Shown here: one piece after another, positions 1-64,000 of the stretch
Position numbering within the stretch: position 1 is the first letter of the stretch
How the letters are laid out: every line of letters begins with the position of its first letter
DNA from: Rhodoferax lacus
GTDB lineage: Bacteria > Pseudomonadota > Gammaproteobacteria > Burkholderiales > Burkholderiaceae_C
Direction of reading: 5' to 3'
DNA: 64,000 nt
NCBI RefSeq assembly: GCF_003415675.1
Contig: NZ_QFZK01000002.1
Location: 434,001 to 498,000, forward strand
Program-made: the position numbers and the translations under genes
The notes under the pieces: generated by a model
Told to the model about the DNA's origin: nothing
What the model saw: the letters and a program-made list of their open reading frames with translations, nothing else
Database searches by the model: none

Positions 1-801
1 CAGGGCAAGGGCTTTGCCGTAGTGGCGGCCGAAGTGCGCAACCTGGCACGGCGCAGCCAGGGTGCTGCGGCCGAGGTGCGCACGCTGATTGCCGAGTCCG
101 CCACCCGCGTGAGTGAGACGGTTACCGAGATCGAGGCGGTGAGCGGCCTCATGACCAGCCTGGTGACCGGAATTTCCGAGATTGCCTTCAACGTCGAAGC
201 CATGGCCGACGGCAGCACCAAGCAAAGCATTGCGCTGACAGAGGTGGTGCAGGCCGTGGGAGACCTGGACCGCGTCACCATCGAAAATTCGGGCCTGGTG
301 GACCGCACCTCGCACCGCTCCAGCCGCCTGATGCAGCGCTCGCGTCAATTGGAAGACGCAGTCACCTACATCAAGCTGCGCCAGGGCACGGCCGATGAGG
401 CGCTGGCACTGACCAACCGGGCCCACGAATTGCTGCAGGCCGTGGGCTTCGACCACGCCTTCCAGGTCTTCCACGACAAGGAAGGCGGTTTTGTGGACCG
501 CGACCTGTACATCTTTGTGTTTGACCGGCGCGGCGTCTACCGCGTCATGGGTGCAGACGTCAACCGCGTGGGCAGCAGCCTGTTTGACGCACCGGGTGTG
601 GATGCCCAGCAGCTGCTGGACGACGCCTGGCACCGCTGCGAGCAGGGCGGCGGCTGGGTGGAATACAACATCATCAACTTGGCTACCGGCGATGTGCGCG
701 GCAAGTCCAGCTATGTGCTGCCTGTCAACGACGAACTGCTGGTGGGCTGCGGCGCCTACCGCAGCGCCTTGACGGACGCCGACAGCAATTTAGGCAGATA
801 G
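1..801 (+). CDS. Methyl-accepting chemotaxis protein, C-terminal part (cut by window edge)
   Basis: The gene enters the window already open in frame 1. The first residues, QGKGFAVVAAEVRNLARRSQ, are the end of the hairpin-tip signalling motif that docks CheA/CheW. Downstream coiled-coil helix follows to about residue 125 of the visible part. The last roughly 130 residues then form a separate globular region (FDHAFQVFHDKEGGFVDRD, later GGGWVEYNIIN and LLVGCGAYR) resembling a single Cache small-molecule sensor. A sensor placed after the signalling domain is the reverse of the usual order, in which Cache is periplasmic and N-terminal. With no transmembrane segment visible in this part, the C-terminal sensor would be cytoplasmic. 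The N-terminus and any membrane anchor lie outside the window. MCP assignment is certain; the Cache call is by pattern. Confidence 0.9.
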   Translation, partial: QGKGFAVVAAEVRNLARRSQGAAAEVRTLIAESATRVSETVTEIEAVSGLMTSLVTGISEIAFNVEAMADGSTKQSIALTEVVQAVGDLDRVTIENSGLVDRTSHRSSRLMQRSRQLEDAVTYIKLRQGTADEALALTNRAHELLQAVGFDHAFQVFHDKEGGFVDRDLYIFVFDRRGVYRVMGADVNRVGSSLFDAPGVDAQQLLDDAWHRCEQGGGWVEYNIINLATGDVRGKSSYVLPVNDELLVGCGAYRSALTDADSNLGR

Positions 802-841
802 ACACCCGGCGCCAGCCACCGCCTTTGCTGCGCCGGCGTGT
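802..841 (+). terminator. Possible hairpin between convergent genes
   Basis: ACACCCGGCG (802-811) can pair with CGCCGGCGTGT (831-841) with one bulge, and TTTAAA follows. It lies between the convergent chemoreceptor and flavin reductase genes, where a terminator is expected. The T-run is short, so this is tentative. Confidence 0.35.
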
Positions 842-1360
842 TTAAAGCGGGTGCTCGGCGTAGAACTTGCCACCGTGGTACAGCAGGGGTGAGGCGCCTT
901 CCTGGTGCTGGCAGCGCTCTACTTCGCCCACGAAGATCACGTGGTCACCTTCCTCGTAGCGGCTGCGGTTGAAGCACTCAAAAGTGGCGGCCGCGCCATC
1001 AATCAGCGGCGCGCCACTGATGCCCAGCGTGTAGCCCACACCCGCAAAGCGGTCCACCCCCTTGGCGGAAAACTGGCGCGCCAGGTCCTGCTGGTCGGCA
1101 CTCAGGATGTTGATGGCGTAGTGCGAACCGGTGCTGAAAGCTTCCATGCTGCTGGCCGACTGGGCCAGGCTCCAGAGCACCAGCGGTGGAGACAAGGACA
1201 CTGAATTGAAGGAATTGGCAGTCAGGCCCACCATGACACCGCCGGCGGTGCGGGCCGTCACGATGGTGACGCCGGTGGCGAACATGCCCAGGGCGGTGCG
1301 GAACTCGGTTTTGGAGAAGGCGGGGGGGTGCGCCTTGAGTGCGCGGGTAGTGGACAGCAT
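842..1360 (-). CDS. Flavin reductase family protein
   Basis: This 172-residue protein has the flavin-reductase-like split-barrel fold. It begins with the family signature FRTALGMFATGVTIVTA, continues with GLTANSFNSVSLSPPLVLWSL and a SHYAINIL segment, and ends with a short motif around GDHVIFVGEVERC that lines the flavin site. Such enzymes reduce free FMN or FAD with NAD(P)H and supply it to a two-component monooxygenase. The length matches the family. No oxygenase component is adjacent, so the physiological partner is unknown. It reads away from the amino-acid transporter behind it and converges on the chemoreceptor gene. Confidence 0.85.
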   Translation of the reverse strand: MLSTTRALKAHPPAFSKTEFRTALGMFATGVTIVTARTAGGVMVGLTANSFNSVSLSPPLVLWSLAQSASSMEAFSTGSHYAINILSADQQDLARQFSAKGVDRFAGVGYTLGISGAPLIDGAAATFECFNRSRYEEGDHVIFVGEVERCQHQEGASPLLYHGGKFYAEHPL

Positions 1361-1440
1361 GGGCTGAATTTAACCGAGATTGCATGTTCGGTTGCGCAGG
1401 TGCTGGAGAGACCCCTGGGACCTTTCATCAGAATCTGCAC

Positions 1441-1466
1441 CCTGCGGGGCTTTGTTGCCCCGCAGG
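1441..1466 (-). terminator. Strong stem-loop behind aapP
   Basis: CCTGCGGGGC (1441-1450) and GCCCCGCAGG (1457-1466) form a perfect 10-bp GC-rich stem with a 6-base loop. It sits 26 bases past the stop codon of aapP on the minus strand. There is no U-run after it on that strand, so it may be a 3'-end stabilising or processing hairpin rather than an intrinsic terminator. Confidence 0.5.
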
Positions 1467-1491
1467 AAAGCCAAGCATCCAAAACGCGCCT

Positions 1492-2235
1492 TCAGTGCCC
1501 GAGAATCTTCGACAAGAAGTCCCGACTCCGCTCACTCTGCGGGTTGTTGAAGAAATCGTGCGGATTGTTCTGCTCCACGATCTGCCCCTGGTCCATGAAG
1601 ATCACCCGGTCGGCCACCGCTTTGGCAAAGCCCATCTCGTGCGTCACGCACAGCATGGTGATGCCCTGGCTGGCCATCTCGATCATCACGTCCAGCACTT
1701 CCTTGATCATCTCGGGGTCCAGCGCCGAGGTGGGCTCGTCGAACAGCATGATCTTGGGCTTGAGGCACAGGGCGCGCGCAATTGCTACGCGCTGCTGCTG
1801 CCCGCCGGAGAGCTGCAGCGGGTACTTGCCAGCCTGCTCGGCAATGCGTACGCGCTTCAATTGCTCCATGGCCTTTTCTTCGGCGTCCTTCTTGGGCATC
1901 TTGCCCACCCACATGGGAGAGAGCGTCAGGTTCTCCAGCACGGTGAGGTGCGGGAACAGGTTGAACTGCTGGAACACCATGCCGACTTTCTTGCGCACGT
2001 CGTCAATGGCTTTCACGTCGTCGGTGAGCTCCACACCGTCCACGGTAAGGTGGCCTTGCTGGTGCTCTTCCAGGCGGTTGATGCAGCGGATCAGGGTGGA
2101 CTTGCCCGAGCCCGAGGGGCCGCAGACCACAATGCGCTCGCCGGTTTTGACCTGCAGGTCAATATCGCGCAGCACGTGAAAATTGTTGCCGTACCACTTG
2201 TTGACCTTGTCGAAGGTGATGATGTTTTCAGACAT
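1492..2235 (-). CDS. aapP: Amino-acid ABC transporter ATP-binding protein AapP
   Basis: A 247-residue ABC ATPase of the polar amino-acid uptake family (GlnQ/AapP). Walker A is GPSGSGKST, the signature is [15 protein letters not shown], and Walker B is [14 protein letters not shown], followed by the switch histidine in CVTHEMGFA. It energises import by the two permeases encoded just upstream. It is last in the order aapJ-aapQ-aapM-aapP on the minus strand, 15 bases after aapM. Length and motifs are complete. Substrate range (general L-amino acids) is inferred from the four-gene architecture with two different long permeases. Confidence 0.93.
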
Positions 2236-2250
2236 GTGTATTCCTTAGCC

Positions 2251-3351
2251 TTAGCGTTGCTTGCTTTTGTTGACCTGCTTTTCAATCCAGATGCTGTAGC
2301 GCGACATGGAGAAGCAGAATCCGAAATAGATCAGGGCGATGAAGAGGTAGCCCTCGATCTTGAAGGGCCGCCAGTTGGCATCCGAGTTCAGGGCCAGGCT
2401 CATGGCACCGGTGAGCTCGTACAGGCTCACGATGGTCACCAGCGAGGTGTCCTTGAAGGTGGAGATGAAGTTGTTCATGATGCCCGGCACCACCATGGCC
2501 AGGGCCTGCGGCAGCACGATCTTGCGCTGGGTTTGCCAGTACGACAGGCCCAGGGTGGCAGCCGCCTCGATCTGCCCCTTGGGCACGGCCTGCAGGCCAC
2601 CACGTATCACCTCGGCCATGTAGGCTGCGGCAAACAGGGTGATGCCCGCCAGCACCCGCACCAGCACGTCGATGCTGAAGCCCTGCGGCATCAACAGCGG
2701 GAACATGAAGGAGGCCATGAACAGCACCGAGATCAGTGGCACCCCGCGGATCAGCTCCACATAAATGGTGCAGACGCTGCGGATGGCGGGCAGCTTGGAG
2801 CGCCGCCCCAGGGCAATCACCAGCGCAATCGGGAAGGCCATGGACATGGACAGCGAGGCCAGCAGCAGGGTCAGCGGCAGGCCGCCCCAGCGGTCGGTAT
2901 CCACCTTGGCCAGGCCGAACACGCCGCCCGACATCAGGGTGAAGAAGAAGGCCAGCACCACCACCCACAGAAGGCCCAGCGCGGGCCGCCAGAAGGCGCG
3001 CATGCAGCTTACGATCAGCAGGCCCAGCAGGGCGATGGTGGCAATGAGCGGGCGCCACTGGTCTTCAAACGGGTAGCGGCCGAAGATGATGATGCGGAAC
3101 TTCTCGGCCACCACGCCCCAGCAGGCGCCCACAGCGGTGTGGCAGGCATCGTAGTCCTTGGCCCAGACGGCGTTGACCAGGGCCCAGTTCAGAAAGCGCG
3201 GCACTGTGGCCAGCAGCAGCAGGGCAATGGCAATGGTGCCCAGGGCGGTGCCCAGCGAGCCAAACAGGTTGGATTTGATCCAGGCCACCGCGCCCTCGGT
3301 CTTGACCGGGGCGGGGCGCGCAGCAATGGGTTGGAATGTGATTGCGGTCAT
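2251..3351 (-). CDS. aapM: Amino-acid ABC transporter permease AapM
   Basis: This 366-residue inner-membrane permease has several hydrophobic segments. Its C-terminal half carries the HisM/AapM-type EAA loop, seen as QIEAAATLGLSYWQTQRKIV, which contacts the ATPase. The long N-terminal extension with extra membrane segments, about 150 residues beyond a minimal HisM protein, is typical of AapM and not of HisM/GlnP. It starts three bases after the aapQ stop, so the two are surely cotranscribed and translationally linked. It forms the heteromeric channel with AapQ. Confidence 0.92.
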   Translation of the reverse strand: MTAITFQPIAARPAPVKTEGAVAWIKSNLFGSLGTALGTIAIALLLLATVPRFLNWALVNAVWAKDYDACHTAVGACWGVVAEKFRIIIFGRYPFEDQWRPLIATIALLGLLIVSCMRAFWRPALGLLWVVVLAFFFTLMSGGVFGLAKVDTDRWGGLPLTLLLASLSMSMAFPIALVIALGRRSKLPAIRSVCTIYVELIRGVPLISVLFMASFMFPLLMPQGFSIDVLVRVLAGITLFAAAYMAEVIRGGLQAVPKGQIEAAATLGLSYWQTQRKIVLPQALAMVVPGIMNNFISTFKDTSLVTIVSLYELTGAMSLALNSDANWRPFKIEGYLFIALIYFGFCFSMSRYSIWIEKQVNKSKQR

Positions 3352-3354
3352 GGC

Positions 3355-4530
3355 TTAGCGCTCCTTGATGGCCGAGCGGTTGTTGTACCAGTTCATGCCG
3401 AACGAGGTGGAGAGCGAGGTGCTCAGGTACACCAGCATGATGATGGCGATGCACTCCACGGCGCGGCCGGTCTGGTTGAGGGCGGTGTTGGCAATGGACA
3501 CCACGTCCGGGTAGCCAATGGCCACGGCCAGCGACGAGTTCTTGGTGAGGTTCAAAAACTGGTTGGTCACCGGCGGGATGATCACGCGCAAGGCCTGCGG
3601 CAGCGTCACCAGGCGCATGGTCTGGCCGCGTGAGAGGCCCAGGGCAGCAGCAGCCTCGGTCTGGCCCAGGGCCACCGACGAGATGCCGCCGCGCACCACC
3701 TCGGCCACGAAGGCGGCGGTATAGACCGTCAGGCCCAGCAGCACGGACAGGAATTCGGGGGTGAGGGCGCCACCGTTTTCAATGGCGAATTCGCCTTGCA
3801 CCGGCATGTTGAACTCCATGGGCGCGCCGCCCACAATCCAGCCCACAACGCCAAAGCCAATGATGATGCCCACTGGCACCCAGAACAGGCTCTTGGGCAC
3901 ACCGGTGCGCTCGAAGGACTGGATAGCCCAGCGGCGGTACAGAAAGGCCACCACCACGGCAACAGCCATGCCGATGGCGGCAAAGTACTGCCCGGTGGCC
4001 CACACTGGTATCGGAAAATTCAGTCCGCCCTTGCTCAGGAACAGCGGGCCCAGCGTCAGGGGGGTGCTGGATTCGGGTAGCACCTCGGTGAACATCAGGT
4101 ACCACATCAGCAACTGCAGCAGGATGGGGATGTTGCGGAAAAATTCCACATAGCACAGGCAAATGCCACGCACCAGGGCGTTGCGCGAGAAGCGGCCCAC
4201 GCCAATGAGTGTGCCCAGAATGGTGGTCAGGATGATGCCCAGGATGGCCACCCGCAGCGTGTTGCTGAAGCCCACCAGAAAGGCCTTCCAATAAGGCTCG
4301 GCCGAGTCAAAGGCAAACAGGCTCTCGCCAATGTCAAAGCCGGCGCCGCCCAGCATGAAGTCCCAGCCGCTCTGGATGCCGCGGGCCTTCATGTTGACCT
4401 GCGTGTTGTGGGCCAGGTAGAGCACGGCCGCAAGAATCAGGGCGACGGTGACGACCTGATAGACGATGCCCCGGAAAGCCTGGCTGCGCCAGGACCAGGA
4501 GGGTTTGGGTGGTTTGTGCGAAGTGGACAT
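3355..4530 (-). CDS. aapQ: Amino-acid ABC transporter permease AapQ
   Basis: This 391-residue permease has many hydrophobic segments, a long periplasmic insertion between them, and the EAA loop QTEAAAALGLSRGQTMRLVT near the C-terminus. The MSTSHKPPKPSWSWRSQAF start is a short cytoplasmic tail before the first membrane helix. Size and domain layout match AapQ of general amino-acid transporters. It follows aapJ after about 110 bases that contain two stem-loops, which would let the binding protein be made in excess over the membrane parts. Confidence 0.92.
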   Translation of the reverse strand: MSTSHKPPKPSWSWRSQAFRGIVYQVVTVALILAAVLYLAHNTQVNMKARGIQSGWDFMLGGAGFDIGESLFAFDSAEPYWKAFLVGFSNTLRVAILGIILTTILGTLIGVGRFSRNALVRGICLCYVEFFRNIPILLQLLMWYLMFTEVLPESSTPLTLGPLFLSKGGLNFPIPVWATGQYFAAIGMAVAVVVAFLYRRWAIQSFERTGVPKSLFWVPVGIIIGFGVVGWIVGGAPMEFNMPVQGEFAIENGGALTPEFLSVLLGLTVYTAAFVAEVVRGGISSVALGQTEAAAALGLSRGQTMRLVTLPQALRVIIPPVTNQFLNLTKNSSLAVAIGYPDVVSIANTALNQTGRAVECIAIIMLVYLSTSLSTSFGMNWYNNRSAIKER

Positions 4531-4560
4531 GGATGCATCTCCATCAGGTTGCTACCAATA

Positions 4561-4626
4561 CCAAGGGGGCAGTGCAACGGGTGTGCGCCTGCCCCCTGGG
4601 CTGTGTGCGCGCTCCGCAAGGAGCGC
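4561..4626 (-). other. Two stem-loops between aapJ and aapQ
   Basis: Two inverted repeats fill the gap after aapJ. The arms at 4561-4572 and 4589-4600 pair over 11 of 12 bases (core GGGGGCAG/CTGCCCCC). The arms GCGCTCC 4609-4615 and GGAGCGC 4620-4626 pair perfectly around a 4-base loop. No U-run follows. Hairpins after binding-protein genes commonly protect the upstream mRNA from 3' exonucleases and cause partial attenuation; that role is inferred here. Confidence 0.6.
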
Positions 4627-4638
4627 AGAGCATGCGGA

Positions 4639-5673
4639 TTAACGCAGTGGGGGAGCGTACTGGATGCCGCCCTTGTTCCACAGGTTGTTCAGGCCGCGCG
4701 GAAGTTGCAGAGGCGATTTGGGTCCGACATTGCGTTCAAACATTTCGCCGTAGTTGCCAGTGGTCTTGACGGCACGGGCCAGCCATTCCTTGTCCAGGCC
4801 CAGCAGTTTGCCGGTGTCTTCGGTGGAGCCCAACAGGCGGCCCACGATAGGGTCTTTGCTGCTGGTCTTGAGTTCGTCCACATTGGCGGCGGTCACACCG
4901 TACTCTTCGGCTTCGAGCAAACCAAACACGGTCCACTTGACGATGGCTGTCCATTCGTCATCGCCGCGGCGCACCATCGGGCCCAGGGGCTCTTTGGAGA
5001 TCAGGTCGGGCAGGATGGTGTGGTCGGCAGGGTTCTTGGCCACCTTGTTGCGGGTGGAGGCCAGGCCGGAGGCATCGGTGGTGTAAGCCACGCAACGGCC
5101 GGAGAAGTAAGCACCTTCAGCGGCTTCGAGCTTTTCAAACACGATAGGCTTGATACCCAGGCCAGCAGCCTTGGAGAAGTCGGTCAGGTTCTTCTCGGTG
5201 GTGGTGCCGGACTGCACGCACACGGTCTGGCCCTTGAGCTGCTTGGCGCTCTTGATCTTGCTCTTGACAGGCACCATGAAGCCCTGGCCGTCGTAGTACA
5301 CAACGGCGGTCTGGCTCAGGCCCAGCGAGGCGTCACGGGTCAGGGTGAAGGTGGTGTTGCGCGAGAGCACATCGACTTCGCCGGACTGCAGGGCGGTGAA
5401 GCGGGCCTGTGCGTTCAGGGGAACGTACTTCACTTTTTCGCCATCACCCAGGGTGGCTGCGGCCACGGCGCGGCACACGTCCACATCCAGACCGGTCCAC
5501 TTGCCACCGGAATCGGCTGCGCTGAATCCGGCCAAGCCGGTGTTCACGCCGCAAATCACCTGGCCACGAGCCTTGATGGCGTCCAGTGTCTTGCCAGCGA
5601 AGGCAGGGCCGGCAGCCAGCGTGCCAAGTGCGGCCACAACGAGCGCAACCGTTTTCAGGGATTTCATTGTCAT
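4639..5673 (-). CDS. aapJ: General amino-acid ABC transporter substrate-binding protein AapJ
   Basis: A 344-residue periplasmic binding protein of the family-3 type. MTMKSLKTVALVVAALG with cleavage after AFA is a Sec signal peptide. The mature part shows the family features: GVNTGLAGFSAADSGGKWTG, DVCRAVAAATLGD, and the ligand-contact loop SGEVDVLSRNTTFTLTRD. Length is that of AapJ (about 340), longer than HisJ or GlnH. The start at the first Met is supported by GGAG eight bases upstream. It is the first gene of aapJQMP and is likely made in excess because of the hairpins behind it. Confidence 0.94.
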   Translation of the reverse strand: MTMKSLKTVALVVAALGTLAAGPAFAGKTLDAIKARGQVICGVNTGLAGFSAADSGGKWTGLDVDVCRAVAAATLGDGEKVKYVPLNAQARFTALQSGEVDVLSRNTTFTLTRDASLGLSQTAVVYYDGQGFMVPVKSKIKSAKQLKGQTVCVQSGTTTEKNLTDFSKAAGLGIKPIVFEKLEAAEGAYFSGRCVAYTTDASGLASTRNKVAKNPADHTILPDLISKEPLGPMVRRGDDEWTAIVKWTVFGLLEAEEYGVTAANVDELKTSSKDPIVGRLLGSTEDTGKLLGLDKEWLARAVKTTGNYGEMFERNVGPKSPLQLPRGLNNLWNKGGIQYAPPLR

Positions 5674-5908
5674 CTTCAGTTTCTCCAGTTAAAAAAAGTC
5701 CACTGCTTCGGTGCTCAGGCACCAAAGCAGTGAATGTATCGGCATGTGCATGCCCGGGGCACAGGGTTTACTCTTGAATGTCATGCAAATAATGTATGAG
5801 CTAATTTGCAAAGCATCCATGCCATGGGGCTAATGCAATAAGCTTGCCAGCGTGTGATGCTTTACCAAGGGTGTGCGAGGCATGGTCGCTTGCAGACGGC
5901 TGGCAAAC

Positions 5909-6520
5909 TCAGATCGCCACGTAGCGCCCGGTGCGGTGGTTGATGGCCAGGGTCTGGTTGAGCACCACGGCGCCCAGCACCGAGAGCGCGATGTGCCACC
6001 AATCGGTGAGCGCAAAGGCCAGCACCACGATGCTGCAGTCCAGCGCCATCTGGATCAGCCCGGCGCGCCAGCCAAAGCGCTCCTGCAAATACAGCACCAG
6101 CACATTGAAGCCACCCAGGCTGGCGCGGTGGCGAAACAGAATCAGCATGCCCGTGCCCATCAGCAGCCCACCGGCGATCGAGGCGAAGACAGGGTTGATA
6201 TCCCCCAGCGTGATCCACTGCGGCAGCAGATTGCTGATGCCTGCCAACAGCGCCACCGAGGCAAAGGTCTTGAGCGTAAAGGCCAGCCCCATGCGCTGGT
6301 AAGCCAGGCCGTAGAAGGGCAGGTTGATGGCAAAGAACACCAGTCCGAAATTCCAGCCGGTGGCGTAGTGGATCAAAAAGGCGATGCCCGCCGTGCCGCC
6401 CGTGATCAGGCCGGTGCGGCCAAACATCACCACACCGAGTGCCACAAACAGGGTGCCGGTAATCAGGGCCTGGATGTCCTCGTGCGGGCGGTGGCGCAGG
6501 TCGGGCGTGGGTGCTTCCAT
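5909..6520 (-). CDS. YitT family membrane protein
   Basis: This 203-residue inner-membrane protein has about five hydrophobic segments and the family signature GLITGGTAGIAFLIHYATGW near the start. Transport function is unproven for the family. The short form lacking the C-terminal DUF2179 domain is usual in proteobacteria. Its ATG shares one base with the stop of the hemerythrin gene (TGATG), so the two are translationally coupled. That pairing is the only clue to its role. Confidence 0.85.
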   Translation of the reverse strand: MEAPTPDLRHRPHEDIQALITGTLFVALGVVMFGRTGLITGGTAGIAFLIHYATGWNFGLVFFAINLPFYGLAYQRMGLAFTLKTFASVALLAGISNLLPQWITLGDINPVFASIAGGLLMGTGMLILFRHRASLGGFNVLVLYLQERFGWRAGLIQMALDCSIVVLAFALTDWWHIALSVLGAVVLNQTLAINHRTGRYVAI

Positions 6521-7071
6521 CAGGCCGCTATAGCCTGTGCAGCGGCTTGGGGCGCGTCCTGGGTCGCACTGCCGCAGCTGCCTCCTCCGCAGCCCTGGAT
6601 TTCTGCCTCGGGCAGTGCCAGCGGGTTGTGCATCATGCCGGTCACCGGGTCAAACCCGGCCGAGCGCAAATGCAGGGCCAGGGCCGCGTCCATGCTCTGC
6701 ACATGGTTGGCAAACCACAGCCCCAGCTCGTGGGCCATCTGGCGCACCAGGTCCAGCTCGCCCAGCAGACCGCGCTTGCCGCCTTCGCGCATCACCTGCA
6801 GGATGACGCTGTGCTGGGTGGCGTGGCAGTTGCCCGCGGCAAAGCCGGTATCCAGCATCCACTGGTCTTCGCGGTCAAAGTGGTCCTGGGTGTGGTCTAT
6901 CAGAAGCGCCCAGCAAGACAGCAAGGTGTCATCGGGCGCCTGCACGGCGTCACCCAGCAGGGCGATGAACTCTTCATGGGTGTCGTCCATCAGGGGCATG
7001 TCCAGGGCCAGGGTGGGGCTCCAGGGCATGGGAGTGGGCATGGGGGCGGCGTTGGCCGTGGTGTTTTGCAT
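6520..7071 (-). CDS. Hemerythrin-domain protein with Cys-rich tail
   Basis: This 183-residue protein has a bacteriohemerythrin-like four-helix bundle. Ligand residues of the di-iron site are visible as MDDTHEEF, HTQDHFDREDQWM, CHATQHSVIL and LGLWFANHVQSMD. The start was placed at MQNTTANAAPM, with GGAG eight bases upstream, because the longer open frame upstream is not protein-like. After the domain comes NPLALPEAEIQGCGGGSCGS, a short CxxxxC tail that could bind metal or form a disulfide. O2 sensing, storage or iron handling are the usual proposals for such proteins. It overlaps yitT by one base. Confidence 0.86.
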   Translation of the reverse strand: MQNTTANAAPMPTPMPWSPTLALDMPLMDDTHEEFIALLGDAVQAPDDTLLSCWALLIDHTQDHFDREDQWMLDTGFAAGNCHATQHSVILQVMREGGKRGLLGELDLVRQMAHELGLWFANHVQSMDAALALHLRSAGFDPVTGMMHNPLALPEAEIQGCGGGSCGSATQDAPQAAAQAIAA

Positions 7072-7217
7072 GCAGGCTTCTCCAAATCGAAGGCCGCACT
7101 GTAACGCGTGGCCAAAGCCAGGCGCTTGATACAGGTCACACAGCGGCCAAAGTGGGTCTGACCGGGTGCGGCTGGCGGCGCAGATAATCAGGGTCCGATT
7201 TTCAGGCTCTGGACTCC

Positions 7218-7973
7218 ATGACCCATTCGTTTCCCCCTCCCGCACTGGCGGGTGTGCAAAATTTGGACTATGTGCTGCAGCAGCAGGGCTATGCCGTGCT
7301 GGGTGCCGCCCAGGTGGCGCAACTGGCTGGTGTGGCTTTGGCCGACCTGCTGGGCTGGAACCCCACTTGGGACAACCTGCCACCCGACGCCTACCTGCGC
7401 GATGGCGGACGCTACCGGCGCAGGCGCCACAGCTGCTTTGTGGTCAATGGCCCGCAGGTAGAACAGGTGCCACACCGCCCGCATTGGCAGCCCGTGGCGT
7501 ACAACGCCCTGCACGGTGGCCTGGAGCGCCACTTTGAGCCCATGGCGGCAGAGCTTGTGGCGCAGCCTGCATGGTCGCTGTTGCTGGCCTGGCTGGGCCG
7601 CGTGTGCTCCGGTCTCAAAGGCCAGCAGCCCTGGTTTGTGGAGGCGCACCCCTTTCGCATTGACACCACCGATGGCATTGGCCGGCCCACGCCCGAGGGC
7701 GCGCACCGTGACGGTGTGGACCTGGTGGCGGTGTTCCTGGTGGCGCGCACGGGCGTGAAGGGCGGCGAGACGCGGGTGTTTGAGGCCGACGGCCCCAATG
7801 GCCAGCGCTTCACCCTGTTCGAGCCCTGGTCGGTGCTGCTGCTGGATGATGCGCGTGTGATCCACGAGTCCACGCCCATCCAGCCCCTGGAGGACGGTGG
7901 CCACCGCGACACCCTGGTGGTGACCCTGCGCGCCCGCGGCTTCCAGGCGGACGTCCAGATGGGCGCGCGGTAG
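7218..7973 (+). CDS. 2OG-Fe dioxygenase family protein
   Basis: This 251-residue protein resembles the 2OG-Fe dioxygenase family that includes free amino-acid hydroxylases such as isoleucine dioxygenase. The metal site is visible as HRDGVDL (H-x-D) near residue 161 and the distal H in RVIHESTPIQP. An Arg in GGHRDTLVVTLRAR near the end would bind 2-oxoglutarate. GRYRRRRHSCFVV and WFVEAHPFRI are conserved-looking family segments. It stands alone, divergent from the hemerythrin gene. The substrate cannot be named from sequence. Confidence 0.82.
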   Translation: MTHSFPPPALAGVQNLDYVLQQQGYAVLGAAQVAQLAGVALADLLGWNPTWDNLPPDAYLRDGGRYRRRRHSCFVVNGPQVEQVPHRPHWQPVAYNALHGGLERHFEPMAAELVAQPAWSLLLAWLGRVCSGLKGQQPWFVEAHPFRIDTTDGIGRPTPEGAHRDGVDLVAVFLVARTGVKGGETRVFEADGPNGQRFTLFEPWSVLLLDDARVIHESTPIQPLEDGGHRDTLVVTLRARGFQADVQMGAR

Positions 7974-8110
7974 ACGCAGATCAATAAGCGCGTCTGCGCT
8001 CCGGGCTACACTGTTCCTTGTAAGCCAGTGGTACGGATGCAGGTCCAGAATTTCACGCCAAGTGGAAGTCCACTCTTATTTCAATTTCCAAGCAACTAGG
8101 AGACAAAAGC

Positions 8111-9298
8111 ATGAGCAAGCGTGATGTAGTAGTTTTGGGCATTGCCCGTTCGGCCATCGGTTCTTTCGGCGGAGGCCTGGCGGACATCGAGCCCTGCGAG
8201 CTGGCCGGTACCGTGATGAAGGAAGCCGTGACACGCTCCGGCGTGGACCCCAAGGCCATCAACTACGTAACCGTGGGCAACACCATCCCCACCGAGAGCC
8301 GTTTCCCCTACGTGGCACGCGTTGCCTCCATCCAGGCCGGCCTGTCGCAAGAGTCCGTCGCCATGGCGCTCAATCGCCTGTGCTCGTCGGGCCTGCAAGC
8401 CATCGTCACTACCGCCCAGAACATTCTGCTGGGTGATTGCGACTACGGCATTGGCGGCGGTGTGGAAGTGATGAGCCGCGCCGGTTACCTGTCGGCTGCC
8501 ATGCGCAACGGCGCCCGCATGGGCGACAGCAAGATGATCGACACCATGGTGTCTACCCTCACCGACCCGTTTGGCGTGGGCCACATGGGCGTGACCGCCG
8601 AGAACCTGGTCGCCAAGTGGGGCATCACCCGCGAAGAGCAGGACGCACTGGCCGTGGAATCGCACCGCCGTGCCGGTGTGGCCATTGCCGAGGGCCGCTT
8701 CAAGTCGCAAATCGTCCCCATCGTCAAGAAGACCCGCAAGGGCGACGTGGTGTTTGACACCGACGAGCATTGCAAGCCCGAGACCACCATGGAGTCGCTG
8801 GGCAAACTGAAGCCTGCTTTCAAGAAAGAGGGCGGCTCGGTGACTGCCGGTAACGCGTCTGGCATCAACGACGGCGCTGCCTTCTTTGTGCTGGCCGATG
8901 CCGCTGTGGCCGCCGCTGGTGGCCACAAGCCCATGGCGCGTCTGGTGTCGTATGCGATTGCCGGTGTGCCCAATGAAATCATGGGCGAAGGCCCCATCCC
9001 CGCGACCAAGCTGGCCCTGAAAAAGGCTGGCCTGACCTTGGACCAGATGGACGTGATCGAAGCCAACGAAGCCTTTGCAGCCCAAGCCATTGCTGTGGCC
9101 CGCGGTCTGGAACTCGACATGGCCAAGACCAACCCCAACGGCGGCGCCATTGCCCTGGGCCACCCCATCGGCTGCTCCGGCGCTTTCATCGCCACCAAGC
9201 TGGTGTATGAACTGCACCGCACGGGCGGGCGCTACGGCCTGGCCACCATGTGCATTGGCGGCGGTCAGGGTATCGCCGTGATTTTCGAACGCCTGTAA
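8111..9298 (+). CDS. bktB: Acetyl-CoA C-acyltransferase (beta-ketothiolase, BktB-like)
   Basis: This 395-residue thiolase has complete catalytic residues: nucleophile Cys91 in NRLCSSGLQA, the His in LGHPIGCSG and the second Cys in MCIGGGQG. From memory it closely resembles BktB of Cupriavidus (GDVVFDTDEH, GNASGINDGA, NEAFAAQAIAVARGLELD). BktB condenses acetyl-CoA with acetyl- or propionyl-CoA, which supports polyhydroxyalkanoate synthesis, or cleaves 3-ketoacyl-CoA in degradation. AGGAG lies seven to eight bases before the ATG. It is monocistronic, ending at a strong terminator, with no phaB or phaC next to it. Exact chain-length preference is inferred. Confidence 0.9.
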   Translation: MSKRDVVVLGIARSAIGSFGGGLADIEPCELAGTVMKEAVTRSGVDPKAINYVTVGNTIPTESRFPYVARVASIQAGLSQESVAMALNRLCSSGLQAIVTTAQNILLGDCDYGIGGGVEVMSRAGYLSAAMRNGARMGDSKMIDTMVSTLTDPFGVGHMGVTAENLVAKWGITREEQDALAVESHRRAGVAIAEGRFKSQIVPIVKKTRKGDVVFDTDEHCKPETTMESLGKLKPAFKKEGGSVTAGNASGINDGAAFFVLADAAVAAAGGHKPMARLVSYAIAGVPNEIMGEGPIPATKLALKKAGLTLDQMDVIEANEAFAAQAIAVARGLELDMAKTNPNGGAIALGHPIGCSGAFIATKLVYELHRTGGRYGLATMCIGGGQGIAVIFERL

Positions 9299-9312
9299 CC
9301 TGCAGGGAATTG

Positions 9313-9361
9313 AGGCCAGCTACCGTTTTGCCGCATCGGCAGGACGGTAGCTGGCCTTTTT
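9313..9361 (+). terminator. Rho-independent terminator of the thiolase gene
   Basis: AGGCCAGCTACCGT (9313-9326) and ACGGTAGCTGGCCT (9343-9356) are perfect 14-base inverted arms. Five Ts follow immediately. It is 15 bases past the stop codon. Confidence 0.92.
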
Positions 9362-9374
9362 CATGTGCATGCGC

Positions 9375-9848
9375 TCATGGCAGTTGGCGTGTGACCTTGG
9401 GCCACCACCACGCGTCTACCGACCATTTTCCAGGTCCCCACAGCAGAATGCCCAGCAGCAGTGCACCCCAAAACTGGTGCTGCTGCAAGGCTGCCGGTGC
9501 GATCTCGGACAGGCTCAGAACAGCCACGATGTTGACGAATGACAGGCTCAAGGCAGAGAAGCGTCCCAACAGTCCGAAGACCAGCAGGACCGGGAAGAAC
9601 AACTCACCAAAGGTGCCGGCCACTGCCGCTACGTCGGGTGGCAACAACGGGACATGGTATTCATCGGCAAACAGGGCCAGGGTGGTGTCCCAGTCTGCAA
9701 TCTTTGTCAGCCCTGAGCGGAAGAAGGCCATGCCGACGAAGACGCGGGCTGCCAGCGTGGCGGGTGCCTGCAAGTGGGTCAGCAAGCGTTGCGCTGTAGC
9801 CAGCAATGGCAGCAGTGTGGTGACGCGTTGTGCGGTGGTGAGATACAT
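9375..9848 (-). CDS. DoxX family membrane protein of the bufferin operon
   Basis: This 157-residue protein has four hydrophobic segments and the DoxX-family motif AARVFVGMAFFRSGLTKIAD. Later GTFGELFFPVLLVFGLLGR carries the conserved Glu in the second membrane helix. It is last of four minus-strand genes beginning with the bufferin precursor. DoxX proteins are regular members of bufferin operons, where a redox or quinone-linked membrane role is suspected but not shown. It lies 32 bases after bufC in the same transcription unit. Confidence 0.85.
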   Translation of the reverse strand: MYLTTAQRVTTLLPLLATAQRLLTHLQAPATLAARVFVGMAFFRSGLTKIADWDTTLALFADEYHVPLLPPDVAAVAGTFGELFFPVLLVFGLLGRFSALSLSFVNIVAVLSLSEIAPAALQQHQFWGALLLGILLWGPGKWSVDAWWWPKVTRQLP

Positions 9849-9880
9849 GGGGTGGAGTGCCGGGTTAGTGGGTTAGTGAG

Positions 9881-10669
9881 TTAATACTTGGAAATTTCAG
9901 TTGGCTGTGATGGCAGAGCACCCAGTGCGCCTGCATGCAACAGTTCGCTTAGCAGGGCGACGGCTGCTGCAGCGGCGCCTTCTTCGCCGACGCATTGGGC
10001 CAGTGCTCCACACACCTGGCCGAAGTGCTGGCCTGCCAGCAGGCCCTGCACAAACACCACTTCTGCGGTGTTCAAAGACTTCCACTGCGTGTTCATGCCT
10101 TGGCGCCAAACCAGCAGGTGGTGGTTCAGGGCTGCGGGTGGGTCCAGTTCGGTCTGCCCCGACTTGAGTGCGTGCCATATCGGGCCAATGGCCCATTGCA
10201 GTTCCAGCAGCTGCACCGAGGGGTGCAACGCAAAGCACAAATCTGCCCAGTCGGCCGCTGGCACGGCGGCCAATTCCGCAGCTGTCAGCGTTGCAGCGGT
10301 GCCAGCATCAAAGGCCTGGCGCAAAGCCCACTCCATGCGCGCCAAATCCACCAGGGCAGGGTGATCCACAAGCGCTTCGTTGGCCCGCATGAAGGAGCAC
10401 AGCTGGTGCCCAAACCAGCGCAGGGAATAGTGGGCAGAGGGGTGGGCCTCGATGTAGGCATTGGCCAGGGCGTCAAAGGCCTCGTCTCCCATCACCAGAG
10501 GCAGCACCTCGAAGTTGTCGCGCAAGGCTGCACGCAGACGCGCACGGTAGGCGTTGCGGTACACCCCAAACTGCAGCACGCCTCTGGCATCCAGTAAAGC
10601 CGGCTCCAGGGGCCGGTCTTGCAGCAGCGCGTCTTGAAACGCGCTTTGCAGAGTTTGAAGTTGCATCAT
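9881..10669 (-). CDS. bufC: Bufferin biosynthesis partner BufC (DUF2063, putative DNA-binding-domain family)
   Basis: This 262-residue protein carries the DUF2063 signature near its start, [10 protein letters not shown] then [20 protein letters not shown], followed by [22 protein letters not shown]2063 proteins deliver the precursor peptide to the MNIO enzyme; despite the family name no DNA binding is expected. The start ATG overlaps the stop of bufB (ATGATG, four-base overlap), which fixes the start and shows translational coupling. It should form a complex with BufB in the cytoplasm before the precursor is exported. Confidence 0.87.
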
Positions 10670-11517
10670 GCTGCGCACTCCAGCGGTGCTGCTGCTGTGG
10701 CAAGGGCTTGGGCTTGCACCACGCGGGCATGGTCCAGCTCGTCGAGCAATACCTGCAGTGCCGGAATGTCGTCGTCGCGCTCGATCATGGTGGGCACGCT
10801 GCCGCAGCGTTGCAGGGTGTAGCCGTAGAGTTGCCACACAGCCTCGCACACCGGCTGGTCGTGGGTGTCTATAAGGTAGGCGCCATGCGTTTCGTGGCCG
10901 GCCAAATGGATCTGGCGTACGCGAGATGCTGGTATGGCATCGATATATACATGTGGATCAAAGCCATGGTTGACGCTGCTGACGTATACGTTGTTGACGT
11001 CCAGCAACAACTCGCAGTCCGCCCGGCGCAGCATCTCGCCAATGAACTCCCACTCGGGCATCTGGTTGGAGGCAAAGGCAACGTAGGTCGACGGATTTTC
11101 CAGGACCAGTCGTTGCCCCAGAAAGTCCTGAACCCGCAAGATGCGGTCGGTGACGTGGCGCAATGTCTCTTCGGTGTAGGGCAGGGGAAGCAGGTCGTGC
11201 ATATTGATGCCCTGGGTACCGGTCCAGCACAGGTGGTCTGACACCCAGCCGGGCTGCACGCGCTGTACCAGCGCCTTCAGATCACGCAGGTAGTCCTGGT
11301 TCAACGCATCGGTCCCGCCAATGTTGAGCGACACACCGTGCATGACCATGGGGAAGTCCCGGCGAATGCGGTCCAGGTGCCATAAGGGGGCTCCCCCTGG
11401 AACCATGTAGTTTTCGGACAGGATCTCCAGCCAGTCGACACGGGTCTGGTGTTCTGATTCAAACGCAGCATAGTGTTCGGTACGTAGCCCGAGACCAAAG
11501 CCCTGAATGGAGTGCAT
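10666..11517 (-). CDS. bufB: MNIO/DUF692 enzyme BufB (bufferin-modifying iron oxidase)
   Basis: This 283-residue TIM-barrel protein is of the DUF692 or MNIO (multinuclear non-heme iron oxidase) family. Metal-ligand segments are present: [54 protein letters not shown] and MIERDDDIP. In characterised bufferin systems the enzyme oxidises cysteines of the precursor to thiooxazoles, making a periplasmic copper-binding peptide. It sits between the small Cys-rich precursor gene and bufC, exactly the known operon order. Family call is firm; the chemistry is inferred by analogy. Confidence 0.9.
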
Positions 11518-11584
11518 AGCAAGCCGTACGAAGTGTTAAAAAAACAGGCCCGGGTGTGAAGCGGGCCCACCAAGCGATGTGCAG

Positions 11585-11842
11585 TTATTTGACGACGGTG
11601 CCACCGGCGGAGGTGCATTCCTTCGCAGAGGACTTGCTGTTCCAGCCCATGCCTTTGCAGCTGTTCTGGCCCTTGCATTCGTTCTTGGCGGTCTTGCAGT
11701 CAGAGGTGCCCTTGCAGCTGTTGATGCCGGCGCAATGCACCGACATGTCGTCGGCATGGGCCACCGTGATGGGGGCGCTCATAGCGAACAAAGCGGCAGC
11801 GGCGCTGGCAATGGCGAGGGTGGTTTTGAAGTTGTGCGACAT
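11585..11842 (-). CDS. bufA: Bufferin-type metallophore precursor (BufA)
   Basis: This 85-residue exported peptide has a Sec signal, MSHNFKTTLAIASAAAALFA, with cleavage after VAHA (residue 30). The mature part has six Cys (37, 43, 49, 56, 62, 76), several in repeated N/S-x-C-K-G units (INSCKGTSDC, NECKGQNSCKG). This pattern resembles the BufA2-type precursors more than the four-Cys DUF2282 type. The start was chosen at the Met that opens the signal peptide, with GG-rich sequence before it. It is the first gene of bufA-bufB-bufC-doxX; the product is expected to sequester copper in the periplasm after Cys modification. Confidence 0.85.
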   Translation of the reverse strand: MSHNFKTTLAIASAAAALFAMSAPITVAHADDMSVHCAGINSCKGTSDCKTAKNECKGQNSCKGMGWNSKSSAKECTSAGGTVVK

Positions 11843-11944
11843 GGGTTTTCCTTTGGCAGTTGAAACAAGGGGTTGAAGTGCAATCAGGGCCAATGCCTTG
11901 GATGCTTTTGCACCTGCTTGCTCTCAGTAGTCGGGCCGGCATGC

Positions 11945-11990
11945 GGAAACTTACGGAAAAAGTTTCCCGTTCTGAAAAAAGTTTTTTCAG
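11945..11990 (-). promoter_or_regulatory. Two adjacent inverted repeats upstream of bufA
   Basis: GGAAACTT (11945-11952) and AAGTTTCC (11960-11967) form an 8-base inverted repeat. Four bases on lies a perfect 19-base palindrome, CTGAAAAAAGTTTTTTCAG (11972-11990). Both are about 100-150 bases upstream of the bufA start in a non-coding stretch. They could be operator sites or the hairpin end of something on the other strand. No regulator gene is adjacent. Confidence 0.5.
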
Positions 11991-12101
11991 GTCCTTGCGA
12001 TCCAACTTGTCGGTTGCCTCAGGATGGCGGTGCTTGCGTCCATTCTTCAGGCGCAAGCATGCAGCAAGCAGCGGCTCAGTCTGCTGCTGCCGCGCCGTGC
12101 T

Positions 12102-12860
12102 TCAAGATCGCACGTCTGCCACCGGCTCGGCGCCAAAGTCGCTCCGGTTCAAAAAAGCCAGCAAGCGTTGGGCTGCGTCCGTCGGGCTGGTGAGCTGCCC
12201 TTTGTCTTTGAGTGCGGCAAACCCGCCCTGGTCGGGGAACAGCGTGACATCGGCGCTGCGCAGTTGCACTTGCATGTCGGTATCAATCACGCCGGGGGCG
12301 AGCGAGCAAACGCGTGCACCGTGCGGCAGCAGCGCCTCTTCCAGCGCCAGGCAGCGCGTGAAGTGGTCCATGCCGGCCTTGGCCGCGCAATAGCTGGCAC
12401 TCGATGCCATGGCGCGACGGCCCAGGCCGGAGGAAATATTCAGCACCTTGCGCGGCACCTGTGTCCAGCTTTGGGTTGACGCCAGAAAGGCGGCGCTCAG
12501 CAGCATGGGCGCCTCCAACCCAACGCGCAGGGCGCGTGCCAGATCGCTTGCATCGGCCACGCGCAGGGGCGTGAGCGCGGAGATCACACCGGCGTTGTTG
12601 ATCAGGGTGGCGCTGGCCAGTTCTTCTGGCTTGAGCGCACCCAGCCAATCCCGCAGGCGCTCTGCCACGGGCTCGGGCACGCTCAGGTCGGCCTGCCACT
12701 GCAGCAGCTCCGCGCCGCGGTCTGCGGCCTGCTGTTGCAGCGCTGCGTTGGTCTGGCGCGAGATGCACAACAATAAGGCATCGGGGGCCAATAGTTGTTG
12801 TGCCATGGCCAGTCCCATGCCGCGGGAGGCGCCGGTCAGGATGGTCAGATTTTTTTGCAT
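12102..12860 (-). CDS. SDR family NAD(P)-dependent oxidoreductase
   Basis: This 252-residue short-chain dehydrogenase has the cofactor glycine motif TGASRGMG near residue 9, NNAG near residue 90, and the catalytic Ser of NISSG with YCAAK as the Tyr-x-x-x-Lys. The LCISRQTN segment after the second strand suggests NADP preference because of the Arg, which is inference. The start is at MQKNLTILTG, since the frame upstream is not protein-like. It is divergent from trhP. Its substrate is unknown; it resembles sepiapterin-reductase-like SDRs in length and in the LEEALLPHGARVCSLAPGVI stretch. Confidence 0.85.
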   Translation of the reverse strand: MQKNLTILTGASRGMGLAMAQQLLAPDALLLCISRQTNAALQQQAADRGAELLQWQADLSVPEPVAERLRDWLGALKPEELASATLINNAGVISALTPLRVADASDLARALRVGLEAPMLLSAAFLASTQSWTQVPRKVLNISSGLGRRAMASSASYCAAKAGMDHFTRCLALEEALLPHGARVCSLAPGVIDTDMQVQLRSADVTLFPDQGGFAALKDKGQLTSPTDAAQRLLAFLNRSDFGAEPVADVRS

Positions 12861-12963
12861 CGGAGGTACCTTGTTCGTGAGCGTGGTGAAGGGCGTTGCC
12901 TGTTGCAGCACATTTTGACCCAGCGCATTTTCACCCCGGAAGCGTCCCGGGATAATGCGCGCC

Positions 12964-14319
12964 ATGCAACCCAAGACCCCCGAACTGCTGGCCCCGGCCG
13001 GCTCCCTCAGCATGCTGGAGACAGCCTTTGCCTTTGGCGCCACCGCCGTCTATGCCGGCCAGCCGCGCTACTCGCTGCGCGTGCGCAACAACGACTTTGG
13101 CGAACTGGCCGCCCTGCAGCAGGGTATTGAGCGCGCCCACGGGCTGGGCCACAGGTTCTATCTGGTGTCCAACATCTATCCGCACGACAACAAGCTCAAG
13201 AGCTATGTGGCCAATATGAGCCCGGTGATCGCGCTCAAACCCGACGCCATGATCATGTCCGATCCGGGACTCATCATGATGGCCCGCGAAGCCTGGCCCG
13301 AGATGGAAATCCACCTCTCGGTGCAGGCCAACACCGTCAATTCGGCGGCGGTGAAATTCTGGAAGAGTGTCGGCATTGCCCGCGTCATCCTCTCGCGCGA
13401 GCTCTCGCTGGACCAGGTGGCCCACATCCGCCAGGAATGCCCGGACACCGAACTGGAGGTGTTTGTGCACGGCGCGCTGTGCATTGCCTATTCGGGGCGC
13501 TGCTTGCTCTCGGGCTACTTCAACCACCGCGATGCCAACCAGGGCAGCTGCACCAACTCCTGCCGCTGGGACTACAAGACCCAGGCCGGTGTGGAAGACG
13601 CATCCGGCGACATCCTCACACCCCAAGCCGCGCGCGAGCGCGAGCACCCGCAGGGTGTGTACCTGATCGAAGAAAGCCAACGCCCCGGCAGCTTCATGCC
13701 CATTGAAGAGGACGAGCACGGCACCTATGTGATGAATTCGCGCGACCTGCGCGCCATTGAGCACGTACAGCGCCTGGTGGCTATGGGCATTGACTCGCTC
13801 AAGATCGAGGGCCGCACCAAAAGCCCCTACTACGTGGCCCGCACCGCCCAGGCCTACCGCAAGGCGATTGACGATGCCGTGGCCGGACGCGAACTCGACC
13901 CGGCCCTGCTGGGCCAGCTCGAAGGCCTGGCCAACCGGGGCTACACCTCCGGCTTCTTCCAGCGCCACACGCCCGAGGCCACGCAAAACTATTTGCGCGG
14001 CTACTCCGAGTCCGGCCGCAGCCTGTACGTGGGCGACGCCGTGGCCTTCGATGCCGCGCGTGGTCTGGTGCAGGTCAATGCCCGCAACAAATTTGCCGTG
14101 GGCGACAGGCTGGAAATCATCCACCCCAGCGGCAACTTCGACGTGCAGGTCACGCGCCTGGAAAACGCCGACGGCGAGGCCGTGCAGGTGGCCTCTGGCA
14201 GCGGCCACACCGTGTGGATGGACTTGCCCGCCAGCTGCGTGGGGGCGTTTGTGGCGCGCTATCTGCAGTCAGAGGAAGCAGCGGTGGCAGTGCCCGTGGC
14301 CGAACTGATTGCCGATTGA
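12964..14319 (+). CDS. trhP: U32-family tRNA hydroxylation protein TrhP (YegQ)
   Basis: This 451-residue U32-family protein matches YegQ of E. coli along its length (453 residues). Its start MQPKTPELLAPAGSL is followed by AYAGQPRYSLRVRNNDF-like sequence, and FVHGALCIAYSGRCLLSGYF carries the conserved Cys of the U32 signature. SCTNSCRWDYK, probably iron-sulfur or metal ligands, follows. TrhP makes 5-hydroxyuridine at the wobble position of tRNA using prephenate. An upstream Met three codons earlier is possible; the later one matches homologues. The next gene begins 13 bases downstream, so they may be cotranscribed. Confidence 0.9.
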   Translation: MQPKTPELLAPAGSLSMLETAFAFGATAVYAGQPRYSLRVRNNDFGELAALQQGIERAHGLGHRFYLVSNIYPHDNKLKSYVANMSPVIALKPDAMIMSDPGLIMMAREAWPEMEIHLSVQANTVNSAAVKFWKSVGIARVILSRELSLDQVAHIRQECPDTELEVFVHGALCIAYSGRCLLSGYFNHRDANQGSCTNSCRWDYKTQAGVEDASGDILTPQAAREREHPQGVYLIEESQRPGSFMPIEEDEHGTYVMNSRDLRAIEHVQRLVAMGIDSLKIEGRTKSPYYVARTAQAYRKAIDDAVAGRELDPALLGQLEGLANRGYTSGFFQRHTPEATQNYLRGYSESGRSLYVGDAVAFDAARGLVQVNARNKFAVGDRLEIIHPSGNFDVQVTRLENADGEAVQVASGSGHTVWMDLPASCVGAFVARYLQSEEAAVAVPVAELIAD

Positions 14320-14332
14320 TACCATCAGCGCC

Positions 14333-14809
14333 ATGGACATACGCATAGACGATCTGCGCGGCGCGGCCACCATTGCGCTGCTGGAAGCGCACCGGCAAAA
14401 CATGTTCGAGCACTCGCCGCCCGAGAGCGTGCATGCGCTGGACCTGGACGGCCTGCGCCAACCCGGCATCACCTTCTGGTCGGCCTGGGAGGGCGATGTC
14501 CTAATGGGCTGCGGCGCGCTCAAAGAGTTGAATGCAGAGCAGGCCGAGCTCAAGTCCATGCGCACGGCCGATGGCCATTTGCGCAAAGGCGTGGCCGCAA
14601 AAATACTCCAGCACATCATCGCGGTGGCACGCAACCGACACTACAAGCAGCTGTATCTGGAAACCGGCCCGGTGGCCGCATTCGCTGCGGCACGTGCGCT
14701 GTATGCACGCTACGGCTTTCGGGAATGCGGGCCGTTTGCGGACTATCCGGAAGACCCGTACAGCGTATTCATGGTGTTGGACCTGACTGATGCGCAAGCC
14801 TTGGAATGA
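14333..14809 (+). CDS. GNAT family N-acetyltransferase
   Basis: This 158-residue GNAT enzyme has the acetyl-CoA pyrophosphate loop HLRKGVAAKILQHII (R/Q-x-x-G-x-A) near residue 85 and a final ARYGFRECGPFADY segment typical of small-molecule or amino-acid acetyltransferases of the PhnO/YsnE kind. GALKELNAEQAELKSM forms the preceding beta-strand pair. It begins 13 bases after trhP, which suggests one transcript, but no functional link is known. The substrate is not predictable. Confidence 0.82.
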   Translation: MDIRIDDLRGAATIALLEAHRQNMFEHSPPESVHALDLDGLRQPGITFWSAWEGDVLMGCGALKELNAEQAELKSMRTADGHLRKGVAAKILQHIIAVARNRHYKQLYLETGPVAAFAAARALYARYGFRECGPFADYPEDPYSVFMVLDLTDAQALE

Positions 14810-14849
14810 CTTTGAAAGCCCGTGAGCCGCACACAGCGCAGGCAGGTGG

Positions 14850-15344
14850 TCAGGGTTTCCCAGGGCTCAGGCGCAGCATCAAGGTCATGGGGTGCACGGG
14901 AGACACCTGAAACCCGTAGCTTGCGTAGAACTGCTTTGCACGCTCGCTGATGGCGTGGACCAGCAGGGCTCTGACCCCTGCGTTTTGCGATACGGCCACT
15001 GCCCGGTTGACGGCATCTTGCAGCAGTGCCGCACCGACTTGTATGCCTTGGGCTTGGGTGTCAACGGCCAGGCGAGCCAGCACCAGGACCGGAACAGGGT
15101 CGGGCATGTTGCGTCGAACGGGACCGGTTGCCAACTGGTGCGCGACAGCACCGGCCGCCAGGGCATAGTAGCCAAACACGCGTTGCTCTGGGTCGGCCAC
15201 GACAAACGTGCGGCTGGCACCACTCAGGTGGTTGAGCATGGCGCGGCGCTTGAGCCAGTCGTCCAGCGCGGGCTCTCCGCAAGAGAACTCCTCCAGACGA
15301 TGGGACGCTGTCAAAGGCTCTGGAGCGCAGAGCAGCAAACTCAT
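14850..15344 (-). CDS. GNAT toxin of a TacT-like toxin-antitoxin pair
   Basis: This 164-residue GNAT protein has the typical TacT/AtaT start LTASHRLEEFSCGEPALDDW. The acetyl-CoA loop is at QGIQVGAALLQDAV and the catalytic-type Tyr is in AKQFYASYGF. Toxins of this family acetylate the amino group of charged tRNAs and stop translation. The ATG was set at MSLLLCAPEPLT, because it overlaps the antitoxin stop by four bases (ATGA), the usual coupling. It lies directly after a DUF1778 antitoxin. Confidence 0.88.
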   Translation of the reverse strand: MSLLLCAPEPLTASHRLEEFSCGEPALDDWLKRRAMLNHLSGASRTFVVADPEQRVFGYYALAAGAVAHQLATGPVRRNMPDPVPVLVLARLAVDTQAQGIQVGAALLQDAVNRAVAVSQNAGVRALLVHAISERAKQFYASYGFQVSPVHPMTLMLRLSPGKP

Positions 15345-15619
15345 GCCTTTGTCGGCTTGGTCTTCCAAGGCGCACGGACCGCCATGAGTCGTTCAAGCCC
15401 TGGGTTGTGCGCCGGTGGGGCGTCGAGCAATGCGTTGAATTGCCGGAACTTCTCGGCATCCAGGCTGAAAAAAACCTGGTCCAGCACCACGGACTGCGCT
15501 TTGTCGCAGGCGGCCTCAAGCATGAAGTCTGAACGGTTCTTGCCCAGCAGCGTGGCCGCGTGGTCAATCAAGTCCCGCTGCTCGGGAAATGCCCGCAAAT
15601 TGATGGCGGCGTCGCGCAT
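15341..15619 (-). CDS. DUF1778 antitoxin (TacA-like)
   Basis: This 92-residue ribbon-helix-helix antitoxin has an N-terminal INLRAFPEQRDLIDHAATLL typical of DUF1778, followed by GKNRSDFMLEAACDKAQ. The C-terminal tail wraps the toxin. The N-terminal domain should bind the module's own promoter, which lies just upstream in an AT-rich stretch (15625-15660). GGAG lies eight bases before the ATG. It precedes the GNAT toxin with a four-base overlap. Confidence 0.88.
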   Translation of the reverse strand: MRDAAINLRAFPEQRDLIDHAATLLGKNRSDFMLEAACDKAQSVVLDQVFFSLDAEKFRQFNALLDAPPAHNPGLERLMAVRAPWKTKPTKA

Positions 15620-15660
15620 GAGGTACTCCTAATTTGCATACACAATAGATATACGAATGC
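15620..15660 (-). promoter_or_regulatory. Likely autoregulated promoter of the TacA/TacT pair
   Basis: This 40-base AT-rich stretch between recJ and the antitoxin is unlike the GC-rich surroundings. It contains the imperfect half-sites CATACAC (15637-15643) and ATATACG and the antitoxin ribosome-binding site. Ribbon-helix-helix antitoxins usually repress from such sites. The assignment rests on position and base composition. Confidence 0.4.
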
Positions 15661-15703
15661 TACCGCCATGGCCAGGTGTTGTCAAACCCGGAGGCCTGCG
15701 CTC

Positions 15704-17512
15704 TCACACCTCCGCCCCCTCCACCAAAAACTTCACCTTCCGCACCCCGTTCCATTCCTCCGCGTCCAGGCGGAAGGCCAGCTTCACGCGGGCCGGGAGT
15801 TGTTCGGTGTGGCCGAACCAGATGCCGTCCACGGGCTGGCCCTGGTGTTTGAGTTTGAGTTGCAAATGCTTTTCACCCACCAGCCGCTGAGACAGCACTT
15901 CAACTTCTTCGCTGAAAGTGGGCGGGGCAAAGCCCTGACCCCAGACTTCCTTGTGCAAGGTGTCCACCAGGTCCACGCGCAGGTACTTGGGGTCCAGTGC
16001 GCCATCGGTTTCCAGGCGGCGCGTAAGCGTGGCGGCATCCAGCCACTCCTGCGCCACCTGGGTCAGGCCCTCTTCAAATGCATCCAGCCCGTCTTCATGG
16101 ATGGTGCAGCCTGCGGCCATGGCGTGGCCGCCAAAGCGCAACAGCACGCCGGGGTAACGCTTGGCCACCAGGTCCAGCGCGTCACGCAAATGAAAGCCGG
16201 GGATGCTGCGGCCCGAGCCTTTGAGCTCATGCTCCTTGCCGGGGGCCTGGCTTGCCGCAAACACAAACGAGGGGCGGTGCAGTTTGTCCTTGATGCGCGA
16301 GGCCACGATGCCCACCACGCCCTCATGAAAATCCGGGTCGAACACGCAGATGGCAGGGGGCGGCTCATCCCCCTCGTCGAACAGTGACTCCACAATGTCC
16401 ATGGCCTGCTCGCGCATGTCGCCCTCAATCACGCGGCGTTCGCGGTTGATGCCGTCCAGCGCCTTGGCCAGTTCGTCGGCACGGCCCGCATCATCGGTCT
16501 GCAGGCACTCGATACCCAGGGTCATGTCCGACAGGCGGCCGGCGGCGTTGATGCGCGGCCCCAGGGCAAAGCCGAAATCAAAGGTGGTGGCCACAGTGGC
16601 CTTGCGGCCGGCTGCGGTAAATAGTGCTGCCAGACCGGCAGGCATGGCGCCGGCGCGCACGCGCTTCAAGCCCTGCGCCACCAGGCGGCGGTTGTTGGCG
16701 TCCAGCTTCACTACGTCGGCCACGGTGCCCAGGGCAACCAAGGGCAGCAAGGCGTCCAGCTTCGGTTGGTTGCTGGCATCAAAAAGGCCGCGGTTGCGTA
16801 ACTCGCTGCGCAACGCCAGCAGCACATAAAACATCACGCCCACACCGGCCATGGATTTGCTGGCAAAGCTGCAGCCGGGCTGGTTGGGGTTGACGATCAC
16901 ATCGGCATTGGGAAGTAAAACCCCCACGCTCCCCACTGCGTGTGGTTCGCTGCCCCCCGAGGGGGCCGTCCCCGCCTTGGGGCGGCCCTGCGGCGGGGCG
17001 ACCACTCCGGCATTGCCCGTGGCAGGCAAATGGTGGTCCGTCACCAGCACCTGCAGACCCAGCTTCTTGGCGTGCGCCACGCCGTCCATGCTGGCAATGC
17101 CGTTGTCCACGGTGATCAGCACATCGGCGCCGCTGTCAAACACACGCTGGGCAATCGGGGCGGTCAGACCGTAGCCGTCAACCACGCGGTCGGGCACCAG
17201 GTAACTCACATGCCGGGCACCCAGCAGGCGCAGGCCGCGCAGGGCCACGGCGCAGGCGGTGGCGCCGTCGCAGTCGTAGTCGGCCACGATGCAGAGCTTT
17301 TTGTCCTGCGCGATGGCATCGGCCAGCAGCACGGCAGCTTCGCTTGCGCCCAAGAGCGAGGAGGGCGGCAAGAGCTTGGCCAGGGACTCGTCAAGCTCGT
17401 CCATGCCGGTGACGCCGCGCGCCGCATACAGGCGCGCCAGCAGGGGGTGAACGCCCGCCTGCTCCAGGGTCCAGACAGAGCGCGGGGGGACGTCGCGGGT
17501 GGTGATGTGCAT
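15704..17512 (-). CDS. recJ: Single-stranded-DNA exonuclease RecJ with in-frame insertion
   Basis: This 602-residue RecJ is a 5'-3' exonuclease on single-stranded DNA in recombination and mismatch repair. Metal motifs are intact: DYDCDG at 78-83, DNG at 136-138 and DHH at 159-161. GGHAMAAG marks the DHHA1 domain, and an OB domain ends the protein. Residues about 165-198 (GVVAPPQGRPKAGTAPSGGS, then EPHAVGSVGV) are not expected in RecJ and are encoded by a copy of an intergenic repeat. The normal HHLP...LPNADVIVNPNQ loop is split by it. The frame stays open, so the protein is probably functional with a surface loop. Confidence 0.93.
   Translation of the reverse strand: MHITTRDVPPRSVWTLEQAGVHPLLARLYAARGVTGMDELDESLAKLLPPSSLLGASEAAVLLADAIAQDKKLCIVADYDCDGATACAVALRGLRLLGARHVSYLVPDRVVDGYGLTAPIAQRVFDSGADVLITVDNGIASMDGVAHAKKLGLQVLVTDHHLPATGNAGVVAPPQGRPKAGTAPSGGSEPHAVGSVGVLLPNADVIVNPNQPGCSFASKSMAGVGVMFYVLLALRSELRNRGLFDASNQPKLDALLPLVALGTVADVVKLDANNRRLVAQGLKRVRAGAMPAGLAALFTAAGRKATVATTFDFGFALGPRINAAGRLSDMTLGIECLQTDDAGRADELAKALDGINRERRVIEGDMREQAMDIVESLFDEGDEPPPAICVFDPDFHEGVVGIVASRIKDKLHRPSFVFAASQAPGKEHELKGSGRSIPGFHLRDALDLVAKRYPGVLLRFGGHAMAAGCTIHEDGLDAFEEGLTQVAQEWLDAATLTRRLETDGALDPKYLRVDLVDTLHKEVWGQGFAPPTFSEEVEVLSQRLVGEKHLQLKLKHQGQPVDGIWFGHTEQLPARVKLAFRLDAEEWNGVRKVKFLVEGAEV
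16919..17020 (-). repeat. Intergenic-type GC-rich repeat inserted inside recJ
   Basis: About 100 bases within recJ carry CCCCCACGCTCCCCACTG near 16921, GCCCCCCGAGGGGGCC near 16953, and CTTGGGGCGGCCCTGCGG near 16976. Matching pieces occur in the intergenic element at 22639-22845 (GGCCCCCACGCTTGCCACTG and CTTGGGGCGGCCCGGCGG). The element has strong internal inverted repeats. It adds a multiple of three bases without a stop codon. Confidence 0.75.
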
Positions 17513-17530
17513 GGTCAGTTCAATATTTCT

Positions 17531-18472
17531 TTAGAGGCTTTGCAGCAGGGCCGCGAGGTCGGGCTTGGCAAAGCGTTGGCGGGTACGCGCCCACAGGCTT
17601 TGCGGCTGCCGACTAAAACTTTGGGCGGCAGTTTCGCCGCATAGCGTGAGCTCTACAGGTTGGCCTGCGCGGGCCTGTTCCAGCAAGGGTTTGAAGACGG
17701 TGGCGTCCAGGTCCTGCCAGGCCGCCGTCCAGGCGGGGGCGTCGTCGCGCAGCTGGGGTTGGCGCAGCACCTCCACCACCTTGCAGTCGCTGGACGCGTG
17801 GAAGTCCGCTGGCAAGCTGCCCGTGCCGCTCACCCAGAAAGAGGTAATGGGCAAGAGGCCGCGCGCCGCGCGGGCGTCATTCAGGGGGTGCGAGTAGAGC
17901 AGCATCTGCAATTCGTTTTGCAAACGGCGCAGCGGCTGGGCCTGCGCCTGGCGCGGCAGCCAATGGTCTACGGCGCCGCCGGAAGCCCGTGCCAAAGAGG
18001 CTGTGGGCAAGTCCTTGAAGGCCGCACCCGTGGCCAGCCAGTTGCCGCCGTGCAGGCCGTGCAGCGCAATGCCGTCTTCGGCCAGAAAGGCGCGCAGGGC
18101 CTCCATCACCTGGCGCGACTCGTCGTCGCTGATCTGGGTGTCCGCGGGGTCGGCCATGCGTACGTGGTCGGCATTGACCTGCCAGTGGCAGGGTGTGAGC
18201 CAGGCCCAGTCGTCGCCTGTGGTGGGCGCTGGTAACCGCAAGGCCTGTGCCTGCAAGGCGGCCCAGGGCAGTACGCCGTCCTGTGGTGTCAGGCCCATGG
18301 CACGCGCTGCCAGCATCTCATGCAAGGGGGACAGCGTGTCTTCTTCGCAGGTCGAACGCAGCCCCGGTGTGAGCAGGCGTAACAGGGCATCGAGCTGTGG
18401 CAACTGCAGTGGGGACAAGGCCTGCTGGCATTGCGGGCCCAGGGGTTTGGCGTAGGTAATCAGGGTGGGCAT
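17531..18472 (-). CDS. RpfE-like conserved protein (cofactor-independent phosphoglycerate-mutase-like)
   Basis: This 313-residue protein is of a family often labelled regulatory protein RpfE or phosphoglycerate mutase. Recognisable parts are the WAWLTPCHWQVNADHVRMAD segment, LHGLHGGNWLATG, LLYSHPLNDARAARG and PITSFWVSGTGSL. I could not see a complete phosphatase-superfamily metal site, so enzymatic activity is uncertain. It sits 18 bases upstream of recJ in the same direction, as in the rpf region of xanthomonads where rpfE and recJ are neighbours. A TTG seven codons upstream is an alternative start; the ATG fits better. It is divergent from lolC. Confidence 0.7.
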   Translation of the reverse strand: MPTLITYAKPLGPQCQQALSPLQLPQLDALLRLLTPGLRSTCEEDTLSPLHEMLAARAMGLTPQDGVLPWAALQAQALRLPAPTTGDDWAWLTPCHWQVNADHVRMADPADTQISDDESRQVMEALRAFLAEDGIALHGLHGGNWLATGAAFKDLPTASLARASGGAVDHWLPRQAQAQPLRRLQNELQMLLYSHPLNDARAARGLLPITSFWVSGTGSLPADFHASSDCKVVEVLRQPQLRDDAPAWTAAWQDLDATVFKPLLEQARAGQPVELTLCGETAAQSFSRQPQSLWARTRQRFAKPDLAALLQSL

Positions 18473-18552
18473 GGGTGTGTATTGTCCGTGCAACTTGCCG
18501 GGTGCTTCGCAGGCACACCTTCAGGGCCGGTACGTAATGCCACAATCCCCCC

Positions 18553-19812
18553 GTGAAACAAATTCCCTACGAACTGCTGGTGGGCTGGCGCTACACCCGC
18601 GCGGGCCGGGCCACCCGGCGCAACGGCTTTATCTCCTTTATCTCCGGCGTCTCCATGCTGGGCATTGCCCTGGGCGTGGCCGCGCTCATCATTGTGCTCA
18701 GCGTGATGAACGGCTTCCAGAAGGAAGTGCGTGACCGCATGCTCAGCGTGGTCTCGCACATCGAGGTCTATGCCCAGGGCGGTGCGGCCCTGCCGGACCT
18801 GGCCACCACCCTGCTGGAGGTCCGCGCCAACCCGCAGGTGATTGGTGCGGCCCCGTTTATTGCCGCGCAGGCCCTGCTGGCGCGCGGCGAGGACATGAAG
18901 GGCGTGATGGTGCGCGGTATTGACCCGGCGCTGGAACATGAGGTGACGGATCTGGCCGGTGGCGCGCAGGCAGCGGTGCTGGGCCAGCTGAAGGCCGGTG
19001 AATTCGGTGTGGTGCTGGGCGCCGAACTGGCGCGCTCGCTGGGCGTGCGCGCCGGGGACCGCGTGACCCTGGTCGCCCCCAGCGGCGAAGTCTCACCGGC
19101 CGGTGTGGTGCCGCGCCTCAAACAGATGACGGTGGTGGGCACATTTGACTCCGGCCACTATGAATACGACTCGGCCCTGGTGATGCTGCACTGGCAGGAC
19201 GCCGCGCGCATCTTCCGCCTGGAAGGCCCCACCGGCGTGCGCCTGAAACTCAAAGACCTGCAGCAGGCGCGCAGTGTGGCCTCCGAGCTGAGCCGCAGCC
19301 TGACCGGCGCACTCTATATCCGCGACTGGACGCAGCAAAACCGGACCTGGTTTGCCGCAGTGCAGGTGGAAAAACGCATGATGTTCATCATCCTGACCTT
19401 GATCGTGGCGGTGGCTGCCTTCAACCTGGTCAGCACCCTGGTGATGACGGTGACGGACAAGCGCGCTGACATTGCCATTCTGCGCACGCTGGGTGCGAGC
19501 CCGGGCAGCATCATGGGCATCTTCGTGGTGCAGGGCGCCATGGTCGGCGTGATCGGCACCTTGGCGGGCCTGCTTCTGGGCCTGGGCATTGCCTTCAACA
19601 TCGATGTCATCGTGCCCGCGCTGGAACAGCTGCTGGGCGCCACCTTCTTGCCCAAGGACATCTACCTGATCAGCCGCATGCCCAGTGATCCGCAGACGAG
19701 CGATATCCTGCCCATCGGCGTCATCGCCCTGGTGCTGGCCTTTGTGGCCACGCTGTATCCCAGCTGGCGCGCCAGTCGCATCAACCCGGCGGAGGCGCTG
19801 CGCTATGAGTGA
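18553..19812 (+). CDS. lolC: Lipoprotein-releasing ABC transporter permease LolC/LolE type
   Basis: This 419-residue permease has an N-terminal membrane helix ([20 protein letters not shown]), a large periplasmic domain, and three C-terminal helices with the FtsX-type segment [20 protein letters not shown]. LolCDE extracts outer-membrane lipoproteins from the inner membrane and passes them to LolA. Only one permease gene is present, as is common where LolC/E is a homodimer (LolF-type) in non-enteric bacteria. Translation starts at GTG. The lolD start overlaps its end (ATGAGTGA). Confidence 0.92.
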
Positions 19813-20512
19813 AATCATTGTCCCCGGCGCCGGTGGACCCATACTCACCTGCCGCGGCCTCACCAAGCGCTTCCATGAGGGCCGCCTGGATGTGACCGTG
19901 CTGCAAGGCGTGGACCTCGATGTGCAGCGCGGCGAGACGCTGGCCATCGTGGGCGCCTCGGGTTCGGGCAAAAGCACCTTGCTGCATTTGCTGGGCGGGC
20001 TCGATGCCCCCAGCAGCGGCAGCGTTACCCTGTGCGGCGCGTCCATGGCCGCCTTGAGTGCGGCCGAGCAGGGCCGCCTGCGCAACCGGCACCTGGGCTT
20101 TGTCTACCAGTTCCACCATTTGCTGCCCGAGTTCAGTGCCCTGGACAACGTGGCCATGCCCCTGACCATTCGCCGTGTGCCGCGCTCTGAAGCTGTGCAA
20201 GCCGCCTCCGACATGCTGGCCAAAGTAGGCCTCTCGGAGCGCATGCTGCACCGTCCCGCGGAGCTCTCGGGTGGTGAGCGCCAGCGCGTGGCGATTGCCC
20301 GTGCCCTGGTCACGCGGCCTGACTGTGTGCTGGCCGATGAGCCCACCGGCAATCTGGACCGATCCACCGCAGACGGCGTGTTCGCCCTGATGCTGGAGTT
20401 GGCGCAGGCCCACGGCACGGCCTTTGTGCTGGTCACGCATGACACCGCCCTGGCCTCGCGCTGCAAGCGGCAAATGACCCTGGTGCAGGGCCAGCTGCGA
20501 GCCCTCACCTGA
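19805..20512 (+). CDS. lolD: Lipoprotein-releasing ABC transporter ATPase LolD
   Basis: This 235-residue ABC ATPase has Walker [10 protein letters not shown], Walker [12 protein letters not shown] and signature [15 protein letters not shown]. It is of the MacB/LolD/FtsE type by its length and the [19 protein letters not shown]-loop. The LLPEF motif is the LolD signature. Its ATG lies inside the last codons of lolC (eight-base overlap), so the two are translationally coupled. It powers release of lipoproteins, which matters for the surface lipoproteins encoded further right. Confidence 0.94.
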
Positions 20513-20523
20513 GAATCCCCGCC

Positions 20524-21366
20524 ATGCAGTGGATTGACAGCCATTGCCATCTGGACGCCTTCGAGTTCGGTGGCGACGTGCTGCCGGTGCGCGCGCAGGC
20601 CCGTGCGCAGGGCGTAGCGCACTGCGTGATCCCGGCCGTGCACGTGGCCAACTTCGAGGCCGTGCGCCTGCTGGCCCACAGCACCCGGGACAGCTATTGC
20701 CTGGGCATCCATCCCCTCTATGTGGGGCAGGCCAGCGAAGACGACCTGGCCACGCTGGACGCGCAGCTCACGCAGCACCACGACGACCCGCGCCTGGTGG
20801 CCGTGGGCGAAATCGGGCTGGACTACTTTGTGCCCGCGCTCAGCCAAAGCCCGTTGCTCGAGAAGCAGGAGTATTTCTACCGCGCCCAACTCCGGCTCGC
20901 GCGTCAGCACGGCCTGCCGGTGGTGCTGCATGTGCGGCGCTCGGTCGACAAGCTGCTCAAGCACCTGCGGGATTTCAGTGGCGACAAGCCCCTCTGTGGC
21001 ATTGCCCATGCCTTCAATGGCAGTGAGGTGCAGGCCGCAGAGTTCCTCAAACAGGGCTTCAAGCTGGGCTTTGGTGGCGCTGTGACCTTTGAGCGCGCCC
21101 TGCAATTGCGCCGTCTGGTCTCCAGCCTGCCGCTGGACGCCCTGGTACTGGAGACCGACGCCCCGGACATCCCGCCGCACTGGCTCTACACCACGGCCGA
21201 ACAGCGCAGCACGGGTGTGGCGCAGGGGCGCAACACGCCGGGCGAGCTGCCGCGCATTGCGGAAGTGGTGGCACAGCTGCGCGGCCTGGCGTTGTCTGAT
21301 CTGGCTGCGGCTACGCGCGCCAATACCTGTGCGGCCTTGCCCAAGTTGAATGCCTTGATGGTCTGA
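20524..21366 (+). CDS. TatD family metal-dependent hydrolase
   Basis: This 280-residue TIM-barrel hydrolase has the metal ligands HCHLD (residues 7-11), VGEIGLDYF, VVLHVRRS, CGIAHAFNGS and LETDAPDIPP. TatD proteins are 3'-5' DNases and may act on peroxide-damaged DNA or in RNA turnover; some also show D-aminoacyl-tRNA deacylase activity. It follows lolD after 11 bases in the same direction, so it probably shares the transcript. The family is certain; the particular paralog (YcfH, YjjV or TatD) was not resolved. Confidence 0.9.
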   Translation: MQWIDSHCHLDAFEFGGDVLPVRAQARAQGVAHCVIPAVHVANFEAVRLLAHSTRDSYCLGIHPLYVGQASEDDLATLDAQLTQHHDDPRLVAVGEIGLDYFVPALSQSPLLEKQEYFYRAQLRLARQHGLPVVLHVRRSVDKLLKHLRDFSGDKPLCGIAHAFNGSEVQAAEFLKQGFKLGFGGAVTFERALQLRRLVSSLPLDALVLETDAPDIPPHWLYTTAEQRSTGVAQGRNTPGELPRIAEVVAQLRGLALSDLAAATRANTCAALPKLNALMV

Positions 21367-21477
21367 AGTCCCCTCTGCGCAGGCCTTGATCCTGCTGCCT
21401 GATTCAGGTGCTTGGAAGGACAGGTCTGGCGGACTAAGATGGTGCTTCCATCCATGCCAGGCACCCGGAGTTTGCAC

Positions 21478-22635
21478 ATGAAAAAAGCCACCGTAACCAA
21501 GACGGCCCCTGCAGCCGCCAAGAAGCCCGCCCTGACCGAGGTGCGTGCCGCAGCCCGCGGCGACCGCGCCCCCTCCACCCGCAAGCGCCCGCTGGAAAAA
21601 TTCAGTGCCGAGCAGGCTACCCTCGCTGCCCAGGACAGCCAGGTCGAAGCGGCCCTGTCGCTGCTGGCACCAACGGCCCACGGAGTGGCAGTGACCACGC
21701 AGCAGCGCGCAAAATCCCTGCGCGCCCTGATGGATGGCGCCTCGCCCGACGACCGGCGCGTGCTGCGCGCGGCCATGCTGCAGCGCGAACCGGCACCCGA
21801 AAAAGAGAACCCCGACGAAATCCTGGCGCCCGACTGGCGCGAGGGTGCCTACCCCTACAAAAACCTGTTGCGCCGCAGCGTTTACGAAAAAGAGAAATTC
21901 CGCCTGCAATGCGAGCTGCTCAAGCTGCAGGCCTGGGTGAAGGACACCGGCCAGCGCGTGGTGATCCTGTTTGAGGGCCGCGACTCGGCGGGCAAGGGTG
22001 GTGCCATCAAGCGCTTCATGGAACACCTGAATCCTCGCGGCGCGCGCGTGGTGGCCCTGGAAAAACCCTCCGAGACCGAGCAGGGCCAGTGGTACTTCCA
22101 GCGCTATGTGCAGCACCTGCCCACGCGTGGCGAGATCGTGATGTTCGACCGCAGCTGGTACAACCGCGCCGGGGTGGAGCGCGTCATGGGCTTTTGCAGC
22201 GATGCCGAATACGCCGAGTTCATGAAGCAGGCCCCCGACTTCGAGCGCCACCTGGTGCGCAGCGGCGTGCACGTCATCAAGTTCTGGTTCAGCGTCAGCC
22301 GCAAGGAGCAGCGTCGCCGCTTCAAGGAGCGCGAGGGCCACCCGCTCAAGCAGTGGAAGCTCAGCCCCATCGATCTGGCCTCGCTGGACAAGTGGGAAGA
22401 TTACACCCGCGCCAAGGAGGCCATGTTCTTCGACACCGACACGGCCGATGCGCCCTGGACCGTCATCAAGAGCGACTGCAAGAAGCGCGCGCGCCTGAAC
22501 GCCATGCGCTACGTGCTGCACAAGCTGGCCTATGGCAACAAGGACCTGTCGCAGGTGGGCAAGCTTGACCCCCTGATCGTGGGGCGCGCCCATGTGGTCT
22601 ACGAGCGTGGCGAGAAGTCCGGCGCGCTGATGTGA
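21478..22635 (+). CDS. ppk2: Polyphosphate kinase 2 family protein
   Basis: This 385-residue PPK2 has Walker A in VVILFEGRDSAGKGGAIKRF and the lid region EKPSETEQGQWYFQRYVQ. Walker B is MFDRSWYNRAGVERVMGF, and DLASLDKWEDYTRAKEAMFF is close to the PPK2 signature. It transfers phosphate between polyphosphate and nucleotides. The single kinase domain with the conserved WYNRAGVERVMGF segment resembles class I PPK2 enzymes. The first roughly 110 residues are a Lys/Ala/Pro-rich, low-complexity extension (KKATVTKTAPAAAKKPAL) followed by a helical segment. The start is at MKKATV with GGAG eight bases upstream. Confidence 0.9.
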   Translation: MKKATVTKTAPAAAKKPALTEVRAAARGDRAPSTRKRPLEKFSAEQATLAAQDSQVEAALSLLAPTAHGVAVTTQQRAKSLRALMDGASPDDRRVLRAAMLQREPAPEKENPDEILAPDWREGAYPYKNLLRRSVYEKEKFRLQCELLKLQAWVKDTGQRVVILFEGRDSAGKGGAIKRFMEHLNPRGARVVALEKPSETEQGQWYFQRYVQHLPTRGEIVMFDRSWYNRAGVERVMGFCSDAEYAEFMKQAPDFERHLVRSGVHVIKFWFSVSRKEQRRRFKEREGHPLKQWKLSPIDLASLDKWEDYTRAKEAMFFDTDTADAPWTVIKSDCKKRARLNAMRYVLHKLAYGNKDLSQVGKLDPLIVGRAHVVYERGEKSGALM

Positions 22636-22638
22636 TCT

Positions 22639-22858
22639 GGCCCCCACGCTTGCCACTGCCCAGGCAGGCGCACAGCGCCTGGCGCCTGTGCTGCGCTGGT
22701 CGTGTCGATGCCAGAGGCATGCTGCTCTTCGGCCTGTCCCGGTCTGCGCTGGCAGACCGTGAGCCGCAGGCCTCAGCCCCAAGGGGGCACGCTTCCCCTT
22801 GGGGCGGCCCGGCGGGGAAACCAGGCCCCCACGCTTGCCACTGCCTATGCTGTGCCGC
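22639..22858. repeat. Intergenic composite repeat with direct terminal repeats
   Basis: The gap between ppk2 and the next gene is filled by repeat sequence. A 22-base unit starting GGCCCCCACGCTTGCCACTG occurs at 22639-22660 and again identically at 22824-22845, 185 bases apart. Between them are inverted-repeat blocks (CAGGCAGGCGC...GCGCCTGG, GGTCTGCG...GCAGACC, CCAAGGGGGC...CCCCTTGG). The segment 22698-22740 matches 38731-38773 in reverse orientation. No ORF or transposase is present. Confidence 0.8.
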
Positions 22859-22877
22859 CATGCTGGTATAAATCCCC

Positions 22878-23635
22878 ATGGCAATTAAAGAAGCAACCCA
22901 CCACCCCGAAGTCAATTTCTCGGAAGAAGGCCCCATCCGTCACCTTCACCTGGGCAGCGAATGGATACAGGGCTCCATGCTGGTGGACGCGCCCTATGTG
23001 CTGGTGCATGAGTACATCCAGCGCATGATGGCGGGGCTGCTGTTCCTGGACCCCGCCAGCGTGCCCGAGCGCCAGGCCCTGCAGCTGGGTCTGGGCGCGG
23101 CGTCCCTCACCAAGTTTTGCCACAAGGTCTTGCGCGCCAGGAACACTACCGCCATCGAGCTCAACCCGCAGGTGCTGCATGCCTGCAAGGGCTGGTTCAA
23201 CCTGGGTGCCGACAACCCGCGCATGCAGGTGGTGCTGGCCGATGCGGCGCAGGAAATCAAGAAGCCGCGCTGGCTCGGCGCGGTGGACCTGCTGCAGGTG
23301 GACCTGTACGACGAAGAGGCTGCAGCGCCCGTGCTCGACAGCCCCGATTTTTATGCCGACTGCCGCGCCACCCTGACGGAAGAGGGCAGCATGACGGTGA
23401 ACCTGTTTGGGCGTTCGTCGAGCTTCCAGAAGAGTGTGGACAAAATAGCCGCCGCCTTTGGCATGGATGCCATCTGGGCCTTCAAGGCCACGCGCGAAGG
23501 CAACACCGTGGTGCTGGCGCAGCGCACGGCTTCGCGTCCCAAGAGCAGCCTGCTGGCCGAGCGCGCTGCCATCATCAGCAGCGAGTGGGGCCTGCCCGCT
23601 GAAAAATGGGTGCGCGCCTTTAAACCGGTACAACC

Positions 23636-23639
<4 letters not shown>
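22878..23639 (+). CDS. Spermidine-synthase-like methyltransferase-fold protein
   Basis: This 253-residue Rossmann-fold protein of the spermidine/spermine synthase superfamily has LQLGLGAASLTKF in place of the usual GGGDG cofactor loop and TAIELNPQVLHACKGWF for the second strand. The catalytic motif region is VDLLQVDLYDEEAAAPV. Because the GGGxG loop is altered to GLGAAS, polyamine synthesis is not assured. Comparable proteins in this family are annotated simply as spermidine synthase. The stop overlaps the ATG of the downstream GspE gene (four bases), so they are cotranscribed and coupled. Confidence 0.8.
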
Positions 23640-25441
<1,802 letters not shown>

Positions 25442-25471
25442 ACACCCCACAAAACGCCCCAACGTTTCGCC

Positions 25472-25960
25472 ATGCACCTGAAGAACCAAAAAGACTTTCT
25501 GTCCGGCCTGCTGTTCATGGTCTGCGGCGTGAGCTTTGCCTGGGGTGCTTCCAGGTACAGCATTGGCAATGCGGCGCGCATGGGGCCGGGCTACTTTCCG
25601 CTGGTGCTGGGTGCGGTGCTGACGGTGCTGGGTGTCTTCATCGTCTTCAAGGCCCTGGTGTTCGAGACCGAGGACGGCGGGCGCATGGGTGGCTGGGCCT
25701 GGCGGCCGGTGGGCTTTGTGGTGCTGGCCAATGTAGTGTTTGGTGTGCTGATTGGCGGGCTTGCATCGGTGGGCCTGCCGCCCATGGGGCTGGTGGCATC
25801 TATCTTTGCGCTGGTGGTGATTGCCGCGCGGGCCGGGCAGGAATTTCGCTGGAAGGAAGTCCTGCTGCTGGCCTTGGTGCTGGCGCTGGGCAGCTACCTG
25901 ACTTTCATCGTCCTGCTCAAGCTGCAAATTGCGGTCTGGCCTGCCTTTGTGGCCGCCTGA
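25472..25960 (+). CDS. tctB: Tripartite tricarboxylate transporter small subunit TctB
   Basis: This 162-residue protein has four to five membrane helices and the TctB layout: N-terminal SGLLFMVCGVSFAWGASRY, then MGPGYFPLVLGAVLTVLGVF, which is the family signature. It is the small membrane component of a secondary carboxylate transporter that needs a periplasmic TctC protein. tctA follows after 12 bases. No tctC gene lies in the window near it. Confidence 0.88.
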   Translation: MHLKNQKDFLSGLLFMVCGVSFAWGASRYSIGNAARMGPGYFPLVLGAVLTVLGVFIVFKALVFETEDGGRMGGWAWRPVGFVVLANVVFGVLIGGLASVGLPPMGLVASIFALVVIAARAGQEFRWKEVLLLALVLALGSYLTFIVLLKLQIAVWPAFVAA

Positions 25961-25972
25961 ACGCCGCCCAGC

Positions 25973-27484
25973 ATGGAACTGCTCAACCACCTGGCACTCG
26001 GTTTTGGTGTGGCCTTTACGCCCATCAACCTGCTGTATGCCCTGATCGGTTGCCTGCTGGGCACACTGATTGGCGTGCTGCCCGGCATCGGGCCGGTGGC
26101 CACCATTGCCATGCTGCTGCCCGCCACCTACACGCTGGCGCCTGCGTCGGCGCTGATCATGCTGGCCGGCATTTACTACGGTGCGCAGTACGGCGGCTCC
26201 ACCACGGCCATTCTGGTCAACCTGCCGGGTGAATCGTCTTCGGTGGTGACCTGCATTGACGGCTACCAGATGGCGCGCCAGGGCCGGGCCGGGCCCGCGC
26301 TGGCAGCAGCCGGCCTGGGCTCGTTCTTTGCGGGTTGCGTGGGCACTCTGATCCTGGCGGCCTTTGCCCCGGTGCTGACCGAGCTGGCCTTTCAGTTCGG
26401 GCCGGCCGAAACCTTTGCGCTCATGGTGCTGGGCCTGGTAGGCGCGGTGGTGCTGGCCTCGGGCGCGCTGCTCAAGGCCATTGCCATGGTTGTGCTGGGC
26501 CTGCTGCTGGGGATGGTGGGCACGGATGTGAATTCCGGCGTGGCGCGCTTTGCCTTTGACATCCCCGAACTGAGCGACGGCATTGGCTTTGTGGCCATTG
26601 CCATGGGCGTGTTCGGCTACGGTGAAATCATCAGCAACCTGGCGCAACCCGCGCAGGCGCGCCAGGTTTTTACGGCCAAGGTGCAAGACCTGTGGCCCAC
26701 GCGGCAGGACTTCAAGGACATGGCGCCGGCCGTGCTGCGCGGCACGGCCCTGGGCTCGCTCTTGGGCATTCTGCCCGGGGGCGGCGCCTTGCTGGCCTCG
26801 TTTGCTTCCTATGCGCTGGAGAAGAAGATCAAGCCCAAGCCCGGCGAGGTGCCCTTTGGCAAGGGCAATATCCGCGGCGTGGCCTCGCCAGAGTCGGCCA
26901 ACAACGCCGGGGCGCAGACCGCGTTCATTCCGCTGCTCACGCTGGGCATTCCGCCCAATGCCGTGATGGCGCTGATGGTGGGTGCCATGACCCTGCACAA
27001 CATACAGCCCGGCCCGCAGGTCATGACCAGCAACCCCGAACTGTTCTGGGGGCTGATCGCCTCCATGTGGATTGGCAACCTGATGCTGGTGGTGCTGAAC
27101 CTGCCGCTGATCGGCATCTGGATCCGGCTGCTGAGCGTGCCCTACCGCTGGCTGTTTCCGGCCATCGTGCTGTTCTGCGCCATAGGCGTCTACACCACCA
27201 ACCACAGCATCTTTGACATCTGGCTGGTGGCCGGCTTTGGCCTGGTGGGTTATGTGTTCCACAAACTGGACATGGAGCCCGCGCCGCTGCTGATGGGTTT
27301 TATTCTGGGGTCGATGATGGAAGAAAACCTGCGCCGCGCCTTGCTGCTGTCGCGCGGCGACTGGAGCGTGTTTGTGGTGCGTCCGCTCTCGGCCGGGCTG
27401 CTGCTGGTGGCCCTGGTGTTGTTGGTGCTGGTGCTGTTGCCCGCCGTGAAGACGCGGCGCGCCCAGGCCTTTGTGGAAGACTGA
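25973..27484 (+). CDS. tctA: Tripartite tricarboxylate transporter large subunit TctA
   Basis: This 503-residue membrane protein has about 12 helices and the TctA signature near GTLIGVLPGIGPVATIAML. Conserved segments YYGAQYGGSTTAILVNLPGE and, near the middle, GGALLASFASYALEKKI and RGVASPESANNAGAQTAF are typical. It is the main channel for a carboxylate such as citrate or an aromatic acid. tctB precedes it. The unknown binding protein would set the substrate. Confidence 0.93.
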   Translation: MELLNHLALGFGVAFTPINLLYALIGCLLGTLIGVLPGIGPVATIAMLLPATYTLAPASALIMLAGIYYGAQYGGSTTAILVNLPGESSSVVTCIDGYQMARQGRAGPALAAAGLGSFFAGCVGTLILAAFAPVLTELAFQFGPAETFALMVLGLVGAVVLASGALLKAIAMVVLGLLLGMVGTDVNSGVARFAFDIPELSDGIGFVAIAMGVFGYGEIISNLAQPAQARQVFTAKVQDLWPTRQDFKDMAPAVLRGTALGSLLGILPGGGALLASFASYALEKKIKPKPGEVPFGKGNIRGVASPESANNAGAQTAFIPLLTLGIPPNAVMALMVGAMTLHNIQPGPQVMTSNPELFWGLIASMWIGNLMLVVLNLPLIGIWIRLLSVPYRWLFPAIVLFCAIGVYTTNHSIFDIWLVAGFGLVGYVFHKLDMEPAPLLMGFILGSMMEENLRRALLLSRGDWSVFVVRPLSAGLLLVALVLLVLVLLPAVKTRRAQAFVED

Positions 27485-27565
27485 GGGTGCTTTGTTGAAG
27501 ACCTCTGCAGATTTGGTAGGCTCGGTGCCAACAACCATTTTTTGTAGCGCACGCCAAGGATATCC

Positions 27566-28009
27566 ATGCTGACGATTCGCCCTCCAGAACCCTCTGACCG
27601 CGCCGCCTGGGACAGCCTTTACCAGGGCTATGCCGACTTTTACCAGGTGGTGCAGACGCCCGAGATGCGTGAGCGCGTCTGGGGCTGGTTGCAAGACCCC
27701 GCGCATGAGTGCCAATGCCTGATGGCCTTTGATGCAGAGGGCAAAGCCCTGGGCCTGGCGCACTTCCGTGCCTTTGCCCGCCCGCTGTCGGCCAGCACCG
27801 GCGGCTTTCTGGATGACCTGTTTGTGGACCCCGCTGCGCGCGGCTCGCAGGCCGGCACGCAGCTGATAGCCGCTGTGCGCGCCCATGCCGAGAAGCACCA
27901 CTGGAGCGTGGTGCGCTGGATCACCGCCGACAACAATTACCGCGCCCGTTCGGCCTACGACAAGATTGCCACGCGCACGGCCTGGATTACCTACGACATC
28001 AAGCTCTGA
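27566..28009 (+). CDS. GNAT family N-acetyltransferase
   Basis: This 147-residue GNAT enzyme has acetyl-CoA loop residues in ARGSQAGTQLIAAVRAHAE and the C-terminal Asn-x-x-AR-x-x-Tyr pattern NNYRARSAYDKIA. It begins MLTIRPPEPSDRAAWDSLYQ, a usual start for this family. The substrate is unknown. It is followed after five bases by a small membrane protein gene. Confidence 0.83.
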   Translation: MLTIRPPEPSDRAAWDSLYQGYADFYQVVQTPEMRERVWGWLQDPAHECQCLMAFDAEGKALGLAHFRAFARPLSASTGGFLDDLFVDPAARGSQAGTQLIAAVRAHAEKHHWSVVRWITADNNYRARSAYDKIATRTAWITYDIKL

Positions 28010-28014
28010 CCTGT

Positions 28015-28347
28015 ATGCACTCGACCACTCCACACGACGAACACTGGCCCCCGGTTGGCACAGGGCCCTGGACCCGCTGGTGGGGCTACCTGACGCGCTG
28101 GCTGATTTTCGGATTTGCCGTGGGTGCTTTCTCGCCCGTGGTGGAGGGCCCCGAGCCCTGGTGGCAGCGCAAGCTCTACCAGGTGTTGGTGCAGCTGGCT
28201 TTTGGCCTGGCTTGCGCCGTGGTCTTCACCCGGGCCGAGAACGCGCTGAATACGCCGCGCGTGCAGTGGAAGTCCTGGCTCATCGTGGCCCTGACCTGGC
28301 TGCTGGTGCAGGTGGTGTATGCCACCGGCCTTGCGCTCCTGGGCTGA
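28015..28347 (+). CDS. Hypothetical small membrane protein
   Basis: This 110-residue protein is not recognised. It has three hydrophobic stretches: WLIFGFAVGAFSPVV, LVQLAFGLACAVVF and a C-terminal SWLIVALTWLLVQVVYATG. The first 25 residues are hydrophilic and rich in His, Trp and Pro. It begins five bases after the GNAT gene and converges on the NlpC/P60 gene. Codon use looks like its neighbours, so it is probably real. Confidence 0.65.
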   Translation: MHSTTPHDEHWPPVGTGPWTRWWGYLTRWLIFGFAVGAFSPVVEGPEPWWQRKLYQVLVQLAFGLACAVVFTRAENALNTPRVQWKSWLIVALTWLLVQVVYATGLALLG

Positions 28348-28355
28348 AGCGGTGT

Positions 28356-28937
28356 TCAGGGTCTGCGGTAGCTGACCTGCTGCCTGGACCAGTATTTGGA
28401 GCCCATGGAATCCAGACGCACCACGCCGCCCTTGGAGGGCGCGTGCACGAAGCGGCCTTCGCCCACATAGATGCCGGCGTGCGATGACACACCGTTTTGG
28501 GTGAACACCACCAAGTCCCCGCTGCGCAGGGCGCCGGCATCCACAGGCTGTCCCCAGTCCACCAGGGACGCCACCGTGCGCGGCGCCAACACAGCCGCGC
28601 TGAGGCGGTAGACATAGCCGATCAGCCCGCTGCAATCAAACCCCGTCTCGGGTGTGTTGCCGCCATAGCGGTAGGGCGTGCCCACCAGGCTGAGCGCATG
28701 CAGGGTCACGTCGCTGGCCTGCTCCTGGTTGAGGCGCGCCGCCACTTCGGGCGAAGGCGCACCCTGCCAGGCACGGCTGGAGGGGGTGGCCGCGCCGCCA
28801 GGGCTGGTGGTGTTGGCAGGTGGGCTGGTAGGTGGGCTGGCGCAGCCTGCCAGCAGTGCCAAGGCCAGGGCCCCAGCCATGCCCAAGGTCGGCGTTGGCA
28901 GCAGGCGGCTTGCACAGCGGTGTTTCTGCAGGGGCAT
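28356..28937 (-). CDS. NlpC/P60 family C40 peptidase lipoprotein
   Basis: This 193-residue lipoprotein has a signal peptide with lipobox LLAGC at about residue 31. A Pro/Thr/Ser-rich linker follows, then an NlpC/P60 domain from about residue 75. Catalytic residues are visible: Cys in ETGFDCSGLIGYVY, His in VSSHAGIYVGEG and a second polar residue in RFVHAP. Such enzymes cut peptide stems in murein (D-iGlu-mDAP bonds). It resembles MepS/Spr in size and arrangement. Confidence 0.89.
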   Translation of the reverse strand: MPLQKHRCASRLLPTPTLGMAGALALALLAGCASPPTSPPANTTSPGGAATPSSRAWQGAPSPEVAARLNQEQASDVTLHALSLVGTPYRYGGNTPETGFDCSGLIGYVYRLSAAVLAPRTVASLVDWGQPVDAGALRSGDLVVFTQNGVSSHAGIYVGEGRFVHAPSKGGVVRLDSMGSKYWSRQQVSYRRP

Positions 28938-28963
28938 GGCTTTAGCTTAAGCGGGTCAGGCGC

Positions 28964-29839
28964 TCAGGTAAACAGCGCGTCAAAGCCAGCTTCGGGCTCG
29001 AAGCGCTTGTTGCGAAAACGCAGGCGCGTGGGGCCGGGCATGGCCACGGTGGCGACACTGTGGCGCGCATCGCCGGGGTAGCAGATCACGCGCTCGCCCT
29101 GCTCGTCAAAGGGCTCGGGTTGAATCAGGGGCGGCGGGCTCTGGCGGGCGGCTTGCAGCACGCTGGCCACATAGGCAAAGCGCGACAGGTGGGCCAGCGT
29201 CAGGATTTGCGGCGGGGCCAACTCGATGTCCCGCGCCCAGTACTGTTGCAGTGCCAGGCGTGGTGACAGCCAGGCACTCTCTGTAGTCTCCACATCATCG
29301 TGGCGGGCCACCTGTGCGCTTGGCAGGGCGGCTACAAAGAAGCGGGTATCAAAGCGCTTGCTGGACACCGAGGGCATTTTGGGTGTGATCCAGCGCGACC
29401 CGGGCAGCAGTGCGCTGGTCTGCAGGCGCAGCTTCAAGTCGCCAAGCACCTGGTTGAAGGTGCGCCCGGCCTGCAACTGCGTCGCCAGTTGCAGGCTGTG
29501 GCTGTGCGAAGCACCTTCGGCAAACAGCACGCCGCACTCTTCAAAGGCTTCACGCAGGGCGGCTACGTACAGGCCCTGCGCTTGGGTCACCGACAGATTG
29601 GCTTCGGCCAGGGCCGCATGCAAGTGGCCGGTGTTCTGGTCCAGATGGGCTGCGGCATCCAGCAGCGAGTCGCCGTCGTCGAGCTTGCCGCCCGGGAACA
29701 CATAGGCGCCGCCCAGCACATCCGAGAGGCCGTGGCGCTTGACCAGAAATACCTCCAGACCCTGTGGACTATCCCTGAGAATGATGACCGTCGCCGCGTC
29801 CCGCAGCGGCGTGTGGATGATGGCTGAGCTGATGTCCAT
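28964..29839 (-). CDS. NUDIX hydrolase
   Basis: This 291-residue NUDIX protein is of the larger type similar to mammalian NUDT19/NUDT7 coenzyme-A hydrolases. The NUDIX box is split: GGAYVFPGGKLDDGD, an insert, then LREAFEECGVLF in place of REaxEExG. Such proteins hydrolyse acyl-CoA or related diphosphates. The start is at MDISSAIIHTPLRDAATVII, since the upstream open frame is antisense to the SDR gene. It is divergent from that SDR with 37 bases between the starts. A link to CoA metabolism is inferred. Confidence 0.85.
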   Translation of the reverse strand: MDISSAIIHTPLRDAATVIILRDSPQGLEVFLVKRHGLSDVLGGAYVFPGGKLDDGDSLLDAAAHLDQNTGHLHAALAEANLSVTQAQGLYVAALREAFEECGVLFAEGASHSHSLQLATQLQAGRTFNQVLGDLKLRLQTSALLPGSRWITPKMPSVSSKRFDTRFFVAALPSAQVARHDDVETTESAWLSPRLALQQYWARDIELAPPQILTLAHLSRFAYVASVLQAARQSPPPLIQPEPFDEQGERVICYPGDARHSVATVAMPGPTRLRFRNKRFEPEAGFDALFT

Positions 29840-29876
29840 GGGTGTAAGCGCGGTACCTGTTTTTGAGGAGACTGGA

Positions 29877-30791
29877 ATGGCAATCGATTTCAAGGGTCTG
29901 GTGGCAATTGTGACCGGAGCCGGTGGCGGTTTGGGTCGCCAGCATGCCCTGGCCCTGGCCGCGCGCGGTGCAAAGGTGCTGGTCAATGATTTGGGTGGCG
30001 CCCGAGACGGCTCGGGCGGCTCGCTCACGGCCGCGGACGCGGTGGTGGCCGAGATCCGGGCAGCCGGTGGCGAGGCCATTGCCAACGGCGCCTCGGTCAC
30101 TGACTGGGAGGCGGTGCAGGCCATGGTGCAGCAGGCGGTGGATACCTGGGGCCGCATTGACATCGTGGTCAACAACGCCGGCATATTGCGCGACAAGACC
30201 TTTGCCAAGATGGACCTGGCCGACTTCCGTCTGGTGCTTGATGTGCACCTGATGGGCGCGGTGCACTGCACCAAGGCGGCCTGGCCGCACATGGTGGCGC
30301 AAAACTATGGTCGCATTCTGCTGACTACTTCGAGCACCGGTCTGTACGGCAACTTCGGTCAGAGCAACTATGGTGCCGCCAAGATGGCACTGGTGGGTCT
30401 GATGCAGACCCTGGCCCTGGAGGGTGCCAAGCATGACATCCGCGTCAACTGCCTGGCGCCCACTGCGGCCACGCGCATGACCGAAGGCCTGATGCCCGAA
30501 GCTGTGCTGGCAGCCCTGCAGCCCCAGGCCGTGGTGCCGGCCATGCTGGTACTGGTGTCCCGGGACGCCCCCACGCGCACCGTGCTGTGTGCCGGTGCCG
30601 GCAACGTGGAGGCTGCGCACATCACACTCACACAGGGCACCTGGATCGGTCTGGATGGTGATGCGCCAGAACGTCTGGCAGAGCAGCTGGAGCAGGCATG
30701 CGACCGCACAGCAGAGATGGTGCCGGCCAACGGCTCGGCCCAGGGTGCCCACGAAGTGGGCCGCGCCCTGGAGAGGCTGCGCCCGGCCTGA
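29877..30791 (+). CDS. SDR family 3-hydroxyacyl-CoA dehydrogenase-like oxidoreductase
   Basis: This 304-residue short-chain dehydrogenase resembles the dehydrogenase part of peroxisomal multifunctional enzyme type 2. Cofactor motif is TGAGGGLG, then VLVNDLGGARDGSG, the NAD-selective Asp strand of this subgroup. NNAGILRDKTFAKM, TTSSTGLYGNFGQSNYGAAK with Tyr-x-x-x-Lys and APTAATRMT complete it. GAGGAG lies just upstream of the ATG. It likely oxidises 3-hydroxyacyl-CoA in a fatty-acid or branched-acid pathway; the chain length is unknown. It is paired divergently with a CoA-type NUDIX gene. Confidence 0.88.
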   Translation: MAIDFKGLVAIVTGAGGGLGRQHALALAARGAKVLVNDLGGARDGSGGSLTAADAVVAEIRAAGGEAIANGASVTDWEAVQAMVQQAVDTWGRIDIVVNNAGILRDKTFAKMDLADFRLVLDVHLMGAVHCTKAAWPHMVAQNYGRILLTTSSTGLYGNFGQSNYGAAKMALVGLMQTLALEGAKHDIRVNCLAPTAATRMTEGLMPEAVLAALQPQAVVPAMLVLVSRDAPTRTVLCAGAGNVEAAHITLTQGTWIGLDGDAPERLAEQLEQACDRTAEMVPANGSAQGAHEVGRALERLRPA

Positions 30792-30798
30792 ACGGCCT

Positions 30799-32013
30799 TC
30801 AGCGCATGGCCGGCGGGCTGTTGGCGGTGTCCGGGCCGCCGCGCTGTTCGCGCTCGCTGGCCAGTGCCTGTTGCTCTGCCTCGTCAATCACCTGCACGGG
30901 AATGGCGGAGGCGGCTGTCACGGTGACCGTGCCGGAGCTGAATTGCGGCGTGAAGATGTGCATGCCCTCCTGTTGGCCGAGCACCTGCAGTGGCTGGGAC
31001 ATCAGTATGCAAAGCCTTTCCCCCAGGCTCATGCCGGACTTGTTTGCCTTGGCGGCAGACAGCACCACCACAAAGCAGCGCGGATGGTAGAGCCCGACCA
31101 CGCAGCGAAACCCCACGGCACGCCGTATGCGCGCCGCCATGGAAGCCAGGATTTGCTGTTCGACGCCGTGCCCTGCCTCTTCACTCAGCGCGTACAGGTT
31201 GCGCAGGTGCAGGCAGATCACGGTGCAGGTGGTGTTGAGTCGGGCGCTGCGCCAAAAAGCATCATCCACCTTGGACAGCAGCAGTGAGCCGCGGGGCAGG
31301 CCGGTGGCCGGGTCCATACCCTGCGACAGGCCGGCCAAGTGTTCCAGGCGACGGATCTCGCGGTTGCGGCTGATGCCCAGTGAAACCATCACCAGATAAA
31401 ACAGCACGGTAGCCATCGAGGTGACGATCCAGGTCGACAAGTTGCCATTGCCGTGGTCCAGCTGGTGCGTATACAGGCCGGCCATGGAGATGGCCAGGAA
31501 CAGGCATCCCACCACCATGGTGCGTGCCAGTTTGTCACCCAATTGGGCCGCACGCGCTGCTGTCAAAGTGGCCAGTAACACCGACAGTGCGTTGACCGAA
31601 GCCGCAAGCAGCAAGATTTCGTCACTCTGGGTGTCGGCAAACAGGGTGCAGAGCACGGTAATGCCAACGGCTGCACAGACCAGCATGACAGAACCCAGGA
31701 CAATGGTGTGGTGCACCAGCCGGTCTTCGACTGATACCCCCAGCCATTGGCCCAGGTAGGTCAGCACCATGGCGCCACTGAGCGGCCCCAGGCTGGCCTT
31801 GAGAATCAGCACCGGCACCAGGGGCAGGCCGGGAAACAAATCTTCCGGCAGGCCCGACAGCAACACACAGCTGAAGCCGGTCACGCCCATAAATACCAAG
31901 TTGCGCCAGGCCGTAAAACTTTTGCTGACGACCACATCCACTACGGCCATGGTGCCAATGGTCAGCAGACCGCCCAGCATCACCGCCCAAACCACAATTT
32001 CCAACGTATTCAT
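30799..32013 (-). CDS. Membrane protein with degenerate GGDEF domain
   Basis: This 404-residue protein has seven or so hydrophobic segments in residues 1-215, then a GGDEF-like domain starting at the MDPATGLPRGSLL signature (cf. D-x-LTGL-x-NR). At the place where GG(D/E)EF should stand there is LYHPRCFVVVLS, so it cannot be an active diguanylate cyclase. It may be a receptor or a structural relic. It ends with a Glu/Gln/Arg-rich tail. Start MNTLEIVVWAVM opens the first helix. It is divergent from gshA and convergent with the SDR gene. Confidence 0.8.
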   Translation of the reverse strand: MNTLEIVVWAVMLGGLLTIGTMAVVDVVVSKSFTAWRNLVFMGVTGFSCVLLSGLPEDLFPGLPLVPVLILKASLGPLSGAMVLTYLGQWLGVSVEDRLVHHTIVLGSVMLVCAAVGITVLCTLFADTQSDEILLLAASVNALSVLLATLTAARAAQLGDKLARTMVVGCLFLAISMAGLYTHQLDHGNGNLSTWIVTSMATVLFYLVMVSLGISRNREIRRLEHLAGLSQGMDPATGLPRGSLLLSKVDDAFWRSARLNTTCTVICLHLRNLYALSEEAGHGVEQQILASMAARIRRAVGFRCVVGLYHPRCFVVVLSAAKANKSGMSLGERLCILMSQPLQVLGQQEGMHIFTPQFSSGTVTVTAASAIPVQVIDEAEQQALASEREQRGGPDTANSPPAMR

Positions 32014-32118
32014 ATCCCCGTATTGTGATGCCTTCGGCCCCCCTCTTGCCCTTGCAGAGCAGAAGTCACGGGCCTGTGTTAACTTCACGGCCGACGAGAA
32101 ATACGAAGGGCCACAGCT

Positions 32119-33657
32119 ATGGACAATTATTCGAAGGGCCCCGCATTGGTTGCCCCCACGCGGCTCGCAGCCATGCGCCGCGGTCTGGAAAAAGAAAGCC
32201 TGCGCGCGCTGGGCAATGGTCGCCTGGCCATGACACCGCATCCGGCGGCGCTGGGCTCGGCCCTGACGCACCCGAACATCACCACCGATTTTTGTGAATC
32301 CCAGGTCGAGCTGATCACCGGCGTGCACACCAGTGTGCAGGACTGCATCAACGAGCTCACCCGCGTGCAGCAAGTCACCATGCGCGCGCTGGGCGAGGAG
32401 ATGCTGTGGGTCTCCAGCATGCCCTGCGGCCTGCCCGCCGATGACGAGATTCCGCTGGGCCAGTACGGCAGCTCCAATGTGGGCCGCTCCAAGACGGTGT
32501 ACCGCTCGGGACTGGGCTACCGCTATGGCAGGCGCATGCAGACCATCTCGGGCATCCACTACAACTGGAGCCTGCCCGAGGTGAGCAGCGAGGCCTACTT
32601 TGGCCTGATCCGCAACTTCCGTCGCCACGCTTTTTTGCCGCTGTATCTGTTTGGCGCGTCCCCCGCGGTGTGCTCCACCTTTGTGGCCGGACGCGAGCAC
32701 AAGCTGCAGCCGCTCAATGGCGGCACCATGTATTTGCCGTATGCCACCTCGCTGCGCATGGGCCGCCTGGGCTACCAGAGCGATGCGCAGGCCTCGCTGG
32801 CGGTGAGCTACAACAGCCTGGCTGGCTATGCCGCCTCGTTGCAGACGGCGCTTACGCAACCCTATGCGGCCTATGAGGCCATTGGCACCAAAGGCCCGGA
32901 TGGCGAATACCGCCAATTGCAGACCACCTTGCTGCAGATCGAGAACGAGTTCTACGGCACCATACGCCCCAAGCGCGTGATCTTCCCTGGCGAGCGCCCC
33001 CTGCATGCGCTGCGCGAGCGCGGTGTGGAGTATGTGGAAGTGCGGTTGATGGACCTGAACCCTTTTGAGCCCATGGGCATCACGGCACAGACGCTGCGCT
33101 TTCTGGATGTGTTCCTGCTGCACTGCCTGGAGTCCGACAGCCCGGATGATTCACCTGCAGAAATTGCCGCCATCGGCCGCAACCAGCACCGTGCGGCCGA
33201 GCGTGGCCGCGAGCCCGGCCTGGAACTGGAAAAAGGCCAGGGCACGGCCACCCTGGTGGACTGGGGCATGGAGATCGTGCAGCAGCTCAAAGCCATCGCG
33301 GCGCGGCTGGACACGGTGCACGGCACGCAGGATTATTCAGCCGCTGTGGCTGCCGCTGAGCAGGCCTTGCTGCATCCGGACACCACGCCTTCGGCGCGCG
33401 TGCTCAAAGCCGTGCAGGATGAGTTTGATGGCTCGTTTGTGGCCTTTGTGCGCGCCCAGTCGCTCAAAACCCGCCAGGCCATGCTGGACCTGCCCTTGTC
33501 GGACGCGGATGCCGCGCATTGGGCTGGGTTGAGTGCCAAGTCGCTGCAGGACCAGGCCGCCATTGAGGCCGCCGACACCATGCCCTTTGACATCTACCTG
33601 CAGGAATATCTGTCGCCCAAGCGCCTGGTGGCCAGGCCGGTGGCGATAGCGGCCTGA
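32119..33657 (+). CDS. gshA: Glutamate-cysteine ligase GshA
   Basis: This 512-residue protein is of the E. coli-type gamma-glutamylcysteine synthetase family. It starts with a conserved RRGLEKESLRALGNG motif followed by HPNITTDFCESQVELITG, and has LWVSSMPCGLP and SGIHYNWSLPE as later catalytic-site segments. Length matches the E. coli enzyme (518). It makes gamma-glutamylcysteine from Glu and Cys with ATP, the first step of glutathione synthesis. gshB is not in the window. It is monocistronic or runs on into the GTPase gene 96 bases later. Confidence 0.93.
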   Translation: MDNYSKGPALVAPTRLAAMRRGLEKESLRALGNGRLAMTPHPAALGSALTHPNITTDFCESQVELITGVHTSVQDCINELTRVQQVTMRALGEEMLWVSSMPCGLPADDEIPLGQYGSSNVGRSKTVYRSGLGYRYGRRMQTISGIHYNWSLPEVSSEAYFGLIRNFRRHAFLPLYLFGASPAVCSTFVAGREHKLQPLNGGTMYLPYATSLRMGRLGYQSDAQASLAVSYNSLAGYAASLQTALTQPYAAYEAIGTKGPDGEYRQLQTTLLQIENEFYGTIRPKRVIFPGERPLHALRERGVEYVEVRLMDLNPFEPMGITAQTLRFLDVFLLHCLESDSPDDSPAEIAAIGRNQHRAAERGREPGLELEKGQGTATLVDWGMEIVQQLKAIAARLDTVHGTQDYSAAVAAAEQALLHPDTTPSARVLKAVQDEFDGSFVAFVRAQSLKTRQAMLDLPLSDADAAHWAGLSAKSLQDQAAIEAADTMPFDIYLQEYLSPKRLVARPVAIAA

Positions 33658-33753
33658 GGGTCCGAGGGTGTGACGGCATGAGGGCAAGAGGGCCCTTGGC
33701 CGAAGTGCCCGACAATCGGGGCTCTTTGGTTTTTGACAGACAGGTTGATTGGC

Positions 33754-34749
33754 ATGGCAATTCAGTGGTTCCCCGGGCATATGCATTTGACCCGCAAGGC
33801 GATAGGCGAGCGCATCAAGGAGATTGATGTGGTCATCGAGTTGCTGGATGCGCGCCTGCCCGGCTCGAGTGCCAACCCCATGCTGGCCGAGATCACCAAA
33901 GGCAAGCCCGCCCTCAAGGTGCTCAACAAGCAGGACCTGGCAGACCCCACGCGCACTGCGGCCTGGCTGGAACACTTCAACGCACAAAGTGGTGTGCGCG
34001 CGCTGCCCCTGGACGCCAGCATGAGCACCCCTTCGCGCGCGCTGGTGGCTGCCTGCCATGCGCTGGCGCCCAACCGCGGCGGCATGACCAAGCCCATGCG
34101 GGTGCTGATCTGCGGCATTCCCAACGTGGGCAAGTCCACGCTGATCAACACCCTCAAAGGCAAGCGCGCGGCCAAGACCGGTGACGAGGCCGGTGTGACC
34201 AAGCTGGAGCAGCGCATCACCATTGCCGACGATTTCTATTTGTACGACACGCCGGGCATTCTGTGGCCGCGCATCATCGTGGCCAAGAGCGGCTACAACC
34301 TGGCCGCCAGTGGTGCGGTGGGCCGCAACGCCTTTGAGGACGAAGAGGTGGCCCTCGAATTGCTGGACTACCTGCGCCAGCACTACGCCCCGGCGCTGGA
34401 GGCACGCTACAAAATCAAAGACGCGGCCAGTTTCACGGACGAGCAGTTGCTGGAAGGCGTGGGCCGCAAGCGCGGTGCGCTGCTGGGCGGCGGCAAAGTG
34501 AACCTGAACCACGCCGCCGAAATCGTCATCCACGACTTCCGCTCCGGCGCCCTGGGCCGCGTGACGCTGGAGACACCGGCCGAGTTTGCGCAGTGGCTGG
34601 ACGTCGGCGAAAAGCTGGATGCCGAACGCCAGATCAAGAAAGACGCGATTGAACTCGCCCGCAACATCCGCCTGAAAAAAGTGCCGCGTCCTCCCAAGGC
34701 GGGCAGCCGTGGTGCCGTGGAAGAGGGCGACGACGAGCCATCGGACTGA
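33754..34749 (+). CDS. Circularly permuted GTPase YlqF/RbgA family
   Basis: This 331-residue GTPase has the permuted motif order G4-G5-G1-G2-G3 of this family: LNKQDL (G4) near residue 62, GIPNVGKST (G1) near 120 and DTPGIL (G3) near 170. MAIQWFPGHMHLTRKAI is the conserved family start, so the ATG at 33754 was chosen over one seven codons upstream. RbgA-type proteins assist late assembly of the large ribosomal subunit. The C-terminus has a Lys/Arg/Pro-rich tail. It ends 33 bases before the HMCES-like gene. Confidence 0.9.
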   Translation: MAIQWFPGHMHLTRKAIGERIKEIDVVIELLDARLPGSSANPMLAEITKGKPALKVLNKQDLADPTRTAAWLEHFNAQSGVRALPLDASMSTPSRALVAACHALAPNRGGMTKPMRVLICGIPNVGKSTLINTLKGKRAAKTGDEAGVTKLEQRITIADDFYLYDTPGILWPRIIVAKSGYNLAASGAVGRNAFEDEEVALELLDYLRQHYAPALEARYKIKDAASFTDEQLLEGVGRKRGALLGGGKVNLNHAAEIVIHDFRSGALGRVTLETPAEFAQWLDVGEKLDAERQIKKDAIELARNIRLKKVPRPPKAGSRGAVEEGDDEPSD

Positions 34750-34782
34750 AAACCCCTCAGCATCTCAGAGACCACGTTCGCC

Positions 34783-35511
34783 ATGTGCACCAACTACGTT
34801 CCCTCCACCCGCCAGGAGCTTGCTGCCAAGCGCCTGGGTGTGCTGGAGCTGCCGCACGAAGACTGGCCTGATGCCGTCTACCCCGGCTATGTGGCGCCTG
34901 TCTTGTTGCGGTCTGGTGCGGACAGCCTGGAGTGCCGCCTGGCCCGATTTGGCTTGATTCCCCGCTGGTGCAAAAACGATTCGCAAGCCCGTGACATCAG
35001 CCGCAAGACCTACAACGCGCGCAGCGAAACCGCGTTCGAGAAGCCCAGCTTCCGCGAGCCCTGGGCGCAGCGCCAATGGGCACTGGCGCCCATGCGCCAC
35101 TTCTTTGAGCCCTGCTGGGAAGCGGAGCCAGGCCAGGCCGCACGCGCGGTGCGCTGGCAAATCGGCATGGCCGACCAGAGCAACTTTGCTGTGGCCGGAC
35201 TGTGGGAACGCTGGGAGCATGCCTCGGACGGCGCGGTGCGCGAAAGCTTCACCCTGCTCACCGTGAACGCCGATGGCCACGCGCTGATGGGGCGCATGCA
35301 CAAACCGGGTGAAGAAAAGCGCATGCCCGTCATCGTGGCCGAGGCGGACTACGCCGCCTGGCTCAACGCCACGCCACAAACGGCGGGCCACTGGATGCGG
35401 GCTTGGCCGGCCGCGCAGATGCAGGGGCAGCCTGTGCAGCGTGCGCTGCTACCCGGTTCCGATGCGGCCCCGGCCCCTATCCTGCCGGGCCACAACCTGC
35501 CGCTGTTTTAG
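34783..35511 (+). CDS. SOS response-associated peptidase, YedK/HMCES family
   Basis: This 242-residue protein of the SRAP family has the catalytic Cys at position 2 (MCTNYVPST), which crosslinks to abasic sites in single-stranded DNA. Other conserved parts are GLIPRW near residue 58, YNARSETAFEKPSFRE and a C-terminal KRMPVIVAEADYAAWL. HMCES/YedK proteins shield abasic sites from cleavage. The initiator Met must be removed for Cys2 to act. It converges on the M48 peptidase gene; no SOS box was searched for or found. Confidence 0.91.
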   Translation: MCTNYVPSTRQELAAKRLGVLELPHEDWPDAVYPGYVAPVLLRSGADSLECRLARFGLIPRWCKNDSQARDISRKTYNARSETAFEKPSFREPWAQRQWALAPMRHFFEPCWEAEPGQAARAVRWQIGMADQSNFAVAGLWERWEHASDGAVRESFTLLTVNADGHALMGRMHKPGEEKRMPVIVAEADYAAWLNATPQTAGHWMRAWPAAQMQGQPVQRALLPGSDAAPAPILPGHNLPLF

Positions 35512-35528
35512 GCTGCTGCGCCGCTGCG

Positions 35529-36578
35529 TTATTGCGCGGCCTGCCTGAAGAAGGCTACCCGCTCGGCGTCGCTGGGGTGGGAGGCAAAGGCAATGCCCAG
35601 CATCGACTCTGAGCCCTTGTCCTGCGCACCGCGCTTGGCCCGCTCTTGCTCCAGCTTGGCAAACAGGGTGACCATGGTGGCAGGCGAGATGTGCGCGGTC
35701 TTGAGTACCTGCACGGCGAACACATCGGCCTGGTGTTCTGCCTGGCGCGAGTAATGGGCCTGCCCCAACAGGGCGGGCACGGCAGCCAGCACGCTGCTGA
35801 AGTCGCCCAGCACGATGGAGCTGATGCTGCCCACCACCCCGACCTGCACCAGCATGCGCAGGCCATCGCGGTGCTTCACGTGGCCGAGTTCATGCGCCAG
35901 CACGGCGCAGAGCACATCGGTGTCGCCATCGACCAGGCGCACCAATTCATCTGTCAGAACGATGGTGCCGCCCGGCAGGGCAAAGGCGTTGGGCCCAATC
36001 CGGCTTTTGCGGAACACGAGGCGCCAGACCGGCACCTGCGCTGTGGACAGCGCTCCCGCGACCTGCTGCCAGGCCGCCTGAATCCGCTGTTGCTCGCTGG
36101 CGCTGAGTTGCGAGGGCTGCATCAGGCTACTGTCTATAGCGGCCAAAGTGGATTCCCCCAGGCTGTTGTCCACGCTGGAGGGCGTGGCGGCCACCAGCGC
36201 TTCAGTCAGCAGTGGCAGGCCCCAAGCATAGGCCGCCGCGAGCAGCCCCACCAGCAGCACGGCGCTGGCCAATGCCGAACGCCAGCTTTGCTGCATCTTC
36301 ACCACCAGTGAGTCCCTCTGCCCGCTGGCGCCAACCCAGGCATCCCAGGCCGTGGCATCGTCGCTTTGCACCAGACCGCCCTGTGCCAGATGCGCCACGC
36401 GCTTGCCGTGGCGTGTGCGTTCCGGCCATTGCACCTCGGCCAGCGGGATGCGCATGGCAATGCCTTCTCCATCGATGTGCAGCAGGCCTTGCTGGAGGCG
36501 CAGCTGCACCGGGTGGGACTGCGCGGAGCGGCCATCCATGTAGTTGGCCGACAGGCTGCGTTCAGGCGCCGTGTCCAT
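35529..36578 (-). CDS. M48 family metallopeptidase
   Basis: This 349-residue protease has the zinc motif HELGH in CAVLAHELGHVKHRDG and the third ligand in HYSRQAEHQADVFAV. FALPGGTIVLTDELV precedes it, as in BepA/YcaL-type and Oma1-like peptidases. A membrane helix (SAVLLVGLLAAAYAWGLPLL) lies at about residues 100-120 after a soluble N-terminal region. It begins five bases after the stop of the yjgN reading frame, a known gene pairing. Its role is likely envelope protein quality control. Confidence 0.9.
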   Translation of the reverse strand: MDTAPERSLSANYMDGRSAQSHPVQLRLQQGLLHIDGEGIAMRIPLAEVQWPERTRHGKRVAHLAQGGLVQSDDATAWDAWVGASGQRDSLVVKMQQSWRSALASAVLLVGLLAAAYAWGLPLLTEALVAATPSSVDNSLGESTLAAIDSSLMQPSQLSASEQQRIQAAWQQVAGALSTAQVPVWRLVFRKSRIGPNAFALPGGTIVLTDELVRLVDGDTDVLCAVLAHELGHVKHRDGLRMLVQVGVVGSISSIVLGDFSSVLAAVPALLGQAHYSRQAEHQADVFAVQVLKTAHISPATMVTLFAKLEQERAKRGAQDKGSESMLGIAFASHPSDAERVAFFRQAAQ

Positions 36579-36582
36579 GGCA

Positions 36583-37750
36583 TCAGAGCCCAATGTCGAA
36601 GCCCAGGAAGTCACCGGCGGCATCACCTGCCGCATCCCCGGCGTTTTCCAGCCCGGCAGTGCGAAGCTGCTCGGGCAACAGCGTCGTGGAAACAGAGACT
36701 GCTTGCAGCCGCAGGCGCCGGGTGGCGACGGCGGCAAAGGGCCAATACAGGCCCAGCGTGAACACCATGAAGAACCAGTTCTTGAGCGTGAGCCACAACA
36801 GCGAGCCAAAGCTCAGGCGGCTGTGGAATTGCACCTGGCTGCTCGCAGTGTGGTTCCAGATCAGATCTTGCGCGCGTGCCTGGGCATAGGCGTAAACGCA
36901 AAAGAACAAAACCATAAACAGCGGCAAAAAGCCCAGCGCGGCCAATGCCTTGGCACCCAGGTTCGAGGCCGCTGCGGCGTCGGTGGCCTGGCCTTGTACG
37001 CTCATCAAGATGGCGCCCATCACCATGACTGGCACGGCAAGCCCGAAGTAGACACCCATCACTTTGAACGACAGCTTGTAAAAGCTCCAGGTACTGGCGG
37101 AAAAATGGGTTTGCTGTGCGCCCAGCGCGTAGTTGGAGTGCTGGTACTTTTTCAGCTTCCACAGCAGCCAGGGCCATACCAGCAAAGAGCCCAGCCCGAG
37201 CACGATCATGGCCATTGCCAACCAGAAGCTGGGGGGCTGACCCGGGCTTTGCACGACGCCCACGCCCACGAGCAGGGCCGCTGGCACAAACAGCGGCAGT
37301 GCGGCCCGGTAGGCACCCGCCAGACTGCCCGAAAACCGCAGGCGCAGCCCCCGCCAACTGGTATTGGCCAGGCGAAATTGCAGGGACGATTTGAGCAAAG
37401 CGGGCCACAGGCCAGCAATCACCAGCAGGGCCACGAATCCGGCCGTGGGCGAAAACTTGCCCGCAGCCGAGTAGCAGCCAAACAGCAGTGCCACCAGGGC
37501 ATAGCCCTTGAACATTTTTTTTGGGGTCGCCATGAAAACCCAGAGGCTCACCGCCCACCAGGGTGTTGCCATAAAAGTAGCGCAGTTTGCGCACCTTGGC
37601 CCAAGGGAAGTAGATGCCCAGTGTGCACAGCATCAGCAGCAAATTGACGATCCAGATCCGGAAGTATTCACTGCCGGAGGCCGTGAATACCAATGGCATT
37701 TCTGTGTGTTCTCCGTGCTCTGTCGGCACAGTATCAACCGGTTCTTCCAT
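36583..37750 (-). pseudogene. yjgN: YjgN family (DUF898) membrane protein, broken by a frameshift at an A8 run
   Basis: Two frames together form one YjgN-type protein. From 37750 the frame starts MEEPVDTVPTEHGEHTEMPL and gives FRIWIVNLLLMLCTLGIYFP and GEPLGFHGDPKK. At the minus-strand run of eight As (37515-37522) the continuation switches frame to MFKGYALVALLFGCYSAAGK and runs on to FLGFDIGL, stopping at 36583. The normal sequence there would be HGDPKKMFKGY, which needs seven As, not eight. About 389 residues with seven or eight helices result if joined. It could be a sequencing error, a true disruption, or slippage on A8. AAAGG precedes the ATG. Confidence 0.75.
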
Positions 37751-37809
37751 GGAGCAACCTTTCTTGTGTTGGCGCTGCGGGATGCAGCCGTTCATGAAAA
37801 CAGGGGGGC

Positions 37810-38088
37810 TTATTCCACCTTTACGCCCTTCCAGAAGGCCACGCGGTCGCGTATGGACTCGGCTTCGGGCTTGGGGTCGGCGTAGTACCAGACGGCATCG
37901 GTGTTGAGCTCGCCGTTGACCATCAGGCTGTAGTAGCTGGCCTGGCCCTTCCAGGCGCAACTGGTCTTGTGGTTGCTGAAGGTGATGAACTCGCGTTTAA
38001 GGGACGCAGCGGGGAAATAGTGGTTGCCTTCCACGAGCACGGTGTCGTTGCTTTCGGCGATAACGGTGTTGTTCCAGGTGGCCTTCAT
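37810..38088 (-). CDS. DUF427 domain protein
   Basis: This 92-residue DUF427 protein has the family signature KTSCAWKGQASYYSLMVNG with the conserved Cys and Trp, then AVWYYADPKPEAESIRDRVA and FWKGVKVE. It is a small single-domain beta-rich protein of unknown function. The start is at MKATWNNTVIAESNDT. It is divergent from the universal stress gene with a perfect palindrome between the two. Confidence 0.88.
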   Translation of the reverse strand: MKATWNNTVIAESNDTVLVEGNHYFPAASLKREFITFSNHKTSCAWKGQASYYSLMVNGELNTDAVWYYADPKPEAESIRDRVAFWKGVKVE

Positions 38089-38166
38089 GGCGGTCTTTCT
38101 AAGTAGTGGAGGGATTATGGTTGTGAACACTGATAGTGTCATTCTCTTGGCGGCTCTCTTGATGGC

Positions 38167-38186
38167 TATTTGACACTTGTCAAATA
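38167..38186. promoter_or_regulatory. Perfect palindrome resembling an FNR/CRP-superfamily site
   Basis: TATTTGACACTTGTCAAATA is two exact nine-base half-sites (TATTTGACA/TGTCAAATA) around CT. Its core TTGAC-N4-GTCAA differs from the FNR/ANR consensus TTGAT-N4-ATCAA only at the inner bases. It lies 80 bases from each of the divergent DUF427 and universal stress genes. Binding by an FNR-like regulator is inferred from form and position. Confidence 0.65.
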
Positions 38187-38244
38187 CAGGTTGTTTGGAT
38201 GGGCGCATGATCAAGGCTCACAACAACACCCAAGCGAGGCTTTT

Positions 38245-38685
38245 ATGTTTAAGAATATTCTGCTGGCTACCGACGGCTCTGCCGCATCCGAACACGCTGC
38301 CAAGCTCGCTGTGAGCCTGGCACGCGTCCACGGCGCAGCGTTGACTGCGCTTTATGTGTCTGACCCTTACCCCTATCTCGGTGTGGGCGAAGTCAACCCC
38401 ATGGGCTACCAGGCTTACTCTGCCGCTGCGCAGCAGCTGGCGGCACAGGCCCACGCCCAGGTCGAGACGCTGTGCAAGGCCGAGAGCCCTGCCATCGCAC
38501 TGCAGGCCCGTTTGGTGGAAGACGTGGCTGCTGCCAGCGGCATTGTGGAAAGCGCCAAGGAACTGGGCTGCGATCTGATCGTCATGGGTTCGCACGGCCG
38601 TACCGGCATTGTGCGGCTGATGCTGGGCAGCGTGGCCACCAAGGTGGTGGCCGAGTCCAGCATCCCCGTGCTGGTTACACGCTAG
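38245..38685 (+). CDS. Universal stress protein (UspA family)
   Basis: This 146-residue single-domain Usp starts MFKNILLATDGSAASEHAAK. It ends with the ATP-binding motif GSHGRTGIVRLMLGSVATKV followed by SIPVLVTR. The G-x2-G-x9-G-S pattern suggests it binds ATP. Such proteins respond to stress and oxygen limitation in many proteobacteria, which fits the FNR-like palindrome upstream. A repeat element follows its stop codon. Confidence 0.92.
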   Translation: MFKNILLATDGSAASEHAAKLAVSLARVHGAALTALYVSDPYPYLGVGEVNPMGYQAYSAAAQQLAAQAHAQVETLCKAESPAIALQARLVEDVAAASGIVESAKELGCDLIVMGSHGRTGIVRLMLGSVATKVVAESSIPVLVTR

Positions 38686-38689
38686 CCAC

Positions 38690-38807
38690 GAAGTGGCTGG
38701 GTTCCGGCTCCGGGTCTGCCTGCGCAGGCGCGGACAAGCCGAAGAGCCGTATGCCTCTGGCATCGGCACGACCAGAGAGCTACGCGAAGCGAGCGAACGT
38801 GGGGGCC
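38690..38807. repeat. Second copy of the intergenic repeat, inverted
   Basis: The gap between usp and the DsbG-like gene is mostly repeat. The block at 38731-38773 (GGACAAGCCGAAGAGC..., then GCCTCTGGCATCGGCACG) is the reverse complement, with few changes, of 22698-22740. Its end GTGGGGGCC (38799-38807) corresponds to GGCCCCCAC at 22639. The other side GGGTCTGCCTGCG matches the GCAGACC block. Confidence 0.75.
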
Positions 38808-39421
38808 TAGTTCAAACCAAGGAACTGTTCCAACGCAGCCGTCTCCATGGCGCCTGCGTTGGTCACCACCGCGCCGGTGCTGGCGTTCTTGGCCACGATA
38901 TAGGGCACGGACTCAACGCCCATGCTGTTGAACAGCTCGGTGTTCTTCTTGATGGCTGCTGCGATGTCATCCGGAATGCTGCTTGAAGCGGCGGTGCCGC
39001 CAGACCCTGCCAGGATGGATATCTCATGCGTGGTCATGGCATCCACCGGGTTGGCTGCCGTCAGCAGTGCGGCTCCCTGAGGCAGGCTCTTGGCGTTGAT
39101 GAAGGCCACCGGCATCCACACAAACTTGACTTTCTTGTGCAGCGGCAAAGCCTGCTGCCACAGGTGACCGCAGTGCGGGCACTGCGGGTCAAACATCACA
39201 TATACCGTGTTGGTGCTCATCATCGAGCCCACGGTAAAACCCCGTCCCTCTTTGGCCAGCAGCGCAAAAGAGTCTGCCTGCTTCACGCTGCCAGCAGCGG
39301 GCTTTGGTGCGTCGCCTTGGGGTGAGCAGGCAGCCAGGTTGAATGCCAGGGCCGCAGCCAGGGGCAGGGTGGCAGCACGCAAAAGGCCGCGTCGGGAGGG
39401 GTGGGGGGCAGGAGAGGTCAT
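38807..39421 (-). CDS. DsbG-like thiol:disulfide protein
   Basis: This 204-residue exported thioredoxin-fold protein has SRRGLLRAATLPLAAALAFN as a twin-arginine-like signal. A lipobox LAAC at residue 32 suggests a lipoprotein. The active site is CPHC in MFDPQCPHCGHLW, and the cis-Pro loop is VESVPYIVAKNA. It resembles the C-terminal domain of DsbG/DsbC but lacks the N-terminal dimerisation domain. It is probably periplasmic. The end abuts the repeat element. Confidence 0.86.
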   Translation of the reverse strand: MTSPAPHPSRRGLLRAATLPLAAALAFNLAACSPQGDAPKPAAGSVKQADSFALLAKEGRGFTVGSMMSTNTVYVMFDPQCPHCGHLWQQALPLHKKVKFVWMPVAFINAKSLPQGAALLTAANPVDAMTTHEISILAGSGGTAASSSIPDDIAAAIKKNTELFNSMGVESVPYIVAKNASTGAVVTNAGAMETAALEQFLGLN

Positions 39422-39436
39422 GCCAAAAGTATACGT

Positions 39437-39823
39437 TTACTGGCTCAGGATGATGTTGACGATCACACCCGTGGCGATTGCAATCAGGACATAGTCCGCA
39501 CCCACCTGCACCCAGCGCTGACCTTGAGGGGGACGGCGCAGATGGTGTTCGCGGTAGTCCACTTCGTAGGCGCGATCGCGGTACACACGTTCGATGTAGC
39601 CGCCGCGGTGGTATGCCGGTCCGCGTGCGTTGTAGTCAGGGCGGCGCTCGTTCCAGCGGCCGTCGCGCTGGTCGTAGCGCTGATCTTCCCATTGACGGGA
39701 GTGGCGGCCATTGTCGTGCCGGTACTCGTCACGGTCACGGCCGTGGTCGCCCGCAAAGGACAGGCTGCTGCCCAGCAGGGCGGTAACGGCGAGCGCGCAC
39801 ACAGAGGCGGAAAATTTCTTCAT
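39437..39823 (-). CDS. RcnB-like exported protein
   Basis: This 128-residue protein has a Sec signal (MKKFSASVCALAVTALLG, cleavage after SFA). A charged low-complexity region rich in Arg, Asp, His and Tyr follows (GDHGRDRDEYRHDNGRHSRQ). It ends with the RcnB-family motif LRRPPQGQRWVQVGADYVLI and a final hydrophobic segment, ATGVIVNIILSQ. RcnB is a periplasmic protein needed for nickel/cobalt homeostasis in E. coli; the wider family has no known function. Confidence 0.82.
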   Translation of the reverse strand: MKKFSASVCALAVTALLGSSLSFAGDHGRDRDEYRHDNGRHSRQWEDQRYDQRDGRWNERRPDYNARGPAYHRGGYIERVYRDRAYEVDYREHHLRRPPQGQRWVQVGADYVLIAIATGVIVNIILSQ

Positions 39824-39922
39824 ACAGACTTTTTAGTAAACAGGCGCCCATGGTCGCCCGTGGGCACGTCGATTTTGCAAAGCGGGCCGTTTGAATTGCA
39901 AGCAAACGTAGTGCGTTTGCTC

Positions 39923-40549
39923 TCAGGGCGTGCGCGTCCAGACCAGCAGCAGGTTGTTGGCGGGCAGGGCGAAGCGCTGCTGCAGGCGCAGGCCGGCTTG
40001 GGTGGCGACCGCCTGCACGTCTTCCAGGCGGCGCAGGCCCCAGTCCGGGTCTTGCAGGCGCAGGTCGCGGTCAAAGTCCTGGTTGCCCCTGGAGGTTTCT
40101 ACCGTGTCTTCCAGATAGGGCCCGTAGGTGACCAGTACCCCTTCGGGTGACAGGTGCCGGGCACTGCCGTGCATGAGTGCCGCACAGGTGGCCCAGGGCG
40201 CGATGTGCAGCATGTTGGCACAGTAAATGGCATCGAAGGGCTGCGTCTCTGCGGGCAACCAGGCTGGGCTCATCACATCGACCAGCAGCGGTGCATGGAC
40301 ATTGCCTAACTGACCCTGTGCGATGCGCGCCATGACGCTGTCCAGCGCCGCAACCTGCGCATCGGTGGGCTGCCAGGTCCAGGCGGGCAGGTGCTGTGCG
40401 AACCAGGCCACATGCTGGCCGGTGCCTGAGGCTATCTCCAGGGCCGTGCCTTGCGTGGGCAGCACCTGGCGCAGTACTTCCAGTATGGGCAGCTTGTTGC
40501 GCTCGGCGGCAGGGCTGAAGGCGGGCTCTGTCAGGGAGTCGGGTTTCAT
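39923..40549 (-). CDS. DUF938 family methyltransferase-like protein
   Basis: This 208-residue protein is of the DUF938 family with a SAM-binding Rossmann fold: LEIASGTGQHVAWFAQHLP near residue 38 is motif I. DAIYCANMLHIAPW follows as the acidic strand. FSPAAERNKLPILEVL and YGPYLEDTVETSRGNQDFD are the usual ends of this family. Substrate is unknown. It directly abuts the PPOX gene and belongs to a three-gene minus-strand unit with the PPOX and DUF6172 genes. Confidence 0.88.
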   Translation of the reverse strand: MKPDSLTEPAFSPAAERNKLPILEVLRQVLPTQGTALEIASGTGQHVAWFAQHLPAWTWQPTDAQVAALDSVMARIAQGQLGNVHAPLLVDVMSPAWLPAETQPFDAIYCANMLHIAPWATCAALMHGSARHLSPEGVLVTYGPYLEDTVETSRGNQDFDRDLRLQDPDWGLRRLEDVQAVATQAGLRLQQRFALPANNLLLVWTRTP

Positions 40550-41155
40550 TTACAGGTCTTGTGCATAACGCAGCAGCATTTGGTCCTGGGTCTCGGCGGG
40601 GATGTCGCCGCCAATCTGGTCTTTCATCATCTCGCCCATGGAGGGCATGACGGAACGCGCCACATGGCGCTTGGCATCCCACAAGCCCGAACGCATGAGT
40701 GCCTTGGCGCAGTGCAGATAAGCGGCTTGCACGGTGACGCGGATCACCAGTTTCGGGCTGCGTTTGGCATCGGCACACGCGGCCAGGTCGTGCGGGTCTG
40801 TAGACAACACGGCCGTGCCATTGACGCGCAGGCTTTCGTCCACACCGGGCACCAGAAACAGCAAGCCGACCTGGCCGGTCTGCAGAATGTTCTCCAGCGT
40901 ATCCAGCCGGTTGTTGCCCGGTGCATCCGGCAGCAGCAAGGTGGTGGCATCCAGCACCTTCACAAAGCCCGGCTCGCCCCCGCGCGGCGAGGCATCCAGT
41001 GCCAGGCTGCTGGCCGCACTGGCCACCACCACCAAGGGCGACAGGGACACAAAGCGTGTGCAATGCGCATCCAACTGCGCCAACTCTTTCTTGACCGAAC
41101 GCTCGCGCGCCGGGGCATAGAGTGCGCGCAGGGCCTGCACCGTGCGGATCTGCAT
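40550..41155 (-). CDS. Pyridoxamine 5'-phosphate oxidase family (PPOX-type) flavoprotein
   Basis: This 201-residue split-barrel protein resembles MSMEG_1061-type FMN-dependent PPOX proteins. Seen are CTRFVSLSPLVVVASAASS, LDASPRGGEPGFVKVLD, LLLPDAPGNNRLDTLENILQ and VGLLFLVPGVDESLRVNG, typical FMN-site segments. It is probably a reductase or oxidase for an unknown small molecule. It begins two bases after the DUF6172 gene and touches the DUF938 gene. Confidence 0.87.
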   Translation of the reverse strand: MQIRTVQALRALYAPARERSVKKELAQLDAHCTRFVSLSPLVVVASAASSLALDASPRGGEPGFVKVLDATTLLLPDAPGNNRLDTLENILQTGQVGLLFLVPGVDESLRVNGTAVLSTDPHDLAACADAKRSPKLVIRVTVQAAYLHCAKALMRSGLWDAKRHVARSVMPSMGEMMKDQIGGDIPAETQDQMLLRYAQDL

Positions 41156-41157
41156 GG

Positions 41158-41466
41158 CTATTCGGCGGAAGCTTCGGCGCCGGCGCGCACTTGGCGGTGG
41201 CCGTGTTTGGACAGGATTTCGATGTAGAACTGCTCGCCATCGCTTTTGACCAGCGCATCGATCAGGGGAATCAGCTCGGCCAGGTGGGCCACCTGGGCGT
41301 TGGCCTCGGTGCTGCCAAACTTGCAGTCAAAGTCCCAGAAATCCACGCCCTCGGGCAGTTCGCGGCGGCGTTCGCGCTTGATGTATTTGCGGATTTCGTG
41401 CTTGGTGGCTTCGAGCATGCGCTCGGGATTTTTGCCTTCTGACTTCAGGGGAAACGTTTTTTTCAT
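41158..41466 (-). CDS. DUF6172 family protein
   Basis: This 102-residue protein has a basic N-terminus, MKKTFPLKSEGKNPERMLEA, then KHEIRKYIKRERRRELPEGV, which is the recognisable DUF6172 core. FWDFDCKFG and the C-terminal FYIEILSKHGHRQ follow. No function is known. It heads a minus-strand three-gene unit and is divergent from the exonuclease-like gene. Confidence 0.82.
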   Translation of the reverse strand: MKKTFPLKSEGKNPERMLEATKHEIRKYIKRERRRELPEGVDFWDFDCKFGSTEANAQVAHLAELIPLIDALVKSDGEQFYIEILSKHGHRQVRAGAEASAE

Positions 41467-41501
41467 GGGGGATGTCCTTAAGCAGCGATGATACGTCCCA
41501 C

Positions 41502-42122
41502 ATGCAAGCCCATCACACTACCCGCCACCCCACACCCGACAAAGATGCCATTGCCCTGCTGCCAGAATTTGAGCGGCTGGGCCTGGACCGCATCACCCTG
41601 GTGTCCAACGCACCGCAGGCACACGATGCCTATGCCCATTTGGCCAAAGCCACGGCCTGGGGCTTTGACACGGAATCCAAGCCGACCTTCAAGGTGGGCG
41701 AAGTGTCGGATGGACCGCACATCGTGCAGTTGTCCACCACCGAGCGGGCCTGGGTATTCCAGGTGCATGACCAGGAGTGCCGTGCCGTGGTGGCGGAACT
41801 GATGGCGCTGGGCGGCATAGCCAAGGCCGGTTTTGGCCTGGGTGACGACCGCAAACGCATCATCCAGAAGCTGGGCGTGGAGCCCGCCGGTGTGCTGGAG
41901 CTCAATACGGTGTTCCAGCAGCGTGGCTACCGCAAGGACATGGGTGTGAAAGGGGCGGTGGCAGTGCTGTTCAACAAGCGCTTCATCAAATCCAAAAAGG
42001 CGGCCACCAGCAACTGGGCCAATGAGCGCCTGACCGAGGCGCAGCTGGTGTATTCGGCAAACGATGCCTATGCCGCCATCCGCGTGTTTGACGCGCTGGG
42101 TCTGGGCCTGGGTCTGGTTTAG
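41502..42122 (+). CDS. 3'-5' exonuclease family protein (RNase D/WRN type)
   Basis: This 206-residue protein resembles DEDDy exonucleases. Exo I is WGFDTESKPTF with the D-x-E pair, Exo II has the GFGLGDDRKRI region, and the C-terminal LVYSANDAYAAIRVFDAL supplies the Exo III Tyr-x3-Asp. It is short and lacks HRDC domains, as in the Pop2/WRN-like group. An ATG ten codons upstream is a possible start; the later one was chosen because little is conserved before it. It converges on trxC with a four-base overlap. Confidence 0.85.
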   Translation: MQAHHTTRHPTPDKDAIALLPEFERLGLDRITLVSNAPQAHDAYAHLAKATAWGFDTESKPTFKVGEVSDGPHIVQLSTTERAWVFQVHDQECRAVVAELMALGGIAKAGFGLGDDRKRIIQKLGVEPAGVLELNTVFQQRGYRKDMGVKGAVAVLFNKRFIKSKKAATSNWANERLTEAQLVYSANDAYAAIRVFDALGLGLGLV

Positions 42123-42559
42123 CGGGGCAGCTGGGACTGCACCCAACGCACGATGTCCTGCGTGCCCATGGCACCGGCCTGGCGCGCGACTTCACGGCCG
42201 CCACTGAAAAGGGCGAGCGTGGGAATGCTGCGGATGTTGAAGCGCGCGCCCAGTTGGGGCACTGCCTCGGTATCCACTTTGGCCACGCGCACACGGGGTT
42301 CCAGCAGTGCGACGGCCTGCGCGTAGGCCGGGGCCATTTGCCTGCAGGGGCCGCACCAGGGCGCCCAGAAGTCCACCAGCACCGGTATCTGGTTGCGCAT
42401 GATGTGTTTGTCAAAGGCGGCCTCGTCCAAGGACACCGGCTGTCCGGTGAACAGCGGCTTTTTGCACTGTCCGCAGTCAGGCGCGCTGCCCAGTTGGTCA
42501 GCGCGCACGCGGTTGGTGGTGTGGCAGTGCGGACACACAATGTGCAGGGAATCAGTCAT
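42119..42559 (-). CDS. trxC: Thioredoxin TrxC (thioredoxin 2)
   Basis: This 146-residue thioredoxin has an N-terminal zinc finger with two Cys pairs (IVCPHCHTTNRV and APDCGQCKKPLF) and the active site WAPWCGPCRQMAP. Cis-Pro in NIRSIPTLALFSGG and length match TrxC of E. coli (139). It reduces disulfides in the cytoplasm and is commonly induced by oxidative stress. The end overlaps the exonuclease gene by four bases on the opposite strand. Confidence 0.94.
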   Translation of the reverse strand: MTDSLHIVCPHCHTTNRVRADQLGSAPDCGQCKKPLFTGQPVSLDEAAFDKHIMRNQIPVLVDFWAPWCGPCRQMAPAYAQAVALLEPRVRVAKVDTEAVPQLGARFNIRSIPTLALFSGGREVARQAGAMGTQDIVRWVQSQLPR

Positions 42560-42645
42560 GGCCTGTAGATGGATGCCATGCTGGTGAATAACAAGGGTGC
42601 AAGCGCCAATGAATGACGGCTTGTGCTCTGGCAGCCGGCAAAGGC

Positions 42646-42894
42646 TCAGTGGGTGACAAATTCGTAAACCACTTCCTCGCTGTCCACCATGTCCAGGATG
42701 TCGTCGAGTTGGTCTTCGTCCTGCGTGCTGGACCAGGTGTCTTCCGGGTCGGTGGCAAACAATGGCTCAATGGCAATGTCCAGGAACTGGCCATTGGGCA
42801 TCTTCAGCACGCTGGTGCCTTCGGAGGTTTCCACCAGTTCCCAGTCGTCCGGTACCGACATTTCCAGCTTGATGTTGACGTTGAGTTTTTTCAT
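42646..42894 (-). CDS. Hypothetical acidic protein
   Basis: This 82-residue acidic protein is not recognised. It begins MKKLNVNIKLEMSVPDDWEL, continues ETSEGTSVLKMPNGQFLDIA, and ends in a strongly acidic helix (QDEDQLDDILDMVDSEEVV). The pattern suggests a small soluble alpha/beta protein. It is preceded by GGG-rich sequence near the ATG. It reads away from the hydrolase gene. Confidence 0.65.
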   Translation of the reverse strand: MKKLNVNIKLEMSVPDDWELVETSEGTSVLKMPNGQFLDIAIEPLFATDPEDTWSSTQDEDQLDDILDMVDSEEVVYEFVTH

Positions 42895-42973
42895 GGGGAA
42901 TCCTTTGTGGGCATAAGGGGGCGAGGGTAACCGATGGCTTGCACTACGATGGAGCACATCAGGAGGAGGCGCG

Positions 42974-43816
42974 ATGGTAATCGGTATCCAAAGGCGTTGG
43001 TACACAGCCCTGTGGCTGGTGGTGGCGCTGTTTGCAGCAAGTGCGGCGCGGGCTGGGCAAACCGCGACCGAAACCTATGCAGGTCGCAGCGCCGTGGTCT
43101 ACCTGCCCACGCACTTGCCCGCCCGTGGTCTTCGCGCGTTGGTGGTGGTGCTGCATGGCGGTCTGGGCAATGCGCAGCGCATTGCCGACCAGCAGTCCGA
43201 AAGTGCCCTGAACCTGAATGCGCAGGCCGAGGCCAACGGCTTTATCGTGGCCTACCTGAACGGCACACCGGTGGCGCGCCTGCTGGGCGCGCAGCGACAG
43301 GGGTGGAATGCCGGCAATTGCTGCGGGTTGCCTGCCCAAAAGCAGGTCAACGATGTGGCCTACATCCAGGCGGCAGTCCAGGGGATTGCAAAAAAGTATG
43401 GCGTAGAAGACAAGCGCATCTTTGGCGTGGGCCATTCCAACGGAGCGATGATGACGCAACGCATGGTGTGCGAAACCTCGCTGTACGCGGCCGCTGTTTC
43501 CATTTCTGGCACGCTGGAGAACGGTGCCAGCCAATGCCCCGCGGCACATGGCAAACACATCCTGGCCCTGCATGGTGCTGATGACCAGAATGTGCCCATT
43601 GCCGGTGGGCGCGGCAGCAAGGGCTTGTCGCGCACGGCCTATGCCTCGCAGGCAGCGACTGCCCAGGTGTGGCAGGCATCGGGTGCTGTGTATGAGCTGC
43701 AAGTCATCGCCGCAGCGGACCATGCGGTGGATGCGATTGACGCGCAACTCACACAAACGACGGGTCAGTCACTAAGCCATACGGTGGCACGCTACCTGGG
43801 CCTGGTAGCCCCATAG
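42974..43816 (+). CDS. Secreted PHB-depolymerase/CE1-type alpha/beta hydrolase (LpqC-like)
   Basis: This 280-residue secreted hydrolase has a signal peptide (ALWLVVALFAASAARA). The nucleophile elbow is VGHSNGAMMTQRMV, oxyanion sequence is VVLHGGLGNAQ, and Asp and His are in LHGADDQNVPI and AAADHAVDAI. NAGNCCGLPAQKQVNDVAYI is the typical family insert. Members cleave short-chain esters, aromatic or acetyl groups on polysaccharides. It lies just left of the glucan locus, so it could be a side esterase for it, but it has no operator of that type. Confidence 0.85.
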   Translation: MVIGIQRRWYTALWLVVALFAASAARAGQTATETYAGRSAVVYLPTHLPARGLRALVVVLHGGLGNAQRIADQQSESALNLNAQAEANGFIVAYLNGTPVARLLGAQRQGWNAGNCCGLPAQKQVNDVAYIQAAVQGIAKKYGVEDKRIFGVGHSNGAMMTQRMVCETSLYAAAVSISGTLENGASQCPAAHGKHILALHGADDQNVPIAGGRGSKGLSRTAYASQAATAQVWQASGAVYELQVIAAADHAVDAIDAQLTQTTGQSLSHTVARYLGLVAP

Positions 43817-43859
43817 TTAGCCAGGGTCTTGCGATATTCGCTGTCTGGCGCAACTTTTC

Positions 43860-43873
43860 TGAAAACGCTTACA
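43860..43873 (+). promoter_or_regulatory. Degenerate LacI-type operator before the regulator gene
   Basis: TGAAAACGCTTACA matches TGAAAGCGCTTTCA at 12 of 14 positions and lies 24 bases before the lacI-family start codon. It points to autoregulation. Confidence 0.65.
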
Positions 43874-43896
43874 CAGCTGAATTATTATCCTAACCT

Positions 43897-44949
43897 ATGA
43901 AAAATCCGAGCGCCAAGCGCAGTACAAAAGAGCCTGTAACGGCGCAATCAGCAACAGTCACCCTGGACATGGTGGCCAGGGAGGCGGGCGTTTCCCCGGC
44001 CACTGTGTCGCGCATCATGAACGGCACGGCAGTGGTCAGTGCCGCACGCAAGGAAGCGGTGGACGCCGCCATTGCCAAGTTGGGCTTTGTGCCCAATCCG
44101 GTGGCGCGCGGCCTGGCGGGCGGTCGCACCTTCAGCATCGGCGTGGTGACCCAGACCCTGGACAGCCCCTTTTATGGTTCAGCCCTGCGCGGCATTGAAG
44201 AGAAGCTGTTGCCCCTGGGCTACAGCCCCCTGTTTGTCAGCGGCCAGTGGAATGCCGAGGTGGAAGCGAAATGCATGGATGTGCTGCGCTCACGCCGGGT
44301 GGACGGCATCATCGTGCTCACTGGGCGGCTCACCGACAAGGCGCTCAAGAACTACGCCAAGACCATGCCCATTGTGGTGACGGGCCGCAAACTGAGTGCG
44401 CCCGGCCTGGCCGCGCTGTACTGCGACAACGTGGAAGGCGCACGCCTGGCCACACAGCACCTGATTGGCCTGGGCCACCGCCAGATCGCCTTCATCTCCG
44501 GCGACCCGCAGCACCCCGATGCCGCAGAGCGCTTCCAGGGCTACCGCAAGGCGCTGGAGGAGGCACGCATCAAGTTTGATCCGGCCCTGGTGGCCGAGGG
44601 CGGCTTTTACGAGGCCAGTGGCCTGCAGGCGGTGGGTGACTTGCTGGCCTCGCGCAAGCGCTTTACTGCCATCTTCGCCGCCAACGACCAGATGGCCGTG
44701 GGTGCAGCGCTCGGCCTGAGCCGCCACTCGCTGCGCGTGCCCGAAGACGTGTCGCTGATCGGTTATGACGATTTGCTGTCTTCGCTGTACTCCAACCCGC
44801 CGTTGAGCAGCGTACACCAGTCCGCCTATGAACTGGGGCAACTGGCCGCTGATGTGCTGTTGCAGTTGCTGTCCGGCGAGAAGCCGGTGTTCCAGGTACC
44901 TGCCCCGCGCCTGGTGCCACGCGAATCCTGCCGCCGTCTTGCCGTTTAA
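43897..44949 (+). CDS. LacI family transcriptional regulator of the glucan locus
   Basis: This 350-residue repressor has an N-terminal helix-turn-helix (VTLDMVAREAGVSPATVSRI, about residues 24-43) and hinge helix region VARGLAGGRTF. Its sugar-binding domain has GVVTQTLDSPFYGSALRGI and DNVEGARLATQHLIGLGHRQ. Its extra N-terminal 20 residues are Lys/Thr-rich. It is likely to bind TGAAAGCGCTTTCA, found before it (12/14), before the transporter operon, and at three further places in this locus. The effector is probably an imported beta-glucan oligosaccharide or glucose derivative. That sugar identity is inference. Confidence 0.92.
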   Translation: MKNPSAKRSTKEPVTAQSATVTLDMVAREAGVSPATVSRIMNGTAVVSAARKEAVDAAIAKLGFVPNPVARGLAGGRTFSIGVVTQTLDSPFYGSALRGIEEKLLPLGYSPLFVSGQWNAEVEAKCMDVLRSRRVDGIIVLTGRLTDKALKNYAKTMPIVVTGRKLSAPGLAALYCDNVEGARLATQHLIGLGHRQIAFISGDPQHPDAAERFQGYRKALEEARIKFDPALVAEGGFYEASGLQAVGDLLASRKRFTAIFAANDQMAVGAALGLSRHSLRVPEDVSLIGYDDLLSSLYSNPPLSSVHQSAYELGQLAADVLLQLLSGEKPVFQVPAPRLVPRESCRRLAV

Positions 44950-45000
44950 CTTCGCTTTTTACCGGGAATACCCTGAGCCATTTAGTGTGAAAGTGCTGCC

Positions 45001-45019
45001 TATAATGAAAGCGCTTTCA
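45001..45019 (+). promoter_or_regulatory. Promoter -10 and overlapping operator of the transporter operon
   Basis: TATAAT at 45001-45006 is a perfect -10 element; a good -35 was not seen. TGAAAGCGCTTTCA at 45006-45019 shares its last T and covers the expected transcription start, 29 bases before the binding-protein ATG. A repressor bound here would block initiation. Confidence 0.9.
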
Positions 45020-45048
45020 CAACTTCAAGTGCCCCCACAGGAGATCCC

Positions 45049-46326
45049 ATGCCCGCAGCCACCCCTTCCTTCCGTGCCTCGTACAGATTTTTTCTCGCCG
45101 GTCTGGCCAGCCTGACCCTGCTGGCATCGGCATCGGCCCAGCAAACCCTCACCATTGCCGCCTTTCCTGCTGTCGATGAAATCGCCAAATCGGCTATCCC
45201 GATGTGGAAGAAGAAGCATCCGGATGTGGAGATCAAGGTCATCAGCCGCGCCTTCGCCGACCACCACACCGCCATGACCACGGCGCTGTCCACCTCGTCC
45301 AACCTGCCCGATGTGATGGTGGTGGAATACGGTTACGTGGCCCGCTTTGCCGAGGGTGGTGGCCTGGAAGACCTGGGAGCCGCGCCCTACAACATCAAGA
45401 GCCAGCAGGCTCACTTCGTGCCCTACGCCTTCCGCCAAGGCACCACCAACGCGGGCTCTGTCGTGGCGGTGCCTTCCGACATTGGCCCTGGCACCTTGCT
45501 CTACCGTGACGACCTGCTGAAGAAGGCCGGTGTGAAAGAGGCCGATCTGACGCAATCCTGGGATTCGTTTGTGGCCGCGGGCGTCAAGATCAAGGCCGGC
45601 ACCGGTGCCTACCTGGTGGCCCATGCGCGCGACGTCAAGGACATCGTCATCCGCTCCGACATCAAGCCTGGCGAAGGCCTGTACATCGACAACAAGGGCA
45701 AAGTGCTGGTGGATTCCCCGCGCTTTGTGCGCGCCTTTGAGCTGGCCAAGAAGGTACGCGAGCAAAAGCTCGACGGCAAGATTGGCGCCTGGTCCAACGA
45801 ATGGTCCGAGGGCTTCAAACGCGGCACCATCGCCACCCAGCTCTCAGGCGCCTGGCTGGCCGGCCACATGAACAACTGGCTGGCGCCCGGCACCAAGGGC
45901 CTGTGGCGCGCAGCGCAATTGCCCGAGAAAGCCTACGGCTCCTGGGGTGGCAGCTTCTACACCATCCCCAAAGTGTCCAAAAACAAGGCCCTGGCCTGGG
46001 AGTTCATCCAGATGATGACGCTCAGCCCCGAGATGCAACTCAGCGCCTTCAAGTCGCAGGACGCCTTCCCGGCACTGGTCGACGTGCACAAGGACGCCTT
46101 CTTTGACCAGCCCATCGAGTTCCTGGGCGGCCAGAAGGCGCGCCTGCTGTGGCGCGATGCAGCCAACAAGATCACCGCGGTGGATGTGCACAAACTTGAC
46201 CCGGTGGCCGAAGAAATCGTCAACACCGAAATGGACAAGGTACTGGACCAGGGCAAGGATGTGAAGACCGCGCTGGCCGATGCCAAGGCACTGCTGGAAC
46301 GCCGCGTGGCGCGCGCCCAAAACTGA
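45049..46326 (+). CDS. Sugar ABC transporter substrate-binding protein
   Basis: This 425-residue periplasmic family-1 binding protein has an N-terminal signal (ASYRFFLAGLASLTLLASAS, cleavage near SAQ). It begins TLTIAAFPAVDEIAKSAIPM and carries the family segment WSNEWSEGFKRGTIATQLSG. GAWLAGHMNNWLAPGTK and WGGSFYTIPKVSKNK follow. It is the first gene of the operon and resembles oligosaccharide-binding proteins of the MalE/UgpB kind. Nearby beta-glucanases suggest laminari-oligosaccharides. GGAG lies about seven bases before the ATG. Confidence 0.92.
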   Translation: MPAATPSFRASYRFFLAGLASLTLLASASAQQTLTIAAFPAVDEIAKSAIPMWKKKHPDVEIKVISRAFADHHTAMTTALSTSSNLPDVMVVEYGYVARFAEGGGLEDLGAAPYNIKSQQAHFVPYAFRQGTTNAGSVVAVPSDIGPGTLLYRDDLLKKAGVKEADLTQSWDSFVAAGVKIKAGTGAYLVAHARDVKDIVIRSDIKPGEGLYIDNKGKVLVDSPRFVRAFELAKKVREQKLDGKIGAWSNEWSEGFKRGTIATQLSGAWLAGHMNNWLAPGTKGLWRAAQLPEKAYGSWGGSFYTIPKVSKNKALAWEFIQMMTLSPEMQLSAFKSQDAFPALVDVHKDAFFDQPIEFLGGQKARLLWRDAANKITAVDVHKLDPVAEEIVNTEMDKVLDQGKDVKTALADAKALLERRVARAQN

Positions 46327-46338
46327 CAGGAGCCGGCC

Positions 46339-47325
46339 ATGTCAAGCATCGCGCCGCACTCCACTGCCGCAGCACCCCAGGTCGGCACCGCGCCAGCGCG
46401 CCGCGGCTGGCGCATCAAGCCCCAGCATGTGCCGTATCTGCTGGTCAGCCCGTTCCTCGTTCTGTTCCTGGTGTTTGGCGTCTTCCCGTTGGCGTTTTCG
46501 TTCTATCTGGCGTTCCAGACCTGGGAACCTACCGCCGGCCTGTCGAGCATGAAGTTTGTCGGCCTGGACAACTTTGCCTTCGCCATCAAGGACGAGTGGT
46601 TCCTGAAGTCGCTGCTCAACACGGCCTGGCTGGCCGTGGCTTCAGGGGTGCCGCAGCATGTGATCGCCATACCGCTGGCGTACTTCATCCACACCTCCTT
46701 CAAGCGTACGCGCAATGCCGTGATAGGGGCCTACTTTCTGCCCTACATCACCAGCACGGTGGCCATTGCCATGATGTTCGGCACGCTGTTTTCCACTGAC
46801 TACGGCATGATCAATATCGCCCTGCATGCGCTGTCGCAGGTGCCAGGCCTGGGCTGGCTGATATCAGGCGTGCCCATCGATTGGCTTAACCGCGCCGAGA
46901 ATGTCAAGCCTGCTGTGGCCATCGTGGTCTTCTGGCGCTACATCGGCTTCAACACCGTGCTGTATCTGGCAGCGCTGCAAACCATTCCCAAAGACATCTA
47001 CGAGGCCGCCACCATGGACGGCGCGCGCCGCCTGCAGCAGTTTTTTTACATCACGCTGCCCAGCCTCAAGCCCATGATTTATTTCGGTGTGACGCTCAGT
47101 GTGGTGGGTGGCCTGCAACTGTTTGAAGAACCCTTCATCCTCACCGGCGGGCGCGGTGGCACCGACCAGGCCGGCATGACCACGGCCATGTACATGTACC
47201 GCACGGCCTTTGAGTTCAATGACTTCGGTCTGGCCAGCGCACTGTCGTGGCTGTTCTTCGTGGTGGTGGCGCTGCTCACCTGGCTTACCAACCGCGCCTT
47301 CAAGCCGCGTGACAGCTCGCACTGA
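46339..47325 (+). CDS. Sugar ABC transporter permease (MalF type)
   Basis: This 328-residue permease has six hydrophobic segments and an EAA loop, IYEAATMDGARRLQQFFYIT, for contact with the ATPase. The start has a Pro/Ala-rich cytoplasmic tail and then VPYLLVSPFLVLFLVFGVFP. It begins 12 bases after the binding protein and is the first of a MalF/MalG pair. GGAG is seen at -11 to -8. Confidence 0.92.
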   Translation: MSSIAPHSTAAAPQVGTAPARRGWRIKPQHVPYLLVSPFLVLFLVFGVFPLAFSFYLAFQTWEPTAGLSSMKFVGLDNFAFAIKDEWFLKSLLNTAWLAVASGVPQHVIAIPLAYFIHTSFKRTRNAVIGAYFLPYITSTVAIAMMFGTLFSTDYGMINIALHALSQVPGLGWLISGVPIDWLNRAENVKPAVAIVVFWRYIGFNTVLYLAALQTIPKDIYEAATMDGARRLQQFFYITLPSLKPMIYFGVTLSVVGGLQLFEEPFILTGGRGGTDQAGMTTAMYMYRTAFEFNDFGLASALSWLFFVVVALLTWLTNRAFKPRDSSH

Positions 47326-47347
47326 GCGCACCGAGAGGACCCACACC

Positions 47348-48172
47348 ATGAACACCGAAAAACTCGCTCCACGCGCTGCCTATCTGCTGGTGGGCATTGG
47401 GGCACTCATCATGCTCACGCCCTTCTATTTCATGTTCGTGTTTGCCACGCATTCGCGGACTGAGATTTTCAACCTGCCGCCGCCGCTGTTTTTTGGTGAC
47501 AGCTTTCTGGTGAACCTGCAAATCCTCACCGACAAGATTCCGTTCTGGCGCAGCCTGGGTTGGAGCCTGTATGTGGCGCTGGCCTCCACGGCACTGACCT
47601 TGCTGTTCTGCTCCATGGGTGGCTATGCCTTTGCCATGTTCGAGTTCAAGGGCAAGCAGCCGCTGTTCCTGCTGGTGATGGGCACCATGCTGCTGCCGTC
47701 CTTCCTGGGCATGATTCCCACCTTCATGATCATGGATGCCTTTGGCTGGATCGACCAGCCACGCGCCCTCTACATTCCGGGCGCGGCCAGTGCCTTTGGC
47801 ATTTTCATGATGCGCCAGTTCATAGGCTCGTCCATCCCCAAGGACCTGATTGAGGCCGCGCGCATGGACGGCTGTGGCGAGTTGGGCATTTACTGGCGCA
47901 TCGTGCTGCCCCTGCTCAAGCCCGCCATGGGCACGCTGGGGCTGATCACCTTCATTGCCTCCTGGAACAACTTCATCGGTCCGCTGATCGTGATGCGCTC
48001 GCCCGAGATGTACACCTTGCCCCTGGCCCTGCGCAGCATGCAAAGCCCGGTGAACACCGAGTGGGGCGCTGTGATGGCCGGCTCGGCCATTGCCACGCTG
48101 CCGCTGCTGGTGCTGTTTGCCATTTCCTCGCGTCGGCTGATTGATGGCCTGACTGCGGGCGCCGTCAAGTAG
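47348..48172 (+). CDS. Sugar ABC transporter permease (MalG type)
   Basis: This 274-residue permease has the EAA loop LIEAARMDGCGELGIYWRIV and six helices. Start MNTEKLAPRAAYLLVGIGAL was chosen after the MalF stop with GAGAGG upstream. It completes the transporter channel. GH1 follows after 61 bases in the same direction. Confidence 0.92.
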   Translation: MNTEKLAPRAAYLLVGIGALIMLTPFYFMFVFATHSRTEIFNLPPPLFFGDSFLVNLQILTDKIPFWRSLGWSLYVALASTALTLLFCSMGGYAFAMFEFKGKQPLFLLVMGTMLLPSFLGMIPTFMIMDAFGWIDQPRALYIPGAASAFGIFMMRQFIGSSIPKDLIEAARMDGCGELGIYWRIVLPLLKPAMGTLGLITFIASWNNFIGPLIVMRSPEMYTLPLALRSMQSPVNTEWGAVMAGSAIATLPLLVLFAISSRRLIDGLTAGAVK

Positions 48173-48233
48173 GCCGCCGCAACGCGTGCCTGGGCGCCAG
48201 AGTCTTTTTCCATTCATTGCACTGACTGCTTTC

Positions 48234-49640
48234 ATGAACAAATTTCCCCAACCCACACTGGGTTCCACCTTCCCCGAAAAATTTGTCTGGGGAGTTGCCA
48301 CCAGTGCGTTCCAGATTGAGGGCGCAGCTTTTGCCGATGGCAAAGGGCCGTCCATCTGGGATGACTTCTGCAAGCAGCCCGGCGCCATTGCCGATGGCAG
48401 TGATGGCCTGCTTGCCTGCGAGCATTACCAACGCTGGCAGGACGACCTGGACCTGGTGGCCAGCCTGGGTGTGGATGCCTACCGCTTCTCGGTGTCCTGG
48501 CCGCGCGTGCGCCCAGGCGGTGCCGGTGCCTGGAACGAAAAAGGCCTGGACTTTTACGAGCGCCTGGTGGATGGCCTGCTGGCACGTGGCATAAAGCCCT
48601 ACCTCACGCTCAACCACTGGGACCTGCCCAGCGAGTTGCAGGCCACAGGTGGCTGGACCGACCGCAACACCGTGCACCGCTTTGTGGAGTACGCACAGGG
48701 CATTGACCGCCGCATGGGCGACCGGCTGGCCACCATCACCACCCACAACGAACCCTGGGTGATGTCGGTGCTGGGCTATGAGCAGGGCATCTTTGCACCC
48801 GGCATCAAGAGCCGCGCGGCTGCCATGCAGGCCTCGCACCACCTCATGCTCAGCCACGGTCTGGCATTGCAGGCCCTGCGCGCGCAGGGCAGCAAGGCGC
48901 GTCTGGGCATTGTGCTGAACCTGTCCCCCGTGCAGGCAGCCACCGATTCGGATGCAGACCAGGCGCAGGCCCACCTGGAAGACGGCAAGCTGCTGCGCTG
49001 GTATATGGACCCCTTGTTCAAAGGCCACTATCCGGAAGATGTGATCGGGCATCTGGGCGCCGATGCACCGGTGTTGCACACCGGGGATCTGGCAGCCATT
49101 GCCACACCCATGGACTTCATGGGGGTGAACTATTACTCGCGCTCGGTGGCCAGTGCCAATGGTCCCTGGGACACCCGGCAAAGCGGCCACCCGCTCACAG
49201 AAATGGGCTGGGAGGTCTACCCCGAAGGCCTGACCGAACTGCTGGTGCGCATGCATACCGATTACCCGGTGCCACCCTTGTACGTCACCGAAAACGGTGG
49301 CGCCTTCAAGGACCTGGTGCAGGACGGCCAGGTGCATGATGCCGACCGCACCGACTACATCGCCCGCCACATCGAGGCCGTGGCCCAGGCCATGCGGCAG
49401 GGCGTGCGCATGGAGGGCTATATGGTCTGGAGCCTGCTCGACAACTTCGAGTGGGCCTCCGGCTACGCCAAGCGCTTTGGCATCGTGCATGTGGACTACG
49501 CCACGCAAAAGCGCACGCTCAAGGACAGCGCGCACTGGTACTCCAACATGCTGCACGCCCGCAAAGGCAGGGCCGCAGCCGCATCCATCCCCCACAACAC
49601 GACCACACCCGCTGAGCAGGTGGCAACACAAGGAGCATAA
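48234..49640 (+). CDS. GH1 beta-glucosidase, cytoplasmic
   Basis: This 468-residue GH1 enzyme has no signal peptide. Acid/base Glu173 is in TTHNEPWVMS and nucleophile Glu353 in LYVTENGGAF. The N-terminal FPEKFVWGVATSAFQIEGA is the GH1 signature and YRFSVSWPRVRPGG the next conserved block. The C-terminal WSLLDNFEWASGYAKRFGIV is typical. It would remove glucose from the non-reducing end of imported oligosaccharides. It is placed between the permease and ATPase genes of the importer, which strongly links the two. The final 20 residues are a low-complexity tail. Confidence 0.94.
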   Translation: MNKFPQPTLGSTFPEKFVWGVATSAFQIEGAAFADGKGPSIWDDFCKQPGAIADGSDGLLACEHYQRWQDDLDLVASLGVDAYRFSVSWPRVRPGGAGAWNEKGLDFYERLVDGLLARGIKPYLTLNHWDLPSELQATGGWTDRNTVHRFVEYAQGIDRRMGDRLATITTHNEPWVMSVLGYEQGIFAPGIKSRAAAMQASHHLMLSHGLALQALRAQGSKARLGIVLNLSPVQAATDSDADQAQAHLEDGKLLRWYMDPLFKGHYPEDVIGHLGADAPVLHTGDLAAIATPMDFMGVNYYSRSVASANGPWDTRQSGHPLTEMGWEVYPEGLTELLVRMHTDYPVPPLYVTENGGAFKDLVQDGQVHDADRTDYIARHIEAVAQAMRQGVRMEGYMVWSLLDNFEWASGYAKRFGIVHVDYATQKRTLKDSAHWYSNMLHARKGRAAAASIPHNTTTPAEQVATQGA

Positions 49641-49642
49641 GA

Positions 49643-50698
49643 ATGGGACAAGTCAGCCTGAAAGGTTTGCGCAAGAGCTTTGGTGCCGTGGACGTCATAC
49701 GCGGCATTGACCTGGAAGTGCGCGATGGCGAGTTCATGGTATTCGTGGGCCAGTCGGGCTGCGGCAAGTCCACCACGCTGCGCATGATTGCCGGTCTGGA
49801 AACTATTACCTCTGGCGACTTGCTGATCGACGGCCAGCGCGCCAATGACCTGCACCCGGCGGACCGGGGTGCTGCCATGGTGTTCCAGAGCTACGCGCTG
49901 TACCCGCACATGACGGTGGCCGAGAACATGGGCTTTGCCCTGAAGATGGCCGGCGTGGACAAGGCCCAGCGCGAACAGCAGGTGGGCCGCGCCGCAGAAA
50001 TTTTGCGCATGACGGATTTGCTGGGCCGCTTTCCCAAGGAGCTCTCGGGTGGCCAGCGCCAGCGCGTGGCCATTGGCCGTGCGATCGTGCGCAAGCCCAA
50101 GGTGTTCTTGTTTGACGAGCCGCTCTCCAACCTGGACGCTGCCCTGCGCGTGGACATGCGCGTGGAGCTGTCGCGCCTGCATGCCGAGCTGGGCACCACC
50201 ATGATTTATGTCACCCACGACCAGGTCGAGGCCATGACACTGGGCGACCGCATTGCCGTGTTCAACAAGGGCTCCATCGAACAGCTGGGCGCACCGCTGG
50301 AACTGTACAACCGGCCTGCCACCGAATTTGTGGCCGCCTTTATTGGTGCACCGCGCATCAACCTGATAGACCGTCCGGCCGCCAACGCCACGCTCGCACA
50401 CCAAAGCCTGTGGAGCCGCTTGCAAGACGCGTCTGGCCAGATTGCCAAGCGCGTGGGCCTGCGCCCTGAGCACCTGCTGGTAACCACCCCCGAGCAGGGC
50501 GTACCCGCCCAGGTGGTGCTGGCCGAGCACCTGGGCGACTCGTCCATCATCCACCTGCGGGTGGACGGCGTGAACGGTTTGCTCAATGCCAAGGTGCCTG
50601 CCAACCAGTCGCATTGCAGCGCCGGGCAGACGGTGGGTCTGCTGCCTGATGCCAAATGGTCGCTGGGGTTTGGTGATGATGGCCGCCTGATGGCCTGA
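49643..50698 (+). CDS. Sugar ABC transporter ATPase (MalK/UgpC/MsmK type)
   Basis: This 351-residue ABC ATPase has Walker A GQSGCGKST, signature LSGGQRQRVAIGRAI, Walker B KVFLFDEPLSNLDAALRVDM and switch His in THDQVEAMTLG. The C-terminal roughly 110 residues form a TOBE/regulatory domain. It starts two bases after the GH1 stop. It completes the ABC importer of this operon, and is followed by three further hydrolase genes. It may also serve other importers, as MsmK does. Confidence 0.94.
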   Translation: MGQVSLKGLRKSFGAVDVIRGIDLEVRDGEFMVFVGQSGCGKSTTLRMIAGLETITSGDLLIDGQRANDLHPADRGAAMVFQSYALYPHMTVAENMGFALKMAGVDKAQREQQVGRAAEILRMTDLLGRFPKELSGGQRQRVAIGRAIVRKPKVFLFDEPLSNLDAALRVDMRVELSRLHAELGTTMIYVTHDQVEAMTLGDRIAVFNKGSIEQLGAPLELYNRPATEFVAAFIGAPRINLIDRPAANATLAHQSLWSRLQDASGQIAKRVGLRPEHLLVTTPEQGVPAQVVLAEHLGDSSIIHLRVDGVNGLLNAKVPANQSHCSAGQTVGLLPDAKWSLGFGDDGRLMA

Positions 50699-50717
50699 GC
50701 AGCCCCCTGATTTCTGT

Positions 50718-51641
50718 ATGGAACTGCTGAAGAACAAGCCTGCTGCTGCGCGCAGAACGGGCTGGAAGCTGGTGTGGCGTGACGAGTTCGATGGCGATTG
50801 TGTGGACCGCAGGAAGTGGGACTTTGACATCGGCAACGGCTTCTTCGACTACCACAGCCACACGTGGGTGCCGGGATGGGGCAACGAAGAGCTGCAGTAC
50901 TACACCGACTCACCCAACAATGTGTTCGTCAAGGATGGCGCCTTGCACATACGCGCCGTCAAGGAATCGCTGCACGGCTGCGGCTATACCTCGGCCCGAC
51001 TGAAAACACGCAAGCGCGATGGCAGCCCGCTGTTCAACCAGTGCTATGGCCGCTTTGAATTTCGCGCCAAGGTGCCTTGGGGCAAGGGCCTGTGGCCGGC
51101 GTTGTGGATGCTGCCGCAGGCAGACACCTACGGCCGCTGGGCTGCCTCGGGCGAGATCGACGTGATGGAGATTCATGGTGAAGAGCCCGACAAGACCCTG
51201 GGCTCCACACACTTCGGCTCCACCTACCCCAATCGCTCGCTGGTGACCCACACGCATCCGTTGCCCGCAGGCAGCCTGGTGAGTGACTGGCACGAGTACG
51301 CGGTGGAGTGGGAGCCCGGTGTGATCCGCTGGTACCTGGACGGCGTGCATTGGGCCACGCAGGACTTCTGGTGGAGCTGCAGTAAAACAAAAAGCGGCGC
51401 CGGTGTGGAAGCCCGCCGCGCGGCCGACATCAACCCCTGGCCGGCGCCCTTTGACCATCCGTTTTACCTGCTGATGAATGTGGCCGTGGGTGGCAACTTC
51501 CCCGGCAACCCGAACCCTGCCACGCAGTTCCCGGCCGAGCTGGTGGTGGACTATGTGCGCGTGTATGAGCGCGTGGGCGGCTACGCAGAGCCCAAGCCGC
51601 GAGGCAAGGGCCGCATGCCGTATGCCAAAAATAAATCCTGA
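50718..51641 (+). CDS. GH16 endo-beta-1,3-glucanase, no signal peptide
   Basis: This 307-residue GH16 enzyme has no recognisable signal or lipobox and starts MELLKNKPAAARRTGWKLVW. The catalytic motif GEIDVMEI places the nucleophile at Glu146, helper Asp148 and acid/base Glu151. WGNEELQYYTD and RFEFRAKVPWGKGLWPALWM are laminarinase-like family blocks. A family normally secreted is therefore predicted to be cytoplasmic here. It would shorten longer imported laminari-oligosaccharides. It follows the ATPase by 19 bases. Confidence 0.92.
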   Translation: MELLKNKPAAARRTGWKLVWRDEFDGDCVDRRKWDFDIGNGFFDYHSHTWVPGWGNEELQYYTDSPNNVFVKDGALHIRAVKESLHGCGYTSARLKTRKRDGSPLFNQCYGRFEFRAKVPWGKGLWPALWMLPQADTYGRWAASGEIDVMEIHGEEPDKTLGSTHFGSTYPNRSLVTHTHPLPAGSLVSDWHEYAVEWEPGVIRWYLDGVHWATQDFWWSCSKTKSGAGVEARRAADINPWPAPFDHPFYLLMNVAVGGNFPGNPNPATQFPAELVVDYVRVYERVGGYAEPKPRGKGRMPYAKNKS

Positions 51642-51658
51642 TTCATACCCTGATTGCC

Positions 51659-52594
51659 ATGTCACGAACCATTGCTTCTGAGCCTGGCGCCGCCTTCACA
51701 CCCGGCGCACCTTTCGCCAAGGGCGGCACGCCAAACGTGGCGCCCCTGGTCTTGCCAAAGACCGAACACGACCAACTGCTGCAGACCTTCCAGGCCCGCT
51801 TGCAAGCCCGCACGCATGGTCTGTGCTTCAGCCCTTATCTGGACGGGCAGGGGCCAGGCACGCAGCTGCACGAGCCGCAGATCCGCGCGCGCATGGAGGT
51901 GATTGCGCCGCACACGCGCTGGGTGCGCAGCTTCTCCTGCACCGAGGGCAACGAGCTGATTCCCAAGGTGGCCCACGACCTCGGCCTCAAGACGCTGGTT
52001 GGCGCCTGGCTGGGCACCGACCTGGAGATCAACGAGCGCGAGATCGAAGGCGTGATCGCGGTGGCCCGTGCAGGGCACGCCGATATCGTGGCCGTGGGCA
52101 ACGAGGTGATGCTGCGCGAAGACCTGAGCGAGGACGCGCTCATTGCCTACATCGAACGCGTCAAAGCCGCCTTGCCCGGCATACGCGTGGGCTATGTGGA
52201 TGCCTATTATTTGTTTGAGCTGCACCCGCGCATCACCGCCGCCTGCGATGTGCTGCTGACCAATTGCTACCCTTTCTGGGAAGGCTGCCCGCTGGACCAG
52301 GCACTGCCCTATATGCACAGCATGGTCCGCCGCACACAGGCCGTGGCACAGGGCAAGCAGGTCATCATCAGCGAGACCGGCTGGCCCGACAAGGGCACCA
52401 ACTTCTGGGGCGCCGTGCCTTCACCGGATGCAGCCCTGCGTTACTTCACCGACACCTGCGCCTGGGCCGAAACGGACGGTGTGGAGGTGTTCTACTTTGC
52501 CGCCTTTGACGAGGCCTGGAAGGTAGGCGCCGAAGGGGACGTAGGCGCCTACTGGGGCCTGTGGGACAAGGACGCGCAGGCCAAATACCGATGA
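51659..52594 (+). CDS. GH17-like beta-1,3-glucan hydrolase, no signal peptide
   Basis: This 311-residue TIM-barrel glycosidase is of the GH17 type. Predicted acid/base Glu149 is in IVAVGNEVMLRE and nucleophile Glu239 in VIISETGWPDKG, both typical for GH17. The start MSRTIASEPGAAFTPG has no hydrophobic segment. YAYYL-like VGYVDAYYLFELHP and FAAFDEAWKVGAEG complete the barrel. It may act as an endo- or exo-beta-1,3-glucanase or a transglycosylase. It overlaps the next GH17 gene by four bases. Confidence 0.88.
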   Translation: MSRTIASEPGAAFTPGAPFAKGGTPNVAPLVLPKTEHDQLLQTFQARLQARTHGLCFSPYLDGQGPGTQLHEPQIRARMEVIAPHTRWVRSFSCTEGNELIPKVAHDLGLKTLVGAWLGTDLEINEREIEGVIAVARAGHADIVAVGNEVMLREDLSEDALIAYIERVKAALPGIRVGYVDAYYLFELHPRITAACDVLLTNCYPFWEGCPLDQALPYMHSMVRRTQAVAQGKQVIISETGWPDKGTNFWGAVPSPDAALRYFTDTCAWAETDGVEVFYFAAFDEAWKVGAEGDVGAYWGLWDKDAQAKYR

Positions 52595-53514
52595 GAAGCA
52601 CCTTCCCATTTCCAGCGGGCAACGCCATTTGCTACTCGGGCTACCGGCGTGACCAAAGCCCCGACAACAAGACCTATCCATCGCTTGCAGAAATCCGCGA
52701 AGACCTGGCCCTGCTGAGCCAGCACTGGCGCTACATGCGCCTGTATGACTGCAGCTTGCATGCCGAGCGTGTGCTGCAAGTCATCCAGGAGGACGGGCTG
52801 GATTTGCAGGTCATGCTAGGCGCCTACCTGGGTGCCGAGATGAACAACTTTGGCTGCCCCTGGGGCGGCACCTACAGCGAAGAGGCACTGGAGTCCAGCA
52901 CACGAGCCAACCAGGTCGAACTGGAAAAGCTGGTGACCCTGGCCAATACCTACCCACAGATTGTGTTTTCCGTGGCGGTGGGCAATGAGGCCACGGTGGA
53001 CTGGACCGACCACTTTGTGCCGGTGGCCCACATGGTTGCGTACGTGCGTTGGGTCAAGGCGCGCATTGCGCAGCCAGTGACCTTTTGCGAGAACTACGTG
53101 CCCTGGCAGCACAAGCTGCGCGATCTGGTGCCCGAGGTGGACTTCATCTCCCTCCACACCTACCCGGTGTGGGAGTACAAGTACATCCACGAGGCGCTGG
53201 AATACACCAAAGACAATGTGCACAGCGTGGCGCGCCTGTACCCCGGCAAGCCCATCGTCATCACCGAAGCCGGCTGGGCCACCAACTCCAACGGCCGCGG
53301 CATACAACCCGAGAACGTGTCCCAGCATCTACAGGCCGTGTACTACGAAGACCTGATGCGCTGGTCGCGCGAGAGCGGCATGCTGGTGTTTGTGTTCGAA
53401 GCCTTTGACGAGCCCTGGAAAGGCTCACCCGACCCGCTGGAGCCGGAGAAGCATTGGGGGCTGTTTGATGTGGACAGAAGGCCGAAATTGGTGATGCAGG
53501 AGTTGTTTGCATAA
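52591..53514 (+). CDS. Second GH17-like hydrolase, no signal peptide
   Basis: This 307-residue GH17-type enzyme has acid/base Glu133 in SVAVGNEATVDW and nucleophile Glu226 in IVITEAGWATNS, plus VFEAFDEPWKG near the end. N-terminus MRSTFPFPAGNAICYSGYRR starts directly in the catalytic domain. The start was set at the Met that overlaps the preceding stop (ATGA). It is a distinct paralog of the upstream enzyme. It ends eight bases before the convergent GH30 gene. Confidence 0.88.
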   Translation: MRSTFPFPAGNAICYSGYRRDQSPDNKTYPSLAEIREDLALLSQHWRYMRLYDCSLHAERVLQVIQEDGLDLQVMLGAYLGAEMNNFGCPWGGTYSEEALESSTRANQVELEKLVTLANTYPQIVFSVAVGNEATVDWTDHFVPVAHMVAYVRWVKARIAQPVTFCENYVPWQHKLRDLVPEVDFISLHTYPVWEYKYIHEALEYTKDNVHSVARLYPGKPIVITEAGWATNSNGRGIQPENVSQHLQAVYYEDLMRWSRESGMLVFVFEAFDEPWKGSPDPLEPEKHWGLFDVDRRPKLVMQELFA

Positions 53515-53522
53515 GGGAAGGA

Positions 53523-54869
53523 CTAGAGGACGTAGCTCGCAATAGCCCGTGGCGGCAAGCAAATAGCCCAACGCATGCCTCGGATTTTTATATCGAACGG
53601 CACCTCGTTTTCACTTCGGTTCATCACCACCACCACCACCGTCTGGTCCGGATTCAGCAAAGCGGTGCACTCCAGCACCTCCCGGGTGGCCGCACACAAA
53701 ATGCGCCGCGCACCGGGGCGGACAAAGCGTGAGAAATGCCCGATGTAGGTGTAGGAGACTTGTGGCAACACCAGATCATTTTCGGTGTCGGCCAACAGCG
53801 GGGCGCTGCAGTAGTTGCCAACATGGTTGGGGCCGCCCTGGGTGTCGAGCAACAGGTTCCAGTCAATCCAGCCCACGGTCCAACGGTTCAGGTCGTTGAT
53901 CATGGAGCAGGCGTATCGCTCGCCCACTTCCCACTCGCCGGTATGGGGGCCGCCCTCCTGGCAGCCCTCGGTGAACAGCAGTCTTTTGTCCGGCCAGGCA
54001 TCGTGCACCAGCTGCACATGCTCAAAGTGGTCTTCCACATACCAGTGAAAGCCCGTGCCCCACACGTAGCGCGCGGCTTGCGGATCGGACAACACCACGC
54101 TGGCACGCTCTACCATCTCGTCCCGGTTGTGGTCCCACACGATGATGCGCACGTGTTGCAGACCTGCCTGCTCCAGCGCAGGGCCCAGATGGTCGCGTAC
54201 AAAGTCGCGTTCTTCCTCGGCGCTGTAGACGCAAGAGTCCCAACGCTGCACGGCCATGGGCTCGTTCTGCACCGATACGCCCCACACGGGCACACCTTCT
54301 TCGGCATAGGCCTGTATGAATTTGACGTAGCACTGTGCCCAGGCCGCGCGGTACTGCGGCAGCAGCTTGCCGCCATGGTTCATCTGCCCATTGCTCTTCA
54401 TCCACGCAGGCGGGCTCCATGGAGACACCAGCAATTTGAGTGGTGTACCCGCCACCTGCTGCGCGGCCTTGATGAAGGGCAGCAGGGCCTGCCGGTCCCG
54501 TTCAATCGTGAAGTGTTCCAGCGGGACGTCATCGTGCACTTCGGCGTGGGCATAGTTTCCCAATGCAAAGTCACAGCTGTTCATGTGCACACGACACAGG
54601 GTGTAGCCATGCCCGGCCTTCGGGTCGAAGTAGGCCCGCAGCACCTGAGCGCGCTGCACGTCACCCAGCTTGAGCCAGGTCACGGCAGCCGCTTCGGTGA
54701 ACGCACCGCCAAAGCCCTCGATCTCCTGAAAGGCTTTGTCAGGGTTGACCCACACCACTGGCCCTGTGCCATCGGTTGAATCGGTTGACACGATCGGAAA
54801 CTGTTCTTCCAGCGAAGTGCCACGGTGCTTGGCTGACAAGTAGCTGCGCAGGTAGGTAGGTGATGTCAC
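53523..54869 (-). CDS. GH30 family glucanase (beta-1,6 type likely), cytoplasmic
   Basis: This roughly 448-residue GH30 enzyme has acid/base Glu203 in VSVQNEPMAVQ and nucleophile Glu301 in LFTEGCQEGG. The N-terminal IEGFGGAFTEAAAVTW and VSPWSPPAWMKSNGQM are GH30 signatures. GH30 includes beta-1,6-glucanases, which would cut laminarin side branches; subfamily was not resolved. There is no signal peptide. I chose a GTG start (TSPTYLRSYLS) with AGGAAA eight bases upstream; the ATG 25 codons earlier has no good site. An 18-base operator lies 98 bases upstream. Confidence 0.88.
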   Translation of the reverse strand: MTSPTYLRSYLSAKHRGTSLEEQFPIVSTDSTDGTGPVVWVNPDKAFQEIEGFGGAFTEAAAVTWLKLGDVQRAQVLRAYFDPKAGHGYTLCRVHMNSCDFALGNYAHAEVHDDVPLEHFTIERDRQALLPFIKAAQQVAGTPLKLLVSPWSPPAWMKSNGQMNHGGKLLPQYRAAWAQCYVKFIQAYAEEGVPVWGVSVQNEPMAVQRWDSCVYSAEEERDFVRDHLGPALEQAGLQHVRIIVWDHNRDEMVERASVVLSDPQAARYVWGTGFHWYVEDHFEHVQLVHDAWPDKRLLFTEGCQEGGPHTGEWEVGERYACSMINDLNRWTVGWIDWNLLLDTQGGPNHVGNYCSAPLLADTENDLVLPQVSYTYIGHFSRFVRPGARRILCAATREVLECTALLNPDQTVVVVVMNRSENEVPFDIKIRGMRWAICLPPRAIASYVL

Positions 54870-54966
54870 GTGCAATTTCCTGATTGGTGTGCGGGCGGTG
54901 GGTAAAGCCGATCCGGCTAAGGGAAACACCCTATTCGAATGCAAAGAGAAACCCTTAAGATCGTTT

Positions 54967-54984
54967 TATGAAAGCGCTTTCATA
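54967..54984. promoter_or_regulatory. Perfect 18-bp operator between GH30 and the lipoprotein
   Basis: TATGAAAGCGCTTTCATA is a perfect 18-base palindrome containing the TGAAAGCGCTTTCA core. It sits between two divergent genes, 98 bases from the GH30 start and 70 bases from the lipoprotein start, so one site may control both. Confidence 0.88.
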
Positions 54985-55053
54985 AATTATGTGGGCAATT
55001 TCATCAAGATGCAACAGAGACATATTTCTCACCACGACCACGAAAGCAGCAAC

Positions 55054-57297
55054 ATGAAATTTTCACAACACAGAATTCCCCTGACAGCGCTCAGCCTGGC
55101 CACAGCCGCATTGATTTCAGCATGCGGCGGTGGCGGCTCTGGCACTACGGCAACCACCTTGTCCGGTGCCGTTATTGATGGTTATGTAAAGGGAGCCACA
55201 GTGTGTCTGGACGTGAACTCCAACCGCGCCTGTGACACTGGGGAACCCTCGGCCACTACCGATGTCAAAGGCGCATACAGCATCACCGTTCCCGCAGGTA
55301 CAAGCACCAGTGGCTTGCATCTGATAGCAGTGGTACCGGTGGGGGCGTTCGACAGTGATGCACCATCCACTCCGATCGCCAATGCCTACAAGATGATGGC
55401 GCCGGTAGATATGCCAACAGTTATTTCGCCTCTGACGACGGCAGTCTCGGCAGAGATGATCGTCAATGGCAAGTCCACTGCGAATGCGCGTATTGATGTA
55501 CGGTCCGCTCTGGCGCTGCCCGTCGGCTATGACTTTGCGAAAGACCACGTCGCGACAGCAACGCGGGACATTCCCGCGGGCAACGTAGCGAAGGTGATGG
55601 CCGCCATCCTGGCCGTCAAGGTCGGAACGGGCACGCCTGATGCGACATCGCTGGGCCTTGCCTTGGCGCAAATCAAGACAGGAACGACTGCCGCTGATGC
55701 TTACGCGAGCAGCGATGTGAGTGGTGTGGTGAGTGGTATCTTGGGAACGCCAACGCCAACGCCAACGCCAACGCCAACGCCAACGCCAACGCCAACGCCA
55801 AGCTCTGGCACGGTGATCGCGGACTTCGACACCGTCCTCGCGACCAATGTGGCGGACACCAATGGCGGCACCGGCAGTGTCTCCGCAACCCCGCCTGCGG
55901 GTGGTGGCGCGGGCTCGGCCTATGCACTGCTGCGTTCGGGGGGACAGTCTTACGCACTAGGGCTTCTGCAAACCACGGCGGTGCCTTTCACGGCTACTCG
56001 CAAAACCATTTCGGCACGTGTCTACTCTCCCACCGCCGGCATTCCGATGGTGCTCAAGCTCGAGAACAGGGCCTCTGCTGGCGCCATCTCTACTGGCGAC
56101 ACACAGGCCAACGAAGCCGTCGTCGTCGGCTGGCAGACCCTGACTTGGACCCTCAACGCCGATCTCACCAAGACATACGACTTGATCGTGCTGCTACCCA
56201 ACCTGAATACGGTCGATGTTGCCCCAGGCAAGACCTATTACTTCGACGACATCACGTTAAATGCCGCCGCTTCGCCAACACCCACACCGACACCGACGCC
56301 GACACCAACGCCGACCAACTTGGTAGCCAATGGTGATTTCACCAGTGCCGCGGCTGATGCAAACTGGTACGGCAACGCCAAAAATGTCCAAACGACTAGT
56401 GGTAACAGCTATAACGAGGCCAATGTAGCTACAGCAGGCAATGCTTATGATGTGAATCTTTCGTACAAAGTTAGTATTCCCACTTCAGGGGTCAGCTACA
56501 AACTGCGGTTTAAAGTTTCGTCAAACCGTGCTAGAACAATGCTTGCTGGTATTGGCCAGCAGGGCGCTCCCTACGGCGCTGTTGTTCAGACTGTCAACCT
56601 CACTACGACCCAACAGACTATTGAGCTGAGTCTGACATCCAACTTTGCTGACACTAACAGCCGCGTGATTTTCGATATGGGCGCTGATACAGGGCAGGTA
56701 GTGATTGATGATGTAGAGTTGGTACTGAATACAACACCCGCACCTACCCCCACTCCCGCCCCTTCCGGTGGACCCACCGCTGCAGCGTCGGTGCCGACTG
56801 CATTGGCTGGCAATGTGAAGTCGATATTTAGTGACACCTATACTAGCGTTACGGTGGATGAGTGGGGACCAGACTGGGGCGTCAGTTCGTCACGGATAAC
56901 CGATGGGGCTATAGCAGGTAACAACTATAAAACTATTGATGTTTCAGCTGGAAAAACGTTTGCAGGCATTTCATTCGTTAGCAACAAATTTGATGCAACC
57001 ACCTATGCAACGTTCAATATGGATTACTGGATCGACACACCCATACTTGCGGGGCAAGTAATTAGCATCAAGCTATCGAACCACAATGGAACTGGGGAAA
57101 CCAGTGCCGTTGAAAGCACGGTCACAAGTATCACCGGTGGTAGCTGGCAACGGATCTCGATCCCATTGAATTCCTTTACGCAAGCGGCAACCAGCCTGAG
57201 CAGAAACAACATTGCGCAAGTTATTCTCACTGCCTCAAGGGCTGACGGTGCGCAGCCCGTTAAGATTTATATGGATAACTTGTATTTCGGTAAATAA
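55054..57297 (+). CDS. Surface glycan-binding lipoprotein with three CBM-like modules
   Basis: This 747-residue lipoprotein has signal MKFSQHRIPLTALSLATAAL with lipobox ISAC at Cys24 and a Gly-rich tether. An N-terminal domain of about 190 residues (TLSGAVIDGYVKGATVCLDV onward) follows, then three beta-sandwich-like modules at about 253-407, 423-560 and 574-747. Modules are joined by (Pro-Thr)n linkers at about 231-250, 408-422 and 560-573. The middle one, NLVANGDFTSAAADANWYGN, resembles CBM4/9-type domains. No catalytic motif is seen. It would hold the polymer near the cell, like a SusD/E-type protein in Bacteroidota. The gene is in the same regulon by its operator. Confidence 0.82.
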   Translation: MKFSQHRIPLTALSLATAALISACGGGGSGTTATTLSGAVIDGYVKGATVCLDVNSNRACDTGEPSATTDVKGAYSITVPAGTSTSGLHLIAVVPVGAFDSDAPSTPIANAYKMMAPVDMPTVISPLTTAVSAEMIVNGKSTANARIDVRSALALPVGYDFAKDHVATATRDIPAGNVAKVMAAILAVKVGTGTPDATSLGLALAQIKTGTTAADAYASSDVSGVVSGILGTPTPTPTPTPTPTPTPTPSSGTVIADFDTVLATNVADTNGGTGSVSATPPAGGGAGSAYALLRSGGQSYALGLLQTTAVPFTATRKTISARVYSPTAGIPMVLKLENRASAGAISTGDTQANEAVVVGWQTLTWTLNADLTKTYDLIVLLPNLNTVDVAPGKTYYFDDITLNAAASPTPTPTPTPTPTPTNLVANGDFTSAAADANWYGNAKNVQTTSGNSYNEANVATAGNAYDVNLSYKVSIPTSGVSYKLRFKVSSNRARTMLAGIGQQGAPYGAVVQTVNLTTTQQTIELSLTSNFADTNSRVIFDMGADTGQVVIDDVELVLNTTPAPTPTPAPSGGPTAAASVPTALAGNVKSIFSDTYTSVTVDEWGPDWGVSSSRITDGAIAGNNYKTIDVSAGKTFAGISFVSNKFDATTYATFNMDYWIDTPILAGQVISIKLSNHNGTGETSAVESTVTSITGGSWQRISIPLNSFTQAATSLSRNNIAQVILTASRADGAQPVKIYMDNLYFGK
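55747..55800 (+). repeat. Hexanucleotide tandem repeat coding a Thr-Pro linker
   Basis: Nine exact copies of a 6-base unit (ACGCCA) encode Thr-Pro repeats. Copy changes keep the reading frame and would alter linker length only. Confidence 0.95.
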
Positions 57298-57323
57298 GCG
57301 GCAACCAATCAATGGGCTGAAAG

Positions 57324-57360
57324 GACGCCGACTGTAATACTCAGTCGGCGTCTTTGCTTT
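57324..57360 (+). terminator. Terminator behind the CBM lipoprotein
   Basis: GACGCCGACTG (57324-57334) and CAGTCGGCGTC (57342-57352) are perfect 11-base arms around TAATACT, followed by TTTGCTTT. It separates the CBM lipoprotein from the GH16 lipoprotein. Confidence 0.85.
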
Positions 57361-57475
57361 CTGATGCTGCGTTTTGGCTATACCTTGATTGCCACATGAA
57401 CATGGCGGCTATCCATTTATCAGCGGTCATCTTGGACTTCGTCCACCCTTTAAGGCTTTGTTTGTTAAAGGTACC

Positions 57476-59137
57476 ATGCCGACCTCACTTCGCAGAAAAA
57501 TGCCACAGCGCCTACTATTGACTTCTATCATTGCAATCTATTGCATTGCCAGCCTCCTGGGCTGTGGTGGCGGCGGCGGTGGTGGAGCTTCATTTGCTGC
57601 TTCACCGGCATCCGTTGCTTCGTCCACCGGTGTGTTCCTGGACAGTACGGTTCAAGGCCTGCGCTACGACACCGCTACGCAGCATGGAGAAACCGATGCG
57701 AATGGCCAGTTCAAGTATCTGGCCGGAGAGTCGGTCACGTTTTCAGTTGGTAACTTGGTGCTGGCCAGCACGCCTGGCAAGAGCCTCATCACACCATTGG
57801 ACATCGCAGGCACCACCAACGTGGCTGATCAACGCGTGACTAACATGTTGGTATTGCTGCAGAGCCTGGACGCCGATGGCAATACCAGCAATGGCATCGC
57901 CATCCCAGCTGCGGCATCTGCCGCCGCACCGACTGGAATCGACTTCGATGTGTCGCCCACTGCATTCAGATCGATGGCAGCCATCACTACCTTCCTTGCC
58001 AATGCGGTGGGAGCAAGCCGGCAAATAGTGTCGGCTGCAGACGCAGACCTCCACTTTCAGAATAGTTTGAATACGGGCCTGGGTGGCACCAAGATCAACA
58101 TCGCACCTTTTGCCATTGCAGGAACAACGCAAAGCGTTGCACAAGGCAGCGCCGCGCAACTGGATGGCAGGGCAAGCGGAGATGCCAATGGCGATACCCT
58201 TTCGTACCAATGGTCTGTAGTCAGCAGGCCTGCAGGCAGCGTGGCGGTGCTCACCGGGGCCACCACGGCCACGCCCAGCCTGGTGGCGGATGCTCCGGGC
58301 GACTACCTGCTGGGCTTGATGGTCAGCGATGGTGTACTGTCCAGCCCGATATCGGTCGTGAAGGTCAGCGCCACGGCACCCAACAGCGTGCCCAGCGGCT
58401 ATGCCCTGGTGTGGTCGGATGAATTCAACACCAGTGGAATCCAGTTGCCTGACCCCAGCAAATGGAGCTATGACATCGCACAAAACAAAGTGGGCTGGTT
58501 CAATGGTGAACTGCAGTATTACGCCAATGGCCGACTACAAAACTCCGCTGTGCAAAACGGCAGCCTCACCATAACGGCACGCAGGGAAAGTCTGGCCGCT
58601 TCGGTAAGCGACTGGGGAGGGCAGAACTACACTTCTGCGCGGCTGTTTACCAAGGGCAAGTCCAGCTGGACCTACGGCTTTTTTGAGATACGCGCCAAGC
58701 TGCCTTGCGGTGCGGGCACCTGGCCTGCCATCTGGACCCTGGGCTCAACAGTAGACGTGTGGCCCGACCAGGGCGAGATCGACATCATGGAGCAGACCGG
58801 ATGGGACAAGGGCACTGTGTTGGGCACCATCCACACGCTGGCGGGCTCTGGCGGCAATGGCAGCACCGGATCGACCGCCTTGGCAACGGCCTGCAACGCT
58901 TTCCACAATTTCCAGATCAAGTGGACTCCGACAGCCATCGACTTCTATGTGGATGGCGTCTCTTACAGGCCCACCTACAACAAACCCGTCAATGCATCTG
59001 GATGGCCGTTCGACAAGCCCCAGTATCTGTTGTTGAACGTGGCCGTGGGCGGTGTGCTGGGTGGCACGGTCAATGACGCGACCCTGTCCAATACGGGCTT
59101 GGAGGTGGATTACGTGCGGGTGTACCAAATACGCTGA
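57476..59137 (+). CDS. GH16 laminarinase-like lipoprotein
   Basis: This 553-residue lipoprotein has a signal (LLLTSIIAIYCIASLLGC) with lipobox Cys30 followed by seven Gly. Region 1 (to about 205) starts GVFLDSTVQGLRYDTATQHG, a beta-rich domain common in surface proteins. Region 2 is PKD-like (NGDTLSYQWSVVSRPAGSVA), and the C-terminus is a GH16 domain with catalytic DQGEIDIMEQTG (Glu434, Asp436, Glu439). WSDEFNTSG and YGFFEIRAKLPCGAGTWPAI are GH16 marks. It likely cuts beta-1,3-glucan at the cell surface. An alternative start is 24 bases downstream. No operator copy lies before it. Confidence 0.9.
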   Translation: MPTSLRRKMPQRLLLTSIIAIYCIASLLGCGGGGGGGASFAASPASVASSTGVFLDSTVQGLRYDTATQHGETDANGQFKYLAGESVTFSVGNLVLASTPGKSLITPLDIAGTTNVADQRVTNMLVLLQSLDADGNTSNGIAIPAAASAAAPTGIDFDVSPTAFRSMAAITTFLANAVGASRQIVSAADADLHFQNSLNTGLGGTKINIAPFAIAGTTQSVAQGSAAQLDGRASGDANGDTLSYQWSVVSRPAGSVAVLTGATTATPSLVADAPGDYLLGLMVSDGVLSSPISVVKVSATAPNSVPSGYALVWSDEFNTSGIQLPDPSKWSYDIAQNKVGWFNGELQYYANGRLQNSAVQNGSLTITARRESLAASVSDWGGQNYTSARLFTKGKSSWTYGFFEIRAKLPCGAGTWPAIWTLGSTVDVWPDQGEIDIMEQTGWDKGTVLGTIHTLAGSGGNGSTGSTALATACNAFHNFQIKWTPTAIDFYVDGVSYRPTYNKPVNASGWPFDKPQYLLLNVAVGGVLGGTVNDATLSNTGLEVDYVRVYQIR

Positions 59138-59146
59138 ACCTGGCGG

Positions 59147-59995
59147 TTAGCCATACTTGCGCTGGCGCATCCATTTGGTGGCAATCCATTTTTCACCCGA
59201 CAGAACCGGTGCGCCGCCGTGCAGTGTGCTTGGATCGATTTGTCCGGAGGCGTTGCAGTACTCAAAATAGATGGCGGATCCCCTCTTGGGAACGACTGTG
59301 AGATGGATGGATGGAAAGATGGTTTCACCACCCCGTTCTACGTCATTCAGGTAAAGGATCAAGGTGCTCACCCGTTGACCACCCTTTGCGAGATGAACAC
59401 CGCTGCCCACTTGTTCTGGAGGAAAGTAGTCGAAGTGCGGCTTGTATTCGCCGCCAACTTGGTAGTTCAGTATTTGCAGACCTTCGCCATTCTCCACGGG
59501 CCAGTGCATCAGCTCCGCTATGCGCGTGTCCAGACTGGCGATAAATGCATTCTCGTTCACTGCAAAATGGGTTCCGGAACTGCCGCGGTCTGCAATCACT
59601 TTATGCGTACCGTTGGTGGGGTCCACAATCGTGGAGCGCTGCAGCTTCATACGCGCCAGGTCGATGAGCTGGTCGCACTCATCGAATGACAGCACGTTGT
59701 CGAGTAGCGCGACAACGGGTTGGCCCATTCTCATTGAAACCCTGACGTCGCGGTCGCTGGTTTGGATGACGCTGCCAACCTGGGGCATGCGCGGGGAGGA
59801 GTAGGTGTAGGCCTGCGTGACGGGTCCAGACGCAATACTTGCTTCGGTGCCCGACATGGCCTGCAATACCGCCATGCCCGCCGCGACGGGGTCGATGCCG
59901 GCTTCTGCCATGGATGCAATGAGCTGGGTCTCATTGCATCCGCGGGCCAGGTTGTCACGAACCCATGTCTGCCACTCTGCGCTCAGGGTTGTCAT
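59147..59995 (-). CDS. Prolyl 4-hydroxylase-like 2OG-Fe(II) oxygenase
   Basis: This 282-residue dioxygenase has its iron site as His-x-Asp in YKPHFDYFPPEQ and a distal His in PSTLHGGAPVLSGEKWIATK, whose Lys would bind 2-oxoglutarate. SSGTHFAVNENAFIASLDTR and GGQRVSTLILYLNDVERGGE are P4H signatures. The first 90 residues form a helical region ending in a Ser/Pro-rich stretch. There is no signal peptide. It starts 14 bases after the GH81 stop on the same strand, so it is probably cotranscribed from the GH81 operator. Target protein is unknown. Confidence 0.88.
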   Translation of the reverse strand: MTTLSAEWQTWVRDNLARGCNETQLIASMAEAGIDPVAAGMAVLQAMSGTEASIASGPVTQAYTYSSPRMPQVGSVIQTSDRDVRVSMRMGQPVVALLDNVLSFDECDQLIDLARMKLQRSTIVDPTNGTHKVIADRGSSGTHFAVNENAFIASLDTRIAELMHWPVENGEGLQILNYQVGGEYKPHFDYFPPEQVGSGVHLAKGGQRVSTLILYLNDVERGGETIFPSIHLTVVPKRGSAIYFEYCNASGQIDPSTLHGGAPVLSGEKWIATKWMRQRKYG

Positions 59996-60009
59996 GTTTT
60001 CGCGCAGAT

Positions 60010-62271
60010 TTACATCCGCCCCAACGTGCCCGCCGCCACCGTCAACGTCTTGCCATCGCTGTACTTCACCGTGATGGGCGTCTTACCCGCGTTGTAGGCC
60101 AGGTAGGTGCGCTGGCCATTGGCTTGCTTGAACACGGCGAACAGCGTGGTGTTGGCCGTCACGCTGAAGTCGGGCGTGCCCATTTCCTTGAGGCTTTGCA
60201 ACCAGTGCAGGGCGTGCGTGCGGGTGTCGCCCAGCTCAAACGAGCCCCAGCGGTTCCATGAGGCCAGGCCTGCATCCGGGTCGGCCAGGCCCAGGTACTT
60301 GGCAAAGATGTCCTGCCAGATATCGACTGGCTTGCCGTACAGGCCGCGGGCGTTCCAGATGGCGGTCTCCGGGCCCAGTGAGGCCACGCTCTTCTTCACA
60401 AACGCAGGGTCTTGGCCCAGGTAGGTAGAGACGGTGGTGATGGGCAGCAGGTTGATGCCCTTGATCTGGCGCGGGTCGTCAATCCACCAGGTGTTGTGGG
60501 CGTACATGCCGCCAAACAGCATGCTGACCTCTACATTCTTGTACTCCGGGGCAAAGACCTTCCCGTGGATGTCAAACCAGTAGTGGTTGATGGCGTTGAT
60601 TTCAGTGGTGTACATGTACAGGCCCAGGTCGCGCAGCGCCCGGTTGCCCTTGATCTCGCCCCACAGAATCAGCCCGGCCCAGGCGTTGACGGCCTCGGAA
60701 GAAGATTCCTGGTTGTTGCCCAACTCGCCCATGCCAATGCCGGAGGCCCAGGAGTGGCCTTCATAGGGGTCAAAGTTGCGCAGGAAGGGGAACTTGGCGT
60801 TGCTGCGGTCGGTGCTGGCAATGTCGGCAACCAGCAGGTCCACCATGGGACCCCATTGCGCGTCCGAAGCCCATTTGGGGTCGCGCAGGGCAATGTCGGC
60901 CGCAGCGCGTATCCAGTAGCCGTAGGTGAAGTGGTGGTCATTGAGCTGCTCCACTGTGAAGAACTCTTCCGGGTAGCTGGCCACCGTGCCCTGCTGGGTG
61001 TCGTAATGGAAGTAGCCGCCGCCTTCGCCGGTGAACCACGATTCCGCGCGCTTCTTCACCAGGTCCAGCAACTTGTCACGGCCTTCCAGGTCGCCTTGCT
61101 GTTCGACCACATCCATGAGTTTCAGGATGCGCTGCAAGCCCTTGCCCTGCCAGTAGGGGCCTTTGCCCTCTTCCAGCATCATGCGCCGGGCATTGCGTTG
61201 GTCCAGTTTCATGAGCTCGGCCAACTCGGTCTTGCGGCCAGCGTCGGCCACACCGGGCCAGAACGGCACGAAGCCGGTGTAACGGGCCGTGGTTTTGAAG
61301 CTGTCGGCCTCCAGCAAGCGGATCTTGCCGCGCACCGTGTCATAGGCCGGTCCCAGGCGCGGCTCTACTGTCGCATTGTTAAACCACTGATGGGGGTACA
61401 GGCCCAGCAGCGCGCCGGTGACCGGGCCTTCCATGGTTTGGGTGGTGGCGGTGAAGGTGGTTTCTATCTGGCTGGAGGCTTCATCAAACTTCCAGTCCAC
61501 CCGTGTGTCTTGCACAAAGGAATAGGCGTGCTTGGCCAGCAGGGCCAGGGTCTCGGGCTTGTCGTCCGGCAATGCGGCCACCGACAAATAGCCCTTGCCC
61601 GGGGGCAGGTGCAGCAGCCATTGGTCGGCTCCGCTGGGCTTCCAGTCACCGCCCGTAGGGCCAAACACGGCATAGCTGGCCGCCGTGGTTTGAACCAGCA
61701 GCATGCGGGCATCGGCGGCGCTGACAGCGGCCTTGGAGCCTGCTGGAATTTTGATCTGCGCATCCCCCCGGCCAATTTGCACAAAGGCATAGGGCATGCC
61801 ATGGGCCATGCCTACGGTCATGTTGTCTGCGCCCTGGGCCATGGAAATGTCCGCCGACCAGTCGCCGTGTTTGGCGAGCTTGGACTGACCCGGCTGAAAG
61901 GCTGCGGGCGCAATCAGCAGCGGCAACTGGTGGGGGTAGCGAATCTCCACATCACGGCGCACCGTGGGGCGAACTTCCTTGACCGGTAGCGCCACTTCCA
62001 GCCCTGCCGCTGTGGGTTTGACGGTCAGAGGCTGCACAAAGAGTGCTTCGGGCTTGGCGCTGTAGACCACGCTGGAATACCACTGCGCGGATTGTGCCGG
62101 TGTGTTGGCCAAGGCGGCTGTGCGCAGGTTGGCTGGCGGCACCGTGCGGTCACCACTCTTGGGGGCAGTGTAGTAGCTCCCCATTCCCAGCTTCACGGTT
62201 TGTGCCTGCACCGTGGCAAAGGCCAGTGAGGCCAGGGTCAGTTGGAGGCAAGAGCGCGTCAGCTTGTTCAT
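60010..62271 (-). CDS. GH81 endo-beta-1,3-glucanase, secreted
   Basis: This 753-residue GH81 enzyme has a signal MNKLTRSCLQLTLASLAFATVQA. The family's catalytic region is present near residues 500-530: YEGHSWASGIGMGELGNN followed by QESSSEAVNAWAGL with the Glu residues. YPHQWFNN and FNDHHFTYGYWIRAAA-like NDHHFTYGYW are other signatures. GH81 cuts internal beta-1,3 bonds in insoluble or triple-helical glucans such as fungal wall or laminarin. A perfect operator lies 42 bases upstream. The enzyme is predicted periplasmic or secreted. Confidence 0.93.
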   Translation of the reverse strand: MNKLTRSCLQLTLASLAFATVQAQTVKLGMGSYYTAPKSGDRTVPPANLRTAALANTPAQSAQWYSSVVYSAKPEALFVQPLTVKPTAAGLEVALPVKEVRPTVRRDVEIRYPHQLPLLIAPAAFQPGQSKLAKHGDWSADISMAQGADNMTVGMAHGMPYAFVQIGRGDAQIKIPAGSKAAVSAADARMLLVQTTAASYAVFGPTGGDWKPSGADQWLLHLPPGKGYLSVAALPDDKPETLALLAKHAYSFVQDTRVDWKFDEASSQIETTFTATTQTMEGPVTGALLGLYPHQWFNNATVEPRLGPAYDTVRGKIRLLEADSFKTTARYTGFVPFWPGVADAGRKTELAELMKLDQRNARRMMLEEGKGPYWQGKGLQRILKLMDVVEQQGDLEGRDKLLDLVKKRAESWFTGEGGGYFHYDTQQGTVASYPEEFFTVEQLNDHHFTYGYWIRAAADIALRDPKWASDAQWGPMVDLLVADIASTDRSNAKFPFLRNFDPYEGHSWASGIGMGELGNNQESSSEAVNAWAGLILWGEIKGNRALRDLGLYMYTTEINAINHYWFDIHGKVFAPEYKNVEVSMLFGGMYAHNTWWIDDPRQIKGINLLPITTVSTYLGQDPAFVKKSVASLGPETAIWNARGLYGKPVDIWQDIFAKYLGLADPDAGLASWNRWGSFELGDTRTHALHWLQSLKEMGTPDFSVTANTTLFAVFKQANGQRTYLAYNAGKTPITVKYSDGKTLTVAAGTLGRM

Positions 62272-62312
62272 CGCCGGATCCTGTTCAGGTTGAAGTGGTT
62301 CCGCCATGATAC

Positions 62313-62326
62313 TGAAAGCGCTTTCA
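62313..62326 (-). promoter_or_regulatory. Operator before the GH81/P4H unit
   Basis: A perfect TGAAAGCGCTTTCA lies 42 bases upstream of the GH81 start. A second, different palindrome CGGGTTAACCCG (62336-62347) is ten bases further upstream. Confidence 0.85.
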
Positions 62327-62335
62327 AAATTGGCA

Positions 62336-62347
62336 CGGGTTAACCCG
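62336..62347. promoter_or_regulatory. Unassigned 12-bp palindrome in the GH81-porin intergenic region
   Basis: CGGGTTAACCCG is a perfect palindrome in the divergent region between GH81 and the porin. It is distinct from the LacI-type site and may bind another regulator. Confidence 0.4.
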
Positions 62348-62406
62348 AATTTTCTCTGCGGGATCACTAATCAGCAGGGCTAGGGAAAACACGGGGGCGG
62401 TTTTGA

Positions 62407-62451
62407 TTGACGCACCGGAGCGACGTAGCTATTCTACTGAAAGCGCTTTCA
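62407..62451 (+). promoter_or_regulatory. Sigma-70-like promoter and operator of the porin gene
   Basis: TTGACG (62407-62412), a 17-base spacer and TATTCT (62430-62435) make a credible promoter. TGAAAGCGCTTTCA (62438-62451) begins two bases after the -10 element and 31 bases before the porin ATG, so it would cover the transcription start. Confidence 0.85.
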
Positions 62452-62468
62452 AACTTAAATTTACTCCC

Positions 62469-63878
62469 ATGAAAAACCGAATCAAACCATGTGTCTTTGG
62501 ACGGATCCCGGCCTCTCAGGTTCGGCGCACAAGGGCATCGGGCGCTCTGAAAGCCACCGCTGCAGCCGCCATGTTGCTGGGTGCGACCCTGAGCCACGCA
62601 CTGGATTTTGGTCCGGACGGCATGTTCAGTCTCACCGGCTTTGCCGAGGCCACGGTAGGCGTGCAGGGGAACTATTGCCTGAACTGCCAGGTGGTGCCCG
62701 ACACGGTGTCCAAGCAGCTGCGTGTTGCCGATGCCATCATTCCTGGAAAGCACTACGAGACCGTCACCACCACCAATTGGCAAATCCAGCCCTATCTGGG
62801 TGCCAAGTACAACCTGGGCAATGGTTTTGAACTATCGGGTCTGCTGAGCCAGCGCTGGCGCCAGGGAACCATCAACGGCGCCTTCGTCGAGACGCGCTAC
62901 GGTGGCACGGTGGATGTGCCCGATTTTTGGTACGAGAAGAACATTGCAATTCGCCACGAAGACTACGGCAGTGTGCGCATAGGCTCCATGACCACCCGCG
63001 GCTGGAGCGTGGCTGACTTTCCATACGGCGGCAACCTGGGTGTGTCCGATTCCTGGGGTTCCAGCGGCGCGGGCTACGGCATGCTGACCAATGCCATCCG
63101 CCTGGGCAGCCGCCAATTGGATGTGGCCGAAGGCGATTTGTTTCTGGAACTGACCTATGACCAGGGCAATGACCACTTCAAGCGCCTGAGCCCGCAGTTC
63201 TATGAGTTGTACGCGCAGTTCCACAAGGGCGACCTGGTGGTTGATGCGGTCTATCAGGATGCGGTCAACGGTGGTGCCGGTGCCTGGGGCCATGCACCGT
63301 TTACGGGTGTGACACCTTATGCCCAGGATGACAGCTTTGTCGGCACAAACGGGGCGCAGTTCAGTGGCACCCACCAAAACATCGCCATGGTCATGGCGCG
63401 CTACCAGGTCAACGCGAAGGTTGAAGTGTCCGGCGGCATCCGCCAAAACAAGTGGAGTGGCGCCAACGTTGCCTACAACCCCGCTGACAACTGGACCAGC
63501 GGCTTCAATGTGGACTACAGCAACCCGCTGGCCATAAGCCCACCGGGATACGCGGCGTCGTCGGTAGACTTTTTCCTGGGCGGGCGCTATCGCACCGGCC
63601 CATGGACCTTCTTCACGGCCATGGTCTTTTTGGGCGAAGCCGAGACCAAAAACCCCAGCGACCGCGGCCAGCACAACACGGCGACCATCAACACCTTGGG
63701 TGCCAAGTACGACTATGCACCCGGACTGCAGTTGGAGGCCACGGCAGGCATGGTGAATTACGGCAGGAAGGGGCTTTCGCCCATGTCGATGCCCGGCAAC
63801 GCCTCGTTCAGCAATGTGGATTCCCGCATTTCACAAGATGGTCAGTGGGTGACCGTTGGAATGATTTACAGCTTCTAA
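62469..63878 (+). CDS. Outer-membrane porin (glycan-locus associated)
   Basis: This 469-residue beta-barrel protein has a long signal peptide ending LGATLSHA at residue 44. Mature sequence shows alternating amphipathic strands (LTGFAEATVGVQG, EDYGSVRIGSMTTRGW, YELYAQFHKGDLVVDAVYQD). It ends VTVGMIYSF with the terminal Phe needed by the Bam machinery. It resembles Burkholderiales porins but is not a close general OmpC-type. Being under the glucan operator suggests it admits oligosaccharides. Start Met at 62469 precedes a basic N-region. Confidence 0.85.
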   Translation: MKNRIKPCVFGRIPASQVRRTRASGALKATAAAAMLLGATLSHALDFGPDGMFSLTGFAEATVGVQGNYCLNCQVVPDTVSKQLRVADAIIPGKHYETVTTTNWQIQPYLGAKYNLGNGFELSGLLSQRWRQGTINGAFVETRYGGTVDVPDFWYEKNIAIRHEDYGSVRIGSMTTRGWSVADFPYGGNLGVSDSWGSSGAGYGMLTNAIRLGSRQLDVAEGDLFLELTYDQGNDHFKRLSPQFYELYAQFHKGDLVVDAVYQDAVNGGAGAWGHAPFTGVTPYAQDDSFVGTNGAQFSGTHQNIAMVMARYQVNAKVEVSGGIRQNKWSGANVAYNPADNWTSGFNVDYSNPLAISPPGYAASSVDFFLGGRYRTGPWTFFTAMVFLGEAETKNPSDRGQHNTATINTLGAKYDYAPGLQLEATAGMVNYGRKGLSPMSMPGNASFSNVDSRISQDGQWVTVGMIYSF

Positions 63879-63931
63879 AAATGACACAAGACCAATCCAC
63901 CCATAACCGCCTATTCCCGACCGGAGCAAGC

Positions 63932-64000
63932 ATGGCCCCCATTCCTCACAACGTATCGTCTGTCAAAAGGCTGGGCTTGGCTTTGGGCCTTGGTGCGGCA
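63932..64000 (+). CDS. Start of an exported protein, cut by window end
   Basis: An ATG at 63932 with GGAG six bases upstream opens MAPIPHNVSSVKRLGLALGL, a basic residue pair followed by a hydrophobic stretch typical of a signal peptide. The same frame is open from an ATG at 63881. It follows the porin after about 50 bases, so it probably belongs to the glucan locus. The product cannot be identified from 23 residues. Confidence 0.55.
   Translation, partial: MAPIPHNVSSVKRLGLALGLGAA

Follow-up and report, generated by a model that had tools for sequence, protein, structure and literature searches.

A modular lipoprotein of a Rhodoferax lacus beta-glucan locus carries a predicted relative of a laminarin-binding CBM

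Algae store large amounts of carbon in laminarin-type glucans, whose capture has been described mainly in Bacteroidota with SusC/SusD. SusD is a helical protein, and SusE and SusF are non-catalytic glycan-binding proteins with CBM-like sandwiches. Extracts of published work describe two such proteins: BfSGBP-B of Bacteroidota, which binds laminarin (PMC11345257), and CHU_1279, an SGBP-B-like protein needed for Cytophaga cellulose use (PMC12016534). A third extract describes gammaproteobacterial Woeseiaceae laminarin loci without SusD, seven laminarin PULs having a single SusC (PMC12175321). The term 'carbohydrate-binding' is absent from the text of that paper, which names no such lipoprotein under that word.

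The DNA analysed here, a 64,000-nucleotide stretch of the Rhodoferax lacus genome (the window), contains a beta-glucan locus with a gene for a large modular lipoprotein, P0001 (Table 1). The first-pass annotation had proposed this protein as a possible SusD/SGBP analogue. P0001 is a lipoprotein in a glycan-use locus, as SusD is, but SusD is helical and the modules of P0001 are all-beta. SusD_RagB (PF07980) gave 0 matches in the R. lacus genome and none in P0001 in a search whose Bacteroides control was positive. No TonB-dependent receptor (PF00593) was found beside the locus; the genome has six, and the only one on the same contig is some 125 kb away from the LacI gene of the locus and 136 kb away from the gene of P0001. 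P0001 was rejected as a SusD because of the missing SusD_RagB match in the genome, the missing adjacent TonB receptor and the beta-sandwich modules, and this half of the proposal fell. The SGBP half stood, through the architecture of the protein and the predicted kinship of its module M1 with a laminarin-binding module. Like SGBP-B, SusE and SusF of Bacteroidota, P0001 would be a non-catalytic glycan binder with CBM-like sandwiches in a hydrolase locus. Unlike them, it occurs without SusC/SusD, has a LacI operator and ABC import in its locus and begins with a different N domain. CHU_1279 would be a functional parallel. The Woeseiaceae loci of the third extract share the absence of SusD with the Rhodoferax locus and differ from it in the single SusC of seven PULs. 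Among our own sequences, two Woeseiaceae contigs (L056 and L057) carried M1 lipoproteins, in L057 with M3 too, beside GH16 and GH17. Directly after the M1-M1-M3-M3-M1 lipoprotein of L057 comes a protein (P0002, L057:12360-15623) with a glycosidase-like N part and, by eye, an apparent C-terminal beta-barrel; it had no Pfam match at E 0.001. The remark that betaproteobacterial surface glycan-binding proteins are hardly described fits our searches of the open-licence literature, with none among the matches listed.

Table 1. Features of the beta-glucan locus (positions in the window)
Feature	Position	Strand	Basis
LacI-family regulator	43897..44949	+	Pfam
Sugar ABC transporter (binding protein, two permeases, ATPase) with a GH1 gene in between	45049..50698	+	operator at 45006
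GH16 and two GH17 genes	50718..53514	+	domain matches
GH30, divergent from the lipoprotein gene	53523..54944	-	Pfam
Palindromic LacI-family operator TGAAAGCGCTTTCA, 71 bp before the lipoprotein ATG	54969-54982		perfect match
Modular lipoprotein gene (P0001)	55054..57297	+	open frame, 747 aa
Lipoprotein signal peptide, lipobox ISAC at its end, Cys24 then GGGGS	55054..55125	+	by eye
N domain, about residues 25-230	55126..55743	+	sequence relatives
Thr/Pro linker 1	55744..55797	+	low-complexity sequence
Module M1, residues 249-405, predicted relative of the solved laminarin-binding CBM X584 (8QX6)	55807..56271	+	profile and fold
Thr/Pro linker 2	56272..56316	+	low-complexity sequence
Module M2, residues 422-560, CBM_4_9	56317..56733	+	Pfam above cut-off
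Module M3, residues 573-747, putative CBM-like beta-sandwich	56770..57294	+	sub-threshold Pfam and low-confidence model
Terminator-like stem-loop, 14 pairs, 3' of the lipoprotein gene	57321..57355	+	consensus match
Second poly-Gly lipoprotein: PKD and GH16	57476..59137	+	domain matches
2OG-Fe(II) oxygenase within the glucan locus	59147-59995	-	domain match
GH81 family protein	60010..62367	-	operator at 62313
Outer-membrane beta-barrel-like protein	62469..63878	+	by eye and weak matches of relatives; operator at 62438

The 747-aa frame bore out the architecture first read from it, namely a lipobox, an N-terminal domain and three different modules on Pro-Thr linkers. The signal peptide and lipobox (LISAC/GGGGS) were assigned by eye from the motif, from which a lipid anchor is predicted. 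A lipobox was present in 31 of the 35 frames bearing M1, M2 or M3, with CGGG after it in 27 of the 35. Three low-complexity Thr/Pro linkers set apart the N domain, M1, M2 and M3, and sequence comparison of relatives placed the modules in three separate families. The reported lack of a catalytic motif was likewise reproduced, as neither Pfam nor NCBIfam gave a match to a catalytic domain. All five Pfam rows were non-catalytic, and the sole NCBIfam row, cellobiosidase CelK, scored 21.6 bits versus a cut-off of 1700 and was confined to the CBM part (residues 443-556). By its domain content, P0001 is predicted to be non-catalytic. The stem-loop behind the gene is a consensus match only, at a chance level of 2.9 sites per whole stretch.

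The main new information is the predicted relation of M1 to a solved laminarin-binding CBM. When a profile made from an alignment of 55 M1 copies was compared with the PDB, 8qx6 came first with an E value of 2.5e-19. The next matches were 1gui, a laminarinase 16A module (2.2e-5), and 1w9s, from BH0236 (0.0076), which we take to be beta-1,3-glucan binders as well. Three more rows, NanS-p and two xylanase modules, had E values of 0.05 to 0.2. Single M1 copies mostly had no Pfam match (CBM_35_2 in 5 of 55 and CBM_4_9 in 2 of 55), and the M1 of the window alone had none at E 0.01. An AlphaFold2 model, for which the window copy and 30 copies from relatives were the input, had a mean pLDDT of 92.8 and was all beta except for one short helical turn. 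The top Foldseek match to this model was 8qx6, which is titled 'Novel laminarin-binding CBM X584'. VIA-align gave a Z of 15.4 for the model and 8qx6, with an rmsd of 2.6 over 140 residues, and a Z of 12.9 for the runner-up. Further fold matches included many other jelly-roll CBMs, among them truncated SGBP-B (7kwc), and the fold alone would therefore leave the ligand of M1 unsettled. What sets 8qx6 apart is its match to the sequence profile and its lead in Z. Profile and fold together point to membership of M1 in the X584 laminarin-binding CBM family, at only about 20% identity to 8QX6 itself. The latter is named a 'PKD domain-containing protein', presumably comes from a Bacteroidota, and is assigned laminarin as its ligand by the PDB title. 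In contrast to 8QX6, M1 sits in Burkholderiales lipoproteins, often in tandem and beside GH81. Two residues, W109 and D147, were invariant in the alignment of M1 copies; they look structural rather than ligand-binding.

M2 is a predicted CBM4-type module. It matched Pfam CBM_4_9 at 3.2e-7 (31.2 bits, above the cut-off of 25.9) and the N-terminal module of C. fimi endoglucanase C (1ulo) at E 7.6e-4, with a GQxGAPYG stretch kept. Counted by hand, Tyr507 of M2 is aligned with Tyr85 of the C. fimi module, which presumably has a binding role. A sub-threshold Endotoxin_C row also fell over M2. The Pfam matches of M3 (SGBP_B_XBD, Exop_C and CBM30) were all sub-threshold. Membership of P0001 in SGBP_B_XBD (PF18329) was rejected, as M3 scored 22.3 bits, under the cut-off of 26.4; at E 0.01, this family was matched by 1 of the 11 M3 copies in the gathered loci, window included. 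The M3 profile gave nothing better than E 0.07 in the PDB. The M3 model was weak (pLDDT 67.4), and its fold matches, at Z 9 to 11 with many tied rows and some non-CBM rows, included CBM families 11, 30 and 29 and the ExoP C-terminal domain. Going partly by entry titles, CBM30, CBM11 and CBM29 are beta-glucan or mannan binders. M3 can be called a CBM-like sandwich with low confidence. The modules had been described as sandwich-like, which agrees with the model for M1 and with the sequence for M2 and is carried over to M3 at that low confidence. The accompanying claim of glycan binding gained support by homology, from M1 to 8qx6 and from M2 to CBM_4_9.

Relatives were seen in Limnohabitans, Hydrogenophaga, Rubrivivax and Comamonadaceae records. 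They usually retained the N domain and M1 and exchanged the C-terminal modules. In this gene slot or one much like it, the order was N-M1-M2-M3 in the window, N-M1-M3 in L059, N-M1-M1-T1 in L060 and N-M1-T1 in L058 and L062. The N domain was unmatched in some M1 lipoproteins, e.g., L064, L065 and L067-L070. It also occurs in lipoproteins whose C-terminal parts are unrelated, such as alpha/beta hydrolases and a cytochrome c, and therefore resembles a general base for lipoproteins more than a glucan-binding domain. R. lacus itself has a second lipoprotein with this domain, 38% identical (L002/L005, G000:C30:79406-80014), whose C-terminal part had no Pfam match at E 0.01. Two of the exchanged modules are T1, of about 230 aa with 10 members (A6; e.g., L060:12169-12879 and L058:7124-7753), and T2, of about 260 aa with 7 members (A7; e.g., L047:12542-13336). 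Neither had a sequence match in Pfam at E values of up to 0.1 or in the PDB at up to 1, and both are possible new CBM families.

The GQxGAPYG stretch kept in M2 and the resemblance of the M3 model to CBM30, CBM11 and CBM29 could also mean that M2 and M3 set the specificity, with mixed-linkage beta-1,3/1,4-glucan or cellulose as the target and M1 as a vestige. This seems very unlikely to us since M1 is the module that relatives retain, frequently duplicated or triplicated, whereas M2 was found in 2 loci only. In addition, GH81 and GH17 are beta-1,3-glucan families. We favor a beta-1,3-glucan held through M1, and homology suggests laminarin or another glucan of this kind from algae or fungi.

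The association of M1 with GH81 was followed across genomes. In a set of 299 genomes from the family, GH81 occurred in 21 and M1 in 13; both were present in 12, GH81 only in 9 and M1 only in 1. The two scans were taken as the same 299-genome draw because the genome labels agree. Co-occurrence had an odds ratio of 369 and a Fisher P of 4e-15, whose significance is overstated because the genomes share descent and are not independent. The nearest domain-to-domain gap between M1 and GH81 was 0.7-4.6 kb in 12 of 12 genomes. The M1-only genome (G381) had a weak match (E 2.6e-8), and G359 had two extra M1 matches on a contig without GH81. The M1 profile came partly from nine of the 299 genomes and the window's own, which had been found with P0001 alone and not with GH81; G328 and G359 were outside the profile, yet they showed the same linkage. 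A class-wide draw had M1 at E 1e-8 in 5 of 369 genomes, R. lacus included. We also collected 28 distinct M1 loci by similarity to P0001, i.e., not at random, and found relatives of GH81, GH16, GH17 or GH30 in 22 of them and GH81 in 17. Four of the six loci without such relatives (L048, L049, L050, L052, L054/L073 and L072) are contig pieces of <10 kb; the other two, L048 and L050, are 13-15 kb.

The lipoprotein gene had been said to be controlled by the same operator as the hydrolases, and the site at 54969 matches it perfectly. Perfect TGAAAGCGCTTTCA sites occur four times in the 4.9-Mb genome, all in the beta-glucan locus, at 45006, 54969, 62313 and 62438; the gene starts downstream of them are those of the ABC operon, the lipoprotein, GH81 and the barrel protein, respectively. 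Two more sites, with one mismatch, are on other contigs. With up to 2 mismatches, 5 sites were found in the window versus 0.14 expected. A two-mismatch operator, TGAAAACGCTTACA, lies upstream of the LacI gene at 43860-43873, possibly for autoregulation. The LacI-family protein of the locus is presumed to read the predicted operator. Since the 54969 site is between the divergent GH30 and lipoprotein genes, it could serve both. A search for sigma-70 promoters before the lipoprotein gene found 0, with 1.7 expected by chance.

In relatives, the region from -60 to 300 bp from the predicted start was scanned, and an operator (up to 1 mismatch) preceded 20 of the 31 genes, window included, that encode M1/M2/M3 lipoproteins and have a recognisable start. 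As the start we guessed the first Met ahead of the lipobox, and the site in L047 and L065 therefore overlaps the guessed start. The 31 genes include one contig counted twice (L054/L073) and leave out L049 and L066:11985-13931, which have no recognisable start, and the short M1 fragments at contig ends, L048:2-907 and L052:2-1039. Among the 11 genes with no operator upstream, three are second genes of tandem pairs (L045, L051 and L071) and three belong to gammaproteobacterial loci outside Burkholderiales (L053, L056 and L057); the remaining ones are in L048, L052, L054/L073 and L072.

Most neighbors of the lipoprotein gene are listed in Table 1. One of the two GH17 genes (52561-53514) scored 27.9 bits, just below the cut-off of 28.2, and a poly-Gly lipoprotein just beyond the window end has a sub-threshold GH17 (23.2 bits, same cut-off). 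The position of the 2OG-Fe(II) oxygenase is kept in L058 and L062. Just beyond the window there are also genes of cellulose synthesis, BcsG and a PilZ-domain glycosyltransferase, with an intervening HDOD protein (L003:15893-19905). Multivalent CBM proteins can be adhesins. With these cellulose-synthesis genes just past the locus and M2 similar to the N-terminal CBM4 of an endoglucanase, P0001 could chiefly serve to attach cells to surfaces that bear glucan, such as the walls of algae or fungi or their own exopolysaccharide, instead of feeding uptake. We regard this as improbable because the operator common to the lipoprotein, uptake and hydrolase genes and the GH81 linkage in all 12 genomes with both domains tie P0001 to glucan consumption. 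Furthermore, no operator with up to 2 mismatches was found near the bcs genes in L003.

For the barrel-like protein starting at 62469, Pfam gave no match at E values of up to 1, and a sequence search of the PDB was negative as well. Weak outer-membrane barrel matches were seen for two of four relatives. When 13 copies, from the window and 12 loci, were aligned, they shared 41-75% identity with the window copy and many columns were invariant; the gene adjoins GH81. The protein is a candidate porin for glucan oligosaccharides. BLASTP gave no homology between it and the barrel-like half of P0002. If it is a porin, it would pass oligosaccharides only, so that cutting and capture would take place outside.

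In our reading, P0001 is probably an outer-membrane multi-CBM lipoprotein that keeps beta-1,3-glucan near the cell while exported glucanases cut it, and it would face outward. The genome has a type II secretion GspD (604 bits, cut-off 351), the neighboring GH16 lipoprotein begins with the same poly-Gly stretch as P0001, and pullulanase and SslE are precedents for surface lipoproteins exported by this system. By default, the Lol pathway leaves a lipoprotein anchored in the inner leaflet. A search of the genome for the Slam family gave no match, and none of its controls matched either. P0001 could thus face the periplasm and buffer imported gluco-oligosaccharides for the ABC transporter or periplasmic hydrolases. 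This arrangement is unlikely since four domains on Thr/Pro linkers with chain-type CBM4-like modules would fit an outside polymer and not short sugars, the ABC system already has a binding protein of its own, and entry of the porin type would imply cutting outside.

A surface-exposed P0001 suggests the following mechanism. When glucan is sensed, the LacI regulator would come off all four perfect sites (45006, 54969, 62313 and 62438), and joint expression of the ABC transporter, hydrolases, lipoprotein and barrel protein would follow. P0001 would be exported, lipidated at Cys24 and moved outside, perhaps via type II secretion. M1 would bind beta-1,3-glucan, as homology and fold indicate, and M2 and M3, on a weaker basis, may add avidity or extend binding to stretches with mixed or beta-1,4 linkages. 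Shortening of the glucan chain would fall to the GH81 enzyme together with the GH16-PKD and GH17-type lipoproteins. Oligosaccharides would pass the outer membrane via the barrel protein and then the ABC transporter, to be finished by GH1 and by those other hydrolases that show no clear signal peptide. P0001 would thereby fill the part of SGBP-B, SusE and SusF, without SusC or SusD.

We tentatively propose, as a possibility somewhat short of an even chance, that Burkholderiales have a SusCD-free form of glucan capture. A LacI-run lipoprotein with a fixed N domain and M1 and swappable C-terminal modules, a conserved barrel and surface GH17/GH16 lipoproteins would together be the counterpart of SusC/SusD, with T1 and T2 as new CBM families. 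The R. lacus locus offers such a counterpart in Burkholderiales for testing; it comprises a laminarin-CBM-like lipoprotein, a porin candidate and a conserved operator. If 8QX6 is from Bacteroidota, the X584-type module would be extended to another phylum, and the exchanged C-terminal modules may add new CBM families.
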